A stretch of 64,000 bases of DNA, from the NCBI RefSeq assembly GCF_009766105.1, contig NZ_LMUH01000026.1:187966-251965 (forward strand). Direction: 5' to 3'. Under the pieces are notes generated by a model, which did not search any database, was not told the DNA's origin, and saw only the letters and a list, made by a program, of their open reading frames with translations. Made by a program: the position numbers and the translations under genes. Positions 1-64,000 of this stretch are shown here, one piece after another (position 1 is the first letter of the stretch; each line of letters starts with the position of its first letter). This DNA is from Granulicella sp. S156 (lineage in GTDB: Bacteria; Acidobacteriota; Terriglobia; Terriglobales; Acidobacteriaceae).

Positions 1-159
1 GCCGTCGTAGACGAGAAAAGGGAAGTTGCGAGAGGCTTCGATGCGCGGGGCGCGCTCCTCGGGGAACTGGATGGTGGTGAGGCGATCTTTATCGACATAG
101 CTGCCGAAAAAGTTTCGGGCTGTCTCTGCTAGTCCTTTTAGGAGGCCATTCCCAAGCAT
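1..159 (-). CDS. nuoI: NADH-quinone oxidoreductase subunit I, N-terminal part (runs off window)
   Basis: Reading leftward from the ATG at 157-159 gives 53 codons open to the window edge. The protein begins MLGNGLLKGLAETARNFFGS and continues with a QFPEERAPRI-type stretch and RNFPFLVYDG. This matches the segment of NuoI that precedes its two 4Fe-4S clusters; the cluster cysteines lie outside the window. NuoI carries electrons through clusters N6a and N6b in the peripheral arm of complex I. It lies 82 bp downstream of nuoD on the same strand, so it is probably the next gene of the operon. Upstream is only a weak purine stretch (CAGGGA). The family call rests on remembered NuoI N-termini, so the downstream cysteines should be checked. 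Confidence 0.75.
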   Translation of the reverse strand, partial: MLGNGLLKGLAETARNFFGSYVDKDRLTTIQFPEERAPRIEASRNFPFLVYDG

Positions 160-241
160 CTATCTGTTTTCCCTGCGAAAAAAATAGTGCAATATTGCGC
201 GATCTAACTCTACTCCAATTGAGTGTGTCCAGCGATACTTT

Positions 242-1399
242 TTAGCGATCTACCTCGCCCATGACGATATCGATGCTGCCAAGGATGATGACTACGTCGG
301 CTACATTACGGCCGAGGCACATGTCTTCGAGGACGGTGAGGTTGATGAGGCTAGGTGGGCGGACGCGGTAGCGGTAGGGGTTGGGTGTGCCGTCGCTGAT
401 GAGATAAAAACCCAATTCTCCCTTGGGGGCCTCGATGCGGCCGTAGGCTTCGCCTGGTTTGGGGCGGAAGTTGCGGACCTTGGTCTTCGGGTCGGTGAAG
501 GGGCCTTCGGGGAGATCACGCATCGCCTGCTCGAGAATTTTGATCGATTCTCGCATTTCGAGCATGCGAATCATGTAGCGGTCGTAGACATCACCGTGAT
601 CGCCCAGCGGGATGCGGAAGTTGAAACGATCGTAGATGCCGTACTTGTCTACCTTGCGGAGGTCGTAGTTGACGCCGCAGGCACGGAGGACGGGACCGGT
701 GATGCCGGCGTTGATCGCCAGTTCTTTAGAAAGAACGCCGACACCCTGGGTGCGGGCCATAATGATTTCATTGCCAACGAGAAGAGTTTCGTACTCGTCG
801 AGGAAACGGGGGAAGGCCGCGACGACCTGCTTCGCTTCCTCGAGCCAGCCGGCGGGAAGGTCGACCCGGCAGCCACCGAAACGCATGTAGTTACACATCA
901 TGCGTGCGCCGGTGAGGGCTTCAAAGAGGTCCAGGATTTTTTCGCGCTCGCGGAAGGCGTACATGAGCGGTGTGCCGCTGGCGCCCATGTCCTGCATGAG
1001 GAAGCCGACGAGCGAAGCGTGGTTTTGCAGGCGGGTGAGCTCGGCGGTGATAACGCGAAGGTATTGCGCGCGCTCTGGAACCTGAACGCCCGCGAGAGTT
1101 TCCACGGCGAGCGCATAGGCCCAGTTGTTGGTGAGCGAGCAGAAGTAGTCGAGGCGATCGGTGTAGGGCATGGAGCCGAGATAGGTTTCATCCTCGGCGA
1201 TTTTTTCGTGATTGCGATGGAGGTAGCCGAAGATGGGTTTGAGCTTGACTACGGTTTCACCATCGAGGACGACATCCATGCGGAAGACGCCATGCGTGGA
1301 CGGGTGCTGCGGTCCCATGGAGACTTCAAGAAGCTGCGAATCGCCATCGGCGGATGGCGTCAGGTGTGCGGCAGAAGGGAACTCGGCGAGGACGCTCAT
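242..1399 (-). CDS. nuoD: NADH-quinone oxidoreductase subunit D
   Basis: A 385-residue protein of normal NuoD length. NuoD is the 49-kDa-type subunit that forms the quinone-binding cavity of complex I together with NuoB. Visible family blocks are [13 protein letters not shown] near the N-terminus, [36 protein letters not shown] and the C-terminal [12 protein letters not shown]. The open frame extends 41 codons further upstream, but the start at 1397-1399 is preferred. It overlaps the nuoC stop codon as ATGA, has GGAGG about 8 nt upstream inside nuoC, and begins just before the conserved [10 protein letters not shown] block. The coupling suggests translation together with nuoC. Confidence 0.97.
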
Positions 1400-2004
1400 G
1401 CGGTGCCTCCATGATGCTGCGTGGTTTTGAGGAGGACCTTGTCGTGCGCGGTGGGCTCGTACTCGTAATCGTCCGGTTCGACGTAGTCGCGGCGCATGGG
1501 GAAGTCGGTAAACTCCTCCCACATGAGGAGGCGGCGAAGATCAGGATGGCCGTCGAAGATGACGCCGAAGAGATCGAAGACTTCGCGTTCCTGAAAGTCG
1601 ACGCTACGCCATACCGCGATGAGTGAAGGCAGATGGACGCGTGTGGCGCGATCCTGTGTGCGCATGCGCAGGATGACCGGACCGTGTTTCAGCTCCATGG
1701 AGTAGAGGTGATAGACGACTTCGAGATGCCCCGTCGCCGGAGCTTCAGTGCTTTCGACTGCTTCGCCGGTTTCCGTGGCTTTGCTTGGCGCGAGAGTGGG
1801 CGCGGGCCAGTCGACGCCAGTGACGTTAGAGCAGTAATCGAAGCGGAGATGCGGAGCATCGCGGAGGAATGTGGCAACGGCAAGCGCGTGTTCTGCGTCG
1901 ATGAGCAACGAGTGCTGCGCAGAAGGGCTGGGATTGGGAATGATCTCCAGGCGGCAGCCGGGGACATTCGCTTCGATTTCGGGTTTAAGCGATTCCAGAG
2001 TCAT
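1396..2004 (-). CDS. nuoC: NADH-quinone oxidoreductase subunit C
   Basis: A 202-residue protein matching the 30-kDa subunit of complex I, a scaffold of the peripheral arm next to NuoB and NuoD. The diagnostic stretch is [19 protein letters not shown] followed by [19 protein letters not shown] near the C-terminus. An earlier in-frame ATG would add 34 residues read from inside nuoB. The start at 2002-2004 is preferred because [16 protein letters not shown] begins the recognisable domain. This start overlaps the end of nuoB by 20 nt, and its ribosome-binding site is weak, so translational coupling to nuoB is likely. The stop overlaps the nuoD start (ATGA). Confidence 0.95.
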
Positions 2005-2626
2005 CGTTACCAGCCAGGGAGATGTTGACGAGCGGGGGGTGCCAGACGTCAGGATTTTTTGACGGTTCCAGATCATGCTCCCCGAATTTGGGAATTGGAA
2101 ATTCACTGGGCTCGGCGGCGTTGAGATGGCGGGGACGGTTGTCGCCGGTTAATGGCTGCACCTCGATTTTCTTTTGCAGTTCCATGAAGCCTTCGAGAAG
2201 AGCTTCGGGACGCGGCGGGCAGCCGGGAATGTAAATGTCAATGGGGATATAGCGATCGATGCCCTTGAGGACGTTGTATCCCTGTTTGAATGGGCCGCCG
2301 GAGATGGCGCAGGCGCCCATGGAGATGACGTACTTGGGCTCGGGCATCTGGTTATAGAGGCGGACGATTTGCGGTGCCATCTTTTTGGTGATGGTGCCGG
2401 CGACAATCATGAGGTCGGCCTGGCGGGGCGACGGACGAAAGACTTCCGCCCCGAAACGGGCGAGGTCATAGCGTGCCATGGTGGTGGCAATCATTTCGAT
2501 GGCACAACAGGCGAGGCCAAAGTTGAGCGGCCAGAGCGAGCTTTTGCGGCCCCAATTGTAGAGCTCCTGCATGGTGGTGGCGATGACGCCCTGGCGGCCT
2601 AGCTCGTGTTTGAGTGCTTCATCCAT
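1985..2626 (-). CDS. nuoB: NADH-quinone oxidoreductase subunit B
   Basis: A 213-residue NuoB, the subunit that holds cluster N2, the last iron-sulfur centre before ubiquinone. The four expected cysteines are present: C40 and C41 ([10 protein letters not shown]), C106 ([10 protein letters not shown]) and C136 ([12 protein letters not shown]). The region [20 protein letters not shown] is also typical. The C-terminus runs about 50 residues past the usual end in a Pro/Asn-rich tail of no recognised function. The gene lies 24 bp downstream of nuoA and overlaps nuoC by 20 nt, consistent with one transcript. Confidence 0.97.
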
Positions 2627-2650
2627 GGAGGGACCTTCGAGAGTTCGATC

Positions 2651-3022
2651 TTATGACCAAGTGAGGACGTTCTTCTGCCAAGCCCAGGCAAGACCTTCGA
2701 TCAACAGCAAGAGGAAAGTAAGCATGGAGAGACATTCTCCTATGCCGAAGTGAGTGAAGGCTGTGGCGAAGGGCAGGAGGAAGACGACTTCGACATCGAA
2801 GACGAGAAAGATGATGGCGTAAAGGTAATAGCCCGGACTGAACTGGACCCACGCATCGCCCTTGGCTTCAAGGCCGCACTCATAGACTGCATTTTTGGAT
2901 TGGCCGGGCTTGGCTGGAGAAAACTTTTTGGCCCAGAGCCATGCCAGTGCAAGCGGGGCAACCGCAAAACCGAGAGCCCCAATGAGCAGAACAAAAATCG
3001 GCAGGTAGGAGTCGTTCGCCAT
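2651..3022 (-). CDS. nuoA: NADH-quinone oxidoreductase subunit A
   Basis: A 123-residue membrane protein with three hydrophobic segments (roughly residues 8-30, 64-85 and 93-115), the usual NuoA layout. Hallmarks are YECGLEAKGDAW with the conserved loop cysteine, and IIFLVFDVEVVFLLPFA in the second helix with its conserved acidic residues. NuoA helps couple quinone chemistry to proton pumping in the membrane arm. It is the first gene of the minus-strand nuo operon. The promoter should lie in the 349-bp gap shared with the divergent GH2 gene. The Shine-Dalgarno match is weak (GAAGAC). Confidence 0.96.
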   Translation of the reverse strand: MANDSYLPIFVLLIGALGFAVAPLALAWLWAKKFSPAKPGQSKNAVYECGLEAKGDAWVQFSPGYYLYAIIFLVFDVEVVFLLPFATAFTHFGIGECLSMLTFLLLLIEGLAWAWQKNVLTWS

Positions 3023-3371
3023 GTCTTCAAAATCACGGTAGCAGATTTGGGCGATAGCCGCACGGTGCCTGTTGACGCATTGCCACCGATTTTGCTGGCT
3101 GATATGCCTCGCGCCTGATCTGAAGTCGAGTCTGAAATTGAATTTCGGAATGGAGGGGGGCCCAGTTTGAGGCCGCTATCTGCCATGGAATGAGGGTGCA
3201 GAAAGAATCGAAGACGGAGTTTCCGCAGTCCGCTTTCGGGGCAGCAACTATGAAATTACCCAATCGTATGACTGTGTCTCGCTAGAGCTTGTCATGATTT
3301 CGCGCTGGTCCCATGAAAATGGCACATGTCACAATTGATCGGTTCTGGATTGTGGCGTTCGGGGGTTTCTG
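3023..3371. other. Divergent intergenic region nuoA / GH2
   Basis: A 349-bp gap separates two divergently transcribed genes and should hold both promoters. I see no convincing operator palindrome, terminator or small gene. The only clear signal is the GGGGG tract about 6 nt before the GH2 ATG. Confidence 0.6.
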
Positions 3372-6281
3372 ATGCGTTCGTTGGCTCACTATACTGCTTT
3401 GTTGATCTTTCTTCTGGCTTCGGTAGCGAGAGCCGCTGAGACTGAAACCCAGTACCTATCCGGCCTGGGTAAGGACGATCCCGTCAAGTGGGAGTTCAAG
3501 TGCGATAAGGGGCAAAACGCCGACAAATGGTCGACTATCGGTGTCCCATCCAACTGGGAGCTGCAAGGCTTTGGCATCTATACCTATGGCCGGATCACTC
3601 CAGCAGGCGGGTGGCCTCGCGTTCATGGTATCTACAAGCGCACCTTTACCACGCCTGTGGTCTGGCGAGACAAAACCATTTTCGTCAAGTTTGAAGGTGT
3701 TATGACCGATGCCCGGGTTACCATCAACGGTCAATCGGCCGGCCCCATGCATCAGGGCGGCTATTACGCCTTCAAGTACGACATCACGAGTCTCCTTAGG
3801 CCAGCGGGTCAGCAGAATGAGATCCAGGTGGACGTCGACGATGACTCGATGAATGAGTCCGTCAATCACGCGGAGCGCCGCGGCGATTTCTGGAACTACG
3901 CCGGCATCTTCCGGCCGGTTTATCTCGAGGCCGTCCCCAAGACATTTGTCGATCACGTGGCCATCAACGCGACCGCTGAGGGCTCCCTGGGTGTCGATGT
4001 CACGCTCTCCGATACGCGCCCAGCAGCCCCGAAAAGTCTCATCGCCTCCGTGGAGATGCAGGTGCTCGACATAAACGGCACGCCTGTTGGCGATCCTGTA
4101 ACAGCGAAGGATGTCACCCTCAATGGAGGAACCCGCCTTGCCGGAAAGATTCTCAATCCGCGACTCTGGACTGCTGAGACGCCGAACCTCTACCAGCTCG
4201 AAGTGCGGCTGAAATTAGGCGATGCCGTCGTGCACACAGTGCATCAGAAGTTTGGATTCCGCACCATTGAACTCCGCCCCGGACAAGGCCTGTTTGTGAA
4301 CAGTAATCGCGTCTTCCTGAAGGGGGTCGCCCGTCACTCATTCTGGCCCGATTCCGGCCGGACTCTGTCCGAGCAGATCTCCAGAGACGACGTCAACCTC
4401 ATCAAAGAAATGAACGGCAACGCAGTTCGTTCCAGTCACTATCCGCCGGACCGCCACTTCCTCGATGCCTGTGACGAACTTGGCCTATACGTACTCGATG
4501 AAATCGCGGGCTGGCAGGCGCATTACGACACTGACATCGGCAAGAAGCTGGTCAAGGAGATGGTGGAGCATGACGTAAACCATCCTTCGATCCTCTTCTG
4601 GGACAACGGCAATGAAGGCGGGTTCAATTTCGATCTCGATGGAGAGTATTCAAAGTACGACCCGGGGAAACGTGTGGTTCTGCACCCTTGGGCGGCCTAT
4701 CCTCCGGGTATCGTCGATACCAAACACTATCCAAACTATGAGCTGCTGCAGCAAAAGCTCGCCAATGATCCTGTCTTTTTCCCAACGGAGATGCTGCACG
4801 GCCTCTATGACGGCGGAGCCGGAGCGGGGCTGAGTGACTATTGGGATGCCATTCTCAAGAGCAAGGCCGGCGCTGGAGGATTTATCTGGTCGTTTGTGGA
4901 TGAAGATGTGAAACGCGTGGACAAGGGCGGCATTCTCGACTCCGCCGGCAACCAAGCCCCCGATGGCATTGTCGGCCCATATCGTGAACGGGAAGCAAGC
5001 TTCTACACCGTCAAGCAGCTTTGGTCGCCCATCATCGTGACGCCGCCTGACGGCGCTTCGCACTCCTTCACCGTAACAAACCGTTACGCTTTCACCAATG
5101 CCGACCAATGCACCTTCGAATGGCAGACGATCGCCTTTCGCCAACCTAATGACACCGCTTCCGGTTCGGTGGTGCTGGCATCTCGGACCGATCACGGCCG
5201 TTCGCTGGCACCGGGTTCATCGGCAAGTTGGGACGATTGGGGACCGCCTGCTCCAACCTCCGTTCGCAGTGCCAAGAGAACACCCGATGCCACTCGGCTT
5301 CTCATTAAGGACGCCACGGGTCGCGTGATTCAGACCTATGTCTGGCCTATCGACAGTCTCGAGAGCCGATTGGACCAACTAGAGCACTCCGTTGGAGCAG
5401 CAAAGCCGACTGCCACCGAATCCGGTGACACTATTACGGCGACTGCGGGTGACCTGTCGTTACGAATAAGCAAGACCAGCGGCCTATTAATCTCCGCCTC
5501 TCGGCATGGCAAGTCCTTTTCCCTTGCCAGCGGCCCTCGCGTAGTGGCGATGAGCCCAAGGAGCGCTCCTCCACGCAAGCAAGATCCGCCGTCTCCGCCA
5601 CCTGCCCTTGCACCGGAGTCCAGGCTCAGGTCTATAAGCCATGAAACTGACGGCAACGACTTAATCATCTCCGCCGCGTTCGACGGACCGATGAAATCGC
5701 TCACCTACCGTCTCAAACCCAATGGCTGGTTGTCCATCGACTATGTCTATGACATGAGTGGCGCCGAGGAATACTTCGGCATCGGATTCGACTATCCCGA
5801 AGCTGCTGTTAAAGGCATGCGATTCCTTGGTGATGGGCCTGCTCCGGTCTATCAGAATCGCCTCGCCGGTGGCACTCTTGACGTCTGGAACAGGCCGTAT
5901 AACAACACCATGGTCGGAGATCCAGACGACCTGAAACCCGGAGAGCACTTCGACTATCCGATTTTCAAGGGGTTCTACGCTGGTGTGCGCTGGGTGCAGT
6001 TCAATACCTCGGAAGGCCCGATTACCGTGATGGTAGGCCAACAGCGCGACTCTCCAATCTACGTGCAGGTCTTTACTCCGAAGACCCCGCCCACAAATCT
6101 GCTAGGACAAGTTGCCGTGCCGTTCCCAAATGCCGGAGTTTCCTTTCTTCATGGCATCCCAGCAATTGGCAACAAATTTGGAGGACCGCAATCCATGGGG
6201 CCTTCGGGGCAGGCAGCGATAGCTAAAGGCGAGTACAAGGGAAACATCAGTCTGTATTTTGGAAAGTTGCTGGCACGGTGA
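3372..6281 (+). CDS. Secreted glycoside hydrolase family 2 (beta-galactosidase-like)
   Basis: A 969-residue secreted enzyme with a signal peptide ending near SVARAAE. Order of domains: a jelly-roll sugar-binding domain (about 30-195, WNYAGIFRPVYLE), an Ig-like sandwich (about 195-300), a TIM barrel (about 300-550), then a long beta-rich C-terminal region. Barrel motifs include GFRTIELRPGQGLFVN, FLKGVARHSFWPDSG and NAVRSSHYPPDRHFLDACDE. The general acid/base is probably E415 in WDNGNEGG and the nucleophile E473 in FFPTEM. The family cleaves beta-galactosides, beta-mannosides or beta-glucuronides; the substrate cannot be read from sequence. The start is the ATG at 3372 with GGGGG upstream. Neighbouring arabinofuranosidases suggest a plant side-chain substrate such as arabinogalactan (inference). 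Confidence 0.9.
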   Translation: MRSLAHYTALLIFLLASVARAAETETQYLSGLGKDDPVKWEFKCDKGQNADKWSTIGVPSNWELQGFGIYTYGRITPAGGWPRVHGIYKRTFTTPVVWRDKTIFVKFEGVMTDARVTINGQSAGPMHQGGYYAFKYDITSLLRPAGQQNEIQVDVDDDSMNESVNHAERRGDFWNYAGIFRPVYLEAVPKTFVDHVAINATAEGSLGVDVTLSDTRPAAPKSLIASVEMQVLDINGTPVGDPVTAKDVTLNGGTRLAGKILNPRLWTAETPNLYQLEVRLKLGDAVVHTVHQKFGFRTIELRPGQGLFVNSNRVFLKGVARHSFWPDSGRTLSEQISRDDVNLIKEMNGNAVRSSHYPPDRHFLDACDELGLYVLDEIAGWQAHYDTDIGKKLVKEMVEHDVNHPSILFWDNGNEGGFNFDLDGEYSKYDPGKRVVLHPWAAYPPGIVDTKHYPNYELLQQKLANDPVFFPTEMLHGLYDGGAGAGLSDYWDAILKSKAGAGGFIWSFVDEDVKRVDKGGILDSAGNQAPDGIVGPYREREASFYTVKQLWSPIIVTPPDGASHSFTVTNRYAFTNADQCTFEWQTIAFRQPNDTASGSVVLASRTDHGRSLAPGSSASWDDWGPPAPTSVRSAKRTPDATRLLIKDATGRVIQTYVWPIDSLESRLDQLEHSVGAAKPTATESGDTITATAGDLSLRISKTSGLLISASRHGKSFSLASGPRVVAMSPRSAPPRKQDPPSPPPALAPESRLRSISHETDGNDLIISAAFDGPMKSLTYRLKPNGWLSIDYVYDMSGAEEYFGIGFDYPEAAVKGMRFLGDGPAPVYQNRLAGGTLDVWNRPYNNTMVGDPDDLKPGEHFDYPIFKGFYAGVRWVQFNTSEGPITVMVGQQRDSPIYVQVFTPKTPPTNLLGQVAVPFPNAGVSFLHGIPAIGNKFGGPQSMGPSGQAAIAKGEYKGNISLYFGKLLAR

Positions 6282-6966
6282 GATTACCTGTTCGATAGGA
6301 GTGCTTCCCGCTACCGCCGTCTTCGCTCAATTGAGTTCGACACCCCTAATACGCCGCGCATAATCGGAACTTTTAATAATCCGTAGTGGGTCTCAAGAGT
6401 GCTAAGGGTGGCTCAAGATCTCCCCGTGTGGCCATGGTGTTCGCACCATCTGCGGGGATGCAGACTCTGGTCGAGGGGACACGGGTTTGTGTTGAGTCGG
6501 GAGAGAGAAAACCTTGATGAAGTGCTAACTGGCCATCGATTGCCGACGTAGATTGGACAGCCTTGATCTATCACAAAGTCCGGCATTAAAAGATTATTTT
6601 GCGTACGCATGCTGAGCCAAATTATCCCGCATATTTGAAAATAAAGAATGGCCATTATTTGTTTCATGGCGCAAACATAGTTCTTTTGAACTAAAAAAAA
6701 TCAGTTCAATCATCCCATTGACGGCCGCACCTGTCACGCCTACATTTCTCATGGTCAAAGAAAGAGTTATTTCTGAGAGACGTACTTAACTGCGACCTCG
6801 TAATTATCGAAGCACCCCCACAATTAGCCGCATAGGGCTTCCAATATAGAGCCACATAAGCCAGTTCAGGCTCAATTATAAGAGCCCTTTGTGTATGGTG
6901 CGGAGGATGGCTTCAGTATCGAGGCTGCGATAGCTAACACCAAGTGAAGGAGCCAGGTAAAAGCTT
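6282..6966. other. Intergenic region before GH54 gene
   Basis: A 685-bp gap without a credible gene. An 84-codon minus-strand frame at 6413-6667 has no ribosome-binding site and no protein-like composition. The gap holds a strong hairpin at 6421-6458 (listed separately), a small hairpin TAGTTC-TTTT-GAACTA near 6679-6694 followed by eight A, and an inverted repeat GGCTC-N8-GAGCC at 6869-6886, about 80 bp before the GH54 start. The last could be an operator. Confidence 0.5.
6421..6458 (+). other. Hairpin with TTCG tetraloop
   Basis: The inner stem ATGGTG (6434-6439) pairs with CACCAT (6444-6449) around a TTCG loop. The outer stem TCCCCG (6421-6426) pairs with CGGGGA (6453-6458). TTCG loops are unusually stable in RNA. 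It lies 140 bp after the GH2 stop and has no T-run, so a simple intrinsic terminator is doubtful. It may be an mRNA 3-prime end structure or part of a small RNA. Confidence 0.5.
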
Positions 6967-9087
6967 ATGAGAATCAAGTCACAATCGGTGTACGGAAAAA
7001 TCTTATTCAGGATAGTGCTTGTCGCTGTCCTCGCCATTAGTTTGGCTAATGTTTGCTCGGCACAAGCAAGATCGAATGGTCCGTGCGACATCTATGCAGG
7101 GGCCACACCTTGTGTTGCTGCATTCAGCACAACCAGAGCACTATATGCCTCGTATACAGGTTCGCTATATCAGGTGACACGTCTGTCAGACAACACCACG
7201 AGTAATATCGGAATTCTTTCCGATGGCTATGCGAATGCCGCTACGCAGGACAGTTTTTGCGCCAACACCACCTGTACGATCACCGAAGTTTACGATCAGT
7301 CCTCCAACCATAACAACCTCACCCTCGCCCCTCCAGGCGGCGCAGCAAGCGGCGCTGGTCCAGGCGGCCAAGATCTTCCGGCCTTTGCAGCTACGCTGCC
7401 GGTATCTGCAGGTGGACATAAAGTATATGGAATGTACTTTCAATCTGGTATGGGATATCGCAACGATGCGACCACGGGCATTGCGGTAAATGGTCAGCCT
7501 GAGGGGGTATATATGGTGAGCTCGGGTGCTCATCTCAACGGTGGATGCTGCTTCGACTTTGGCAATGCTGAGACAAACAACCGTGATAATAATGCCGGCC
7601 ACATGGATGCGATCAACATTATCTGTTCTGGCAATCCATGCTCTCCAGTTGCAGGACTCGATATGGAGAATGGCATTTATGGCAATTTGGCGGTAACCGA
7701 CGGGACTCCGTTTGTGACTGCGATGGGCTCAAACGATGGGCAGCATAACTACACCATCTACCAGGGCAATGCTCAATCGGGAAGCCTTACTACTACCGGT
7801 TCGGTAGCTCTTCCAAGTGGGTACTCGCCGATGCAACAGGAGGGAGCCATCATTCTTGGCATTGGCGGGGATAACAGCGACACGACGATAGGGTCCTTCT
7901 TCGAAGGTGTCATGACGTCAGGTGTTCCTTCCAGTACGACTATGAATGCTGTTCAGGCTAATATCGTCTCGGCCGGCTACGCGGGTATGCTCCCTTATCA
8001 TGACGGATTTGGAAGTGGTTCTGCATCGGGATGGGCCACGTATAACGGCAACTGGTCCGTGTCTGGAGGTTCATACGTAAACAGTACAGTCGATAACAAC
8101 GGTGACAAGGCCGTTACCGGGTCGCCGACGTGGGATAACTACACATTGCAGGGAGATGTGCAGATTACGACCAGCGGGGGCGATGCTGGGTTGAACTTCC
8201 GTGTGACCAATCCGGCGGCGGGGCTCGACTCCTTAGATGGCTACTATGTGGGCGTGGACGCGACTAGTGGCATTTTAGTTCTCGGTCGTGAAAGCTATGG
8301 TTGGACGGCACTACAGACCGCGGCATTGCCCGGTGGCGTATCAACGAATACGTGGTATCACCTCACCGCGCAAGCCGTGGGCTGTACTCTCACTGTTTCT
8401 GCTCAACCGGTTGGATCGACTACGGTGACTGGATTCACCTATACCGATACCGGCTGTACCAACACAACAGGCGCGGTTGGAGTTCGCAGCCATCTTACGT
8501 CGGCAGCCTGGCGCAATATCAACGTGACCTTAGGAGGGAGTTCCACATTACCTTACTATGCTCCGTTTGCGGCGGTCACAGGACCGGCAGGCTGGACAAC
8601 ATATGACGGAACCTGGTCTCTATCCGGCGAAAACTACATCAATTCGGCAACTGATACGAACGGCGACAAATCAATCGGCGGGCCTACCTCTAACAATTTC
8701 ACGATAACCGGCGATCTCGATCTTACAACCAGCAGTGGAGATGCGGGTTTCCTGGTGCGTGCGACGAATCCGGCCGTTGGCACTGATTCTGTGGATGCTT
8801 ACTATTTAGGAATCGACAGCTCGGGATATATCGAAATTGGGAAGGAGAGCTATGGTTGGACTCAGTTGGCAGCTGCTCCTCTTCATGCTGCGCCTGCTAA
8901 TACCTGGATTCATCTCACGGCACAGATTGTTGGCTGCCAGATCAGGTTAACTGCACAACCTATAAACTCTTCGACCCCGATCAATGATGTTGCTGTGACG
9001 GATTGCAGCTTTTCCTCAGGACAAGCTGGGGTGCGAACATATGGCACGTCTGCCCAGTGGAGATACGTCAGCGTAACTCCGAATTGA
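6967..9087 (+). CDS. Secreted GH54 alpha-L-arabinofuranosidase with two C-terminal beta-sandwich repeats
   Basis: A 706-residue secreted protein. After a signal peptide (to about residue 36, VCSAQA) comes a GH54 catalytic domain at about 38-337 with the family opening GPCDIYAGATPCVAAFSTTRAL, the AATQDSFCANTTC segment and the GGCCFDFGNAETN segment. By comparison with fungal AbfB, E234 (GLDMENGIY) fits the nucleophile and D302 (GIGGDNS) the acid/base. The fungal enzyme's arabinose-binding CBM42 domain is absent. Instead there are two homologous concanavalin-like repeats (about 340-520 and 525-706) with the repeated patterns WATYNGNWSVSGG / WTTYDGTWSLSGE and GDAGLNFRVTNPA / GDAGFLVRATNPA. The family releases terminal L-arabinofuranose from arabinan, arabinoxylan or arabinogalactan. 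Upstream AAGGAGCC supports the ATG at 6967. Confidence 0.88.
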   Translation: MRIKSQSVYGKILFRIVLVAVLAISLANVCSAQARSNGPCDIYAGATPCVAAFSTTRALYASYTGSLYQVTRLSDNTTSNIGILSDGYANAATQDSFCANTTCTITEVYDQSSNHNNLTLAPPGGAASGAGPGGQDLPAFAATLPVSAGGHKVYGMYFQSGMGYRNDATTGIAVNGQPEGVYMVSSGAHLNGGCCFDFGNAETNNRDNNAGHMDAINIICSGNPCSPVAGLDMENGIYGNLAVTDGTPFVTAMGSNDGQHNYTIYQGNAQSGSLTTTGSVALPSGYSPMQQEGAIILGIGGDNSDTTIGSFFEGVMTSGVPSSTTMNAVQANIVSAGYAGMLPYHDGFGSGSASGWATYNGNWSVSGGSYVNSTVDNNGDKAVTGSPTWDNYTLQGDVQITTSGGDAGLNFRVTNPAAGLDSLDGYYVGVDATSGILVLGRESYGWTALQTAALPGGVSTNTWYHLTAQAVGCTLTVSAQPVGSTTVTGFTYTDTGCTNTTGAVGVRSHLTSAAWRNINVTLGGSSTLPYYAPFAAVTGPAGWTTYDGTWSLSGENYINSATDTNGDKSIGGPTSNNFTITGDLDLTTSSGDAGFLVRATNPAVGTDSVDAYYLGIDSSGYIEIGKESYGWTQLAAAPLHAAPANTWIHLTAQIVGCQIRLTAQPINSSTPINDVAVTDCSFSSGQAGVRTYGTSAQWRYVSVTPN

Positions 9088-9118
9088 GAGGGATATCAAT
9101 AGTTGTTGTGCCGTACGC

Positions 9119-9164
9119 GGGGTAGAAGGGGATCTTGAGTGTAACGAAAGATCCCTTCTACCCC
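9119..9164 (+). terminator. Hairpin after the GH54 gene
   Basis: A long stem starts 32 bp after the stop codon: GGGGTAGAAGGGGATCTT (9119-9136) pairs with AAGATCCCTTCTACCCC (9148-9164) with one bulged base and an 11-nt loop. A moderately T-rich stretch (GTTCGTTTTGG) follows. It is likely a transcription terminator. Confidence 0.75.
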
Positions 9165-9394
9165 GAGGTTCGTTTTGGGGAGCGTTCAGCGATCTACAGG
9201 TTGATTCGTTTGCGGCTGCTCTGCTTGAGGCGATAGTTGTCGCCGTTCACCACTAGGAGATATCCATGAGGGGCGAGTTGCACGCATAGCGCTGGTTGAG
9301 CATTTCGAAGCACAGCTCGATACCAGTCCTTTAATCAAACTCAAAAGGTTCGGAGGTGGGCTGCTTTACTCCCTCTTCGTGGCTTAGCTCTGCA

Positions 9395-9436
9395 CCAAAA
9401 TGCATTGATGCATTTGAACCAATACATTTTGGTTCA
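9395..9436. promoter_or_regulatory. Overlapping inverted repeats upstream of TonB-dependent receptor
   Basis: Three perfect inverted repeats overlap within 42 bp: AAATGCAT-TG-ATGCATTT (9398-9415), TGAACCAA-N6-TTGGTTCA (9415-9436) and ACCAAAATG with CATTTTGGT (9395-9403 with 9425-9433). The arms cannot all pair at once, so alternative folds or two adjacent protein-binding sites are possible. The cluster lies about 220 bp upstream of the receptor start. Confidence 0.55.
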
Positions 9437-9566
9437 TAAGACATCTTGCGAGTGGTGTATTGGAACATATAGCGTCCGTGTTGGAAAAATAACAAAATTC
9501 GAGATGAACTCAAGTCTGCGGTTCAGTCTCTACCGGTGAGAATTGTGTCATCGAAGATCAGGATCT

Positions 9567-9581
9567 CTGTTGAATCAACAG
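9567..9581. promoter_or_regulatory. Perfect 15-bp palindrome upstream of TonB-dependent receptor
   Basis: CTGTTGA-A-TCAACAG is a perfect 7-1-7 inverted repeat, 73 bp before the ATG of the receptor gene. Size and position fit a repressor operator, for example of LacI or GntR type. The protein that would bind it is unknown. Confidence 0.5.
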
Positions 9582-9653
9582 GTACTGCGTAGCCATCGCA
9601 GTGCAGTAGAACTCGACCGGCCATTGGTATGAAGTATTTCAGGAGGCAACACG

Positions 9654-12600
9654 ATGAAGAAGTTGAGCAGCATGATCGGGATACTGGTTGGGACCTGCAT
9701 GATCCTGGCTTCAGGAGGTATCCTCTTCCCGTCTTATGTAGCCCTTGCACAATCGGTACGAGGATCTCTGTCAGGAAGCGTTCTGGACCAGTCGGGAGCG
9801 GCGATTCCGGGAGCTAAGATCACCGTTCGCGACCCCAATACAGGCGTAACGCGAGCCACGGTTTCGAGCGCTGAAGGTTCCTATCGCCTTCCCGAGCTGA
9901 ATCTGGGCTCCTATGATGTCACGGCATCAGCTACTGGTTTTTCGACGCTCGTCCAGCATGGAGTACAGATTACGATCGGAGATGTGTCCGCCCTGAATCT
10001 GACGCTTAAGGCGGGCAGCAGCGATACGACGATCAACGTGGATGCTTCCGCGCCGAACGTTGAGACGCAATCATCTGACGTTAGTGGAACCATACAGTTT
10101 CGGCAGATCATAGACCTGCCACTTGCGCTTGGTGGAGTTGGTGCTTTTCGCTCGCCGGAAGCTTTTGAATTCTTGCTGCCCGGGACAACAGGCCCTGGGT
10201 CGGGGAACAGCTTCAACGGCATTTATACCTTGAAGATCGCGGGCGGACAGTCGTTTGCCAACGAAGACCTGCTCGATGGAGCAAGCCAGACGAGAAGTGA
10301 AAATGGTTCCTCGTTCGATGAAGAGTCGCCATCCGTGGAAGCAATTCAGGAGTTCAAGATTACGACCGGCATTCCCGCGGCGGAGTATGGGCGGAATACC
10401 GGTGGCATCGAGAGCTTCGTGACAAAGGGAGGCACGAACAACTATCACGGTACGATCTTCGACATCTTCAGGAATGAAGCGCTCGACGCAAACACCTGGT
10501 TCAATAATGGAAATCTAGCCTTGAACTGCGCGGGCCCGAACAATACTCCTCAGTGCGCCAGCCTGTATAGAAGGCCAGACGACAAGCAAAATGATTATGG
10601 AGGAACACTAGGTGGCCCGGTAAGTATTCCGCATGTCTTCAGTGGTACCGATAAGCTCTTCTTCTTTTTCGCCTGGGAGCAACTCAAGCGGAGAGTCGGG
10701 GGAACGCAGATCAGCAGTGTGCCGACTCTTGCCGAACGAGGAGGGGATTTTACAGATCTTTACAATCCGGCGGCACCGCCGGCCACTGGCAGCACGGCTA
10801 TTAATCCTTGTGATGGCCTGCCAGTTTATCCCGGTGAGATATTCGACCCTTCAACACAACGGATTGTGAATGGAACACCATGCCGGTCCGCCTTCAAGGG
10901 AAACGTGATTCCGCAGCAGAGTTTCAGTGTGGTAGGGAAGAACATCCTCAATCACATTCCTGCTCCCACGACGTCTGGTCTTTATAACAACTACTTTTAT
11001 GCCAGTTCGATCCCGATTACGAACAGCACGTACACCGTTCGGATCGATGCCAGCCCTTCGCCCCGGCACAAAATTTTTGTGTCTTACTCTACACGTGACA
11101 ATCTCCGCACCTGCTGCGCAACGCCCCTTCTTCCTTATCCTGAAGATTCTGGTACCTGGCAGCAGAACTTCGAGACTCATCTTGGCCGCGCTGGTTGGGA
11201 CTTCATCATTACACCCAACGTTTTGAACCACTTCAATTTCGGCTATAACCACACGAACAGCTCCAACTTTGCCTATCCGACCTTTAACAACATCAATTAC
11301 ACGCAGCAACTTGGAATTTCCAATGCACCTTTTTCCAAAAACTTTCCAGGTGTCAATTTCGACTCTCGGGATCAATACCGCAACTTGGGCAATTCGTTGA
11401 ACAATGATTGGGTTGACAGCGGGTTCCGTTTCAATGACAGCGTAAGCATAGCCAAAGGGCGTAACAACTTAAAGTTCGGGGGAGATTTCCGTATTCAGCA
11501 GTTTTCACCGCTGTCCTATCCAACATCTACCCTGACCTACGATCGCGCGCAGACGGCATCGGATCCTTCGAATTCGGAGCTTGACGGTAACAGCCTGGCA
11601 AGCCTTCTCCTCGGTCAGGTCTCAAACGGCAACTTTGGTGCAGGAGTGAATTCGACGCAGCCGCGATGGACATCGTTCTACTATGCGTTGTTTGCCCAGG
11701 ATGACTTAAAGGTTAGCGACAAGTTGACCTTGAACCTGGGTGTCCGCTGGGATGTGGATGTCCCTCGCACGGAAGCCCACAACAACACGTCCAATTTCAG
11801 CCCTACAGCGATCGATCCAGAGTATGGCATCCCAGGAGCTCTCGTCTTCGGTACAACGTACAAAGGAAATACTCGTTGGGCTGACACCTACTACAAGGAT
11901 ATTGCACCTCGAGTCGGATTCGCGTTTACTCCGTATTCAAATGGATTGACCGTGTTTCGCGGTGGGGCGGCTATTGTCTATGGTCCGCTGCTGTATGCCG
12001 ATGACGGCAATGGCATGAATGCTGGTTACAAGATTCAGCCTGTGTTCACAAGCAGTGATGGCTTTTCGCCATCGTTCTTGAGCGATAAGGGTTTCCCCGC
12101 CTATGCCCAACCGCCCAATCTGGACCCAGGCATCTTCAACGGTCAGCCCCTGAGCGACAATTACATCAAGTCCTCATTCGGCAAACCTGCGGAACTCTTT
12201 GAGTGGAGCTTCCAGCTTCAGCAGCAGCTTGCACAGGACCTCATCCTCGAAGTCGGCTATCTGGGCAACAAGGCGCAGAATCTTCGTTCGACTCTGCAGA
12301 ACATCAACAATATTCCTTTGAGTGCGTTCAGCCTGGGCAATGAACTGAATGCCGGTGTAGCAGGGAACACTGTGGGAGTGGCTGCCCCATTTTCAGGGTT
12401 CTTCTCCTTGTGGGGTGCAGGAGCGCCAATCAATCACGCCCTTCGTCCTTTCGCTCAGTATTCTGCGATCGACTCAGGCTGCTGCCTCCAGAACGTAGGT
12501 ATGTCGACTTACAATGCGCTCCTTGTATCTCTTAGCCGGCGCTTCCGCAATGGATTCTCTTTGCAGGCCTCCTACACCTGGGAGAAGAATCTGACGGATG

Positions 12601-13280
12601 CCGAAAGCGCGGTTCCGGGCGTAGTCCCAACGAACATACAGAATCCGACCAATCTTCACCAGGAAAAGGCTCTCGCCGCAGAAGACCTGCCACAAACCGT
12701 TGTGCTAGCCCCGCTGTATCAATTGCCCTTTGGCAAAGGAAAGGCATACCTGAACCACGGACTTTCGAACTACATTGCTGGAGGTTGGGAGGTCGGTACG
12801 GTTCAGCGTTACGAGTCCGGGCAAACGGTGGAATTCTGCTGCGCAACCTCAATTCCCGGTTGGGATAACGACATACGTTACAACCGCAATCCAGCACAGT
12901 CTCTTGCGAGCGCGGCCTACCGTTCAGGTCATCTCAATCCATTTATCCCAGGGAGGAATAGCTACTTCAATCCTGCTGCCTTTATTGATCCCAACAGTAC
13001 TGCTGTCCGGGGTACCGGAGCCTATACCTTTGGCAACATGCCAAGGAACACAGGAGAGGTGAGGAGCCAGAAATTTTTCAACGAGGACGTGAGCATATCG
13101 AAGACCACGCCGATCCGCGACGGTGTGACTTTTGTGTTCAAGGGAGAGTTGTTGAATGTACTCAATCGCCACCAGTTCGCGGTGCCGGACACAAATCCAA
13201 CGGACTCTTCTTTTGGTGTGCCGACTTCAACCGTTGCCCTCCCAAGGAACGTGCAGTTCACGGCTCGTGTCAGTTTCTGA
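9654..13280 (+). CDS. TonB-dependent receptor, Oar-like, with carboxypeptidase-regulatory-like domain
   Basis: A 1208-residue outer-membrane receptor. A signal peptide (to about residue 33) precedes a carboxypeptidase-regulatory-like beta sandwich (about 36-125; GSLSGSVLDQSGAAIPGAKITV, GSYRLPELNLGSYDVTA), then a plug-like region, then a long beta barrel that ends in phenylalanine (FTARVSF), as outer-membrane barrels usually do. Such Oar/SusC-like proteins take up large substrates, often oligosaccharides, using TonB energy. No SusD-type lipoprotein is encoded beside it. It lies between GH54 and GH51 arabinofuranosidase genes, so arabino-oligosaccharide import is a reasonable inference. An AGGAGG Shine-Dalgarno 6 nt upstream fixes the ATG at 9654. 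Confidence 0.93.
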   Translation: MKKLSSMIGILVGTCMILASGGILFPSYVALAQSVRGSLSGSVLDQSGAAIPGAKITVRDPNTGVTRATVSSAEGSYRLPELNLGSYDVTASATGFSTLVQHGVQITIGDVSALNLTLKAGSSDTTINVDASAPNVETQSSDVSGTIQFRQIIDLPLALGGVGAFRSPEAFEFLLPGTTGPGSGNSFNGIYTLKIAGGQSFANEDLLDGASQTRSENGSSFDEESPSVEAIQEFKITTGIPAAEYGRNTGGIESFVTKGGTNNYHGTIFDIFRNEALDANTWFNNGNLALNCAGPNNTPQCASLYRRPDDKQNDYGGTLGGPVSIPHVFSGTDKLFFFFAWEQLKRRVGGTQISSVPTLAERGGDFTDLYNPAAPPATGSTAINPCDGLPVYPGEIFDPSTQRIVNGTPCRSAFKGNVIPQQSFSVVGKNILNHIPAPTTSGLYNNYFYASSIPITNSTYTVRIDASPSPRHKIFVSYSTRDNLRTCCATPLLPYPEDSGTWQQNFETHLGRAGWDFIITPNVLNHFNFGYNHTNSSNFAYPTFNNINYTQQLGISNAPFSKNFPGVNFDSRDQYRNLGNSLNNDWVDSGFRFNDSVSIAKGRNNLKFGGDFRIQQFSPLSYPTSTLTYDRAQTASDPSNSELDGNSLASLLLGQVSNGNFGAGVNSTQPRWTSFYYALFAQDDLKVSDKLTLNLGVRWDVDVPRTEAHNNTSNFSPTAIDPEYGIPGALVFGTTYKGNTRWADTYYKDIAPRVGFAFTPYSNGLTVFRGGAAIVYGPLLYADDGNGMNAGYKIQPVFTSSDGFSPSFLSDKGFPAYAQPPNLDPGIFNGQPLSDNYIKSSFGKPAELFEWSFQLQQQLAQDLILEVGYLGNKAQNLRSTLQNINNIPLSAFSLGNELNAGVAGNTVGVAAPFSGFFSLWGAGAPINHALRPFAQYSAIDSGCCLQNVGMSTYNALLVSLSRRFRNGFSLQASYTWEKNLTDAESAVPGVVPTNIQNPTNLHQEKALAAEDLPQTVVLAPLYQLPFGKGKAYLNHGLSNYIAGGWEVGTVQRYESGQTVEFCCATSIPGWDNDIRYNRNPAQSLASAAYRSGHLNPFIPGRNSYFNPAAFIDPNSTAVRGTGAYTFGNMPRNTGEVRSQKFFNEDVSISKTTPIRDGVTFVFKGELLNVLNRHQFAVPDTNPTDSSFGVPTSTVALPRNVQFTARVSF

Positions 13281-13290
13281 TAATGCTGGA

Positions 13291-13328
13291 GCGCCGAGCC
13301 AGGCAGTTATGACTGCCTGGCTCAGCGC
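13291..13328 (+). terminator. Hairpin terminator after TonB-dependent receptor
   Basis: GCGCCGAGCCAGGCAGT (13291-13307) pairs with ACTGCCTGGCTCAGCGC (13312-13328) with one mismatch and a 4-nt loop, followed by TTCTTCGGCTTT. It lies 10 bp after the receptor stop. It may end or attenuate transcription before the GH51 gene. Confidence 0.8.
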
Positions 13329-13436
13329 TTCTTCGGCTTTCCAAGAACCAGATGGTACGCTATTGTCCCGATGGGATGGCATCGATCCTCGTCTTCTCGA
13401 TCCTCGTTTTATGTACGAAAGAAAAAATCATTGAAT

Positions 13437-15500
13437 ATGAAGATCCTCGGTAAATCGGCAGTAGCGCTCATCAAGTTTTTTACGTTACTTTGTTTCGCGG
13501 TATCAGCGGCATCCCTCGCTTGGTCTCAGATGTCGGAGTCTTCGACGGGGGGGCAGGCCAGGCCGATCGTGATTCGAGTCAGTCGTCCCGGTACGCGGCA
13601 GGATATAGCATCCACTCTTTTTGGAAGTTTTCTGGAACCAATTGGTCATTCCACATACGGCGGCCTTTGGGCCAACGTTGTGGAGAACCCCTCCTTTGAA
13701 GAAGGACTCTGGTCTGCGGAGAATCTAGAAGCACAGTGGAATGCCCACGCCGAACTTCGCGCAGCATCGTCACTCGGTTTGCCAACCCCATGGGAGCCGC
13801 TCTATGCAGCCGAGGGCAGCCGTTATGCTCCCGTGCGAGGAGATGCGGCGAATTCTGCACAATCCATTCTCCTGATGTCACTTCCGGACAAGGAGGTGGG
13901 CATGCTGGAGCAGGTGTACCTTCCTGTCCAGCGCGAGCTGAAGTACAGCGGCAGCCTGTGGCTGAAGCATGTCGATGGGGACGATAAGGTGAAGCTCTCC
14001 TTGCGCCGTCACGCACATCCAACGGAAGTGCTTGCTGCAAGTGTCGTGCAGGCGCCATCGGATGCCTGGGCGAAGTACACCTTTCACCTCGAGTTGAAAT
14101 CGGGACAAGTGGCACCCCTTGAACCTGTAGACCTGGTGATCTCTCTCGAGGGCGATGCTCGTGTGCTCGTGGACAACATCGGTTTGAACCCTGACGACGC
14201 GGTGGATGGCATGGATCCAGAGGTGCTGACGCTGGCACGGGAACTACATTCCCCGGCGGTTCGCTTCGGAGGCAACTTCACCTCCGCGTATAACTGGCAT
14301 GACGGCGTTGGGCCACTGGACACTCGCGTTAGTAAATTGAATCTGGCCTGGGGCATACCGGAGTACAACACCTTCGGCACAGGCGAGTTCCTCCGCTTCT
14401 GCGAGCTCATCCAGGCAAAGCCGCAGATTGCACTGAATCTGGGTACAGGAACACCGAGCGAAGCGGCTGATTGGGTCAGCTTCGTCAATGCTCATTGGGC
14501 CGATCATCGCGGAGGCCTAACCTGGGAACTGGGGAATGAACTTTGGGGAGACTACCAGGTGGGCTATCCTGCGGCGTCGCTCGCTGCTGCTACAACCCTG
14601 GCGAATAGCAACGCTGTCCACAAGGTTGATCCGAACGCTCATCTGATTGCGACCGGTGGTGACGGAGGTCAGTTTCAGGAGTGGAACGCGCAGCAGCTTA
14701 CAAATCCTGCTGACAGCTTCGATTATCTTTCCAGTCACTTCATCGTGACCGAAAATGTGCTTCTTCCCGAGGCTACAAACGAATTCCGCACGATGGCGAT
14801 GCTCGCCGTCCCCTGGGGGCTGTCAGATCGAATCCATGCGATGAAGCAGCAGGCTGTGGAGGCTCACCGGCCCAAGGTGCAGTTTGCCTTTACCGAATGG
14901 CTGATGATTGCCAACAGCCATTCGGTACCGAACTACAACAATATGGGAGGCGCCGTTTTTGCCGGCGGATTCCTGAATGCGATGATGCGTAACTCGGATG
15001 CTGTGTCGATCGCCAATATGACGGGAATCCTCGAGTTTGGTGGGATATGGAAGAACCGGGGGCAGGTATATGCCTCGCCCGCCTACTGGGTGCTGCGTGC
15101 CTACGCAAAGGCAAAGCCCCGCACCCTCCTCAGGGTCGACTCCACTTCGCCAACCTTCAATATCTCGAAGGGACTCACTCAGCTACCAGAGATCGTGGGT
15201 GCACCGTATCTCGATGTAGTCGCGGCCCTATCCGACGACGGAAGCAGGCTGTTGCTGTTGTGCGTCAATCGCCATGTTACACGTCCTGAATCCGCTGTCA
15301 TCGACCTTAGTGCCTTTGGAGTGGATAGTGGGCTCGCTCAGGTGACGACCATCGCCGGCGACGGCATCCTTGCCGAGAACGACGAATACAACCCGGACCG
15401 TGTGACCGCTGTGACACATGCCGCGAGATTCTCGGCTAAACAGTCCTACACCTTTCCGAACGCCAGCGTGACGGTGATAGAAATTCCACTCAAGAATTGA
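13437..15500 (+). CDS. Secreted GH51 alpha-L-arabinofuranosidase
   Basis: A 687-residue protein. The ATG at 13437 is preferred over the upstream one at 13371 because it directly opens a signal peptide (MKILGKSAV to about SLAWSQ); the ribosome-binding site is weak. The N-terminal part (TLFGSFLEPIGHSTYGGLW, NPSFEEGLW) and the central barrel (SPAVRFGGNFTSAYNWHDGVGP) are typical of GH51. Catalytic glutamates are E368 (acid/base, ELGNELWG) and E487 (nucleophile, AFTEWLM). A carbohydrate-binding-like insertion of about 130 residues separates the N-terminus from the barrel. The enzyme releases arabinofuranose from oligo- or polysaccharides. It pairs functionally with the GH54 gene upstream and the receptor between them. 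Confidence 0.93.
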   Translation: MKILGKSAVALIKFFTLLCFAVSAASLAWSQMSESSTGGQARPIVIRVSRPGTRQDIASTLFGSFLEPIGHSTYGGLWANVVENPSFEEGLWSAENLEAQWNAHAELRAASSLGLPTPWEPLYAAEGSRYAPVRGDAANSAQSILLMSLPDKEVGMLEQVYLPVQRELKYSGSLWLKHVDGDDKVKLSLRRHAHPTEVLAASVVQAPSDAWAKYTFHLELKSGQVAPLEPVDLVISLEGDARVLVDNIGLNPDDAVDGMDPEVLTLARELHSPAVRFGGNFTSAYNWHDGVGPLDTRVSKLNLAWGIPEYNTFGTGEFLRFCELIQAKPQIALNLGTGTPSEAADWVSFVNAHWADHRGGLTWELGNELWGDYQVGYPAASLAAATTLANSNAVHKVDPNAHLIATGGDGGQFQEWNAQQLTNPADSFDYLSSHFIVTENVLLPEATNEFRTMAMLAVPWGLSDRIHAMKQQAVEAHRPKVQFAFTEWLMIANSHSVPNYNNMGGAVFAGGFLNAMMRNSDAVSIANMTGILEFGGIWKNRGQVYASPAYWVLRAYAKAKPRTLLRVDSTSPTFNISKGLTQLPEIVGAPYLDVVAALSDDGSRLLLLCVNRHVTRPESAVIDLSAFGVDSGLAQVTTIAGDGILAENDEYNPDRVTAVTHAARFSAKQSYTFPNASVTVIEIPLKN

Positions 15501-15506
15501 GACCTA

Positions 15507-15534
15507 CCGCCAAGGTGAAGGGTTCACGTGGCGG
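15507..15534. terminator. Hairpin between convergent genes
   Basis: CCGCCA (15507-15512) pairs with TGGCGG (15529-15534), and inside it GTGAA pairs with TTCAC around a GGG loop. It sits in the 66-bp gap between the convergent GH51 gene and the malectin regulator gene, so it could act for both strands. No strong T-run follows. Confidence 0.5.
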
Positions 15535-15566
15535 ACTCAAGGAAGAGTGAGATAAAACAGGGAACT

Positions 15567-17096
15567 CTAATCTTCGGGCTCTACCTGGATCGCGTTAATA
15601 AGTGGATAGTTCGTGTCCGGTGCGAAAGATAGTTCCAGCATGCCGTGAGACGTAGACTTTATATGATCAAAGGTTACGAGAACCATGCCGTCCTTCTGAT
15701 CTCTTGCAATGTCGAAGTCTTTTAGTAAGGTCACACCGTTGCAGTAGACATCAAATACTCGACTCCCCACGCCGCCTGGGCCACCATTGTTTTTGCCAAA
15801 CCATCCTTCGGAAAAATACAACCTAACTTTGTATTCTTTGCCCACAACAACGGGAATGAGATAGCGAAAATGTCCATATCGCTCCCATTCGAAGAGTTTC
15901 GAGTTCGCGGCCTTGGGTAGATTATCTGAATGAAATGCCCGCCTGCCCCCCTGGAAGAAACGTTCTGGAAGCCAGGTGTTCCCCTGGTCATCGTGAAACA
16001 TCGCGGGACCAGCAAGCATCCGCAACGGAAGTCCACCATCTGAATTGGACGGCGCAATCTCGGCAGCGTTAACAAACGAGCCATCTGAAGTAAAGTCCAA
16101 ATGGATCGTGCCGTCATCCATCGGGTGAATTCCCGCATACACTTTGCCAACTACGACATCATCTCCACCTGCTTCGTCAACGATATCCAAGGCCGCCGTT
16201 GCAGCATTGTTAATCGAGAGATCTACCTGTCGCGCTGCTTCTTTATCTCCTGCGGTGTCGGCGAATAGCAGCTGAAGTTGATAGCTTCCTGGAGGGACGG
16301 GAATCCTGCATTGGAATTTGCCCTCGCGCCCCTCTTGAAACAGCGCCGGATCGTCAGTGCCTTGTATTTCGCGGTTCGGATGGGAAAAGGTTGAGCCGCC
16401 TTTGCAGTATTGGTCCGTAAGCCATGTTTGTCCAGCAACATCCACATAAGGGTGCGAGGTTACGCCAAAACGGACGCGGATGGCTCGATCCTGCGCTGTC
16501 CCAACAGGTTCTGCAGGCACCGAATTACCGGCAGCCTTTGCTGCGGACACAAGACTTTCCTGTGTGCCTGATTGCTTGTGTCTTAAGAGATTGCTCCCCA
16601 GTAACAACAGAGCGGCTGCTCCGACAAGAGCCAAGCATCCCCAGATTATTCTTCTGGGAAGACTTGTAGGGGGTATGCCCTCCAGAGGTTCCTCTAGCGC
16701 TGGTAAGGTCTCGCGAGGGGCTGCAGGTGGCATGCTTGTCGATCTCTTGCGCTCAAACTGCAGAACATATTTACCCGCTGGCAGCCGAATCTGTATGGGG
16801 TGGTCGGCACCTGTCGTGGCGTAATACTGTTCCAGTTTTTTCCGCAATGTGTGAGCCGAGACGCGCACGATGGTATCTGATTGAGGATCGAACTGCTCCT
16901 GTCGATGCAGCGCCTGGACGGCAATACTATATTCCTTGATCTGTTCAGTGTTTCCGGCAAAGTGTTGTTCCGCTACGAACTCCAGGAACTTCCGCAAATT
17001 GGAAGCTTTGTCCAGAAGGCCCGACTGAAGCACGGCTTGAAGTTCCTGCCATTCTTCTTCCTGCGCAGCATTTATTGGGGGATTCGCCAAGACCAT
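15567..17096 (-). CDS. Membrane regulator with winged-helix-like N-terminus and two periplasmic malectin domains
   Basis: A 509-residue protein. Residues 15-115 form a domain common in acidobacterial regulators: a helical part (LRKFLEFVAEQHFAGNTEQIKEY), then FDPQSDTIVRVSAHTLRKKLEQYY and a hairpin-like PIQIRLPAGKYVLQFE. The end resembles the recognition helix and wing of OmpR/CadC-type DNA-binding domains (inference). A Pro-rich linker leads to one transmembrane helix (about 150-170). The remainder holds two malectin-type carbohydrate-binding domains (about 207-350 and 352-507; GQTWLTDQYCKGGSTFS, GNTWLPERFFQGGRRAF). The layout fits a one-component sensor that reads glycan in the periplasm and acts on DNA in the cytoplasm. 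An open frame extends 35 codons upstream, but GGAGGA 10 nt before 17096 decides the start. It is divergent from an operon of malectin-bearing enzymes. Confidence 0.8.
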   Translation of the reverse strand: MVLANPPINAAQEEEWQELQAVLQSGLLDKASNLRKFLEFVAEQHFAGNTEQIKEYSIAVQALHRQEQFDPQSDTIVRVSAHTLRKKLEQYYATTGADHPIQIRLPAGKYVLQFERKRSTSMPPAAPRETLPALEEPLEGIPPTSLPRRIIWGCLALVGAAALLLLGSNLLRHKQSGTQESLVSAAKAAGNSVPAEPVGTAQDRAIRVRFGVTSHPYVDVAGQTWLTDQYCKGGSTFSHPNREIQGTDDPALFQEGREGKFQCRIPVPPGSYQLQLLFADTAGDKEAARQVDLSINNAATAALDIVDEAGGDDVVVGKVYAGIHPMDDGTIHLDFTSDGSFVNAAEIAPSNSDGGLPLRMLAGPAMFHDDQGNTWLPERFFQGGRRAFHSDNLPKAANSKLFEWERYGHFRYLIPVVVGKEYKVRLYFSEGWFGKNNGGPGGVGSRVFDVYCNGVTLLKDFDIARDQKDGMVLVTFDHIKSTSHGMLELSFAPDTNYPLINAIQVEPED

Positions 17097-17608
17097 GTGG
17101 TAATGCTCCTCCAAGTTACAGCGGGGATCATTATAACGATCAAAAATGGACATGAGCGATTTCATTAACGTCATCGTTAACGTTGTTATTAACGAATTCA
17201 CTGCGGATCAGAAACGCCATAGCCATGTCTCTATGGCCCAAGCCTAGGGCGAGCCTAAGTAGAACATTCGTAAATACGTTACGGCAGGTTAAAACGGCGT
17301 CAAATGAAGCCGATGGATTGGCTTGCTAGAACCTCTTGGATCTCGCCTTATCCGTGAATGAACGGCGACTCACTTGTCAGATGGGCACCCGTTCCCACAG
17401 TGTCACAACATTACATATGTCAGCGTTGCGAACGCCGCAAATCGAAGGTGTTGGCAAACGGAGCCTCATGTACCCCCAAAACCATTCCACCGAAGCTGTT
17501 CTTAGTCCTCGCAGCTCAACGCCTGCGAACCCGAAGCTCGATCCGGAGACTATCCAAAATAGATACCTGGAGGGTTGTCCTTGGGGCATTGGCAGCTGTC
17601 GGTCGGTT
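17097..17608. other. Divergent control region: malectin regulator / malectin-enzyme operon
   Basis: The region between the regulator start and the preferred start of the first operon gene. It contains the triple TTAACG repeat (listed separately), an inverted repeat GCCATAG-N8-CTATGGC (17216-17237) and CGTAA-N5-TTACG (17269-17283). From 17336 onward the region is open in the frame of the downstream gene, so part of it could be coding if translation starts earlier. The composition there does not look like a conserved domain. Confidence 0.5.
17165..17194. promoter_or_regulatory. Three TTAACG repeats at exact 12-bp spacing
   Basis: TTAACG occurs at 17165-17170, 17177-17182 and 17189-17194, a period of 12 bp. 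The middle copy extends to TTAACGTTG, the same half-site seen in the 26-bp palindromes at 39313 and 41185. The repeats lie 69-98 bp upstream of the malectin regulator start and face the malectin-enzyme operon on the other side. They are a candidate binding site for the regulator itself. Confidence 0.55.
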
Positions 17609-20600
17609 ATGACGAGGCTCTCGCTTATCGGACTCGTGCTGGCCGCGCTGTTCGCAGGGGCGCGAACAGCCTCCGCACAGAACTCGACGATCTTTGGTCC
17701 CAACGTCTACGTTTTTACACCTGGCGATTCGGTGTCCTCGATTAATACGACTCTCAATACGCTGAACGCGAACACACAATTCAGCACCAATCGCTACGCG
17801 GTGCTTTTCGCTCCGGGCACGTATACCGGTGTTGAATCCGAGGTTGGATACTACGAATCCGTCGCTGGACTTGGGGAGACGCCTGGTGCCGTCACCATCA
17901 GCAATGGCTATCTGACCTCAAACCAGACAGATTCCAACGGCAATTTGACGACAAATTTCTGGCGCTCCATCGAGAACATGTCCATCACGCCGCCGTCAGG
18001 TGATTTGCTGCAATGGGGAGTTTCGCAGGGAGCGGCCTTCCGACGCATGTATGTCGATGGCGCAATGGAACTTACGAATACATACTGCGGGGAGGCAAGT
18101 GGCGGGTTCATCAGCGATACCGTAGTCACCGGAAACATCGGATCTTGCTCCCAGCAGCAGTGGTATACGCGCAATAGCTCCATTGGGAGTTGGACGGGAA
18201 ACCTTTGGAATATCGTTTTCTCCGGCGTCTCAGGAGCCCCAGTCCCGAACTATCCGACGGGTAATACCTATACTGTTCTTCCCACCACTCCAGTGAGCCG
18301 TGAAAAGCCCTTCCTCTATATGGATAGCAGCGGAAGCTACTGGGTGTTCTCGCCGACCTTGAGGACAAATTCGTCGGGCACAAGTTGGTCAAGCGGAGGG
18401 CTTGGTGCTGGCAACTCTCTGCCCATCAGCACCTTTTATATCGCCACGCCTTCGAGCACTTTGGCGCAGATCAACGCCGCTCTGGCCTCAGGTCAGAACC
18501 TCATTCTGACTCCTGGTATTTACACCTATAGCGGATCCATCAACGTGACCAATGCAAATACCGTGGTTCTGGGACTCGGCTATGCGAATCTCAGTCCGCA
18601 GACGGGAACGGCTGCAATCACCGTAGCCGACGTGAGCGGCGTGCAGATCGCCGGACTGCTTATTGATGCCGGGCCAGTCAATTCACCGGTCCTCTTCCAG
18701 GTAGGTGTTGCAGGAGCATCGCGCGTTAGCCACGCAAGCAATCCAACGTCGATCAGCGATGTATTTTTCCGCATCGGTGGAGCTGTAACGGGAACGGCAA
18801 CCGAAAGCATGGAAATCGATAGCGACAACGTCATCCTGGACAACATCTGGGCGTGGCGCGCAGACCACGGACAGGTTCCTGTTGGTTGGACCGTAAACGT
18901 GGGCATCAATGGATTGGTTGTAAACGGAGACTACGTCACAGCCTTGGGGCTGGCCGTCGAGCACTATGAGGGCGGCCAGGTCGTATGGAACGGTGAAGGT
19001 GGAGAAACCATCTTCTATCAGAGCGAAATGCCCTATGACGTTCCGAGCCAGAGCGCATGGATGGATGGCACCGTGGACGGTTATGCCTCCTACAATGTCT
19101 CGCCAACAGTCACGACCCACACGGCCTACGGCCTCGGTGTTTACTCCTACTTTGATCAAGGGGTACCCATCGTCGCAAATAGTGGTATCGCCGTTCCAGT
19201 TGCTAGCGGCGTTACTGTGACCGATGCGGTAACGGTATTCCTGTCCGGAAGTGGCCAAATCACCTACACCATCGCTTCAGACAGCGGCACTGTCGATAAT
19301 GCAGGCACAGTGGCCGAGTCTGGCTCCATTACCAGCTATGTTGCCTCCTACGGTGGTTCGAGCGGAGGTTGTACTGCAGTTCCTTCGCCGCCGACAGGTC
19401 TAACGGCATCAACGTCTTCTTCAAGTGCTATTAGTTTGAGCTGGACCGAATCTAGCCCTCCGGCGAACTGCACCGCCAGTTCCTATAACGTCTACGCCAG
19501 CACCACCAGCGGGTTTACTCCGTCCTCGAGCAATCTGATCGCGAGCGGGTTGACGGGGACCAGTTATCCCAGCACTGGGCTCGCCGCGTCGACAACGTAT
19601 TACTACGTCATAGAAGCGCTTGACGCAGATGGAGCTTCGGCGGCATCGGCACAAGCTACCGCTACGACTCAAAGCAATAGTGGCAACTGCACCTCCGTAC
19701 CTTCAGCTCCGACCGGTCTAACGGCGACGGTCTCCTCCTCCAGCGCTATAGGTCTGATCTGGACGGCAGATACACCACCGGCCAACTGCACGATCAGTTC
19801 GTACAGCGTCTATGGCAGTACCGTCAACGGATTCACCCCGTCCTCGAGCAACCTGATCGCTAGCGGGTTGACGAACGCGAGCTACTCCAACACTGGGCTC
19901 ACTGCTTCTACAACGTACTACTACGTCGTAGAAGCAATCGACGTGGACGGCACTTCGGCGGCATCGACGCAGGCCAGCGCAGAGACTTCGGCAGCGGCAT
20001 CCGGGGCGGAGATCGTGGCCATCAACTCCGGCGGCCCTGCTGTAAGCAACTCGGGCGGAGGTGATGCCTCCTTTGTAGCGGATGAAGACTTCAGTGGCGG
20101 CGGCGCGGATATATCGGCGAATGCCATCGTCACTGCAGGTGTGGCCAATGCCGCTCCAGCGGCTGTCTATCAGTCAGAGCGCGCGGGGGCCTTTACCTAT
20201 ACGATTCCGGGCCTGACGGCTGGCACCCAATACACGGTTCTGCTGCACTTTGCAGAATTCTATTGGACTGCGGCAGGGCAACGTGTCTTCAACGTTGCGA
20301 TCAACGGCACAACCGTTCTCAGTAACTTCGACATCTATGCCGCGGTTGGAGCGAATAAGGCGTTGGTCGAGCAGTTCACCGCAACCGCCAACAGCAGCGG
20401 CCAGATCATCATTGCTTATACCAACGGCACGGCTGATCAACCCAAGTCCAGCGGTATCGAGGTCCGAGGCGGAAGCTCCAATGCCTGCAGCACGGTTCCT
20501 TCTGCGCCCGCTGGGCTCACGGCTACTGCGTCTTCCTCCAGCGCCATCGGTTTGAGTTGGACGGCAGATACACCGCCGACTAACTGCACCATCAGCTCGT

Positions 20601-21577
20601 ATAGTGTCTACGGCAGCACCGTCAACGGATTCACCCCGTCGTCAAGCAACTTGATCGCGAGCGGGGTGACGAGCGCCGGTTACTCCATCACCGGCCTCAT
20701 CGCTTCGACTAACTACTATTATGTTGTGGTAGCGGTCGATGCGGATGGAACCTCGGTGGCATCATCGCAGGTCGGCGCCGAAACGCTGGCCGCTACGTCA
20801 TGCAGCGTGGTTCCTTCTGCGCCAACTGGCCTTACGGCAACTGCGTCTTCCTTCAGCACCATTGGTTTGAGCTGGACGGCAGATACACCACCGGCCGGTT
20901 GTACTATCAGCTCGTACAGCGTCTACGGCAGCACCACCGGTGGGTTTACTCCATCTTCGAGCAACCTGATTGCAAGTGGGGTAACGAGTGCGAACTACTC
21001 CAATACAGGTCTCGTTGCTTCAACACCCTATTACTACGTCGTACAAGCAGTTGACGCAGACGGAGCATCGCCAGCATCGGCACAAGCATTCGCTACTACG
21101 CAATCCTCCAGCACGGACTTCGTGGCCATCAACTCGGGTGGGCCGGCGGCCAGTAACTCGAGCGGCGGTGACGCTTCCTTCATTGCTGACGAAGACTATA
21201 GCGGGGGTGGCACAGACACGTCGGCCAACACGATTGTCACAGCGGGTGTCACCAATGCAGCACCGGAGGCGGTCTACCAGTCGGAACGGGCGGGAACCTT
21301 CACATATACGATCTCTGGCCTGACTGCTGGCAGCGAACACTCAGTTCTGTTGCACTTCGCAGAGTTCTATTGGACCGCAGTAGGGAAGCGTGTCTTCAAC
21401 GTAGCCATCAATGGCACCACTGTTCTCAGCAACTTCGACATCTATGCGACTGTTGGTGCAAACCATGCGTTAGTCGAGCAATTTACGGCTACCGCTAACA
21501 GCAGTGGCGAAATAGTCATTGCCTATACCAACGGCACAGCAGATCAACCTAAATCCAGCGGCATCGAAATTCGGTAA
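17609..21577 (+). CDS. Secreted beta-helix (GH55-like) protein with four FN3 and two malectin modules
   Basis: About 1322 residues. The signal peptide MTRLSLIGLVLAALFAG...ASAQ places the likely start at 17609, although no good Shine-Dalgarno precedes it and the frame is open from 17336. Residues 24-585 form two beta-helix-like halves: FGPNVYVFTPGDSVSSIN, RYAVLFAPGTYTGVESEVGY, then STLAQINAALASGQNLILTPG and VVLGLGYANLSPQTG. This matches a family I remember from actinobacteria under uninformative names such as coagulation factor 5/8 domain protein; it resembles GH55 exo-beta-1,3-glucanases in layout, but activity is unproven. Then follow FN3-FN3-malectin (about 586-953) and FN3-FN3-malectin (958-1322). 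It is the first gene of four similar plus-strand genes, 85 bp before the next. It probably binds or cleaves extracellular glucan. Confidence 0.75.
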   Translation: MTRLSLIGLVLAALFAGARTASAQNSTIFGPNVYVFTPGDSVSSINTTLNTLNANTQFSTNRYAVLFAPGTYTGVESEVGYYESVAGLGETPGAVTISNGYLTSNQTDSNGNLTTNFWRSIENMSITPPSGDLLQWGVSQGAAFRRMYVDGAMELTNTYCGEASGGFISDTVVTGNIGSCSQQQWYTRNSSIGSWTGNLWNIVFSGVSGAPVPNYPTGNTYTVLPTTPVSREKPFLYMDSSGSYWVFSPTLRTNSSGTSWSSGGLGAGNSLPISTFYIATPSSTLAQINAALASGQNLILTPGIYTYSGSINVTNANTVVLGLGYANLSPQTGTAAITVADVSGVQIAGLLIDAGPVNSPVLFQVGVAGASRVSHASNPTSISDVFFRIGGAVTGTATESMEIDSDNVILDNIWAWRADHGQVPVGWTVNVGINGLVVNGDYVTALGLAVEHYEGGQVVWNGEGGETIFYQSEMPYDVPSQSAWMDGTVDGYASYNVSPTVTTHTAYGLGVYSYFDQGVPIVANSGIAVPVASGVTVTDAVTVFLSGSGQITYTIASDSGTVDNAGTVAESGSITSYVASYGGSSGGCTAVPSPPTGLTASTSSSSAISLSWTESSPPANCTASSYNVYASTTSGFTPSSSNLIASGLTGTSYPSTGLAASTTYYYVIEALDADGASAASAQATATTQSNSGNCTSVPSAPTGLTATVSSSSAIGLIWTADTPPANCTISSYSVYGSTVNGFTPSSSNLIASGLTNASYSNTGLTASTTYYYVVEAIDVDGTSAASTQASAETSAAASGAEIVAINSGGPAVSNSGGGDASFVADEDFSGGGADISANAIVTAGVANAAPAAVYQSERAGAFTYTIPGLTAGTQYTVLLHFAEFYWTAAGQRVFNVAINGTTVLSNFDIYAAVGANKALVEQFTATANSSGQIIIAYTNGTADQPKSSGIEVRGGSSNACSTVPSAPAGLTATASSSSAIGLSWTADTPPTNCTISSYSVYGSTVNGFTPSSSNLIASGVTSAGYSITGLIASTNYYYVVVAVDADGTSVASSQVGAETLAATSCSVVPSAPTGLTATASSFSTIGLSWTADTPPAGCTISSYSVYGSTTGGFTPSSSNLIASGVTSANYSNTGLVASTPYYYVVQAVDADGASPASAQAFATTQSSSTDFVAINSGGPAASNSSGGDASFIADEDYSGGGTDTSANTIVTAGVTNAAPEAVYQSERAGTFTYTISGLTAGSEHSVLLHFAEFYWTAVGKRVFNVAINGTTVLSNFDIYATVGANHALVEQFTATANSSGEIVIAYTNGTADQPKSSGIEIR

Positions 21578-21662
21578 ACCGGACCAACGAATGCCAGTAG
21601 TACCGAGTGCAGAAATATCCCTCTCGACTCGTTGATAACAGTTCACTAACAAGGAGTTCGTC

Positions 21663-24600
21663 GTGCTTACAAATTTCAATTCCCTGCGAGACTCGGTTCG
21701 TTCAGGCCAGGAAACCTCCCACCAAATGATTAATCTCTCTACAGCATTCCACTCTTGCAAGAGAGTATTTCTGGTTCTTGCTGCATGTTTCCTGTGTGCC
21801 TCTTCGTTGCACGCGCAGTGGACTCAGGTTTGGGGTGGCAATTTCCCCGGAGCCGCGGGAACTACTTACAACCATGCCGATTGGTGGAACGATGTTCAGC
21901 CCACCGCAGTATGGGGCGATGGCACGATACAAAATACAAGTGACAGCCTCCAGAATGCGTATCTCGATGGCAATGGCGATCTAGTGATTGCGATGACGTA
22001 TAACCCAAATGCGGCGGTGCCATACACTTCTGCCCGATTGACAAGTACCTATGCGGCTGGACCTTACGGACGCATCGACGCCCGCATCCAGAATCCATCG
22101 GCTGTGGGTATGGGCGCAGCCTTCTGGGCATTGGGTGCGGATGCTTACCCGGCAGGTACGGGACCAGGCTCTTCGGCGCCAAGCACGAACGGAGGCACGC
22201 CCTGGCCATGGTGCGGTGAGTTGGACATGATGGAACTTCAGTCCTCGAACGCCGCTCATAACGGGTCGACTATCCACGGTGGAGAGACCGATTCGCAGAC
22301 CAGCTACGAGTATGGCGGAATCAGCGCAACCGTGAACTTGACGGGAGATCAGACCTTCGACAATAGCTTTCACATCTTCACCACGGAGTGGTCGCCATAT
22401 CAGATTCAATACCTTCTGGATGGTGTGGAATATGGCAGCGTCAATCTTGCCAACATCGGGGTTACCGATCAGTGGGAGATGAATCAGCCGATCAACTTCA
22501 TCCTCAGCTCCGGGGTCGGTGGGAATGGTGGAACGCCGAATGGCACTGGATTCCCATCTAACCTCGTCATCAACTACGTCAACTACTCGCAATGGAGTGC
22601 GGGTGTGCCTGCTCCAGTCACCGGGCTTACCGCGACAGCACCGTACAGCAACGCTGTCGATCTCAGTTGGAAAGCGAGTTCGACCTCGGGTGTTACTTAC
22701 GATATTTATGCCAGCACAACTGCGGGAACGGCGCCGAGTCTTGCCACACTCGTCGCGCAAAGTGTATCGGGCACCTCTTATACACATACAGGTTTGCAGC
22801 CGAACACGACCTACTATTACACGGTGGTCTCGGCAAATTTTGGTGGTGAATCCAGCGCATCCAACGCCACGGTAAGCACGCAGGCAGCAGGGAACAGCAC
22901 CGGCATGCAATTGAGCGCAGGCGGTTATGCCATTGGCACTTACATGGCCTCCAATTTCGTTCTCGGTGGCAATACGAACTATCACTACAACGTTGGGCCG
23001 CCATCGGGCCTTACCGCAGTCAACACCTCGCAGGTTACAAATCCCGCACCGCAAGAGGTCTACAACACGGAGCGCTGGGGTGCTGCAGCATGGACGATCA
23101 CGGGTTTAACCCCGCTGGCTGGCTATAACGTTCGGTTGCACTTCGTGGAGTTTGCTCACACCGCAGCTGGGCAGCGCAATTTCAATGTATCTATTAATAG
23201 TGACCAGGTTTTAACCAATTTCGACATTATTGGCACTGCAGGTGCCGCAGATACGGCCATCGCAGAAGAGTTCTATACCCAGGCCGATGAGAACGGCATC
23301 ATCGAGATTCAAACCACTGCTGGCACGACCACTGTCGTCGATTTGAATCCCACAATCAACGCAATTGAAATTACCCCGGCTACCGGCGGCAATCCTGTAG
23401 GAGCTGCTCCGGGCACCATAACCGACCTTGCTATCAACTCTGGCGGCGCAGCAGTTGGCAATTTTGTGGCCGATGAAGATTTCAATGGCGGAGACGTAGC
23501 CACATCGACAGCTACAGTCACTCTCGGTTCGAATTCCGCTCCCGAGGCTGTCTATCAGTCCCAGCGCTATGTGCCATTCACCTATGTGCTGACCGAGTTG
23601 GTCGCGGATGCGCCTTATACCGTGAATCTGCATTTCGCAGAAAGTTATTGGACGGGTGTGGGTGATCGCATCTTCAACGTTGTGATCAATGGAACGCAGG
23701 TTCTGACCAATCTCGACGTATTCAAAATAGCTGGCGGCGAAAACATTGCCTATGATCCACAGTTCACCGCGAGTGCTGACAAGTATGGGCAGATTATCGT
23801 GCAGTTTGTCTACGGTGGTGCTGATCAGCCCTTCATCAACGGAATCGAGGCCGTAAAGAGCGGCGGTGTTGCTCCTGGCTGCACCGCAGTTCCTTCTGCA
23901 CCGACAGGACTCACGGCGACAGCCTCTTCCGCAAGCACGATCGGCTTGAGCTGGACGGCAGTCGCAGCCCCAGCCAACTGCACGATTACCTCTTACAACG
24001 TTTACAGCAGCACCGTCAGTAGGTTTGTCCCATCATCAAGCAACTTCGTTGGCAGTGTGACCGGGACAACCTATTCCAATACTGGCCTTAGCGCCTCGAC
24101 ACCCTACTACTATGTGTTGGAAGCGGTAGATGGCGATGGCCCTTCCACGGGATCGACGCAGGCAACTGCGACCACTCAGTCATCGGGTTCTGGATCTGGG
24201 ACAGGGATTGTTGCCATTGATTCAGGAGGTCCCGCAGTCAGCAACTCGGGTGGCGGCGACGTCTCTTTTGTCGCCGATGAATACGTAACCGGCGGAGGCA
24301 CCGACACCTCTGCCAATACCATCACCACGGCAGGCGTGGCCAATGCGGCCCCGATGGCCGTCTATCAGTCAGAGCGTGCAGGAACTTTCACCTATACGAT
24401 TCCGGGTTTGACGGCAGGCGCTCAATACACCGTTCTCTTGCACTTCGCAGAGTTTTACTTCACAGCGGCCGGACAGCGTCTTTTCAACGTAGCTATCAAC
24501 GGCACAACGGTGTTGAACAACTTTGACATCTATGCCACAGCAGGAGCCAATAAGGCGTTGGTCGAGCAGTTTACGGCCACAGCCAATAGTAATGGGCAAA

Positions 24601-25454
24601 TTGTCATCGCCTACACGAATGGTTCGGCAGACCAGGCCAAATCGAGCGGTATCGAGATACGAGGGGGTAGTTCCGGAAGTTGCAGCACGAATCCTTCCGC
24701 TCCAACTGGTCTCACTGCTACGGCGACCTCATCAAGCGCTATAGGTCTGAGTTGGACGGCGGTGACCGCTCCAGCCAACTGCACCATCAGTTCCTATAAC
24801 GTATACGCAAGCACAACCAGTGGCTTCACTCCATCAGCGAGCAACCTGATTGCGAGCGGGATCACAACGCCAAGCTACTCGAACACTGGCCTGACTGCTT
24901 CAACCACCTACTACTATGTCGTCGAGGCGCTCGATGCAGAAGGAAACTCAACAGCCTCGGCTCAGGCATTCGCTACTACAACCGTGTCCAGCGATTTCGT
25001 AGCCATCAACTCTGGCGGCCCCGCAGTCAGCAACTCAAGTGGTGGAGACGCATCGTTCGCCGCGGATGAGGACTTTACTGGGGGCGGCACAGACACCTCA
25101 GCCAACATCGTCACAACGGCAGGTGTAGCCAACGCGGCGCCGGCGGCAGTCTATCAGTCGGAGCGCGCGGGAATCTTCACCTACACCATCTCGGGGCTGG
25201 CCGCCGGAAGTTCCCACACCGTCCTGCTGCATTTCGCCGAGTTCTATTGGACGGCAGCAGGGCAGCGTGTCTTCAACGTAGCCATCAACGGCACTCCAGT
25301 GTTGAGCAACTTCGATATCTATGCCACGGCTGGTGCGAACAAAGCGCTGGTCGAACAGTTCACGGCTACTGCCAACAGCAGCGGCCAAATCGTCATCGCC
25401 TATACCAATGGAACAGCGGATCAACCTAAATCCAGTGGTATCGAAATTAGATAG
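21663..25454 (+). CDS. Secreted GH16 beta-glucanase with four malectin and three FN3 modules
   Basis: A 1263-residue protein that starts at GTG 21663, chosen because AAGGAG lies 6 nt upstream; an ATG 21 codons later is an alternative. The signal peptide ends near SSLHAQ after a long n-region. GH16 catalytic domain at about 52-317, with the retaining-enzyme motif GELDMMEL: E186 nucleophile, D188 assisting, E191 acid/base (the ExDxxE form common in laminarinases). Downstream order: FN3 (315-410), two diverged malectin domains (415-573, 586-733), FN3 (740-841), malectin (848-1000), FN3 (1006-1108), malectin (1112-1263). GH16 enzymes of this form cut beta-1,3 or mixed-linked glucans. The malectin domains (CBM57 in CAZy terms) probably hold the enzyme on its substrate. 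Confidence 0.88.
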   Translation: MLTNFNSLRDSVRSGQETSHQMINLSTAFHSCKRVFLVLAACFLCASSLHAQWTQVWGGNFPGAAGTTYNHADWWNDVQPTAVWGDGTIQNTSDSLQNAYLDGNGDLVIAMTYNPNAAVPYTSARLTSTYAAGPYGRIDARIQNPSAVGMGAAFWALGADAYPAGTGPGSSAPSTNGGTPWPWCGELDMMELQSSNAAHNGSTIHGGETDSQTSYEYGGISATVNLTGDQTFDNSFHIFTTEWSPYQIQYLLDGVEYGSVNLANIGVTDQWEMNQPINFILSSGVGGNGGTPNGTGFPSNLVINYVNYSQWSAGVPAPVTGLTATAPYSNAVDLSWKASSTSGVTYDIYASTTAGTAPSLATLVAQSVSGTSYTHTGLQPNTTYYYTVVSANFGGESSASNATVSTQAAGNSTGMQLSAGGYAIGTYMASNFVLGGNTNYHYNVGPPSGLTAVNTSQVTNPAPQEVYNTERWGAAAWTITGLTPLAGYNVRLHFVEFAHTAAGQRNFNVSINSDQVLTNFDIIGTAGAADTAIAEEFYTQADENGIIEIQTTAGTTTVVDLNPTINAIEITPATGGNPVGAAPGTITDLAINSGGAAVGNFVADEDFNGGDVATSTATVTLGSNSAPEAVYQSQRYVPFTYVLTELVADAPYTVNLHFAESYWTGVGDRIFNVVINGTQVLTNLDVFKIAGGENIAYDPQFTASADKYGQIIVQFVYGGADQPFINGIEAVKSGGVAPGCTAVPSAPTGLTATASSASTIGLSWTAVAAPANCTITSYNVYSSTVSRFVPSSSNFVGSVTGTTYSNTGLSASTPYYYVLEAVDGDGPSTGSTQATATTQSSGSGSGTGIVAIDSGGPAVSNSGGGDVSFVADEYVTGGGTDTSANTITTAGVANAAPMAVYQSERAGTFTYTIPGLTAGAQYTVLLHFAEFYFTAAGQRLFNVAINGTTVLNNFDIYATAGANKALVEQFTATANSNGQIVIAYTNGSADQAKSSGIEIRGGSSGSCSTNPSAPTGLTATATSSSAIGLSWTAVTAPANCTISSYNVYASTTSGFTPSASNLIASGITTPSYSNTGLTASTTYYYVVEALDAEGNSTASAQAFATTTVSSDFVAINSGGPAVSNSSGGDASFAADEDFTGGGTDTSANIVTTAGVANAAPAAVYQSERAGIFTYTISGLAAGSSHTVLLHFAEFYWTAAGQRVFNVAINGTPVLSNFDIYATAGANKALVEQFTATANSSGQIVIAYTNGTADQPKSSGIEIR

Positions 25455-25605
25455 ATAGCTCAACCCAATTCGTTCAGGTCGGTAGGCGACATATCACTGG
25501 CCTGAATTTCATGTGGCAGAAGTTAGTCGTACGCATACCAGTGACAGCGCTGTAGTTGCTAATCAATCAGCATTCTAGGAATGGACCACCGGCCAAGGGA
25601 GTGTT

Positions 25606-28600
25606 ATGCATACCCAATATATCTGTATTGAAAAGCTGCGCAACCATAGCACTCGCTTCCAGGATATCTTCAGGTTATGGCCCATCGTGTCGATGATAGT
25701 GCTCGCTATCGCCGCATTACCTTTGGGAAGCGCGCGCGCCCAGCAGGTCGAGCCAACGCTCCCAACATCGCAACGGGTCACAATCAATCTGTCAGCCGGG
25801 ATGCCTGGGCAAAACCCATGGCTTTATATCAAGGACTCAGACTCGCCGACTTATGCATCACCTTCTTTTAATGATTCCTCCTGGACTCCAGTGGGAATTC
25901 CATACTCGGCGAATTTCTTTACCTCGTTTCTCAATGCGGACTCCGGTGGTGGAGATGGTGATCTAAATGGAACCAATAACTGGTATCGCCTGCACTTTAC
26001 GGTCGGGACTCAATACGCAAACAGCAAGATATTAGTTGAGTTCGAGGGTGCGCACACAGGTGCGCAGGTTTACATCAATGGAACGCTTCTACCGGGAATC
26101 AGTGCCGTCGCTGCCAATGCGCAGGCCTCCCACGTCGTCGGTTTTATTCCCTTTATTGTCGACCTCACGCCATACGTGACGGCCGATGGTGCTACGGAAA
26201 ATGTGCTCGCCGTAAGTGTCTCTCGAAATAACACCTGGTTTGAACAGCCGGGTTTCTCACAGGATTATCGTTTCGGTCAGGCCGACGCTGGATTATTCCG
26301 TCCGGCCTATATGTTCATCACGAATAAAGTACATATCCCCGTTAATGTCTATTCTAATCAGAAAACGTGGGGCACGTACGTCGCAACAGTATCTGAAGTT
26401 CCTTCCCAGAGCAGTACGGCGCAAGCTGCCTCGGCTGTTGTCGAGGTGCAGACAAACGTTCTCAACGAAGATACAACTTCGCAGCAAGTTACCTTGACGA
26501 CGCAGATTGTGGACGCAAATGGAAATGTAGTGGCTACCGCGCCACCCATCACTCAGACAGTGGCACCCATGACTGCGAGTAGTTTTCCATCTACTGCGGC
26601 TCCAATGTTCGATCAACAGATCACGGTGAATAATCCCACCTTGTGGTACCCGAACAACAGCACCTTCGGTACACCTTATATGTACAAGGTCTACCACATC
26701 ATCAGTGTTAACGGGCAAGTGGTCGACTCGGCGCAAAGTCCGCTGGGTATCCGCACGATCACGTGGGACCCCAACTTCCCATACTTCAATGGCCACCCCA
26801 TGTATTTATGGGGAGCTTCGGGGCGCTACGACTATCCTGCATTAGGATCCTCCGTCCCCGAAGAACAGCAGTGGCGCGACCTTGCGCAGTTAGCCGCAGA
26901 GGGCGGAAACATTTGGCGTCCGGGACACTCGACCACCAGCGAGGAATTCGTGAACGCGGCCGATGAGTATGGCATCATGATCGATCAGCCGAGCGGAGAC
27001 GGCGAGGGTGCCTTCAATACGCCGACCGCGGATCAGGTGACGCTGAAGGAAGAGTTGCATCGTGACATGATCCTTCGTGATCGCAGTCATCCGTCTATTC
27101 TCGACTGGGAGTCCAACAACGGCACGATGAATGAAACTGTTGGTGAAGCCCTTCTAGCCCTCGATAAGACCTGGGACCCCATCAATACACGCGTCGCAGC
27201 CGACCGCACGCCTGACCCCGTAAATGGTTATATGCTCGGCTGCACTCTGCAAGGCTGTGAGGTCGGTGTCAAGAATGAGTTCCCGAATAATCCGGCATGG
27301 GGAGCGGAGTATTGGGGTAACGGGTCGGCACGGGGTTTGGATTGGAACTACGAACTCGCCTTTGCCGCACCATTTCTGGACAGCTGGCGTCAAGGTAAAG
27401 CGGCAAACGCCTTCGGAATGGCGCAATGGTACTTTGCCGATTCCCCTGGCGAAGACAGCCTTTATGCGGAATTTACAGGCCAACCGTCGCAGCAAAGTAT
27501 GGTTCGCTCGCTGGGCGCCTCCTCAGTCGATATGAACAGATTCCCCAAGTTGCTGTACTACATCTATGAGGCAGCTTGGACACCTTTTTCCATCAAGCCA
27601 GTTGTGCGCCTGGCGAATCATTGGAACCTTTCCGGAGCTGTTCAGGAGAATGCGTTCAGCAACTGCCCATCTGTCAGCCTGCTGGTCAATGGCGTACAGC
27701 AAGGTTCAGCTAAGGTGCCAAATAGCTGGGATTCAAACTCCGAATCGAATTTGACGCAAACTACGACCCTGATGCCATTCCAAACCTCGTGGCCTGTCAC
27801 TTGGGCTTCCGGTACCGTAGAGGCAGACTGTCTCGATCAGTTCGGAAATGTGCTGGCGAAAGACACCAGGGTGACAGCCGGAGCAGAGAGCAAAATCGTG
27901 CTCACCGTCGTTCCTGAGTTGACCAAGCCGGATGGGACGAACTTCGCTGTCACGGCGAACGGCTCTGACGCAGCTTTTGTTGTAGCCCAGATAGAAGACG
28001 CAAATGGGAATATAGAACCGCTTGCCTCCGACGTACTTACATTTTCTGTGAACGGTCCAGCTACGTATATGGGTGGCTCCGAGCAATATGTGTCCACTGC
28101 AACAGACGCATATTCGACCGCTTCGGGCAATAGCGAGCTTAACTATCATGCGCCCGGAGACCCTCAGCTGCAGGTCGAAGGCGGCATGACTAAGATCGCT
28201 ATTCGGAGCCAGTTCACTTCGGGAAATGTAACGGTCACTGCCACCGCTCCCGGCCTGGCTTCGGGGACCGCAACCTATACGATCCAGCCGATCCCGAGCG
28301 TTACGCCAGCGTCGACCGCTCCATCCATCATTGTGCAGCCCGTAAGCACTGCGGTGACACAGGGGCAATCGGCTACGTTTTCCGTCACGGCAGCTGGCAC
28401 CTCACCATTCACTTTTCAGTGGTTCAAAAATGGTTCCACAATCGCCGGCGCAACCAGTTCCACATATACCACTCCTGCCGCTGCCTCGACGGACAACAAC
28501 AGCAGCTTCACCGTGACCGTCACCAACAGCGTTGGGTCCGCAACGTCCGGTGCTGCCATTCTCACGGTGGATGCGTCGGCGAACGTTGTTATTACCACTC

Positions 28601-31600
28601 AACCTGCAAGTCAGACGGTGTATGTTGGTCAAACAGCCCAGTTATCTGTCGCCGCAACCGGTTCGCCTACCCTTACCTATCAATGGCTAAAGAATGGTGC
28701 GACGATTGCCGGAGCGAACAGCTCTACCTACACGACTCCTGTTCTTGCGTCGACAGACAACGGTGACAGCTTTACTGTGGTTGTCGCCAATCCTGTTAAT
28801 TCGGTCACTTCGGCGCCCGCGGTGCTCACGGTAGACCCAGCCATCGCGCCTGCAATCACCCAACAACCCGTTAGCCTTTCCGTGTTGGCAAATGATCCGG
28901 CTACCTTCTCCGTTGGGGTCTCCGGTTCTTCGCCCTTTACATACCAGTGGCAACTGAATGGAGTGAATCTTCTTGGCGCCAATGCAGCGACATACGCCAT
29001 TCTTGCAGTGCAATCCACCAATGTTGGCAGCTACACGGTGGTCGTCACAAACGCTGCAGGTAGCGTTACGAGTGCACCCGCTACGCTTACCATCGCGCCG
29101 CCAGGAGTTAATCTGGCTCTTAATCAACCGGCCACTTCCAGTACAACGCAAGGTGCCGGATTAACTGCGAATTATGTGAACGATGGCGACCTCACGACCC
29201 GGTGGGCGTCAGCAGGAGGCATTGATCCTTCGTGGGTCGAAATCGATCTCGGATCAGTGCAGGCCTTTGACAACGTCATCCTGTACTGGGAAGCAGCATA
29301 CGCCAGTACGTATCAGATCCAATATTCAACCGACAACTCAACCTGGAACGTCGCTTACAACAATACCAACGGTGTCGGTGGCGTAGAGAATCTCACCTTC
29401 CCCACTGTTATGGGTCGATATGTTCGCATGTACGGCGAAACGCGCGCCACAACGTATGGGTATTCGATCTATGAATTCCAAGTTTATGACGTGGCACAGT
29501 GCGGAGGTTCGAGTGAGCGCTATACCGTTCTGAGCTCTACAGCCGTACTCGACAATATAAGCCAGCTAACCTGGCTACGTTCCGAAAACACCTATGCCAA
29601 TGGTGGTGCGCAGTATACGCAGCCAATCGCCCAGACCTACTGCGCAAGCCAAAACATGCGTTTGCCCACCCAGGCAGAAGCTCTGGCCATCAGTGGGGCC
29701 GCTTCTGCTTCCTGTGCGTTTCCTCAGGCATGGAATACGTGGACATCAACGACTGATCCTTTGAACATTAACGACGCTGCTTTTGTCTCCTCAACTGGTC
29801 AATCTACTTTTCAGGTCGCGAATAACTATCCCGGCGCGGTGCTGTGCAACTCGGGTACAACGGTCCCGCCTCCCACCATTACGACCCAGCCCGTGTCACA
29901 AACAGTCGCTGCTGGGCAGAGTGCCACGTTCAGTGTCGTGGCTGCGGGCACTGGTCCATTTACCTACCAGTGGTATCAGAATGGAGCCTCCATCACCGCT
30001 GCGATAGCGGCCAGCTATACGACCCCTGCAACAACAGCCGCTCAAAGTGGCACACTCTTCACCGTGGTTTTGACTGGCCCAACGAAAGAGACGGTCACCA
30101 GCAACTCCGCGACACTCACCGTGTCGGGGGCGGGCAGTGGTAATTGCACAACGCTTCCATCTGCGCCGACCGGGCTGACAGCGACAGCTTCCTCCCCCAA
30201 TGTCATCAACCTGAGTTGGACTGCAGTCACGCCTCCAGGGAGCTGCTCGATCAGCTACTACAACGTCTATGGCAGCCCGACAAGCGGTTTTACTCCTTCT
30301 GCGAGCAACCAGTTATCTAGTGGGCTGATAGAAACAACCTACTCCAATACGGGCCTTTCGGCCTCGACAACCTACTACTATGTCGTAGAAGCCGTTGATG
30401 CAGACGGCTCGTCGTCGGCCTCGTTGCAGACCTCCGCAACCACACAAGCCGCCGCTTCCGGCATAGATGTAGTAGCCATCAACTCCGGTGGTCCTGCCGC
30501 CAGCAATACAGGAGGTGGCGATACCTCCTTCGTGGCTGATGAAGATTTCACCGGTGGTGGTGCGGCCACCTCCACGAATGCCATTACCACGGCAGGCGTA
30601 ACCAACGCTGCGCCGCTGGCTGTCTATCAGTCGGAACGTGCAGGAGTCTTCACCTATACCATCCCAGGACTGACCGCCGGCACACAGTACACGATTCTTC
30701 TCCACTTTGCGGAGTTCTATTGGACGGCGGCAGGGCAGCGTGTCTTCAATGTCGCCATCAACGGCACAACGGTACTCAGCAACTTTGACATCTATGCCAC
30801 AGTCGGCGCCAACAAGGCTTTGGTTGAGCAGTTCACGGCCATGGCCAACAGCAGCGGTCAAATTGTAATCGCCTATACCGCTGGTTCTGCTGATCAACCT
30901 AAATCCAGTGGCATTGAAATCAGAAGCAGCTCTAGCAGTTGCAGCGCCCTCCCAGCGGCCCCGACAGGCCTAACGGCAACGGCGTCCTCCTCGAGCGCTA
31001 TCGGTTTGAGTTGGACCGCACCAACCGCTCCCACTAATTGCACCATCAGCTCCTACAACGTCTACAGCAGCACAACCAGCGGGTTTATCCCATCCACGGC
31101 TAACCTTATTGCAAGCGGCGTGACCGGCACTAGCTATTCCAACACCGGTCTCGCAGCCGCAACGACGCACTACTATGTCATGGAAGCGATCGATGCAGAC
31201 GGCACATCCGCCGCCTCATTTCAAGCCGGTGCCGAGACTACGGCCATCTCCTCATGCACCACCGTCCCATCTGCGCCGACTGGCCTAACGGCAACGGCAT
31301 CTTCTTCCAGTGCCATCGGTCTTACTTGGACCGCACCTACGCCTCCCACGAACTGCACCATCAGTTCCTACAACGTCTATGGCAGCACCACCAGCGGGTT
31401 TGCCCCATCCACGACTAACCTTATTGCGAGCGGTGTGACCAGTGCTAACTACTCCAACACCGGCCTCACCGCTTCCACCACCTATTACTACGTCGTCGAG
31501 GCCATTGATGCAGACGGCTCGTCGTCGGCCTCATTGCAGACATCGGCAGCCACGCAGGCAGTCTCGTCCGGCACGGATATAGTAGCCATCAACTCTGGTG

Positions 31601-32037
31601 GTCCCGCGGTAAGTAATGCAGGAGGCGGTGATGCATCCTTCGTCGCTGACGAAGATGTCACTGGTGGAGGCACTGACACCTCCACGAATGCCATTACCAC
31701 GGCAGGCGTAACCAACGCCGCACCCATGGCCGTCTACCAGTCGGAACGTGCAGGGGTCTTCACCTATACCATCCCAGGCATGACGGCTGGCACACAGTAC
31801 ACGGTTCTTCTCCACTTTGCGGAGTTCTATTGGACGGCGGCAGGGCAGCGTGTCTTCAATGTCGCCATCAACGGCACAACTGTACTCAGCAACTTCGATA
31901 TCTATGCCACAGCCGGCGCCAATAAGGCTCTGGTTGAACAGTTCACCGCGACCGCTAACAGTAGTGGTCAAATTGTGATCGCCTACACGGCTGGCTCTGC
32001 AGATCAACCTAAGTCTAGTGGTATTGAAATCAGATAA
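25606..32037 (+). CDS. Giant secreted GH2-like protein with Ig, F5/8C, DUF1566-like, FN3 and malectin modules
   Basis: 2143 residues with a signal peptide to about residue 47. GH2-type core at about 60-780: sugar-binding jelly roll (WYRLHFTVGTQYANSKILVEFEG), sandwich, and TIM barrel (NFPYFNGHPMYLWGASGRYDY, GNIWRPGHS, HPSILDWESNNG). The usual acid/base glutamate position holds Gly506; E510 in GTMNET may substitute. A nucleophile may be the Glu of WGAEYWG. Following modules: three Ig-like domains (906-1165), an F5/8 type C/CBM32-like domain (1168-1295), a DUF1566/Lcl-like cysteine-containing domain (1304-1419), Ig (1423-1507), FN3, malectin (1622-1773), FN3, FN3, malectin (1991-2143). AAGGGAG precedes the ATG. 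Third gene of the operon. Probable large extracellular glycosidase, but a binding-only role is possible. Confidence 0.78.
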   Translation: MHTQYICIEKLRNHSTRFQDIFRLWPIVSMIVLAIAALPLGSARAQQVEPTLPTSQRVTINLSAGMPGQNPWLYIKDSDSPTYASPSFNDSSWTPVGIPYSANFFTSFLNADSGGGDGDLNGTNNWYRLHFTVGTQYANSKILVEFEGAHTGAQVYINGTLLPGISAVAANAQASHVVGFIPFIVDLTPYVTADGATENVLAVSVSRNNTWFEQPGFSQDYRFGQADAGLFRPAYMFITNKVHIPVNVYSNQKTWGTYVATVSEVPSQSSTAQAASAVVEVQTNVLNEDTTSQQVTLTTQIVDANGNVVATAPPITQTVAPMTASSFPSTAAPMFDQQITVNNPTLWYPNNSTFGTPYMYKVYHIISVNGQVVDSAQSPLGIRTITWDPNFPYFNGHPMYLWGASGRYDYPALGSSVPEEQQWRDLAQLAAEGGNIWRPGHSTTSEEFVNAADEYGIMIDQPSGDGEGAFNTPTADQVTLKEELHRDMILRDRSHPSILDWESNNGTMNETVGEALLALDKTWDPINTRVAADRTPDPVNGYMLGCTLQGCEVGVKNEFPNNPAWGAEYWGNGSARGLDWNYELAFAAPFLDSWRQGKAANAFGMAQWYFADSPGEDSLYAEFTGQPSQQSMVRSLGASSVDMNRFPKLLYYIYEAAWTPFSIKPVVRLANHWNLSGAVQENAFSNCPSVSLLVNGVQQGSAKVPNSWDSNSESNLTQTTTLMPFQTSWPVTWASGTVEADCLDQFGNVLAKDTRVTAGAESKIVLTVVPELTKPDGTNFAVTANGSDAAFVVAQIEDANGNIEPLASDVLTFSVNGPATYMGGSEQYVSTATDAYSTASGNSELNYHAPGDPQLQVEGGMTKIAIRSQFTSGNVTVTATAPGLASGTATYTIQPIPSVTPASTAPSIIVQPVSTAVTQGQSATFSVTAAGTSPFTFQWFKNGSTIAGATSSTYTTPAAASTDNNSSFTVTVTNSVGSATSGAAILTVDASANVVITTQPASQTVYVGQTAQLSVAATGSPTLTYQWLKNGATIAGANSSTYTTPVLASTDNGDSFTVVVANPVNSVTSAPAVLTVDPAIAPAITQQPVSLSVLANDPATFSVGVSGSSPFTYQWQLNGVNLLGANAATYAILAVQSTNVGSYTVVVTNAAGSVTSAPATLTIAPPGVNLALNQPATSSTTQGAGLTANYVNDGDLTTRWASAGGIDPSWVEIDLGSVQAFDNVILYWEAAYASTYQIQYSTDNSTWNVAYNNTNGVGGVENLTFPTVMGRYVRMYGETRATTYGYSIYEFQVYDVAQCGGSSERYTVLSSTAVLDNISQLTWLRSENTYANGGAQYTQPIAQTYCASQNMRLPTQAEALAISGAASASCAFPQAWNTWTSTTDPLNINDAAFVSSTGQSTFQVANNYPGAVLCNSGTTVPPPTITTQPVSQTVAAGQSATFSVVAAGTGPFTYQWYQNGASITAAIAASYTTPATTAAQSGTLFTVVLTGPTKETVTSNSATLTVSGAGSGNCTTLPSAPTGLTATASSPNVINLSWTAVTPPGSCSISYYNVYGSPTSGFTPSASNQLSSGLIETTYSNTGLSASTTYYYVVEAVDADGSSSASLQTSATTQAAASGIDVVAINSGGPAASNTGGGDTSFVADEDFTGGGAATSTNAITTAGVTNAAPLAVYQSERAGVFTYTIPGLTAGTQYTILLHFAEFYWTAAGQRVFNVAINGTTVLSNFDIYATVGANKALVEQFTAMANSSGQIVIAYTAGSADQPKSSGIEIRSSSSSCSALPAAPTGLTATASSSSAIGLSWTAPTAPTNCTISSYNVYSSTTSGFIPSTANLIASGVTGTSYSNTGLAAATTHYYVMEAIDADGTSAASFQAGAETTAISSCTTVPSAPTGLTATASSSSAIGLTWTAPTPPTNCTISSYNVYGSTTSGFAPSTTNLIASGVTSANYSNTGLTASTTYYYVVEAIDADGSSSASLQTSAATQAVSSGTDIVAINSGGPAVSNAGGGDASFVADEDVTGGGTDTSTNAITTAGVTNAAPMAVYQSERAGVFTYTIPGMTAGTQYTVLLHFAEFYWTAAGQRVFNVAINGTTVLSNFDIYATAGANKALVEQFTATANSSGQIVIAYTAGSADQPKSSGIEIR
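30695..30770 (+). repeat. 76-bp tract identical to 31805-31880
   Basis: These 76 bp, inside the first malectin module of the 2143-residue protein, match 31805-31880 in its second module base for base, while flanking module DNA differs at many positions. The copies are 1110 bp apart, the length of one malectin-FN3-FN3 unit. This suggests recent duplication or gene conversion. Confidence 0.8.
31805..31880 (+). repeat. 76-bp tract identical to 30695-30770
   Basis: Second copy of the identical tract in the last malectin module of the same gene. Closely similar but not identical stretches occur in the malectin modules of the neighbouring genes, for example around 33600-33680. Confidence 0.8.
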
Positions 32038-32147
32038 GACGAACGACATAGATACTCTTGAGCTCGTGAGCAGCACCACGGCCAGCGCATTCCATACGAC
32101 CCAACCCTCGACCAAAACGGTGGCTGAGGCACAAATAGGAGGCTTGC

Positions 32148-35100
32148 ATGTCGAATAGCTATTCAGTTCCTCTGCGCAGAATCATTCTTCGTGCGTTCTC
32201 CCTATTGATCGTTATCGCCATCTTTGGATTTGTATCAACGGCCCGTGCAGCCACCACGGAGATCGTCGCCATCGCTTCAGGTGGTCCGGCTGTGAGTAAC
32301 TCGGGGGGCGGTGATGCATCTTTCGTTGCCGATGAGTATTTCAGTGGCGGTGGTACCGACACATCCACCAACACTATTGTTACTGCTGGCGTTGCCAATG
32401 CGGCACCCGAGGCAGTATATCAATCAGAGCGCGCAGGAACGTTCACCTACACAATTCCGGGGCTTACGGCAGGCAGTCAATACACGGTGTTGCTGCATTT
32501 TGCCGAATTCTATTGGACGGCAGCAGGACAGCGTGTCTTCAACGTCGCTATCAACGGCACAACCGTACTGAGCAACTTCGATATCTATGCCACAGTGGGT
32601 GCCAACAAGGCTCTCGTCGAGCAGTTCACGGCGACTGCCAACAACAGCGGTCAGATTGTCATTGCCTATACCAACGGAGCCGCAGATCAACCTAAATCCA
32701 GCGGCATCGAGATCCAACAAGTCACTGGCGGCTGCTCCACAATACCATCGGCTCCTGCTGATCTGAAGGCATCATCATCTTCCTCCTCCTCGATCAATCT
32801 AAGCTGGGCCGCAGTAACTCCGCCAGCAAATTGCACCATCAGCTCCTACAGCGTCTACGGCAGCACTACCAGTGGATTCACTCCTTCCGCGAGTACCTTA
32901 CTATCTGGCGGCCTAACGGGCACCACGTACTCCAACACCGGCCTCGCAAATGCGACAACGTACTACTACCTTGTAGAAGCCATCGATGCAGACGGCACGT
33001 CAGTGCCCTCAGCGCAAGCCAGCGCACAGACCGCAGCCGCATCGTGCAGCGCTGCTCCGTCGGCACCGACAGGACTCACCGCGACGGCCACTTCCGCCAG
33101 CGCAATCAATCTGAGCTGGATCGCACCAACTGCCCCGACCAACTGCACCATCAGCTCCTACAATATCTACAGCAGTACCGCGAGCGGGTTCACCCCATCC
33201 GCTAGCAGTTTGATTGCAACGGGCATAACCGGAACTTCTTACTCCAATAGCGGCCTTAGCACTTCTTCCACTCACTACTACGTCGTAGAGGCGCTGGATG
33301 CGGATGGTGCGTCGTCCGCTTCGACTCAGGCGGTAGCGACTACACAAGCTACCTCATCCAGCACAGAGATAGTAGCCATCAACTCGGGCGCCCCCGCTGT
33401 CAGTAATGCGGGTGGTGGAGATACATCTTTTGTCGCTGACGAAGACGTCACAGGCGGAGGAGCAGACACATCCACGAATATCATCAACACGGCCGGCGTA
33501 ACCAATGCTGCGCCCACGGCGGTCTATCAATCGGAGCGCGCAGGGGCCTTCACCTATACCATTCCTGGCCTCACATCCGGCACTCAATACACCGTTCTGC
33601 TGCACTTTGCCGAGTTCTATTGGACGGCGGCAGGGCAGCGTCTCTTCAATGTCGCCATCAACGGCACAACCGTACTGAGCAACTTCGACATCTATGCAGC
33701 GGCGGGAGCGAACAAAGCCTTAGTCGAGCAGTTTACCGCTACCGCTAATAGCAGCGGTCAAATCGTGATCGCCTATACGGCCGGCTCTGCAGACCAACCT
33801 AAATCCAGCGGTATCGAAATCAGAAGCGCCTCCAGCAGCTGCAGCACACTGCCTGTGGCTCCGACTGGACTTACTGCGACGTCGTCTTCCTCAAGCTCAA
33901 TTAACTTGAACTGGAATGCTGCTACTCCTCCGACCGATTGCTCCATTAGTTCCTATAGCATCTACCGCAGTACCACTAGTGGATTTACGCCGTCTTCGAG
34001 CAACTTGATATCGAGCGGAGCTGTTGTTAATACCACCTATACCGACACTAACCTCACGCCTTCGACAACCTACTACTACGTCGTAGAAGCCGTTGATGCG
34101 GACGGTTCATCCGTCGCCTCGTCTCAAGCCGACGCGGAGACTGCTGCCACCGCCTCATGCTCTGCCGTCCCATCGGCGCCAACTGGCTTGACGGCGACGG
34201 CATCGTCTTCTACTACGATTGCCATAAGTTGGGCCGCAGCCACCCCACCGGTCAACTGCTTAGTAAACTCCTACAGCATCTATGGCAGCACAATCAACGG
34301 ATTCACTCCCTCCGCCAGCACCCTGCTGGCCAGCGGACTGACGGGCACCACGTATTCCAATAGCGGCCTCGCCGCTTCGACAACTCACTATTATGTTGTG
34401 GAGGCTGTCGATGCGGTTGGTGCATCGGCACCCTCGGCTCAAGAGTCCGCAACCACACTGTCTGGCTCTTCCGGAGAAATCGCAGCCATCAACTCCGGTG
34501 GTCCTGCAGTGAGCAATTCAGGTGGCGGCGACGCATCTTTTGTTGCTGATGAGTACGTCACCGGCGGCGGTGCAGCCTCTTCGACCAATCCTGTAAACAC
34601 CGTAGGCATAGCAAATGCAGCGCCCGTGGCTGTTTACCAGACGGAACGCAATGGAACCTTCACCTACACCGTTCCAGGCCTGGCACCCAGTGCACAGTAC
34701 ACCGTCCTGCTCCACTTCGCAGAGACTTATTGGACAGCTGCGGGACAACGTATCTTCAACGTCGCTATCAACGGCGCTCCAGTGCTTAGCAACTTCGACA
34801 TTTACGCGACGGCCGGAGCGAACACAGCCCTGGTTGAACAGTTCACCGCGATTGCCAATAGCAACGGCCAAATCGTCATCGCCTATACCGATGGATCCAT
34901 CGATCAACCTAAATCCAGCGGTATCGAGATACGTGGCGCTTCTAGCAATTGCACCCTCCTTCCCCCCGCTGCACCCGTGGGCTTAACCGCGCTTGCATCG
35001 TCTCCCAGCATCATTGGCCTTACCTGGACGGCAGTTACTCCTCCGCCTAACTGTGCCATCACCTATAACGTGTATGGCAGCACAACGAGCGGCTTTACTC

Positions 35101-36737
35101 CATCCGCAAGTACTCTGATTGCGACTGGTCTAACGACTGCAGCTTATGCCAACACGGGACTCGCACCTTCGACCACTTACTACTATGTCATCGAAGCCGT
35201 CGATGCTGACGGCACCACGGCACCCTCAACACAAGCCAGCGCTGAAACGAACTCTGCCACCTCTTGCATCTCTATTCCTTCAACGGCACCAGCCAATCTA
35301 ACTGCAACTCCCTCCTCCTCAAGCGCGATCGGTTTGACCTGGGTGCCAATTACTCCGCCTTCGTACTGCACCGCGACAACGTACAACATTTACAGCAGCA
35401 CTAGCAGTGGGTTCACTCCTTCTTCAGAGAATCAGATTGCAAGAAATCTGACGGGCACAACGTTCTTCAATACCAGCCTCCCTGCTTCGTCGACTTACTA
35501 CTATGTGATTCAGGCCGCCGACGAGGACGGGACATCGACAGCAGTGTCGACCCAGTCAGTTGCCACTACACTGCCTCCTTCAGCCGTGTTAACAGCGACA
35601 GCATCCTCGGCGAACGAGATCGATCTGACCTTTCCCGCAAGCACAGCGGCAGCGCCGGTCGAGTATCTGATCTTCCGGAGCACAACCCCGAGCTTTACCC
35701 CAGCAAGCGGTAATGAGATCGGCACTACCAAGTCCAACTCCTTTCAGGACGTTGTAGCTTCAGCATCAACGACGTACTACTACATCGTCCAGGCCAGCAA
35801 CCCGGCTGGCATTACGACGGTAGGTGGCCCTGTTAGCGCGACTACATTGGCTCTCAGCGCGAATGCACCCTTTTGGGATGCAAGCAATATCCCGCCAACG
35901 CCTACAGGAGATGTCATGACGTTCAAAATTCTGAACCGAACGAATGGGCAATATCCAGACGACCAGGTCTTTTGGAGTACTACCGTTGGCGGGGTCACTA
36001 CGACCAATTCGATTGCCGCACAGCCATACTTCCAGATGCCAGCCAACTCTTCAGGGCGTATGGAGTTTTATCTGGGTTCTCAGAGTACGACTAGTCCATA
36101 CTCCGATTTCATCGAGTTCACCATCGGGCCTACCTTCTTCAACGGGGACACGACGCGGGTTGACTCGTTCGGCATCAAGTTGGCAATGCAACTGATCTGC
36201 ACCGATGGCACAGATATAGCAGTCGGCGAAAATGCCGCAACTTTTGCGGAGAACAGGGCGACTACATTCCAACGCTATCTCAATGCTGTTCCATCGAACT
36301 TCCAACAGCTTGCGCAATTGAATGCTCCGTATCAGATCATCTCTCCCGGAGGAGGCGGATTCGACACCGGTGGCGCCTATGCGGACTATTACACCGCCTA
36401 TATTGCTGAAATCTGGTCGTCCAACGGTCTCACCATCCCACTTGCCGGAGCTAACGGAGACGGCCTGGGCGCTTACCCTGATCTTTCGGCCGCAATCTAT
36501 AGGCATACCGCCGCTCCGGGGACATTCAATCCTAATGGGACGCTGATATCTGAGTCGATGTGGGGAAACCCAAGCAACTTCTATCAGACAGCGCCCACAA
36601 GCTACTATGCACAGTTCTTCCATGCCAATGCCATCAACGGCCAGCAATATGCCTTCCCATACGATGATGCTGGTGGGTACTCCTCCGATGTAAGCTGCTC
36701 CAATCCGACGACGTTACTCGTAGCTGTTGGCTGGTAG
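32148..36737 (+). CDS. Secreted GH64 beta-1,3-glucanase with three malectin and seven FN3 modules
   Basis: 1529 residues, signal peptide to about residue 35 (STARAA). Modules run malectin (38-189), FN3, FN3, malectin (408-559), FN3, FN3, malectin (777-928), three FN3 or FN3-like domains, then a C-terminal GH64 domain (about 1241-1529). The GH64 part shows PANSSGRMEFYLGS, FIEFTIG, TTRVDSFGIKLA and ENRATTFQRYLNAVP. E1323 and D1339 are 16 residues apart, the spacing known for the catalytic pair of Streptomyces laminaripentaose-producing glucanase. GH64 enzymes release oligosaccharides from beta-1,3-glucan by inversion. Unlike its operon partners, the catalytic domain is at the C-terminus. AGGAGG 6 nt upstream fixes the ATG. 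A strong terminator follows. Confidence 0.9.
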   Translation: MSNSYSVPLRRIILRAFSLLIVIAIFGFVSTARAATTEIVAIASGGPAVSNSGGGDASFVADEYFSGGGTDTSTNTIVTAGVANAAPEAVYQSERAGTFTYTIPGLTAGSQYTVLLHFAEFYWTAAGQRVFNVAINGTTVLSNFDIYATVGANKALVEQFTATANNSGQIVIAYTNGAADQPKSSGIEIQQVTGGCSTIPSAPADLKASSSSSSSINLSWAAVTPPANCTISSYSVYGSTTSGFTPSASTLLSGGLTGTTYSNTGLANATTYYYLVEAIDADGTSVPSAQASAQTAAASCSAAPSAPTGLTATATSASAINLSWIAPTAPTNCTISSYNIYSSTASGFTPSASSLIATGITGTSYSNSGLSTSSTHYYVVEALDADGASSASTQAVATTQATSSSTEIVAINSGAPAVSNAGGGDTSFVADEDVTGGGADTSTNIINTAGVTNAAPTAVYQSERAGAFTYTIPGLTSGTQYTVLLHFAEFYWTAAGQRLFNVAINGTTVLSNFDIYAAAGANKALVEQFTATANSSGQIVIAYTAGSADQPKSSGIEIRSASSSCSTLPVAPTGLTATSSSSSSINLNWNAATPPTDCSISSYSIYRSTTSGFTPSSSNLISSGAVVNTTYTDTNLTPSTTYYYVVEAVDADGSSVASSQADAETAATASCSAVPSAPTGLTATASSSTTIAISWAAATPPVNCLVNSYSIYGSTINGFTPSASTLLASGLTGTTYSNSGLAASTTHYYVVEAVDAVGASAPSAQESATTLSGSSGEIAAINSGGPAVSNSGGGDASFVADEYVTGGGAASSTNPVNTVGIANAAPVAVYQTERNGTFTYTVPGLAPSAQYTVLLHFAETYWTAAGQRIFNVAINGAPVLSNFDIYATAGANTALVEQFTAIANSNGQIVIAYTDGSIDQPKSSGIEIRGASSNCTLLPPAAPVGLTALASSPSIIGLTWTAVTPPPNCAITYNVYGSTTSGFTPSASTLIATGLTTAAYANTGLAPSTTYYYVIEAVDADGTTAPSTQASAETNSATSCISIPSTAPANLTATPSSSSAIGLTWVPITPPSYCTATTYNIYSSTSSGFTPSSENQIARNLTGTTFFNTSLPASSTYYYVIQAADEDGTSTAVSTQSVATTLPPSAVLTATASSANEIDLTFPASTAAAPVEYLIFRSTTPSFTPASGNEIGTTKSNSFQDVVASASTTYYYIVQASNPAGITTVGGPVSATTLALSANAPFWDASNIPPTPTGDVMTFKILNRTNGQYPDDQVFWSTTVGGVTTTNSIAAQPYFQMPANSSGRMEFYLGSQSTTSPYSDFIEFTIGPTFFNGDTTRVDSFGIKLAMQLICTDGTDIAVGENAATFAENRATTFQRYLNAVPSNFQQLAQLNAPYQIISPGGGGFDTGGAYADYYTAYIAEIWSSNGLTIPLAGANGDGLGAYPDLSAAIYRHTAAPGTFNPNGTLISESMWGNPSNFYQTAPTSYYAQFFHANAINGQQYAFPYDDAGGYSSDVSCSNPTTLLVAVGW

Positions 36738-36773
36738 CGGCAAGATCGGGCTGCGTGGTCGTGAGCTGCTGAG

Positions 36774-36810
36774 CCGGGGATACCGATGTGCCATCTGTAT
36801 CCCCGGTTTT
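36774..36810 (+). terminator. Intrinsic terminator of the malectin-enzyme operon
   Basis: CCGGGGATAC (36774-36783) pairs perfectly with GTATCCCCGG (36797-36806) across a 13-nt loop, and TTTT follows. It sits 37 bp after the GH64 gene stop, with no comparably strong terminator between the four preceding genes, supporting a single transcription unit. Confidence 0.9.
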
Positions 36811-36847
36811 ACAACCGAAACTCACTTCGGTGAAATCGAGCTTGTCG

Positions 36848-39175
36848 TTATGTGGTCATGGATGGTGGTGCGTCTTTAGCCTGGGCACCGAGCAGCTTGT
36901 TTGGGTGGTCTGTCATCATGAATGTAACGTGGCCACCTTTGGTGATGTCGGAGTGTTTGAACCATAGCTTTGTTTCTGGCTTGCCATTCAGACTGAGGGC
37001 ATCAATATATTTGCTTGTTGGAGACGCACGTTTTGCTTCGAGAATAAGCTGACGATTCTCACCGAGGGTGATGGTGACTTTATCAAAGAGTGGGGTTCCA
37101 AAAATATAGTTTGTACTCACTGGGTCAACTGCATAGAATCCCATGGCGCTCATCACATACCAGGCGGACATCTGGCCACAGTCTTCATTGCCGGCAAGAC
37201 CGTCCGGCTCGTTGCGGTACATCGTTTCCATCAGGCTTGATAGGCGCTCCTGGGCCTTGTAGGGAGCACCCGCATATACGTATAGGTATGCGATGTGATG
37301 GCTTGGCTCATTTCCATGGGCATACTGCCCAACAAGTCCGGCAATATCGTCCGGGGCATCAGGCGGCAACTCCGAACTGGCGTTGAATATTCCATCTAGC
37401 TTTTGAAGAAGCTGGTCCCGGCCACCCATAAGATCTGCTAACCCCTTGGGGTCGTGCTGAACCGCGAAGGTAGCCTGCCAGGCGTTAGATTCAGTAAAGT
37501 CGCGCCATTTCTTTGCGTGTCCCATCTCGTTCGGAGCGAACGGTTCTGCCCAGTGACCATCCGCGAGGCGCGGCCGGATAAAGCCTATTTCTTTGTCATA
37601 TAGGTTGCGGTAGCTCTGAGCCCGGTGTTGAAGCGCGGCCGCTTCATCTTCAGCGCCAGTCGCACGGGCCACGTGGGCCATTGCCCAGTCGTCATAGGCA
37701 TAGTCCATGCTCTTGCCAATAGATTCCGCTATGAGATCGCAGGGGATATAACCATACTTCCGATAGAGAGGCAGGCCTTGATAATCGCTTGCCGTCGCTT
37801 GCCGCTTCATAGCAGCATACGCCCCCATCAGATCGATACCCTGGAAACCCTTTTGCACCGCTTCGGCAATCACTACTACAGAGTGGTAGCCGCTCATACA
37901 CTCTGTTTCTTTCGCCTGCAGAGGCCACACGGGCATCCCGACAGGACTTTCGTTTGACATACGAATGAGACAGTTTGCAAGATCTGGGACGCGTTCCGGC
38001 TGAATCAGCGTAAACAGCGGATGCACCGCACGATATGTGTCCCAAAGAGAAAACGTGCTGTAGTTGTGGGCCCCAGAAGGAAGATGATGGATCTCACCAT
38101 CCATACCGCGATAGTTTCCATCTACATCGTCAAAGATTGTTGGTGCGAGCAGGGAATGATATAGCGCGGTATAAAAGATCTCCTTTTGCCGTGTCGTTCC
38201 ACCCTCAACCCTTATCTTTGCCAGTTCGTGCTCCCAGAGGCTGAGAGCTTCAGAACTGACCTCTGCAAAGTCCCATCCGGGAATCTCCGATTGCAGATTG
38301 TTCAGCGCCCCCTCAATATTCACTCCTGATATGCCCACCTTGACGAGAATGACCTCTCGATCTTTTGTCGCATAGTGAAGAACGCACTTGAGAGATTTAC
38401 CCTCGACTTCTTTTCCGATGTTGTTTGAAATCTCGTCGTTCACAAGAACGTCAATTCGGTCGAACGGGCGGGAAAATTTTATTGCGAAATAGATCTCTCG
38501 CCCATTAGCCCAGCGGGCAGTGCTACGTCCTCCGACGATCGTGTCCTTTCCGAGTATGTTGAGTTTTGCCCAGCGCACCGCATCAGGTCCATCTTCGTAG
38601 CTATGGGCGAGATCGAGGATGAAATGACCAGTATCACTATAGGGGAACGTATATTTGTGAATACCGGCTCTCGTCGTGGCACTCAATTCCGCGCGGATCT
38701 GATAGTCCTTTAAGACCGCGGAGTAGTATCCCGGTATCGCAATCTCCTCGTCGTGAGAAAAGCGGGAGCGATAGCCCTCTGTGGGGTTTTCGGGTGTTCC
38801 GGGGGTTATTTTCACTACGCCTGTACATGGCATGAGAAGGATGTCGAGCATGTCTCCAACACCCGTGCCGCTCAAATGGGTGTGACTGAACCCCATAATC
38901 GAATTGTCAGCGTAGTGATAACCTGAACACCGATCCCACCCTCGATTGTCAGTATCTGGGCTAAGTTGGACCATGCCAAAGGGAACAGTCGCGCCTGGAT
39001 AGGTGTGTCCATGACCGCCTGTCCCAATTTTGATCTTGACGAATCGAGTCACTCCGTCGGATATCTCTCTCTGAGCCCCCTGGGTAGCTGCTCGCTCCGA
39101 GATACCGTGAGCTTTTTCCAGGCCACATAAAGCTAGAGCCGAACTGGCGGCAAGAAAAGTTCTTCTGGAGATCAT
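36848..39175 (-). CDS. GH92 alpha-1,2-mannosidase-like enzyme, Tat-exported
   Basis: 775 residues. The N-terminus MISRRTFLAASSALALC has a twin-arginine-like signal, so export of a folded enzyme is likely. GH92 motifs run through the protein: GHGHTYPGATVPFGMVQLSP, GFSHTHLSGTG, TFSLWDTYRAVHPL, CMSGYHSVVVIAE, HGNEPSHHIAYLY with E623 in the position of the family's general acid, and GNEDCGQMSAWY. The family consists of calcium-dependent inverting exo-alpha-mannosidases acting on N-glycans and fungal or plant mannans. Length is normal. A GGGAGCC ribosome-binding site lies about 8 nt before the ATG. A 26-bp palindrome at 39313-39338 lies 138 bp upstream. Convergent with the glucanase operon. Confidence 0.92.
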   Translation of the reverse strand: MISRRTFLAASSALALCGLEKAHGISERAATQGAQREISDGVTRFVKIKIGTGGHGHTYPGATVPFGMVQLSPDTDNRGWDRCSGYHYADNSIMGFSHTHLSGTGVGDMLDILLMPCTGVVKITPGTPENPTEGYRSRFSHDEEIAIPGYYSAVLKDYQIRAELSATTRAGIHKYTFPYSDTGHFILDLAHSYEDGPDAVRWAKLNILGKDTIVGGRSTARWANGREIYFAIKFSRPFDRIDVLVNDEISNNIGKEVEGKSLKCVLHYATKDREVILVKVGISGVNIEGALNNLQSEIPGWDFAEVSSEALSLWEHELAKIRVEGGTTRQKEIFYTALYHSLLAPTIFDDVDGNYRGMDGEIHHLPSGAHNYSTFSLWDTYRAVHPLFTLIQPERVPDLANCLIRMSNESPVGMPVWPLQAKETECMSGYHSVVVIAEAVQKGFQGIDLMGAYAAMKRQATASDYQGLPLYRKYGYIPCDLIAESIGKSMDYAYDDWAMAHVARATGAEDEAAALQHRAQSYRNLYDKEIGFIRPRLADGHWAEPFAPNEMGHAKKWRDFTESNAWQATFAVQHDPKGLADLMGGRDQLLQKLDGIFNASSELPPDAPDDIAGLVGQYAHGNEPSHHIAYLYVYAGAPYKAQERLSSLMETMYRNEPDGLAGNEDCGQMSAWYVMSAMGFYAVDPVSTNYIFGTPLFDKVTITLGENRQLILEAKRASPTSKYIDALSLNGKPETKLWFKHSDITKGGHVTFMMTDHPNKLLGAQAKDAPPSMTT

Positions 39176-39552
39176 TTTGAGGCTCCCATCCCGGTTCTGT
39201 CATCTGTATGTGTGCCAGGTATGCCTTCTAGTTCGTCATAGCTAGCGGACGCACAGCAAGGCAGCGTTGTTTTTGCACTTCTACAATCTATGGGGGAGCT
39301 CATAGGTTGGCGCAACGTTAGGTGTGGCCTTAACGTTGTCGTATCTGCATGAAAAATAAGGCAGCATCGAATACTAGCTGCTCTAACAGTAGTTACCTGT
39401 TCTGGATAGCGGACCTAATGCGTGACGATGACTGATCGAAGTTCGACCGAAGATGTTTTCGCTGATAGGAACTTATAGATAGGACTCTGATCATTCCTAG
39501 GACTATTCCGGGGCTATGGGGGACCGGAATAGCAAATGCAAGATAGCAATTC
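39176..39552. other. Intergenic region upstream of GH92 gene
   Basis: A 377-bp gap between the GH92 start and the end of the second membrane regulator gene, both on the minus strand. It contains the operator-like palindrome at 39313-39338. No credible small gene is present. Confidence 0.6.
39313..39338. promoter_or_regulatory. 26-bp palindromic operator-like site A
   Basis: CAACGTTAGG (39313-39322), a short spacer, and CCTTAACGTTG (39328-39338) form an inverted repeat with one extra T. It matches site B at 41185-41210 at 20 of 26 positions when aligned end to end. It lies 138 bp upstream of the GH92 start codon. Confidence 0.65.
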
Positions 39553-40986
39553 CTAGTGAGTGGAGGTCTCAGGCAAAATGTGACATGCCTCTATATTGGT
39601 GTTTGTCGATGAGCCAGCCATGGTATTCAGCCGCAACAACAATTCGAAGTGTTGCGGAGGGCCTGACGGAGAGATGCCGCAGCTCCGAAGCACATTGGAT
39701 AAGCGGGGGAGATCCGTAACCAGTTTTCCTGCAGCCTCGGTGCCTTCTGCGTTGGCGCCGGCAATGAGAAGCACCTGCCCAGTCTGATCTGGATTTCGAA
39801 CCAGAGCGACAATGGCATAGGACTGGCCGGTCGCCCACCCCAGGGCGGTCGGGACGTATTGCGTCTGCTCATGTTCCCGCGGATGAAGGTTGCGAATGAT
39901 CTCCTGTCCAGAATCCTTGTCAAAGACGAAACGGAAATCCAGTTGATCGCTGAAAAAAGCTGTCCATGGGTTCGAGAGGGGGCTTCCAAGCAGAACGAAG
40001 TTGTCATCGGTCTGTAGGTTTGAAAGCTGCAAGCTTCTAGCGGTTTGCAATTCAATCCGTTTTGCGCCGGATTGTGCGAGCTGTGCGAGATTGACCGCAA
40101 TCGGGGTGTCGACAAGCGATGTTTTATTTCCGCGCAGGAGGATTTGGGTAATCCGATTGGTCTCAGGCGTCAGCTTGTCTGGATGCGGGATGTAGTTATG
40201 GTTGGCGTAGTCAGAAACAGAGATCTGTTGTCCTGTGTATCCCTGAATCTCGGCTATGTCCGGATCGCTGGTGATCAGATGTAATGCGTGTGGTGAAGGG
40301 AGAAACACGGACCAGGGAAGTATAGAAGCCGTCGCCCTGGCTTTGTGGGTAAAGTGGTTCCAGAAAGCACCCCATAATGCAACATTCACTAGCGTGAGAA
40401 TTAGGCATATCGCTAGCCATTTACGTCCGCTCTGTTTCGTGGTTTCATGTGTTTCGAGATCCACTGTGGCCAAGGAGGCAGACTCTGCTTCTGGAGAAAT
40501 TGCTGCTACCGCTGGCTGCGCATGAGGAGTATAGGGTTGAATGTCTTCGGACGCCGGTTGTATGACCCCTGCAGAAACTGGACGCGCTTCTTGAAGTGGA
40601 TCACGGGATATCTCCGGGAAATATGAACCCAAGGGAAGACTGATACGAAACTCTGAGGTGTCTCCGTATCTACCATAATGCTGAAGCAAGCGCTTGCGAA
40701 CATCGCTCGCGGTTACGCGAACAATTGCATCATCCCCGGTATCATACGAAGGAGCGCGGCCAAACAGTTCGATTCCAATGATGCGCTCTTTCAGCGACTC
40801 GGTATGCCCAGCAATTGCTTGGTCAACGATGTACTGAAGAAATTGTCCGCTGCGATGACTTCCTCTAAACGCAGCTCCCTCAATAACCTCTTTGACATGC
40901 TGCTTAAGCAGGAAAACGTCTTCCTCTGTCTCAGAGATTTTCGCTAATTCTATGGTCCGTGCTTCAATTTGAGAGGTCTGCGACAT
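39553..40986 (-). CDS. Membrane regulator with winged-helix-like N-terminus and uncharacterised periplasmic sensor
   Basis: 477 residues, paralogous at its N-terminus to the malectin regulator at 15567-17096. The shared block is at about 45-127: RSGQFLQYIVDQAIAGHTESLKER, YDTGDDAIVRVTASDVRKRLLQHY and FRISLPLGSYFPEI, matching the DxxDxIVRVxAxxxRKxL and IxLPxGxY patterns of the other protein. A Pro/Ala-rich linker precedes one transmembrane helix (about 189-209). The outer part (about 215-477) has no domain I recognise; it contains NFVLLGSPLSNPWTAFF and GQVLLIAGANAEGTEAAGKL. It probably senses a periplasmic signal and controls the flanking GH92 and receptor genes, both preceded by the same palindrome. 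The ribosome-binding site at the chosen ATG is weak. Confidence 0.72.
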   Translation of the reverse strand: MSQTSQIEARTIELAKISETEEDVFLLKQHVKEVIEGAAFRGSHRSGQFLQYIVDQAIAGHTESLKERIIGIELFGRAPSYDTGDDAIVRVTASDVRKRLLQHYGRYGDTSEFRISLPLGSYFPEISRDPLQEARPVSAGVIQPASEDIQPYTPHAQPAVAAISPEAESASLATVDLETHETTKQSGRKWLAICLILTLVNVALWGAFWNHFTHKARATASILPWSVFLPSPHALHLITSDPDIAEIQGYTGQQISVSDYANHNYIPHPDKLTPETNRITQILLRGNKTSLVDTPIAVNLAQLAQSGAKRIELQTARSLQLSNLQTDDNFVLLGSPLSNPWTAFFSDQLDFRFVFDKDSGQEIIRNLHPREHEQTQYVPTALGWATGQSYAIVALVRNPDQTGQVLLIAGANAEGTEAAGKLVTDLPRLSNVLRSCGISPSGPPQHFELLLRLNTMAGSSTNTNIEACHILPETSTH

Positions 40987-41319
40987 AGATGGTATCGAGC
41001 GAGAGCAATTCTAACACCGTTCCTGTAGGGCGCTCTTTTCGGCCCCACGGTCTGCCCACAGGTGCCATGGCGTAACGTGCTGCTTCTCCTGGAGGGAAGT
41101 GCCATTGCCACTGTTCTTCGGTAGGTAGTTACCGTTAAGCTATGCCGCATTATGCAAATTACTGATTTTGTTTGACTTTTCGGCCACTGTTAGGAGCTTC
41201 CCTAACGTTGCCAAATCCTCTTTTCCCCTCGTAGATTTGTGCCTGTTCGATGAGATCCGACCCGCAAGCAGTCGTACTCAAAATCGGCCAGAGCAATATC
41301 TAGAAGTACAGGGGATCCA
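40987..41319. other. Divergent region between regulator and second TonB-dependent receptor
   Basis: A 333-bp gap containing palindrome site B (41185-41210) and presumably promoters for both genes. A related single half-site, GTTACCGTTAAG, occurs around 41128. No gene is supported here. Confidence 0.6.
41185..41210. promoter_or_regulatory. 26-bp palindromic operator-like site B
   Basis: CACTGTTAGG (41185-41194), a 6-nt spacer, and CCTAACGTTG (41201-41210). It has the same length and layout as site A upstream of GH92. It lies 109 bp before the receptor ATG and 199 bp before the divergent regulator start. Confidence 0.65.
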
Positions 41320-44300
41320 ATGAGCCAAGCATCATCTCAAGGTGGGAACGCAACTCTACGCAAAATTTCGTCTTCATGCCGAAATCTCAAATCGCGATTT
41401 CGCCTACTGTTGCCCGGCATCCTGGTTGTATTTTGCATGCTCTTTGGAAGCCCTTTGTCGCTTTGTACTGCGGCGTTCGGCCAGGCCGAGCAGGGAACGA
41501 TCACTGGCTTAATCAGGGACTCCTCCGGCGCAATCATTCGCGGCGCGAAGGTGTCCGCAACCGATGTGGCCACGAATACGGTGAGCTCTACGGTCTCGGA
41601 CTCCAACGGCTACTATACGATTCCGTATCTTGCTCCGGGCACCTATAAAGTCACGGCAGAGGCGGACGGTTTCTCCCTATCTACAGTTTCCGGCATCCAT
41701 ATTACGGTTAATCTCTCGACAGGTATAAATTTGACCCTCAAGGTGGGGGCTCTCTCGCAGAACGTGACCGTTCAAGCAAATGCCATTCAGCTGGAGACGG
41801 AAAACTCTGAACTTGGAGGGACGGTATCCCGCCAGCAAATTATCGAGCTCCCGCAACTCGGACGCAACCCGTATAACCTGTTGGCCCTCCAGCCCGGGGT
41901 GCTTCCCGTGTATTTCAACGCCGGCATTCAGGCACAGATCAACGGCGGTATGGCAAACACGAGCAACGTTATGTTGGATGGAGCTACGCAGGGTAACAGT
42001 TCTTCAGGGGATCTCGCTTATACGCCACCCCTGGAGTCCGTCGGTGAATTGAAGCTCATCACAAATAATTATTCTGCGGAGTACGGTATGTCCGGAGGTG
42101 GCGTAGTTACCGCGGCTTCTGAATCGGGAACAAACGTCTTTCACGGTAGCGTATATGAGTATGTCCGCAATACAGACTTCAACGCTAATGGTTGGTATCC
42201 GAATCACGTGGGCCAGGCCAGAAGTACCTACCACGAGAACAACTATGGATTTAGCATCGGCGGGCCCGCGATCTTACCCAAGTTATATAACGGGCGAAAC
42301 AAGACGTTCTTTTTTCTGAACCTTGAGTGGGACCCGCAGAGCACTCCAGACCTGATCACGGCGAGCGTTCCGACGGCAGCTATGCGTGCCGGCGATTTTT
42401 CCGGGCTCGTGGACCAGAATGGAAATCGAATTACGATTTACGATCCGAACTCGACAGCGTTGGTTTCGGGAACTACGAATACCTGGAAAAGAACTCCCTT
42501 TCCGGGCAATATCATTCCTTCCAGTAGGATGAGTAATCCGATTGTGCAGAAGGTACTCAGCTACTATCCAATGCCGAATACCTATGGTACTCAGGGAATT
42601 TATAACAACTATCAGGCTACTCCTACCAGGACGACGACACAAAATACCTTTCTTGCTCGTGTCGACCAGAATTTCGGAAGCAGTCACAAGGTTTTTGTGA
42701 CGGTAGGACGCCATGCTTACACCGGTATAACTCCGTCTGTCAACATAGCATTCCCACAGACAGGGACCAACGGTGACCCAGGTGGCGCCACTAATACTGC
42801 GTGGACAGGGACAGTCAGCGATACATGGACCATTCGACCCAATTTGCTGGTGGAGTCCCGTGGAAACTTCGTTCACACCTTCTTTGGGACACTGATTCCA
42901 AGCCAGGGATTTGACGTTGGCAGTCTTGGCTTTCCTGGCTCTTTCGTTCAACAAACGGAAAGTAAGGTATTTCCTCAATTTGGTATTACAGACGAGAGTG
43001 GCCTCGGTATTCAAAACTCCGCTGTAGACTCAGATTCAGAAGGCAGCAATCAAGGACAAACTCACCTTACGTGGGTCACTGGTGCCCACACTGTGAGAGC
43101 AGGCTTCGATTATAGATTTGTCTATTTCAATCAGTATCGTCCTCTAAATCCAGCTGGAGATTTCACCTTTGACAGGAACTATACCCAGGGGCCCGATCCT
43201 ACAGATGCCACGGCCGATGCCGGGTGGGGGTTTGCTTCATTTCTGCTCGGTGCGCCGGACGGTGGGTATACGACGAGGGATGCGTCGGCGACATCATCGC
43301 AAAAAAATATCGACGGTTATGTTAACGATGACTATAAAGTGACCCACAATTTCACGCTCAATCTCGGTCTCCGCTATGACGTTCTTACCGGTTGGACAGA
43401 TAGATACAACAAGCTGACATGGTTTGATCCAACGACGCCCGATCCGGTCACAAAGCTTCCAGGCGTTGTGCAGTTCGCCGGGGTGAACGGAAATCCGAGA
43501 CAGGAAAATGACACGGATTACAAGAATTTTGCGCCACGCCTCGGATTCGCATGGGAGGTTGGAGACAAGACCGCGGTGCGTGGTGGATATGGAATCTTTT
43601 ATGTCACAAATAGTGATGGCAACGTCGCAGGCACTGGTTATCAGGTATCGACGAACGTCTATACGGGGCCGCCCCCTCCAGCGCCGAATACACCACCGGT
43701 AGGAGCAACTCTATCCAACCCGTTTGCAGCTGGGTATCTTCCTTACCCTGCTCCAGCGAGCTCTCTAGTAGGGCAAGGAATTGGTGCTCCATTTCGTCCT
43801 GGCACACTTCCAAGCCATCAGGATTGGAACTTGAGCATTCAGCGGTCGCTGGCCAGCAGCACCGTACTCACTGCAGCTTATGCCGGGTCCCGCGGAGAGC
43901 ACATATGGTACAACCTGGATCGTAATGCGGCACCTATCGCGGACCTGAGCCTGGGTTCTAAACTCACGCAGCAGGTGACTAATCCTTTTGCAGGACAATT
44001 GCAGGGGGCATTGGGCGCACCTACGGTCGCATATAGTCAACTGCTACGTCACTTTCCGCAATATACCGGAGTGAGTTGGTACCACGATCCTGTCGGTGAC
44101 TCTTACTATGATGCATTCACCATGCAGCTTCAGCATCGAGACGACGCACATGGGCTGTTTCTACAGGCGTCCTATACGCTCAGCAAAGGAATAAACAATG
44201 TGCCGGAGAGGTATGCCGGACGAAGCGGAGCAATCATTGATCCCGATAACCTGGGGCTATCGCGAGCAGTAGCAGAATATGATCGCCCCAATTATTTGGT

Positions 44301-44820
44301 GGTCAACTACATCTATCAACTGCCTTTTGGACGGGGACACCAGATTTTGGGCAAGGGCATTGTTTCTCATATCGTTGGTAATTGGCAGTGGAGCGGAATA
44401 ACAACGTATGGTTCGGGAATCCCAGTTGTTATTACGGCCCCAAACAACACAAATCTGCCGGGTATCAATGCTGTTGCGGATAAATTGCACGACCCCCATC
44501 TAAAAAACGGATTGCAAAACCCAGAAAAATGGTTTGACACAACAGCCTATGCGGTTCCAGCACCCTACACGACTGGAACCGGGAGCCGCAACGAGCCGAA
44601 TCTTCGCGAGCCAGCCTATGGCAATTGGGACATGAGTCTAAGCCGCAAACAACAGTTCGGCGACCGAGCGAGCTTTCAACTACGCTTTGAAGCCTTCAAT
44701 ACGTTCAATAACAGAAACCTTGGTGCCGTGGATGGCGGTGTGACAGATGGAACATTTGGCCAGGTTACGAGTAGCGGTCAACCTCGCAATCTTCAAATTG
44801 GGGCTCGCCTGGCATTCTGA
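41320..44820 (+). CDS. TonB-dependent receptor, Oar-like, with carboxypeptidase-regulatory-like domain
   Basis: 1166 residues. The signal sequence has a long n-region, ending near AAFGQAE (about residue 58). Then comes a carboxypeptidase-regulatory-like domain (about 59-140; GTITGLIRDSSGAIIRGAKV, GYYTIPYLAPGTYKVTAEADG), a plug-like region with the TonB-receptor pattern SRQQIIELPQLGRNPYNLLALQPGV, and a barrel that ends in LQIGARLAF. It lacks a SusD neighbour. Its divergent partner is the second membrane regulator, and its upstream palindrome is shared with the GH92 gene, so uptake of manno-oligosaccharides or the products of the nearby glucanases is a plausible role (inference). GGGGATCC provides a moderate ribosome-binding site. 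Confidence 0.92.
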   Translation: MSQASSQGGNATLRKISSSCRNLKSRFRLLLPGILVVFCMLFGSPLSLCTAAFGQAEQGTITGLIRDSSGAIIRGAKVSATDVATNTVSSTVSDSNGYYTIPYLAPGTYKVTAEADGFSLSTVSGIHITVNLSTGINLTLKVGALSQNVTVQANAIQLETENSELGGTVSRQQIIELPQLGRNPYNLLALQPGVLPVYFNAGIQAQINGGMANTSNVMLDGATQGNSSSGDLAYTPPLESVGELKLITNNYSAEYGMSGGGVVTAASESGTNVFHGSVYEYVRNTDFNANGWYPNHVGQARSTYHENNYGFSIGGPAILPKLYNGRNKTFFFLNLEWDPQSTPDLITASVPTAAMRAGDFSGLVDQNGNRITIYDPNSTALVSGTTNTWKRTPFPGNIIPSSRMSNPIVQKVLSYYPMPNTYGTQGIYNNYQATPTRTTTQNTFLARVDQNFGSSHKVFVTVGRHAYTGITPSVNIAFPQTGTNGDPGGATNTAWTGTVSDTWTIRPNLLVESRGNFVHTFFGTLIPSQGFDVGSLGFPGSFVQQTESKVFPQFGITDESGLGIQNSAVDSDSEGSNQGQTHLTWVTGAHTVRAGFDYRFVYFNQYRPLNPAGDFTFDRNYTQGPDPTDATADAGWGFASFLLGAPDGGYTTRDASATSSQKNIDGYVNDDYKVTHNFTLNLGLRYDVLTGWTDRYNKLTWFDPTTPDPVTKLPGVVQFAGVNGNPRQENDTDYKNFAPRLGFAWEVGDKTAVRGGYGIFYVTNSDGNVAGTGYQVSTNVYTGPPPPAPNTPPVGATLSNPFAAGYLPYPAPASSLVGQGIGAPFRPGTLPSHQDWNLSIQRSLASSTVLTAAYAGSRGEHIWYNLDRNAAPIADLSLGSKLTQQVTNPFAGQLQGALGAPTVAYSQLLRHFPQYTGVSWYHDPVGDSYYDAFTMQLQHRDDAHGLFLQASYTLSKGINNVPERYAGRSGAIIDPDNLGLSRAVAEYDRPNYLVVNYIYQLPFGRGHQILGKGIVSHIVGNWQWSGITTYGSGIPVVITAPNNTNLPGINAVADKLHDPHLKNGLQNPEKWFDTTAYAVPAPYTTGTGSRNEPNLREPAYGNWDMSLSRKQQFGDRASFQLRFEAFNTFNNRNLGAVDGGVTDGTFGQVTSSGQPRNLQIGARLAF

Positions 44821-45152
44821 TAGGGCATTCACGCAAAGAACCGGAATGTATCCGAGCAGCTAATCATCTCAGAAAAACCATCTCTCCCTCTCTGCCCGTT
44901 GCGTATGACGCGGGCACCGTGAGCCTCACTCGTGTTTAAGAATGGATGATGTCCTCATGGACTAACCAATCTCGCATCTGCCGGAAATCATGAATTCTGA
45001 CCCCTTGCTGAAGAGGTTGCTGAAGGGGTTCATCTCCTCCCCGAGAATCCTCCCTGGCGGTACGATTCATCCCGGCGATTGGATGGAAGGGGCGGCACGC
45101 CTTCTTTCAGCGCCTTGTACAATCGCAGTGTTCATCGATCGGGGTATAGCGC
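44821..45152. other. Intergenic region
   Basis: A 332-bp gap. A weak hairpin with GCCCG and CGGGC arms around 44896-44917 could end the receptor transcript. A short direct repeat of TTGCTGAAG occurs near 45005-45025. A 373-codon frame starting at 44990 overlaps the next gene out of frame and is rejected as coding. Confidence 0.5.
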
Positions 45153-47960
45153 GTGCCAGCAATCATCGACTCGTCACATCAGCCAGAATTGGGGCGAGGA
45201 CGTCGCAAACTTCTTCTCTTCGGCGCAATCGTATTTGGTGCCTTCATCGGCGGCCGAATCTCACTGTCCTATTGGGTCGATTTTCTCTGGTTTGGATCGC
45301 TGGGCTATGGCGAGGTCTTTTGGAAGACGGTGAGCCTGCAAGCGGGAATCTTCATCGTCTTTGCAGGGATCACGTTCCTCCTTCTGTACGGCGCATTCTC
45401 AATGATCCGGCGGTCTCACGAGGCCGATCTGCCGAGTGCTCGCGCGATCATCATCTCAGGACAGCCGATCACCCTATCGGTCAAACCTGCCTTGCGCGTC
45501 ATTTCCTTTTGCCTTTCGATTGTTATTGCTGGCCTGGCCGGTTTCGAGCTGATGTCGGAATGGCCAACGCTAGCGCTGTTCTGGTCTGCGCCCCATGCAA
45601 CGGGCGTAGTTACCGATCCGATATTTGGGAAGCCGCTGAACTTCTTCCTGTTCACTCTGCCAGCGTGGCAGGTCATCAACGACTGGCTTATGACGCTGGC
45701 GATCGTGACTTGTGGCGTAGCGGTATTGTTTCTCGTCATCACGAGCGGCTCTCGTGCACTCTCCAAACAACGGACGAGATATGGCTCGTCGCCCTGGCGG
45801 GGGCTCTCCATCACGGTCGCGTTTCTGCTGCTCGTCCTTGCTATGGTGGTGTATGTCGATCGGTTCCAGAGTTTGCTGGAGCATCACACGATCTTCGACG
45901 GCGTCACTTATACCGACGCTCATGTGATGATCCATGGGCTGCTCCTGGTCTGTATTGCTCTGGTCGTCGGTGCAGGCATCGCCGCGGTCAACGCTGTGCG
46001 AGAATCACGCGGACGATGGCTCGTGTTGGCAATCGCTCCCGCCGCGGTCTGCTATGTTGTGCTGGGGGTCGTTGGTTGGTATGTTGGAAACTTCATCGTA
46101 AAGCCGAATGAGCTGGTTCGTGAAGGACCTTTCATTGCCCACAATATTGAGATGACCCGACAAGCCTTCGGGCTCGATCGATTCGCACAGCACGAATTTC
46201 CTGCTGAAACCACGGTTGATGCAACCGATCCGGCTAACAATCAGCCCACGCTGCAGAACATCCGGCTCTGGGACTGGCATGCACTGCAGGATACGCTTCG
46301 TCAGGTCCAGGAGATTCGCACCTATTACGACTTTCCCGACATCGACATCGACCGCTATAACCTCGGCGGCACGACGCGCGAAGTGATGCTCGCTGCGCGC
46401 GAACTGAACGTCGAAAAACTTCCAATTAGCAGCCGAAACTGGATCAACGAGAAACTGATTTACACTCACGGCTACGGAGTAACGATGAACCCCGTCAACG
46501 GGTTCACGGCAGAAGGTTTGCCGACGTTGTTGCTGAGCAACATGCCTGTCCAGAGCACAGTGCCCGGTCTCAAAGTAACGCGCCCTGAGATCTATTTTGG
46601 CGAACTTACCAACACCGATGTGTACGTCAATACAAGGCAACAGGAGTTTGATTACCCGCAGGGGCAGAGCAACAACCTCACGTCCTACCAGGGAACTGGC
46701 GGTATTGTGCTGGGCGGTTTTCTGCGGCGGGTCATTCTCTCGATCGCTCGCGACGATCTTGGAAAGCTACCGTTCAGTGACGACGTCAATGCGCAGAGCC
46801 GGTTGCTGATGCGGCGCAATATACGTGAGCGCATTGCGACGCTGGCGCCGTTTCTGACCTTCGACCAGGACCCCTACATGGTGGTCGGCGATGATGGCCG
46901 GCTCTCCTGGGTCATGGACGCGTTCACATCCTCCGATAGCTATCCGTATTCGACTCACTACAACCTCGGCGATAGCCCGATCAACTACATGCGCAACAGC
47001 GTCAAGGTGGTTGTCGACGCCTATAACGGGGCCACCACTTTTTATGTCTTTGATGCCGAGGACCCGATTCTAACGGCGTATCGCCGTATCTTCCCAAGCC
47101 TCTTCAAGGATGCTGCCGCGATGCCAGCGGACCTTCGCAGACATGTGCGCTACTCCGAGGCGCTGTTTAAAGTGCAGTCGGAGGTCTATGGCCTGTACCA
47201 CATGACGAATCCAGAGGTCTTTTTCAACCGTGAGGATCTATGGACAGTTGCCACAGAGACGGGGCCTGACGGTAACGGCGGACAAGCAGTTCAGGAGATG
47301 CAGCCAAACTTCGTCCTGATGAAACTACCCGGGGAAGTGGGGGAAGAGTTTGTGGAGATTCTCCCCTTCACGCCAGCTAACCGGAACAACCTTATTGGGT
47401 GGATTGCCGGGCGTTCAGACGGCGCTCATTATGGAACGGCAGTCGTCTACGATTTCCCCAAGACAAGACTTGTTGATGGTCCCCAACAGATTGAATCGCG
47501 CATCGATCAGAATGCACAGCTCTCAGGACAATTGACGCTATGGAATCAACAGGGCTCTCACGTATTGCGGGGAAGTCTGCTGGTCATCCCGTCCGGCCGC
47601 GCACTTCTGTATGCAGAACCCATTTACCTGCAGGCTCAACAAAGCCCTATGCCGGAGTTGCGCCTGGTTGTGTTGGCCCTGCAAGACAAGCTCGCTTACG
47701 GTCCCACATTCGAGGCGGCGCTGGCATCTCTTTTCGGAGGGGATGTTTCGTCGCTGCGTTCCGCGGAAACATCGTCAGCTGCACCAGCACCCCACGGCAC
47801 AACCCCACCTGCGGAAGATATCCATGCACTCATCGCGGAGGCTGGCAAAGACTTTGCTGATTATCAGCAATTAACGGCGAAGGGAAAGCTTGCAGAAGCT
47901 GGGCAAAAGCTTGATGAGTTGAAGCTTGTGATCGACAAGCTAAACGCTCATGAGAAGTAG
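45153..47960 (+). CDS. UPF0182 (COG1615) family membrane protein
   Basis: 935 residues starting at GTG 45153, with GGGG about 8 nt upstream. The first 310 residues contain about seven transmembrane helices, beginning KLLLFGAIVFGAFIGGRISLS with the family pattern DFLWFGSLGYGEVFW. The large remainder is soluble and probably extracytoplasmic, with family blocks such as NIRLWDWHALQDTLRQVQEIR, GVTMNPVNGFTAEGLP and YPYSTHYNLGDSPINYMRNS. A Glu/Lys-rich coiled C-terminus follows an Ala/Pro linker. The family is widespread in bacteria and its function is unknown. Nothing in the context gives a specific role. Confidence 0.93.
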   Translation: MPAIIDSSHQPELGRGRRKLLLFGAIVFGAFIGGRISLSYWVDFLWFGSLGYGEVFWKTVSLQAGIFIVFAGITFLLLYGAFSMIRRSHEADLPSARAIIISGQPITLSVKPALRVISFCLSIVIAGLAGFELMSEWPTLALFWSAPHATGVVTDPIFGKPLNFFLFTLPAWQVINDWLMTLAIVTCGVAVLFLVITSGSRALSKQRTRYGSSPWRGLSITVAFLLLVLAMVVYVDRFQSLLEHHTIFDGVTYTDAHVMIHGLLLVCIALVVGAGIAAVNAVRESRGRWLVLAIAPAAVCYVVLGVVGWYVGNFIVKPNELVREGPFIAHNIEMTRQAFGLDRFAQHEFPAETTVDATDPANNQPTLQNIRLWDWHALQDTLRQVQEIRTYYDFPDIDIDRYNLGGTTREVMLAARELNVEKLPISSRNWINEKLIYTHGYGVTMNPVNGFTAEGLPTLLLSNMPVQSTVPGLKVTRPEIYFGELTNTDVYVNTRQQEFDYPQGQSNNLTSYQGTGGIVLGGFLRRVILSIARDDLGKLPFSDDVNAQSRLLMRRNIRERIATLAPFLTFDQDPYMVVGDDGRLSWVMDAFTSSDSYPYSTHYNLGDSPINYMRNSVKVVVDAYNGATTFYVFDAEDPILTAYRRIFPSLFKDAAAMPADLRRHVRYSEALFKVQSEVYGLYHMTNPEVFFNREDLWTVATETGPDGNGGQAVQEMQPNFVLMKLPGEVGEEFVEILPFTPANRNNLIGWIAGRSDGAHYGTAVVYDFPKTRLVDGPQQIESRIDQNAQLSGQLTLWNQQGSHVLRGSLLVIPSGRALLYAEPIYLQAQQSPMPELRLVVLALQDKLAYGPTFEAALASLFGGDVSSLRSAETSSAAPAPHGTTPPAEDIHALIAEAGKDFADYQQLTAKGKLAEAGQKLDELKLVIDKLNAHEK

Positions 47961-48073
47961 ATTCCGGAAGAAAGATTTATTGTTAGCGACGGGGTTGAGC
48001 TGACGAGACTTTTGGATTGACTCTGAAATTATCCTTAAACTCGGGGAGATTCTGCTATGGTTTCTTCCACGCC

Positions 48074-49450
48074 ATGTTGACCCTTCCCATTGCTCTCGTG
48101 CTCGCCTTCCTGCTCTCACCATACTCCGGACAGAACCCGTCCGAGATCGCTCCAAGCGGCACTCAAACCAAGGGTACCCCAGGCCCTGTTCAGATGACCG
48201 CCGCCCAGGACCACCAACGTCTCCTCGATCTCCTGCACATCAACACCCTGCGTCCCGGCGTCAAACATGACCCTAAAGCTGCCAACCCGGTTAACTTCGA
48301 CGAGAGCAAGGCCAACCCCTGGCCTAATCTGCCCAATCCTCTGATTCTGAACAATGGCAATTCTGTCACTACCTCGAAGTTATGGTGGACTAAGCGGCGC
48401 CCCGAGATTGTAGAGGACTTCGATCGTGAAGTCTTCGGTCGCGTACCTGCTAATGCCCCAACGGTTCACTGGCAAGTTGTCTCAACAACACAAGGCTCCG
48501 ACAACGGCATTGCCACCGTGACCAAGCATCTCATTGGCCATGTCGATAACTCAGCCTACCCGGCAATCGCGGTTAACATCGATGTCTCGCTCACTCTTCC
48601 TATCGGCCTGCCGAAAGCCGTCCCGGTCGTCCTCGAGTTAACCTTTGAAAATTACCCGCGTCCCACTGGCGTCGCCCCCGCGTCACCCCCTCCGCCTGAG
48701 AAGGAGCCTACCTGGAAGCAGCAAGTGCTGGCCAAAGGTTGGGGCTATGCTCTGCTTCAGCCCACTACCATTCAACCTGACAATGGCGCCGGTTTGACCC
48801 AGGGGATCATCGGGCTGTGCAATCACGGTCAGCCGCGCAAGCTCGACGACTGGGGTGCTCTCCGCGCCTGGGCCTGGGGTGGTTCAAGAGTCATGGACTA
48901 TTTGGAAACTGACCCGGCCGTCGACGCAAAGCATGTCGCGATCGAAGGTCACTCGCGTTTCGGCAAAGCTGCTCTTGTCGCAATGGCCTACGACCAGCGT
49001 TTTGCTGTGGCTTACATTAGCTCAGCCGGTGCAGGTGGGTCTGCGCTTGCGCGCCATCGTTTTGGCGAGCAGTTGGAAAACGTTGCAGACATTGGCGAAT
49101 ATCATTGGATGGACGGTAACTACCTCAAATATGCAGGCCCGCTCACTCCATCTGACATGCCCGTGGATACACACGAGTTGATCTCCCTCTGCGCCCCACG
49201 GCCTGTCTTTATCGGCGGGGGTACTATCCAGGGCGATGGCTGGGCTGATACACGTGGCAGCTTTATTGCCGAAGTCGCCGCCGGTCCGGTCTACCGCCTG
49301 CTCGGCAAGAGAGGCCTTGAAACCACCAGCTACCCGCCCATTGAGACCGCCCTCATCTCTGGCGAGCTCGGTTTTCGGCAACACTCCGAAGGCCACACGC
49401 CTCTTCCCAACTGGCCGACCTTCATCATCTTCGCCAGTCGCTACATGTAA
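48074..49450 (+). CDS. Secreted CE15 glucuronoyl esterase
   Basis: About 458 residues from the ATG at 48074, which opens a signal peptide (MLTLPIALVLAFLLSPYSG). A TTG at 48017 would add 19 residues and cannot be excluded. The alpha/beta-hydrolase domain shows the CE15 nucleophile motif GHSRFGK (S294) and the catalytic histidine H441 in SEGHTPLPNWPTF. Supporting blocks are WAWGGSRVMDYLETD, AYISSAGAGGSA and SLCAPRPVFI. CE15 enzymes split the ester between lignin alcohols and glucuronic acid side chains of xylan. This adds a plant-wall function to the neighbourhood. A strong GGGGAG lies upstream of an out-of-frame ATG at 48057 that opens a 7-codon frame overlapping the start. Confidence 0.9.
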   Translation: MLTLPIALVLAFLLSPYSGQNPSEIAPSGTQTKGTPGPVQMTAAQDHQRLLDLLHINTLRPGVKHDPKAANPVNFDESKANPWPNLPNPLILNNGNSVTTSKLWWTKRRPEIVEDFDREVFGRVPANAPTVHWQVVSTTQGSDNGIATVTKHLIGHVDNSAYPAIAVNIDVSLTLPIGLPKAVPVVLELTFENYPRPTGVAPASPPPPEKEPTWKQQVLAKGWGYALLQPTTIQPDNGAGLTQGIIGLCNHGQPRKLDDWGALRAWAWGGSRVMDYLETDPAVDAKHVAIEGHSRFGKAALVAMAYDQRFAVAYISSAGAGGSALARHRFGEQLENVADIGEYHWMDGNYLKYAGPLTPSDMPVDTHELISLCAPRPVFIGGGTIQGDGWADTRGSFIAEVAAGPVYRLLGKRGLETTSYPPIETALISGELGFRQHSEGHTPLPNWPTFIIFASRYM

Positions 49451-50109
49451 GCGTCTCCGCGTTGCACGTGTGAAGCATATAGATTCCATCCACGCGAGTT
49501 ACACTAGCAATCCTCAGTGCACTGTAGCCGACATCCTCTATTGGCTGGAATATAGGAAGACCTACTGGGGAGTGTGGTGCTGAACTCTCGGTACGAAACT
49601 ACTATGATATGCCCCCACATCCTGTGGTCAGTTGCACTGGTTCATATTGGTTCATTCACTCTATTGATCATTATTGTGGTTGCTGTCTACTATCAATTCC
49701 AACATCTATTCACAAACTATTCGGTTGGTAGAAGTGCCGAAGAGAAGCCTAACAAGGAGAAGTTTGCTCACGGATCGGCAGGACGTTGTAGCTCTGCCAT
49801 CTTTCCAGGCTCGCCCGATGATGCTCATCGAAACAGACGTTGTCTCCGTGGATGGCATACATGTCTTTGCATCGTACAGTCGCACGATACGTACCAATTT
49901 GAGCGCTTCCACTTCGTCGGCATCGTCGCTATGATTTCAAAAGCAATCCTTGATGACATAACGATGGAAGAACGGCTGTCACAATAGCCATTCAGACCAC
50001 AACTGACAATCCAATACGAATTCTTATTGCCGGGGATGGATAAACAAAATCCGAGGCCAAAACGTGTTCTATGGTCACCCCCGGCCCATCGGTAAACGAA
50101 AGGTAGTAC
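49451..50109. other. Intergenic region with doubtful ORFs
   Basis: A 659-bp gap. A 137-codon frame from GTG 49574 to 49987 contains one hydrophobic stretch (HIGSFTLLIIIVVAVYYQF) but no ribosome-binding site and becomes Cys/His/Arg-rich. A second, overlapping frame that could start at TTG 49763 has AAGGAG just upstream and reads as DVVALPSFQARPMMLIETDV. They could be remains of a decayed gene or random frames. I do not call either as a gene. Confidence 0.4.
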
Positions 50110-51474
50110 ATGCATACGAACGAGCAAACATTGAATCGCGGCTTGCGGGAACGGCACATTCGCCTGATGGCGCTGGGCTCAACGATAGGCGTCGGTCTAT
50201 TCCTGGGTTCGGCCAGCGCAATCAAGCTCGCTGGTCCTGCGATCATGCTCTCTTACGTTCTTGGCGGAATCGCGATCTTCATTATCATGCGCGCTCTCGG
50301 CGAAATGGCTGTGCACCAGCCGGTTGCCGGCTCTTTTAGCCGCTATGCGCAAGATTATCTCGGTCCACTATCCGGCTATCTGACCGGCTGGAACTATTGG
50401 TTCATGTGGCTGGTCACCTGTATTGCGGAAATCACGGCAGTCGGCATTTACATGGCCGTCTGGTTTCCAAATGTGCCGCAATGGGCCTGGGCCCTGGCTG
50501 CGCTCGCAGCGATGGGCGCAGTCAATTTGGCGGCTGTCAAAGCCTACGGCGAATTCGAATTCTGGTTCGCGATGATCAAGGTGGTCACCATCGTGCTGAT
50601 GATTGTGGCCGGCGCCGGCATGATCCTGTTTGGCCTGGGCAATCACGGTGTCGCCACCGGCATCAGCAATCTTTGGACACATGGCGGTTTCTTCCCCAAC
50701 GGCGGGCGTGGCATGCTGATGGCTCTGCAGATGGTGATGTTTGCATACCTTGGTGTGGAGATGATCGGACTTACCGCTGGGGAAGCTGACAACCCGAAGA
50801 AGTCGATTCCCGATGCGATCAACTCTGTGTTTTGGCGCATTCTTATTTTCTATATTGGCGCCCTCTTCGTGATCTTGGCGATCTATCCGTGGAACGAGCT
50901 CGGCACGCATGGCAGTCCATTCGTCATGACGTTTCAACGGTTGGGCATCAAATCGGCGGCGGGCATCATTAATTTCGTGGTACTTACAGCCGCGCTATCT
51001 TCGTGCAACGGAGGTATCTACAGCACGGGCCGTATGCTCTATAACCTCGCAGAACAGGGACAGGCCCCGCGACTCTTTGCAGTCACTTCGTCAGGTGGTG
51101 TGCCTCGCCGGGCAGTTCAGGTGTCCATTGTCGCCTTGCTGTTTGGAGTGTTGCTCAACTATCTGGTGCCGGCAAAAGTTTTTGTATGGGTCACGTCGAT
51201 CGCAACGTTCGGCGCTATCTGGACCTGGGCTGTCGTACTGGTAACGCAGATGAAATTCCGGAGAAGCCTGAGCAATACAGAACGCGAGCAACTGACCTTC
51301 CGCATGCCCTTCTATCCCTATGGTTCCTGGTTCGCGCTGGCTTTCCTGGCGCTCGTTATCGGATTGATGGCCTATTTCCCGGACACGCGAGTCGCTTTGA
51401 TCATCGGCCCGCTATGGTTAGTGCTGCTGACAGCGCTTTTCTATGGGCTCGGGCTCAATAAGAATCGCACCTAG
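50110..51474 (+). CDS. Amino-acid permease, APC superfamily
   Basis: 454 residues with about twelve transmembrane helices. The N-terminal signature RHIRLMALGSTIGVGLFLGSASAI is the substrate-binding unwound helix of amino-acid transporters in the AAT family (ProY, AroP, GabP, CycA type). EMAVHQPVAGSFSRYAQDYLGP and MFAYLGVEMIGLTAGEADNPKKSIP are also family blocks. It acts as a proton-coupled uptake carrier in the inner membrane. The substrate cannot be decided; proline or another neutral amino acid would be typical. AAAGGTAG precedes the ATG. Confidence 0.9.
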   Translation: MHTNEQTLNRGLRERHIRLMALGSTIGVGLFLGSASAIKLAGPAIMLSYVLGGIAIFIIMRALGEMAVHQPVAGSFSRYAQDYLGPLSGYLTGWNYWFMWLVTCIAEITAVGIYMAVWFPNVPQWAWALAALAAMGAVNLAAVKAYGEFEFWFAMIKVVTIVLMIVAGAGMILFGLGNHGVATGISNLWTHGGFFPNGGRGMLMALQMVMFAYLGVEMIGLTAGEADNPKKSIPDAINSVFWRILIFYIGALFVILAIYPWNELGTHGSPFVMTFQRLGIKSAAGIINFVVLTAALSSCNGGIYSTGRMLYNLAEQGQAPRLFAVTSSGGVPRRAVQVSIVALLFGVLLNYLVPAKVFVWVTSIATFGAIWTWAVVLVTQMKFRRSLSNTEREQLTFRMPFYPYGSWFALAFLALVIGLMAYFPDTRVALIIGPLWLVLLTALFYGLGLNKNRT

Positions 51475-51491
51475 AGTTCCATTCCCACTGG

Positions 51492-51540
51492 GCCGTCTCC
51501 ACTACAGGATGGTCTGCTTTCGTCGATCGTGGTAGACGGC
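51492..51540. terminator. Hairpin between convergent permease and TetR genes
   Basis: GCCGTC (51492-51497) pairs with GACGGC (51535-51540), continued inward by CCAC with GTGG. It lies in the gap between two convergent genes and may act for both. Confidence 0.5.
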
Positions 51541-51589
51541 GGAAGCAAACCATGAGGACAAGGATGATTTGGAACGTCGATGGTATCCG

Positions 51590-52216
<627 letters not shown>

Positions 52217-52342
52217 TCATCTTCTCTGCAAATTTAGGATCGATCAGCGATCATGTACGTATTGGAGGTCAGCTTCAAATTGTATTGAAACTGCTTTGCT
52301 TCGGCTCGGGGATACAAGATTTGCCTCCGATCGATATAGCGA

Positions 52343-52546
52343 TCATCTCGGCGTATTGCGTGACTGTGGCCTCTCGCTGCAATGTGCGTCGCTCTTTGCC
52401 TCAAGCAGCGCATTGCGAAGCTCTTGGTTTGTTTTGAGAAGGTCACAGATGAGCGAACGTAAGGACTGGAACTTGTATTTCATCTCTTGATAGGAATCAA
52501 AGCTCCGTAGATAACAGGTCTCGTCCGGTTCGTAGTTGCTACCCAT
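52343..52546 (-). CDS. Small coiled-coil protein of unknown function
   Basis: 67 residues. The composition is protein-like and amphipathic: CYLRSFDSYQEMKYKFQSL followed by LICDLLKTNQELRNALLEAK, a likely short coiled coil, then a polar tail. GGAGAG precedes the ATG with short spacing. It lies between a TetR gene and a gene for a secreted protein on the same strand. No function is recognised, and expression is uncertain. Confidence 0.5.
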   Translation of the reverse strand: MGSNYEPDETCYLRSFDSYQEMKYKFQSLRSLICDLLKTNQELRNALLEAKSDAHCSERPQSRNTPR

Positions 52547-52605
52547 ATTCTCTCCGTTGTTGCCAAAGTCGCTGGATTGGTAAGCGACGAAGGTGAGGTC
52601 CTAAA

Positions 52606-52636
52606 CAGATCGCGGTGTGGGGATCCCCGCGATCTG
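52606..52636 (-). terminator. Hairpin downstream of secreted-protein gene
   Basis: CAGATCGCGG (52606-52615) pairs perfectly with CCGCGATCTG (52627-52636) across an 11-nt loop. On the minus strand it is 91 bp after the end of the 52727-53713 gene and before the 67-residue gene, with TTT after the stem. Confidence 0.65.
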
Positions 52637-52726
52637 CAGGCCCGATGGAGCTTGAGTCATGCCAAAGTCCGTTTTCAGAATTATTGGAATAAGCCTGAAT
52701 CTCCCACGCGACCGACCGGCAAAAAG

Positions 52727-53713
52727 TTAGCTTTGGGATAGGACAGCACCTTTCTGTAGCTGTTTTTGCGCCTTGGCCCACTTCTTCACGACTTGCTTTG
52801 CCAGTGTGTCGATTACGTTCATGCTTTCAGACTCGCCGCGCTGAGTGGCTTTGATCTGGTCATGGACTAACGTAGTGCCTTTTCCGTCTGTAATCTCCAC
52901 GTCCAGGGTGATCTGGGTTACGCCAACGAAGAATCCCACAGGCCCCATCGAAGCGCGCTTCACCTGGCTCCCAGGCTTGAACGCTGTCGTGGAGAGCCGC
53001 ATCGTGTACTGGGAACAGTTCTCTCGACCGTCAGTCACCCCATCCCGATCGACTTCAGTGCCTGGAACCTGATGCAAACGCTCAACGATGTGCTCATAAA
53101 CAAGAACTCGATAGGCTACAGGGAAGTCGATTTGTCCAGACGCAGGCTGCTTCACCAGGATGGAATTTGGATCGACTCTCGCAGTGGAACAGGGGACATT
53201 CGATACATCATGCCGCACGTCTGCAAGCGGAGTGATAGTGTGAATGGCTTGTTCAGCCTCGTTGCCTGGCAGATAGAACACAGCCCCGTGATAGCGGCCC
53301 ACACTGTCCACGAACTCCACGGTGAGCATGTCTCGTTGGTGATGCATGAAGGTGGCAAATGCCGCACCGCCCCCATAGGGAACCGCCATCCGCATCAGCC
53401 GCCCTTTGATCCCCCAAAGCTCTACACGCTCATTCCCGGCACTAAGCGCCACGATAGAGGAAAGGTCGATGGCAGAATTCGCCGATCTACCGGTGAACTT
53501 CAGCTGTTGAGGAGTAATGGTTAACGTTCCGTTCTCTTTAGCCTTTACGTCAGGCATGCCAAGTACATGGACCGCGTGTGTCGAACTCCATCCAGAGGAC
53601 TGAACGACTGCCGAATCTTGCGTAAGGGAGGGAGCTACCTGCGCTGGAACAGGTAAAGAAAGAGAGCTTGCGATGAGGGATAGTACAAATCCTGCATGGA
53701 GAGGGCGGAGCAT
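52727..53713 (-). CDS. Secreted protein of unknown function
   Basis: 328 residues with a clear signal peptide ([25 protein letters not shown]). The rest is soluble and mainly beta-rich, for example [15 protein letters not shown] and [19 protein letters not shown], which resemble a small PH-like or lipid-coat fold. The C-terminal half contains [15 protein letters not shown]-like strands and a helical end ([22 protein letters not shown]). I do not recognise a named family. Two near-palindromic TACGTACTAGTAGG sites lie 35 and 104 bp upstream of its start, so it is probably repressed by a TetR-type protein. The ATG has GGAGG-like TTCCTTGGGAGG context upstream only in the reverse sense, so the start is moderately sure. 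Confidence 0.75.
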
Positions 53714-53747
53714 TAGTATTCCTTGGGAGGCTGGCTGCCTATATTTA

Positions 53748-53763
53748 TACGTACTAGTAGGTA
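53748..53763. promoter_or_regulatory. TetR-type operator-like palindrome, copy 1
   Basis: TACGTACTAGTAGGTA is palindromic except at one base pair of positions, with ACTAGT at its centre. It starts 35 bp upstream of the secreted-protein start codon, a position where a bound repressor would block transcription. Confidence 0.6.
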
Positions 53764-53816
53764 TAAAACTTGATAAAGAGTTGAGCGTGGGAGGCCAAGT
53801 TCTAAATCTATAAACA

Positions 53817-53832
53817 TACGTACTAGTAGGAA
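53817..53832. promoter_or_regulatory. TetR-type operator-like palindrome, copy 2
   Basis: TACGTACTAGTAGGAA repeats the first 14 bases of copy 1, 69 bp further upstream and in the same orientation. Two copies in one intergenic region make chance unlikely. Confidence 0.6.
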
Positions 53833-54133
53833 TATATCATTGTAAGCGTCAGATTGCTTAAATATTTTCAAGAATGTCGTATGTCTCAAACGATAAAGGG
53901 TTTAGTGCATACGAACCATGCACGACAGGGTGAAATTTCTTGCAGGGCGCCTGGCAGCAGACGAGAGTCGTCAAACGGCTGCCGCCAATAAGGCTCCAAG
54001 CGGGAAGCGCTCGCATGAGTTCTGGGCTGCCCCAATTCAGAAGTGAACGACGAGATGTGCCTTTATCAGTACCGTTCGTTGCCAAATGCAAGCTATTGCG
54101 TAATCCTGCGGCCTCCATCCGTATACCCTGCGT

Positions 54134-54736
54134 ATGTTCAAACAAGACATATCGACGGTTGCGAGAATGGACAGCGACACGAAACAAATCGCATTTGGGC
54201 TGCGCCATAGGGATGTCGCGCTCCTGCAGTCACTCGTCGAGCAGTATCAGTATCGTCTTGTTCGCTATCTCATCTATCTGCTGGGCAGACGCGATGGCGT
54301 CGACGATCTGGTACAGGAAACGTGGCTGCGGGTTCTCGAGCGTGGTTCCTCCTACGACGGATGCTCTCGCTTTGAACCCTGGCTCTTCACCGTCGCGCGC
54401 AATCTCGCCATCGATCAAACCCGTAAGAGGCGAACCTTTAGCCTGGACTCGAGTGACGACGAAGAGTGGGACGCCGGTGCGGCACCGCACACCTCAAATG
54501 ACCCGTCCCCCTTCACCCTTGCGGCACGCACCGAAGATGCCGAACGGCTGGCCCTATCCATGCAGACCCTTGATCCGGTCTATCGCGAAGCGCTTGTCCT
54601 TCGCTTTCAGGAAGATCTATCGCTACAGGAAATCTCTTCCGTCGTCGCTGCTCCCGTCTCTACGGTCGCTTCAAGAATCTATCGAGGTCTCGCAACGTTA
54701 CGGGTGCAGTTAGAGAAAGGAAATCATGCAATCTGA
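54134..54736 (+). CDS. ECF-type RNA polymerase sigma factor
   Basis: 200 residues. Region 2 spans about 30-100 (YQYRLVRYLIYLLGRRDGVDDLVQETWLRVLER, FEPWLFTVARNLAIDQTRKRR). Region 4 spans about 140-195 (LSMQTLDPVYREALVLRFQEDLSLQEISSVV, STVASRIYRGLATLRVQL). There is no domain beyond the usual two. Such factors direct polymerase to envelope or stress promoters and are held by a partner anti-sigma protein. The next gene, overlapping by 11 nt, fits that partner. An ATG at 54167 is an alternative start; neither has a strong Shine-Dalgarno. Confidence 0.93.
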   Translation: MFKQDISTVARMDSDTKQIAFGLRHRDVALLQSLVEQYQYRLVRYLIYLLGRRDGVDDLVQETWLRVLERGSSYDGCSRFEPWLFTVARNLAIDQTRKRRTFSLDSSDDEEWDAGAAPHTSNDPSPFTLAARTEDAERLALSMQTLDPVYREALVLRFQEDLSLQEISSVVAAPVSTVASRIYRGLATLRVQLEKGNHAI

Positions 54737-55202
54737 CAATCACAAACTCTTTCAGCAAATGATCGACGAGACGCTTGCGTCCGGCGCTCCAGTCCAAGAG
54801 GATCGCGCTCTCCGCGAGCACCTCCAGTCCTGCGCTGTATGCGAGGAGTATCTCAATAGCAGCACTCGTGCTATCGCCACTCTCGCCGGTTTTTCCTTTG
54901 AAGTGAATCCGTTGCTTCACGCGAAAGTCTCCGCATCTCTCAGCCAGCGTGCACAACAACTCGGAGCTACACCGCTTAGCCGGCGGCGGTGGGCGTTCGC
55001 CTGCATCGGTGCCTTCGTTCTGACAGTTGCTGGAACATTGCTCGACCTCCAATTTCGCAGTCTGATCGCTGCATTCTTCAACGTGACGGACGTCCATGTA
55101 CAGCAAGGGCTGCTGCACTTCTGGATCGTATCTTCCTTATCTCCTGTGCTGCTGTTTCTACTACTGCCGCTGTTATCTCGGCAGAAAGAGAGGGCTTTAT
55201 GA
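54726..55202 (+). CDS. Membrane anti-sigma factor with zinc-binding motif
   Basis: 158 residues. The N-terminal cytoplasmic part carries LREHLQSCAVCEEYL, an HxxxCxxC motif of zinc-containing anti-sigma domains. Two hydrophobic segments follow (about 90-110 and 128-150), so the protein is anchored in the inner membrane. It overlaps the sigma gene by 11 nt and has AAAGGA 5 nt before its ATG, so the two are translated together. It probably binds and inhibits the adjacent sigma factor. The signal that releases it is unknown. Confidence 0.85.
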   Translation: MQSDNHKLFQQMIDETLASGAPVQEDRALREHLQSCAVCEEYLNSSTRAIATLAGFSFEVNPLLHAKVSASLSQRAQQLGATPLSRRRWAFACIGAFVLTVAGTLLDLQFRSLIAAFFNVTDVHVQQGLLHFWIVSSLSPVLLFLLLPLLSRQKERAL

Positions 55203-55651
55203 AACATCGTCCATTTTTGAGTGTTGTGCCTAAAGCAATCCAGATCTGGGCTTTGGTCCTTGTTGGCGCTGCTGTCTCGATTGCCTTGGTGATAGGGGGA
55301 TGGACCGCTGGAGCAGGCGCTCGCGCAGGCGAGGTATTGAGCACCATGTCACTCTTTGGTGGGGTTGCGTTGCTCTTCTCTTCCGTTATGGCTGTCTGGC
55401 TTCTGGGTGTTGGATTCGTCTATGCCGACGCACGCCAGAGAGCTATGCGTTCCGTGCCTTGGGTCTTAGCAGTTATTTTCTTTCCCCACTTGCTTGGATT
55501 TCTCCTCTACTTTGTCATGCGCCAGCCCATCACCGCGATCTGTACCCACTGCGGCATGTCTGTCTCGCCCTATCAGCGATTTTGCTCCTGGTGCGGCACC
55601 TCCCAGGTCCCACAGACCTCAACCGACGGTCCAGTTCTCGAAACCCGTTGA
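55199..55651 (+). CDS. Membrane protein with C-terminal zinc ribbon
   Basis: 150 residues. The true start is the ATG at 55199, which overlaps the anti-sigma stop as ATGA; the open frame further upstream is out of frame with that gene and not needed. Three transmembrane helices (about 17-36, 47-72, 86-106) precede CTHCGMSVSPYQRFCSWCG, a four-cysteine zinc ribbon in the cytoplasm. Its role is unknown. Placement as third gene of a sigma/anti-sigma operon suggests a part in the same response. Confidence 0.8.
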   Translation: MKHRPFLSVVPKAIQIWALVLVGAAVSIALVIGGWTAGAGARAGEVLSTMSLFGGVALLFSSVMAVWLLGVGFVYADARQRAMRSVPWVLAVIFFPHLLGFLLYFVMRQPITAICTHCGMSVSPYQRFCSWCGTSQVPQTSTDGPVLETR

Positions 55652-55733
55652 AAGGACAGACGGGTGAATCTGGCTTACGATGGGCAACTCAGCAGCTAAT
55701 AGTGATTTTGTTACTGCGTTTGCCTTTCGGAGT

Positions 55734-55758
55734 AGCAGCGGCCTTTAGGCCGCGGAAA
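55734..55758. repeat. REP-like inverted repeat, left copy
   Basis: Contains GGCCTTTAGGCC, itself a palindrome, followed by GCGGAAA. It is repeated in inverted orientation at 56023-56047 with 2 mismatches in 25. A further short palindrome GGGCTTTAGCCC follows near 55779. Confidence 0.75.
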
Positions 55759-55830
55759 TAGGACAAAATCTCTCTTGGGCTTTAGCCCTGGGCTTTTCGT
55801 TGGCATTGGCAAGAGGCCAAGGGCGAACGA

Positions 55831-55995
55831 GGTTGCTGAAAAAGTCGATGACTTCACTGAAGACGATTTTTGCTGTGTACTTTGCGTATGTAAAACCCTC
55901 AAAGATTTCGCAAACGTCGTTTGTAGGGCCTTCTGGAGAGTCGTTATTTCGAAGCAATTTCTAACTGCTCACAAAGCTAGACTTTTTCAGCACCC
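55831..55995. mobile_element. Putative MITE with 16-bp terminal inverted repeats
   Basis: GGTTGCTGAAAAAGTC (55831-55846) faces GACTTTTTCAGCACCC (55980-55995), 15 of 16 matching. The 165-bp interior contains no transposase-sized frame. TGCTGAAAAAGTC ends are familiar from several insertion-sequence families, so this looks like a non-autonomous derivative. No clear target duplication is visible. It lies within the inverted REP-like repeats downstream of the zinc-ribbon gene. Confidence 0.6.
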
Positions 55996-56022
55996 TCTAA
56001 AGCCCTTTCTGGTCGGACCTTG

Positions 56023-56047
56023 TTTCCGCGGCCTAAAGGTCACTGCT
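56023..56047. repeat. REP-like inverted repeat, right copy
   Basis: Reverse complement of the element at 55734-55758 with two differences. The pair encloses about 310 bp including the MITE-like element. It ends 51 bp before the stop of the exporter gene on the other strand and could also act as a terminator region. Confidence 0.75.
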
Positions 56048-56097
56048 ATTCCCAAGAGCAGCAGCAACGACAAATACATCGATTTGTCAGTCACCAC

Positions 56098-57684
56098 CTA
56101 GTGGACAGCTGCCTCCATATGCTTCGGCGGTTTCTTTAACAGCAACGCCATCGGAACCATGCACGCGCAGAAGAGCGAAAGCATCAGGATGACGTCGATA
56201 TAAGAGAGGACGCTCGCTTGCGCCTGCAGCGTCTGGTAGAGACGGCCCATCGCGAACCGTTGCGCATCTGCTAGAGACGCCGTGTGCTGCAGAGACTGTT
56301 GTACGAGCGCGTGATATTGATTCAGCCATGCAGGACTGCTTCCATATACGTTCGCGGCAAGATACTGCTGATGCACCTGCTGATGCCGCGCAAGCACCGT
56401 TGTAAAAAGGGAAGTTCCGGCCGAGCCGCCGATATTGCGCGCCAGGTTCGCCAGTCCGGAGACGTCGTTATTCTTGCCCGGCTCTATGCCCACGTACGCG
56501 AGCGTATTGATGGGGACAAAGAGGAAGGCGAGACCGATGGACTGATAGAAGCGCAGAAAAGAGACGTACCGGAAGCTCATCTGCAGATCGAGAGTCGTCA
56601 TGTGATACAAGGTCACGGCTAACGCCGTGAACCCAAACATGATGAGATAACGTCCGTCGATCCGGGAGATGAGGATGCCGACGATAGGCATGCAGATAAT
56701 GGTTGCAAGGCCGCCGGCGGACATGGCCATCCCAGCAATCTCGGCCGTATAGCCCATCAACGACTGCAGGAACTGAGGCAGCAGCACGGTTGTAGCGTAA
56801 AGGGTCAGGCCCAGCATGAACATCATCAGGAACGAGACCGCGAAGTTTCGATTTTTGAATAATCGGAGATCGAGGATCGGGCGTTTTCCTGTATGAATCT
56901 GCCATAGCTCCCAGCCGACAAGAGAGAGCAACCCGATGACGAACATAACGCTAAAGATCACGATAAAGTGCGAGGCAAACCAATCGTCCTCCTGGCCTTT
57001 GTCCATCACAACTTCCAGGGTGCCGAAGGTAAGCGCAACCAGGCCGAAGCCGATGAGGTCCAATCGGAAGCCTCCGCGCTTTGCCTCCGCTACTTCGCGC
57101 TTGATCCGAGGCGTGTCTTCCACCAGGCGGTGCGTCAGCGTGAGCGACAGTATGGCAATAGGGATATTGATGAAGAAGATCCATCGCCAGTTGTAGTTGT
57201 CCGTGATCCATCCGCCCAGCGTTGGCCCGATGATTGGTGCCGTGATGACGGCTAGGCCGTAAAGCGCAAACGCTTGCCCTCGCTTTGCGGGAGGGAACGT
57301 ATCGGCAAGGATCGACTGCTCGGACGGTTGCAGGCCCCCACCCCCAAGCCCCTGCAACACCCGAAAGAAGAGCAACATGGGAAGAGATGTAGCCAGCCCG
57401 CACAACAGAGAACTGACTCCGAAGATGACCACACAGGTCATGTAAAAGCGCTTTCGGCCAATGATGCTCCCCAGATACGCCCCCAGCGGCAGCACGATCG
57501 CATTGGCCACCAGGTAAGAGGTAATCACCCACGTGGACTCATCCGCGGAGGCTCCCAGTGAGCCTGCAATATGGGGCAGCGCTACATTTGCAATGGAGGT
57601 ATCCAGTACTTCCATGATCGTAGCGAGCGTCACGGTGATCGCGATGATCCACGGATTGTGCTTCGGTGTATAGATCTCGTCCAT
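56098..57684 (-). CDS. DHA2-type MFS multidrug exporter (EmrB/QacA family)
   Basis: 528 residues with about 14 transmembrane helices. Family motifs: TLATIMEVLDTSIANVALPHI in helix 1, the motif-A-like LGSIIGRKRFY loop, VLQGLGGGGLQPSEQSIL and the motif-C region GLAVITAPIIGPTLGG. It exports drugs or other hydrophobic compounds using the proton gradient. The usual periplasmic adaptor gene (EmrA) is not next to it within this window. It is divergent from a TetR gene whose start overlaps an operator-like palindrome, so it is probably repressed by that regulator. Confidence 0.93.
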   Translation of the reverse strand: MDEIYTPKHNPWIIAITVTLATIMEVLDTSIANVALPHIAGSLGASADESTWVITSYLVANAIVLPLGAYLGSIIGRKRFYMTCVVIFGVSSLLCGLATSLPMLLFFRVLQGLGGGGLQPSEQSILADTFPPAKRGQAFALYGLAVITAPIIGPTLGGWITDNYNWRWIFFINIPIAILSLTLTHRLVEDTPRIKREVAEAKRGGFRLDLIGFGLVALTFGTLEVVMDKGQEDDWFASHFIVIFSVMFVIGLLSLVGWELWQIHTGKRPILDLRLFKNRNFAVSFLMMFMLGLTLYATTVLLPQFLQSLMGYTAEIAGMAMSAGGLATIICMPIVGILISRIDGRYLIMFGFTALAVTLYHMTTLDLQMSFRYVSFLRFYQSIGLAFLFVPINTLAYVGIEPGKNNDVSGLANLARNIGGSAGTSLFTTVLARHQQVHQQYLAANVYGSSPAWLNQYHALVQQSLQHTASLADAQRFAMGRLYQTLQAQASVLSYIDVILMLSLFCACMVPMALLLKKPPKHMEAAVH

Positions 57685-57785
57685 TGTGTCGGTGTCCGTT
57701 TTTGAGGAGTTTCTTCAGTTACGTTGCATCCGCGCGGTTAGGGGGATACCTTTCTTGAAGAGGCGCAGACTGTTTTGCGTAAAAT

Positions 57786-57803
57786 ATATCAATCGATAGA
57801 TAT
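57786..57803. promoter_or_regulatory. Operator-like palindrome at the TetR gene start
   Basis: ATATCAATCGATAGATAT is palindromic except for one base pair of positions. It overlaps the TetR ATG at 57802. A possible -35 TTGAAG (57755) and -10 TAAAAT (57780) lie just upstream, giving a very short leader. It could control both the TetR gene and the divergent exporter. Confidence 0.6.
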
Positions 57804-58479
57804 GATGGAAAAAGATCAGCATAAGATTCGGAAAGTTCAGGCTCGCGGGGAAGAGACCAAAAAGCGCCTGCTGGAGGCTGCAACCAGGCTCTTCAGCGAA
57901 CGGGGCTTTGATGGGGTTTCAACCCGCGACATCGCCGCGGAAGCCGAGACCACACTTCCTTCGATCCCACATCACTTTGAATCGAAGGAAGGCATCTATC
58001 AGGCAGTACTGGCAAGCATTGCCGAAGAGATAACGGCTCGCCTGGCGACTGCGTCTGCCAGGGCGATGGACGTTTTGAGCAAAAAGGATGCGACCAAGCG
58101 GGAGAAGTTAGAAGCCCTGGACCATCTGCTGAGCACTCATGCGCGCTCCATTCTCCAGAGCCGGCCTGAATGGGCCCGTCTTATGGTCCATGAGCAACTG
58201 CATCCCTCTGCGGCACTGACGCCCATCACCCGGGTTCTCGAGCAGTACCTGGTAGGGCCTCTGGCCAAGCTGATTGCGGATCTGCGTGGCCTTCATGTGA
58301 AGTGCGTAGAAGTCAGGCTGGAAGCCCTGGTCTTGGTCGGACGCATCCTGATCTTTCGCACGGCCCGGCATTCCAGCCTGCATATTATGGGTTGGGAGGA
58401 GTTCACTCCGTCCCGGATCGAACGGATCATTGAGATGCTGAGCAGCAATCTTTATCGTCTTTTTCCGAAAGGCGATTGA
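57802..58479 (+). CDS. TetR-family regulator, probable repressor of the exporter
   Basis: 225 residues from the first of two adjacent ATG codons at 57802; a TTG at 57775 would add nine residues but would place the operator inside the gene. The helix-turn-helix region is at about 16-62 of the protein: TKKRLLEAATRLFSERGFDGVSTRDIAAEAETTLPSIPHHFESKEGIYQ. The C-terminal half (MVHEQLHPSAALTPITRVLEQYLVGPL, LVLVGRILIFRTARH) resembles CecR/YbiH-type ligand domains. The exporter gene lies 117 bp away on the opposite strand, the usual arrangement for a local drug-responsive repressor. Confidence 0.9.
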   Translation: MMEKDQHKIRKVQARGEETKKRLLEAATRLFSERGFDGVSTRDIAAEAETTLPSIPHHFESKEGIYQAVLASIAEEITARLATASARAMDVLSKKDATKREKLEALDHLLSTHARSILQSRPEWARLMVHEQLHPSAALTPITRVLEQYLVGPLAKLIADLRGLHVKCVEVRLEALVLVGRILIFRTARHSSLHIMGWEEFTPSRIERIIEMLSSNLYRLFPKGD

Positions 58480-58508
58480 AGGCGGATGCATTCAAAGCCA
58501 CCGCCTTC
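58478..58508. terminator. Hairpin between convergent TetR and lipoprotein genes
   Basis: GAAGGCGG (58478-58485) pairs perfectly with CCGCCTTC (58501-58508) across a 15-nt loop, in the 54-bp gap between two convergent genes. It overlaps the TetR stop codon. Confidence 0.6.
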
Positions 58509-58533
58509 GTCTCGGAATATATCTGCAGAAGAA

Positions 58534-60063
58534 CTACCGCAGCTCCGCCGTCCGCAGAAAATCGAAACTGCCACCAGGATTCAACGTCACGTTCGTCAGC
58601 CGTGTCGAATGCACGATTTCATTGTTTGGGTACCACAACGGAATCGCGGGCAGATCGTTGGCGAGAATCTGCTGTACTTCGATATAGGCACGCCTCCGCA
58701 CATCCTGGTCTGTCGAGGCGTTGGCCGCCTGCAACAGGGCATCGACACGTGCGTTGGCGTAGTGCCCGCGATTACCGCCCTTCGGCGGAAACATGCTGGA
58801 CGCAGAGGTATAGCGGAAGATATCCGGATCCTCGTTCGAGCCGATCCAGCGCAGGATGTACATCTGGAACGAGCCTTTGGTGATGTCCGAGTAGAACGTG
58901 GCGAACTCAGACGAACGTAGTGACAGCTCGATACCGGCCGCGCGCATCTCCTCCTGCATAGCCTGCGCCTCCAGCCGTGTTGTCTCATCAGTGGAGGTCT
59001 TCAACGTGAACCGCAGCCGGATCCCGTTCTTGTCCGGCTTCAATCCAGCTTCGTCGAGCAGCCGAAGCGCGCGCGCTATGTCATGTGGATATTGTGGCAG
59101 AGCTGCATCGCTTGCCGCAGCCCAGTGGGCCGGAGGCAGCAGCGTCTCTGCGGGGCGAGCCTGTCCTCGCCACAGTGCCGCAATCAGCGCATCTTTATCG
59201 ATCGCGCAAGCGATCGCCTGCCGGACCCTCGGATCACGCAGTGCCGGGTCCGTCACGTTGAAATTGGCATAGATCACCCACGCACTGGGACCGCTCTCTG
59301 TGTGCAGATTCGGCAGCCCTTGCAGCGCATGGACCATGTCGGGCGTAATGACATTACTCTCTACATCGCCCGAGCCCTTCTTCATCTCCAGCGCCGTGGT
59401 GATGGTGTCGGGAATTATTTCGAAGCGCACGCGCGCGATCTTCGGCGCCCCGGCCCAGTACTCCGGGTTGCGTTCGATGACCACCTCTTTGTCTTGCACT
59501 TGGCTGACGAACTTGTAGGGCCCCGTTCCCACCGGATGCAACCCTTCGTCGCTCCCGGCGCCTTTTTCTACGACGCCGAACAGCCCATCGCTCAGGTTGA
59601 AGAGCAGGCTCGGAACAGGTTCACGGGTATGTACAACCACGGTCAGCGGATCGCGGACATCAACGCCAGCTACATTCGCAAAGGCCCCACCCTTGGCGGT
59701 GATCAACGCACCGTTGGTCATGCTGCGGATCGACCATGCAACATCGTCAGCGGTGAGCGGCTTCCCATCATGAAAACGCACGCCGCCGCGCAGATGAAAG
59801 ACCCAGGTCAGCAGATCGGGCCGCTCCCAACTGGTTGCGAGCCAGGGTTGAAGGTTGGAGTGGTCATCCTTGCGTACCAGCGGGTCATAGATCAACTCGC
59901 CCACACGCTCGCTCTGCGCATCGGTGCCCTGGCGCACATCAAGGTTGTTTGGCGAGCTTTCGATAATGAAGTGCAGTGTGTCGCGATCCATCGACGCATG
60001 TTCGTTACACGCAGCCAGCGGCAGCAATGTTCCCATCGCTAAAAGCCAGCAAAGACGCTTCAT
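58534..60063 (-). CDS. Peptide-type ABC transporter substrate-binding lipoprotein (family 5)
   Basis: 509 residues. The start at 60061-60063 overlaps the anmK stop as ATGA and opens a lipoprotein signal (MKRLCWLLAMGTLLPLAAC, lipobox LAAC at 16-19). The frame is open upstream but that part is the out-of-frame anmK region. Family-5 blocks are YDPLVRKDDHSNLQPWLATSWE, WVFHLRGGVRFHDGKPLTADDVAWS and DPRVRQAIACAIDKDALI. Such proteins deliver oligopeptides, and in some cases murein peptides, to an ABC importer. Position directly after anmK suggests a role in recycling of cell-wall muropeptides (inference). No permease or ATPase gene follows within this window. Confidence 0.92.
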   Translation of the reverse strand: MKRLCWLLAMGTLLPLAACNEHASMDRDTLHFIIESSPNNLDVRQGTDAQSERVGELIYDPLVRKDDHSNLQPWLATSWERPDLLTWVFHLRGGVRFHDGKPLTADDVAWSIRSMTNGALITAKGGAFANVAGVDVRDPLTVVVHTREPVPSLLFNLSDGLFGVVEKGAGSDEGLHPVGTGPYKFVSQVQDKEVVIERNPEYWAGAPKIARVRFEIIPDTITTALEMKKGSGDVESNVITPDMVHALQGLPNLHTESGPSAWVIYANFNVTDPALRDPRVRQAIACAIDKDALIAALWRGQARPAETLLPPAHWAAASDAALPQYPHDIARALRLLDEAGLKPDKNGIRLRFTLKTSTDETTRLEAQAMQEEMRAAGIELSLRSSEFATFYSDITKGSFQMYILRWIGSNEDPDIFRYTSASSMFPPKGGNRGHYANARVDALLQAANASTDQDVRRRAYIEVQQILANDLPAIPLWYPNNEIVHSTRLTNVTLNPGGSFDFLRTAELR

Positions 60064-61268
60064 GCGAGCGAAATCCTTCCGAGGATGACGGGACGCTCCG
60101 CACCCGTAGCCGAAGGTACATTGCCCGATAGGCCATGCCACGTGAGCCAGCCCATCAGAGCGAAGGCCGCGGCCTCTTTGGCTTCCGTAGCAAGCCCTTC
60201 CTCTTCCGTGGTTGCGACCCGCACCCCCAATGCCGCAAAGCCTTCGCGCAGCTTGCGCATCAGGGTCGCGTTGCGTGTCCCTCCGCCTGCGGCGAACATC
60301 TCGGTTGCGTGTGCTTTTTGTCCGAGATGCGGAAGGCAGAAGCGCTGGTAGGCGTCGAGAATAGTCTCCGCTGTAAAGGCTGTAGCCGTCGCGATCACAT
60401 CCTGTTTGCGCGCGCCTTCGCGCTCGCACAATCCAAGGAAACGTGTGACGAACGCCTCTCCATACTCTTCACGACCGCACGACTTCGGCGGCGGGGCAGA
60501 GAAGTAGCTCGCCTTCATCAGCGTTGCAACGACGCTATCGAAAACCTTGCCCCGCGCTCCGACCGCGCCGTCTTTGTCGAAGCGGCGGCCATAGAGTTGC
60601 TTCATGCAGGCATCGACGATCATGTTGGCCGGGCCTGTATCGAAGGCCAACACCTCGTCCACGGAACAACCCGCCGGCAGCGCTGTAACGTTGGCAATGC
60701 CGCCCAGGTTGAGCAGCAGCCGGTTCTTTGCCGCGTGACGAAACAGGCAGAAGTCCAGCATTGGCACCAGCGGTGCGCCTTGTCCTCCGGCAGCCATATC
60801 CGCTGGACGGAAATCACTGACCACTGGCACACGCAGACGCTCAGCGATCAACGACGGCTCGCCAATCTGCCACGTACACCGCACCGGTTGGCCAAGATAC
60901 GGTGCTGCTGTGCCCTGGTGATAGACCGTCTGACCATGGCACGCAATAAGCTGCGGTTTCAACTTCAGTTCGCGGGCCGTAACCGCAACACACTCCGCAT
61001 ATACAGCACCAAGCCGCCATGAAAGCCGCGTGAGCTCCGCCGCGCTCGTCTGTTTTGCATCCATCGCCGCGAGCACCGCAGTGCGCAGTTTGGCATCGTA
61101 GGCAAACGAACGATGTCCCAGCACCTTCACGCGCGGCGCACCACCCTTACGCAATGCAGGCGAGATACGGCAGATCGCAACATCGACACCATCGGCTGAG
61201 GTCCCACTCATCACACCCGCAATGGTCAGGGCCTTTACCGCTTTGCCCTCTAATCCCTGCCTTTTCAT
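60060..61268 (-). CDS. anmK: Anhydro-N-acetylmuramic acid kinase
   Basis: 402 residues, normal for AnmK. The glycine-rich phosphate motif GVMSGTSADGVDVAI near the N-terminus is diagnostic. Other blocks: ACHGQTVYHQG, WQIGEPSLIAERLRVPVVSDFRPADMAAGGQGAPLVP, LLNLGGIANVTALP and FDTGPANMIVDA. It phosphorylates and opens 1,6-anhydroMurNAc to MurNAc-6-phosphate in the cytoplasm, a step of murein recycling. The start overlaps the mutS stop and the stop overlaps the next start, both as ATGA, so the three genes are translationally coupled. A later ATG closer to the conserved motif is not available. Confidence 0.95.
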   Translation of the reverse strand: MKRQGLEGKAVKALTIAGVMSGTSADGVDVAICRISPALRKGGAPRVKVLGHRSFAYDAKLRTAVLAAMDAKQTSAAELTRLSWRLGAVYAECVAVTARELKLKPQLIACHGQTVYHQGTAAPYLGQPVRCTWQIGEPSLIAERLRVPVVSDFRPADMAAGGQGAPLVPMLDFCLFRHAAKNRLLLNLGGIANVTALPAGCSVDEVLAFDTGPANMIVDACMKQLYGRRFDKDGAVGARGKVFDSVVATLMKASYFSAPPPKSCGREEYGEAFVTRFLGLCEREGARKQDVIATATAFTAETILDAYQRFCLPHLGQKAHATEMFAAGGGTRNATLMRKLREGFAALGVRVATTEEEGLATEAKEAAAFALMGWLTWHGLSGNVPSATGAERPVILGRISLA

Positions 61269-64000
61269 CCGCCGCCTTTCAACTCACGTTGCAACTCTGC
61301 AATCAGTTGAAGCGCCTCACGAGGCGTCAGTCCATCCACGTCGGTCTGCTCGATGCGGTCGACGATTCGCTGCGACAGTGGCGTGAACATGGTCATCTGC
61401 ATCGAAGCCTCACGCTCGGCAACAGGGGCTGCCTCGCGCACCTGTTGCGACTCGGCGCGCTCGTGCACGCGCAACACCTGCCGCGCGCGTTCAATCACAG
61501 CCCCAGGAAGTCCCGCGAGCCGCGCTACTTCGATGCCATAGCTCTTGTTGGCCGCGCCCGCTTCGACGGTATGCAGAAAGACGATGCCACCGCCGCTCTC
61601 GCGCACAGTGACACGGACGTTCTGCAGGCGCGCCAGCCGGTCTGCGAGCAGCGTGAGCTCGTGATAATGCGTCGCGAACAACGTCCGAGCTCCGATCTCA
61701 TTGTGCAGATGCTCAACCGTCGACCACGCGAGTGAGAGGCCGTCATAGGTCGCGGTACCTCGCCCCATCTCGTCGAGCAGCACCAGCGAACGCGCCGTCG
61801 CTGTGTTAAGGATGGCGGCCGTCTCCGTCATCTCGACCATAAAGGTCGAACGCCCACGTGCCACATTGTCGCTTGCGCCGATTCGGGTATAGACGCGGTC
61901 GACCAGGCCCAGCCGCATGCGCTCTGCGGGCACAAAGCAGCCGCACTGCGCCATGATGACTAACAGCGCTGCCTGACGCAGATACGTACTTTTACCACCC
62001 ATGTTCGGCCCGGTGATCAGCAGCAGGGAAGGGCCATGGGCCTCACCCCCGAGGGCTTCCAGATGCAACGAGTTCGGAATGAACCGCCCACCCCCGCTCT
62101 CTTCCAATCTCTGTTCAACGACGGGATGCCGCGCCGCAACAAACTCCAGCACCTCACTCGCATCGACCTGTGGTCTCACCCAGTCGCGCATCGCCGCAAG
62201 ATGCGCGAAGCAGCCCAGCAGGTCAATCTCCGCCACGCGCCGCGCGGTCTCGCGAACCCGTGTGGCATTCGTCAGAAGCTGACGCCGCAGCTCCGCGAAG
62301 ATCTTGCGTTCGATTTCACCGGAGCGTTCCTGCGCGGTGAGAATCTTTGTCTCAAGCTCTTTCAGTTCCGGCGTGGTGAAGCGCTCGGCATTCACCAGCG
62401 TCTGCTTGCGCTCGTAGTCGGCGGGTACCGACTTGGCATTCGCCTTGGTAACCTCGAGGTAATAACCGAAGACAGAGTTAAACCGCACCTTCAGCGAGCC
62501 GATGCCGGTACGCGCCCGCTCACGTTCTTCAATGGCGGCAATGCGCTGGCGGCCGCTCGTCGAAAGCCCGCGCAGCTCATCCAGCTCCGCATCGACGCCC
62601 TCTCGAATAGCCCCGCCATCGCTCAGTGAAACCGGAGGCTCGTCGACCAGCGTGCGCACGATCATCTCGCTCAGGTCGTCGAGCGTATCGAGTTTGGCGG
62701 CAAGAAACGCCCAGCGGCCCGACGGCGATGTTGCGGCAAACTCTGCAACCACAGCGCGCAGTCCCGGCAGCCGCGCCAGCGTGGCGCCAAGCCCAACGAC
62801 CTCACGCGGCCCAGCGGAGTCCAGCGACACACGGCCCAGCAATCGTTCAAGGTCGAGCACGCCATCCATCGCTCGCCGCAGACCCTCGCGTCGGCGGATG
62901 TCGCTGGCAGCCTCCGCAACGGCATCGAGGCGTTCATTGATCTCCGCAAGTGACTGCATCGGTCGCAGCAACTGCGCACGCAGCAGGCGCTTGCCCATCG
63001 GCGTACAGCAGGCGTCCAGCGTGTAGAAAAGCGTCGTCCGCGGACCTTCACTGCTGAACAGCGGATCGACGAGCTCGAGATTGCGCACGCTTACAGCATC
63101 GAGCTCCAGGCAATCCCGCTTCTCGTAAAAGCGCAGGGTGTCGAGATGCTCCAGTGCACCCTGCTTGGTCGTGCGCAGATAGTGCACAATTCCGCCCGCA
63201 GCAACTGCCGCCGCGGCATGGTTAGCCAACCCCAGTCCATCGAGCGAGTGCACCCGAAGCTGCTGCCGCAGCAGCGGCACAGCATAATCCTCGGTGAAGA
63301 CCCACTCTTCTACTTCGGTCCGCGCGCCGCCGATATCGGAGGTTGCGGACTCTTCCTTCGCTTCAACGTCCTCGCTTTTATGTAAATCAGCTGGGTTATT
63401 TTCCCGCAGAGAAGTCTGTCGCACGCTCTGCGTTGTCTTGGCCCCGAAGCCGCCAGCGCCTCGGGCAAAGATCAACTCCGCTGGCCGCAGCCGCGCCAGT
63501 TCATCCAGCGCCAGCGCCCAGGCATTCGCCCCGCCAAACTCGGTCGCACAGAACTCGCCGGTCGAGAGGTCGATAGCCGCAACACCCACACTCCCCGCAC
63601 CGACTCCGGCGACGCTCGCTAGCCACTGGCTCTCACTCGCAGCCAACGTCGGATCAAGCGCTGTCCCAGGCGTGAGCACGCGCGTAACCTCGCGGCGAAC
63701 GATGGTTTTGGTCGCCTTGGGGTCCTCCATCTGTTCGCACAGCGCCACCCGATAGCCGAGCCGCAGCAATCGCTGCAGATACGTCCCCGCCGAGTGGTAC
63801 GGTACGCCGCACATAGGCACGGACTTCGTCTTGTCGCGCGAAGTCAGGGTCAGTTGCAGCTCGCGCGCAGCCACAATAGCGTCTTCATAGAACAGCTCGT
63901 AGAAATCCCCAAGCCGGAAGAAGAGCAGAGCGTCGGGGTGTGCATCTTTGGCAGCGCGGTACTGCCGCATCACTGGTGTTAGTCCAGCTTCGTTCGCGAT
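61265..64000 (-). CDS. mutS: DNA mismatch repair protein MutS (5-prime end outside window)
   Basis: 911 codons are visible and the frame stays open through the window edge (IANEAGLTPVMRQY), so the true start is just outside. MutS recognises mismatches and starts strand repair. The N-terminal mismatch-binding motif GDFYELFYEDA with its Phe-x-Glu is present. The ATPase domain shows Walker A GPNMGGKSTYLRQ, the DRVYTRIGASDNVARGRSTF block and Walker B LVLLDEMGRGTATYDG followed by ATHYHEL. An Ala/Glu-rich stretch of about 45 residues after LIFARGAGGFG is longer than in most MutS and probably a loop. Codon use matches the neighbours. Confidence 0.97.
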   Translation of the reverse strand: MANEAGLTPVMRQYRAAKDAHPDALLFFRLGDFYELFYEDAIVAARELQLTLTSRDKTKSVPMCGVPYHSAGTYLQRLLRLGYRVALCEQMEDPKATKTIVRREVTRVLTPGTALDPTLAASESQWLASVAGVGAGSVGVAAIDLSTGEFCATEFGGANAWALALDELARLRPAELIFARGAGGFGAKTTQSVRQTSLRENNPADLHKSEDVEAKEESATSDIGGARTEVEEWVFTEDYAVPLLRQQLRVHSLDGLGLANHAAAAVAAGGIVHYLRTTKQGALEHLDTLRFYEKRDCLELDAVSVRNLELVDPLFSSEGPRTTLFYTLDACCTPMGKRLLRAQLLRPMQSLAEINERLDAVAEAASDIRRREGLRRAMDGVLDLERLLGRVSLDSAGPREVVGLGATLARLPGLRAVVAEFAATSPSGRWAFLAAKLDTLDDLSEMIVRTLVDEPPVSLSDGGAIREGVDAELDELRGLSTSGRQRIAAIEERERARTGIGSLKVRFNSVFGYYLEVTKANAKSVPADYERKQTLVNAERFTTPELKELETKILTAQERSGEIERKIFAELRRQLLTNATRVRETARRVAEIDLLGCFAHLAAMRDWVRPQVDASEVLEFVAARHPVVEQRLEESGGGRFIPNSLHLEALGGEAHGPSLLLITGPNMGGKSTYLRQAALLVIMAQCGCFVPAERMRLGLVDRVYTRIGASDNVARGRSTFMVEMTETAAILNTATARSLVLLDEMGRGTATYDGLSLAWSTVEHLHNEIGARTLFATHYHELTLLADRLARLQNVRVTVRESGGGIVFLHTVEAGAANKSYGIEVARLAGLPGAVIERARQVLRVHERAESQQVREAAPVAEREASMQMTMFTPLSQRIVDRIEQTDVDGLTPREALQLIAELQRELKGGG

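Follow-up and report, generated by a model that had tools for sequence, protein, structure and literature searches.

In Bacteroidetes, polysaccharide utilization loci with hybrid two-component systems place a membrane-bound glycan sensor beside the genes for glycan degradation. In FecI/FecR-type control, a membrane regulator adjoins a TonB-type receptor, and a single genome carries many paralogues. Acidobacteria are abundant soil degraders, and no described regulator of an acidobacterial polysaccharide locus was found in the literature searched. Transmembrane transcription regulators (TTRs) are widespread and relatively abundant in Acidobacteriae (PMC10269533); the word malectin is absent from the text of that survey.

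The regulator described here (P0001) is encoded in a 64,000-nucleotide stretch of Granulicella sp. S156 DNA, which we refer to as the window. In our judgement it is probably a transmembrane regulator of the one-component kind, which detects fragments of beta-1,3-glucan and governs the operon divergent to it. As in ToxR/CadC-like TTRs, a predicted N-terminal winged helix is followed by one transmembrane helix and a C-terminal periplasmic sensor, with no phosphorelay. Unlike those proteins, the regulator has a tandem malectin sensor, the N-terminal domain (N-domain) of most members of its family is too diverged for Pfam, and the family is paired en masse with TonB-type receptors. With the Bacteroidetes hybrids it shares a membrane sensor, for a predicted glycan, that adjoins glycan-degrading genes, but it has no histidine kinase, receiver or AraC domain according to Pfam, and its putative winged-helix output is part of the same chain. 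FecI/FecR systems resemble it in that membrane regulators lie beside TonB-type receptors with many paralogues in one genome, but here Pfam finds neither a sigma factor nor a FecR domain, and a DNA-binding-type domain is in the same chain. Its PF11721 domains, which show a weak match to the solved malectin 2jwp, relate it to malectin/CBM57 proteins; it differs from these in that the malectins lie behind a transmembrane helix and a DNA-binding-type domain, with no catalytic domain in the chain. We place the regulator among the transmembrane one-component regulators, as a variant with a predicted malectin sensor. An earlier note on this DNA knew of no described system that couples a malectin sensor to DNA, and neither such a coupling nor a description of this acidobacterial family was found in the literature searched, outside of which lay most subscription journals.

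Architecture of the regulator and its N-terminal domain

The regulator gene was assigned the ATG at 17096, which is preceded by a strong ribosome-binding site (GGAGGAG) and matches the start of the Silvibacterium orthologue in alignment; the program-made open reading frame runs further, to a GTG at 17201. On the whole protein, the PF11721 model scores 97.9 bits (cut-off 23, E 8.2e-28) in two stretches, and no other Pfam domain, neither receiver nor kinase, exceeds its curated cut-off. The only hydrophobic segment directly follows an RR pair, and most paralogues and homologues have one hydrophobic peak at the equivalent position. The two periplasmic malectin-type domains and the single transmembrane helix that the earlier note had read from the sequence are borne out by these results. 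The same is true of the two motifs it reported in the cytoplasmic domain, IVRVxAxxxRKKLxxYY and IxLPAGKYV, which fall within residues ~63-118 and whose pattern is kept in 31 copies in the source genome and in about 28 homologues. Outside the N-domain, the full-length AlphaFold model is of poor quality. The coordinates of all features are collected in Table 1.

Table 1. Features of the regulator gene, the divergent intergenic region and the divergent operon (window coordinates)
Feature	Position	Strand	Evidence
Regulator CDS, 509 aa (P0001)	15567..17096	-	ORF, Pfam, orthologues
N-terminal domain, residues ~13-118, likely a diverged OmpR-type winged helix	16743..17060	-	family profile comparison, AlphaFold
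Transmembrane helix, residues 150-171	16584..16649	-	hydropathy
Malectin domain 1	16062..16490 (PF11721 core ~16134-16454)	-	Pfam
Malectin domain 2	15579..16049 (PF11721 core ~15675-16007)	-	Pfam
Divergent intergenic region, assuming GH55 start at ATG 17468	17097..17467	.	start comparison with L061
Three TTAACG copies, 12-bp period, 68-103 bp upstream of regulator ATG; candidate autoregulatory site	17164..17199	+	P about 7e-4, Markov shuffles
Candidate operator TATCCGTGAATGAACGGCGACTCACTTGTC, 89 bp upstream of GH55 ATG	17349..17378	+	conservation, genome scans
Secreted GH55 exo-beta-1,3-glucanase-type domain + fn3 + 2 malectin	17468..21577	+	Pfam, PDB profile
GH16 + fn3 + 4 malectin	21663..25454	+	Pfam
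GH2-like + Ig + F5/8C + fn3 + 2 malectin	25606..32037	+	Pfam
GH64 beta-1,3-glucanase + fn3 + 3 malectin; weak CBM56, under cut-off	32148..36737	+	Pfam

The combination of N-domain, transmembrane helix and two malectins is present in 28 of 151 genomes of the class, indicating that it is neither a chance arrangement nor an artefactual fusion; in a phylum-wide sample it was found only within the taxonomic family of the source genome. The protein might be read as an ordinary malectin lectin, secreted or membrane-bound, that takes no part in regulation, and malectin domains are indeed common in the source genome (21 PF11721 matches). However, no secretion signal was found ahead of the N-domain, that domain is related to Trans_reg_C across the family, and its genes are paired with receptors and operons, all of which makes a plain lectin very improbable.

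Several lines of evidence connect the N-domain with Trans_reg_C, the Pfam model for OmpR/PhoB winged helices (cut-off 26.2 bits). A search of the genome with this model recovered two N-domain copies alongside ordinary response regulators, one in paralogue L027 (32.2 bits, above the cut-off) and one in L013 (22.4 bits). At E<=1 the model matched 9 of 24 aligned family members, the best with 7.7e-8, and P0001's own N-domain scored 12.3 bits, under the cut-off. When the family was compared by hhalign with the genome's own Trans_reg_C domains, p was about 3e-6 to 4.3e-6, and 3.9e-5 for the malectin-type N-domains alone, with values up to 5e-5 across these comparisons; without L027 and L013 it was 1.6e-4. 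Among the controls, the best of 30 column-shuffled profiles reached 0.012 and GerE 0.18-0.49 (0.49 in the comparison of malectin-type N-domains). The diverged winged helix proposed in the earlier note is therefore supported by homology, and the N-domain is likely to be of the OmpR/PhoB type, with P0001 a remote member.

The prediction of structure, which the earlier note had put forward as a check, agreed in part. The best AlphaFold model of the N-domain (pLDDT 87; built on four sequences, with the five models ranging from 51 to 87) consists of four helices and then a two-strand wing (H-H-H-H-beta-beta), the right order of elements for a winged helix, but Foldseek found no match in the PDB with E<0.9. 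The top match, with a TM score of 0.36-0.44, was ScpB, a winged helix. A profile search of the PDB with the N-domain gave weak matches only, one of them to the recognition-helix region of SaeR (E 1.1), and a search of viral contigs for additional N-domain sequences returned none. The absence of a significant Foldseek match and the weak Trans_reg_C scores of most members, P0001 included, could also mean that the fold derives from a winged helix, has lost DNA binding and now serves as a protein-interaction module. We consider this unlikely: few parts of the domain are as well conserved as the putative recognition helix (IVRV-A--LRKKL--YY), and the malectin-type branch has a common upstream DNA dyad of its own, described below.

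A family of regulators beside TonB-type receptors

The N-domain family has 31 members in the source genome. A gene for an outer-membrane receptor of the OMP_b-brl_4 type is immediately divergent to 21 of them and is found within the stretch examined for all 31. At least 65 such receptor genes occur in the genome, and the number of regulator-receptor pairings expected by chance is well under one, taking the genome as ~5,400 genes, which is an estimate. The number of members and the head-to-head arrangement suggest a large, undescribed family of regulators. The pairing extends to the malectin-type branch, in which the regulator is divergent to a receptor gene at 9 of 19 sampled loci with a usable regulator gene.

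Malectin pairs are carried by two family members in the source genome. Among the 28 paralogues that lack malectins, most have in common a periplasmic domain of ~240 aa, which merits a family name and for which profile searches of the PDB gave no credible match. A tree shows malectin pairs joined to N-domains at least two times, indicating that the sensor and the predicted DNA-binding parts are interchangeable. On balance we lean toward the view that these winged-helix transmembrane regulators, a large and undescribed family, serve Terriglobia as plug-in control of outer-membrane nutrient uptake. Each protein would then be assigned to a single TonB-type receptor or polysaccharide locus, and the periplasmic sensor would be swappable, with tandem malectins in one branch and the unnamed domain in most paralogues here. 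If true, Acidobacteria have in this family their own equivalent of FecI/FecR and of the hybrid regulators of Bacteroidetes, and its malectin branch is a lectin coupled directly to DNA. The frequent pairing with a receptor also offers a handle for predicting the substrates of many unassigned acidobacterial receptors.

A second member of the family lies in the window (39553-40986, minus strand), divergent to a gene for a TonB-type receptor (41320-44820, plus strand). Its ~240-aa periplasmic domain had no convincing match in Pfam.

The divergent operon and its predicted substrate

The eleven malectin domains that the earlier note had counted among the products of the divergent operon were found again, distributed as 2, 4, 2 and 3 over four genes (17336-36737). 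The GH55 open reading frame as made by the program begins at 17336; the ATG listed in Table 1 was inferred by comparison with Silvibacterium bohemicum (L061). The GH55 domain matches PDB entry 4pew with E 6.6e-153. This entry is SacteLam55A, a GH55 exo-beta-1,3-glucosidase (PMC10637969). The assignment of GH64 as a beta-1,3-glucanase family follows the Pfam description. By its enzyme families, the predicted target of the GH55-GH16-GH2-GH64 operon is beta-1,3-glucan, sources of which are fungal walls, callose and laminarin.

The divergent layout is conserved. In S. bohemicum the regulator is divergent to orthologues of the GH55 and GH16-type genes, and on a metagenome-derived contig (L062) it is divergent to a GH55 orthologue. 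The latter regulator (L062:2617-4117) is frameshifted inside its first malectin domain, which may reflect an assembly error or a pseudogene.

The enzyme families of the operon and the layout shared by the orthologues make beta-1,3-glucan our best guess, by association, for the signal. The suggestion of the earlier note that sensor and enzymes recognise the same polymer is refined accordingly, in that the polymer of the operon can be given as a predicted beta-1,3-glucan. Relatives with the same sensor have varied neighbours, ranging from GH9, GH30, GH12, GH38 and esterase genes to genes of cytochrome-like, PQQ and TPR type. Since distant malectin-type regulators thus also occur beside non-carbohydrate genes, the ligand may vary. 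It is possible, though we do not favor it, that P0001 is a DNA-binding regulator whose malectin pair responds to a different sugar or to the envelope of the cell itself, or makes contact with a partner protein, for instance a TonB-type receptor; most family members are paired with such a receptor. On the other hand, the divergent partner of the window regulator is not a receptor gene, and GH55 stays the divergent neighbor in the closest orthologues, one of which also retains GH16.

On its other side the regulator gene is met by a convergent arabinan-type locus (3372-15500, plus strand) with genes for GH2, GH54, a TonB-type receptor and a GH51-like protein. This operon was considered as a target of the regulator and rejected, as no further site like the candidate operator described below was found in the window. 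Elsewhere in the window, a glucuronoyl-esterase-like protein (48017-49450, plus strand; PF22244, 8.9e-30) is encoded near a UPF0182 protein (45153-47960).

A candidate operator and a proposed mechanism

The intergenic regions of three orthologous loci, from three species, have in common the sequence GTTCATTCAC[G/C]GATAA, whereas random shuffles shared no 10-mer. Its 15-base core has a single exact occurrence in the 6.4-Mb genome. A 16-mer searched with two mismatches allowed was found at three places, compared to two for a reversed control, so that this count alone has little meaning. One of the three places, however, lies upstream of an unlinked gene for a secreted single-malectin protein of 224 aa (L156:4177-4851, G000:C13), 76 bp ahead of its ATG. 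The orientation is kept there and the likeness extends past the 16-mer into ACTCACTTG; we predict that this gene is a second target. The 30-bp pattern TATCSGTGAATNAACNNNNAYTNACTTGNC was derived from the element sites themselves and therefore fits them with zero mismatches by construction. It has two sites in the source genome and, with two mismatches allowed, is absent from 298 other genomes of the class. The distances from the 3' end of the element to the proposed start codons are 76, 77, 89 and 90 bp. Control of the divergent operon, as the earlier note had proposed, is thus supported by a conserved and highly specific element between the genes and by the layout kept in both close orthologues.

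An in-frame peptide, LSVNE, can be read ahead of the GH55 ATG in both the window and L061. Coding conservation was rejected as the origin of the element: in L062 the corresponding frame differs from that of GH55, and at the second site in the genome the gene that follows is another one.

A blind count of dyads upstream of 27 malectin-type regulators was topped by TAAC-N9-CTTG, which exceeded the best dyads of the shuffled sets. It is found at 9 of the 27 regulators (0.3 in shuffles) and at 1 of 28 other paralogues, and the window element has the same spacing (GAAC-N9-CTTG). TAAC-N8-CCTTG and TAAC-N7-TAAC each occur at 7 of the 27 (0.06 and 0.25 in shuffles, respectively) and at none of the 28. 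The instances are mostly oriented toward the divergent gene. The period of TAAC-N7-TAAC is 11 bp, which is typical of head-to-tail operators of the OmpR/PhoB type.

The element might instead serve as a promoter, or be bound by another regulator or a sigma factor. It ends in CTTG(A/C/T)C, which is like a -35 box, AAC-rich boxes resemble ECF -35 sites, and the divergent intergenic region yielded no sigma-70-like promoter. But the absence of the 30-bp pattern from the 298 genomes and the near absence of the dyad upstream of other paralogues indicate that the element follows the malectin regulator branch, and we regard its assignment to a different protein as rather doubtful.

With the element taken as the regulator's own operator, the locus can be assembled into a model in which DNA binding, the glycan ligand, the mechanism and the direction of control are predictions. 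The first enzymes of the operon would release beta-1,3-glucan oligosaccharides, which would enter the periplasm, where the malectin pair would bind them as the sensor. The transmembrane helix would relay the signal to the cytoplasmic winged helices, whose arrangement on the element would change, and the operon and the unlinked secreted malectin gene would be switched on. We assume activation, given how far the element sits upstream of the start codon. The TTAACG repeats before the regulator's own gene may provide autoregulation. The locus thus offers a candidate regulator with a predicted ligand, a predicted operator and a predicted regulon of two sites.

Direct repeats were not enriched as a general operator over all 30 regulator-receptor intergenic regions. 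At one other locus, a malectin-type regulator gene is flanked by identical 17-mers (TAACCGCTTTAACCTTG) on opposite strands (L122:4405 and 6162).
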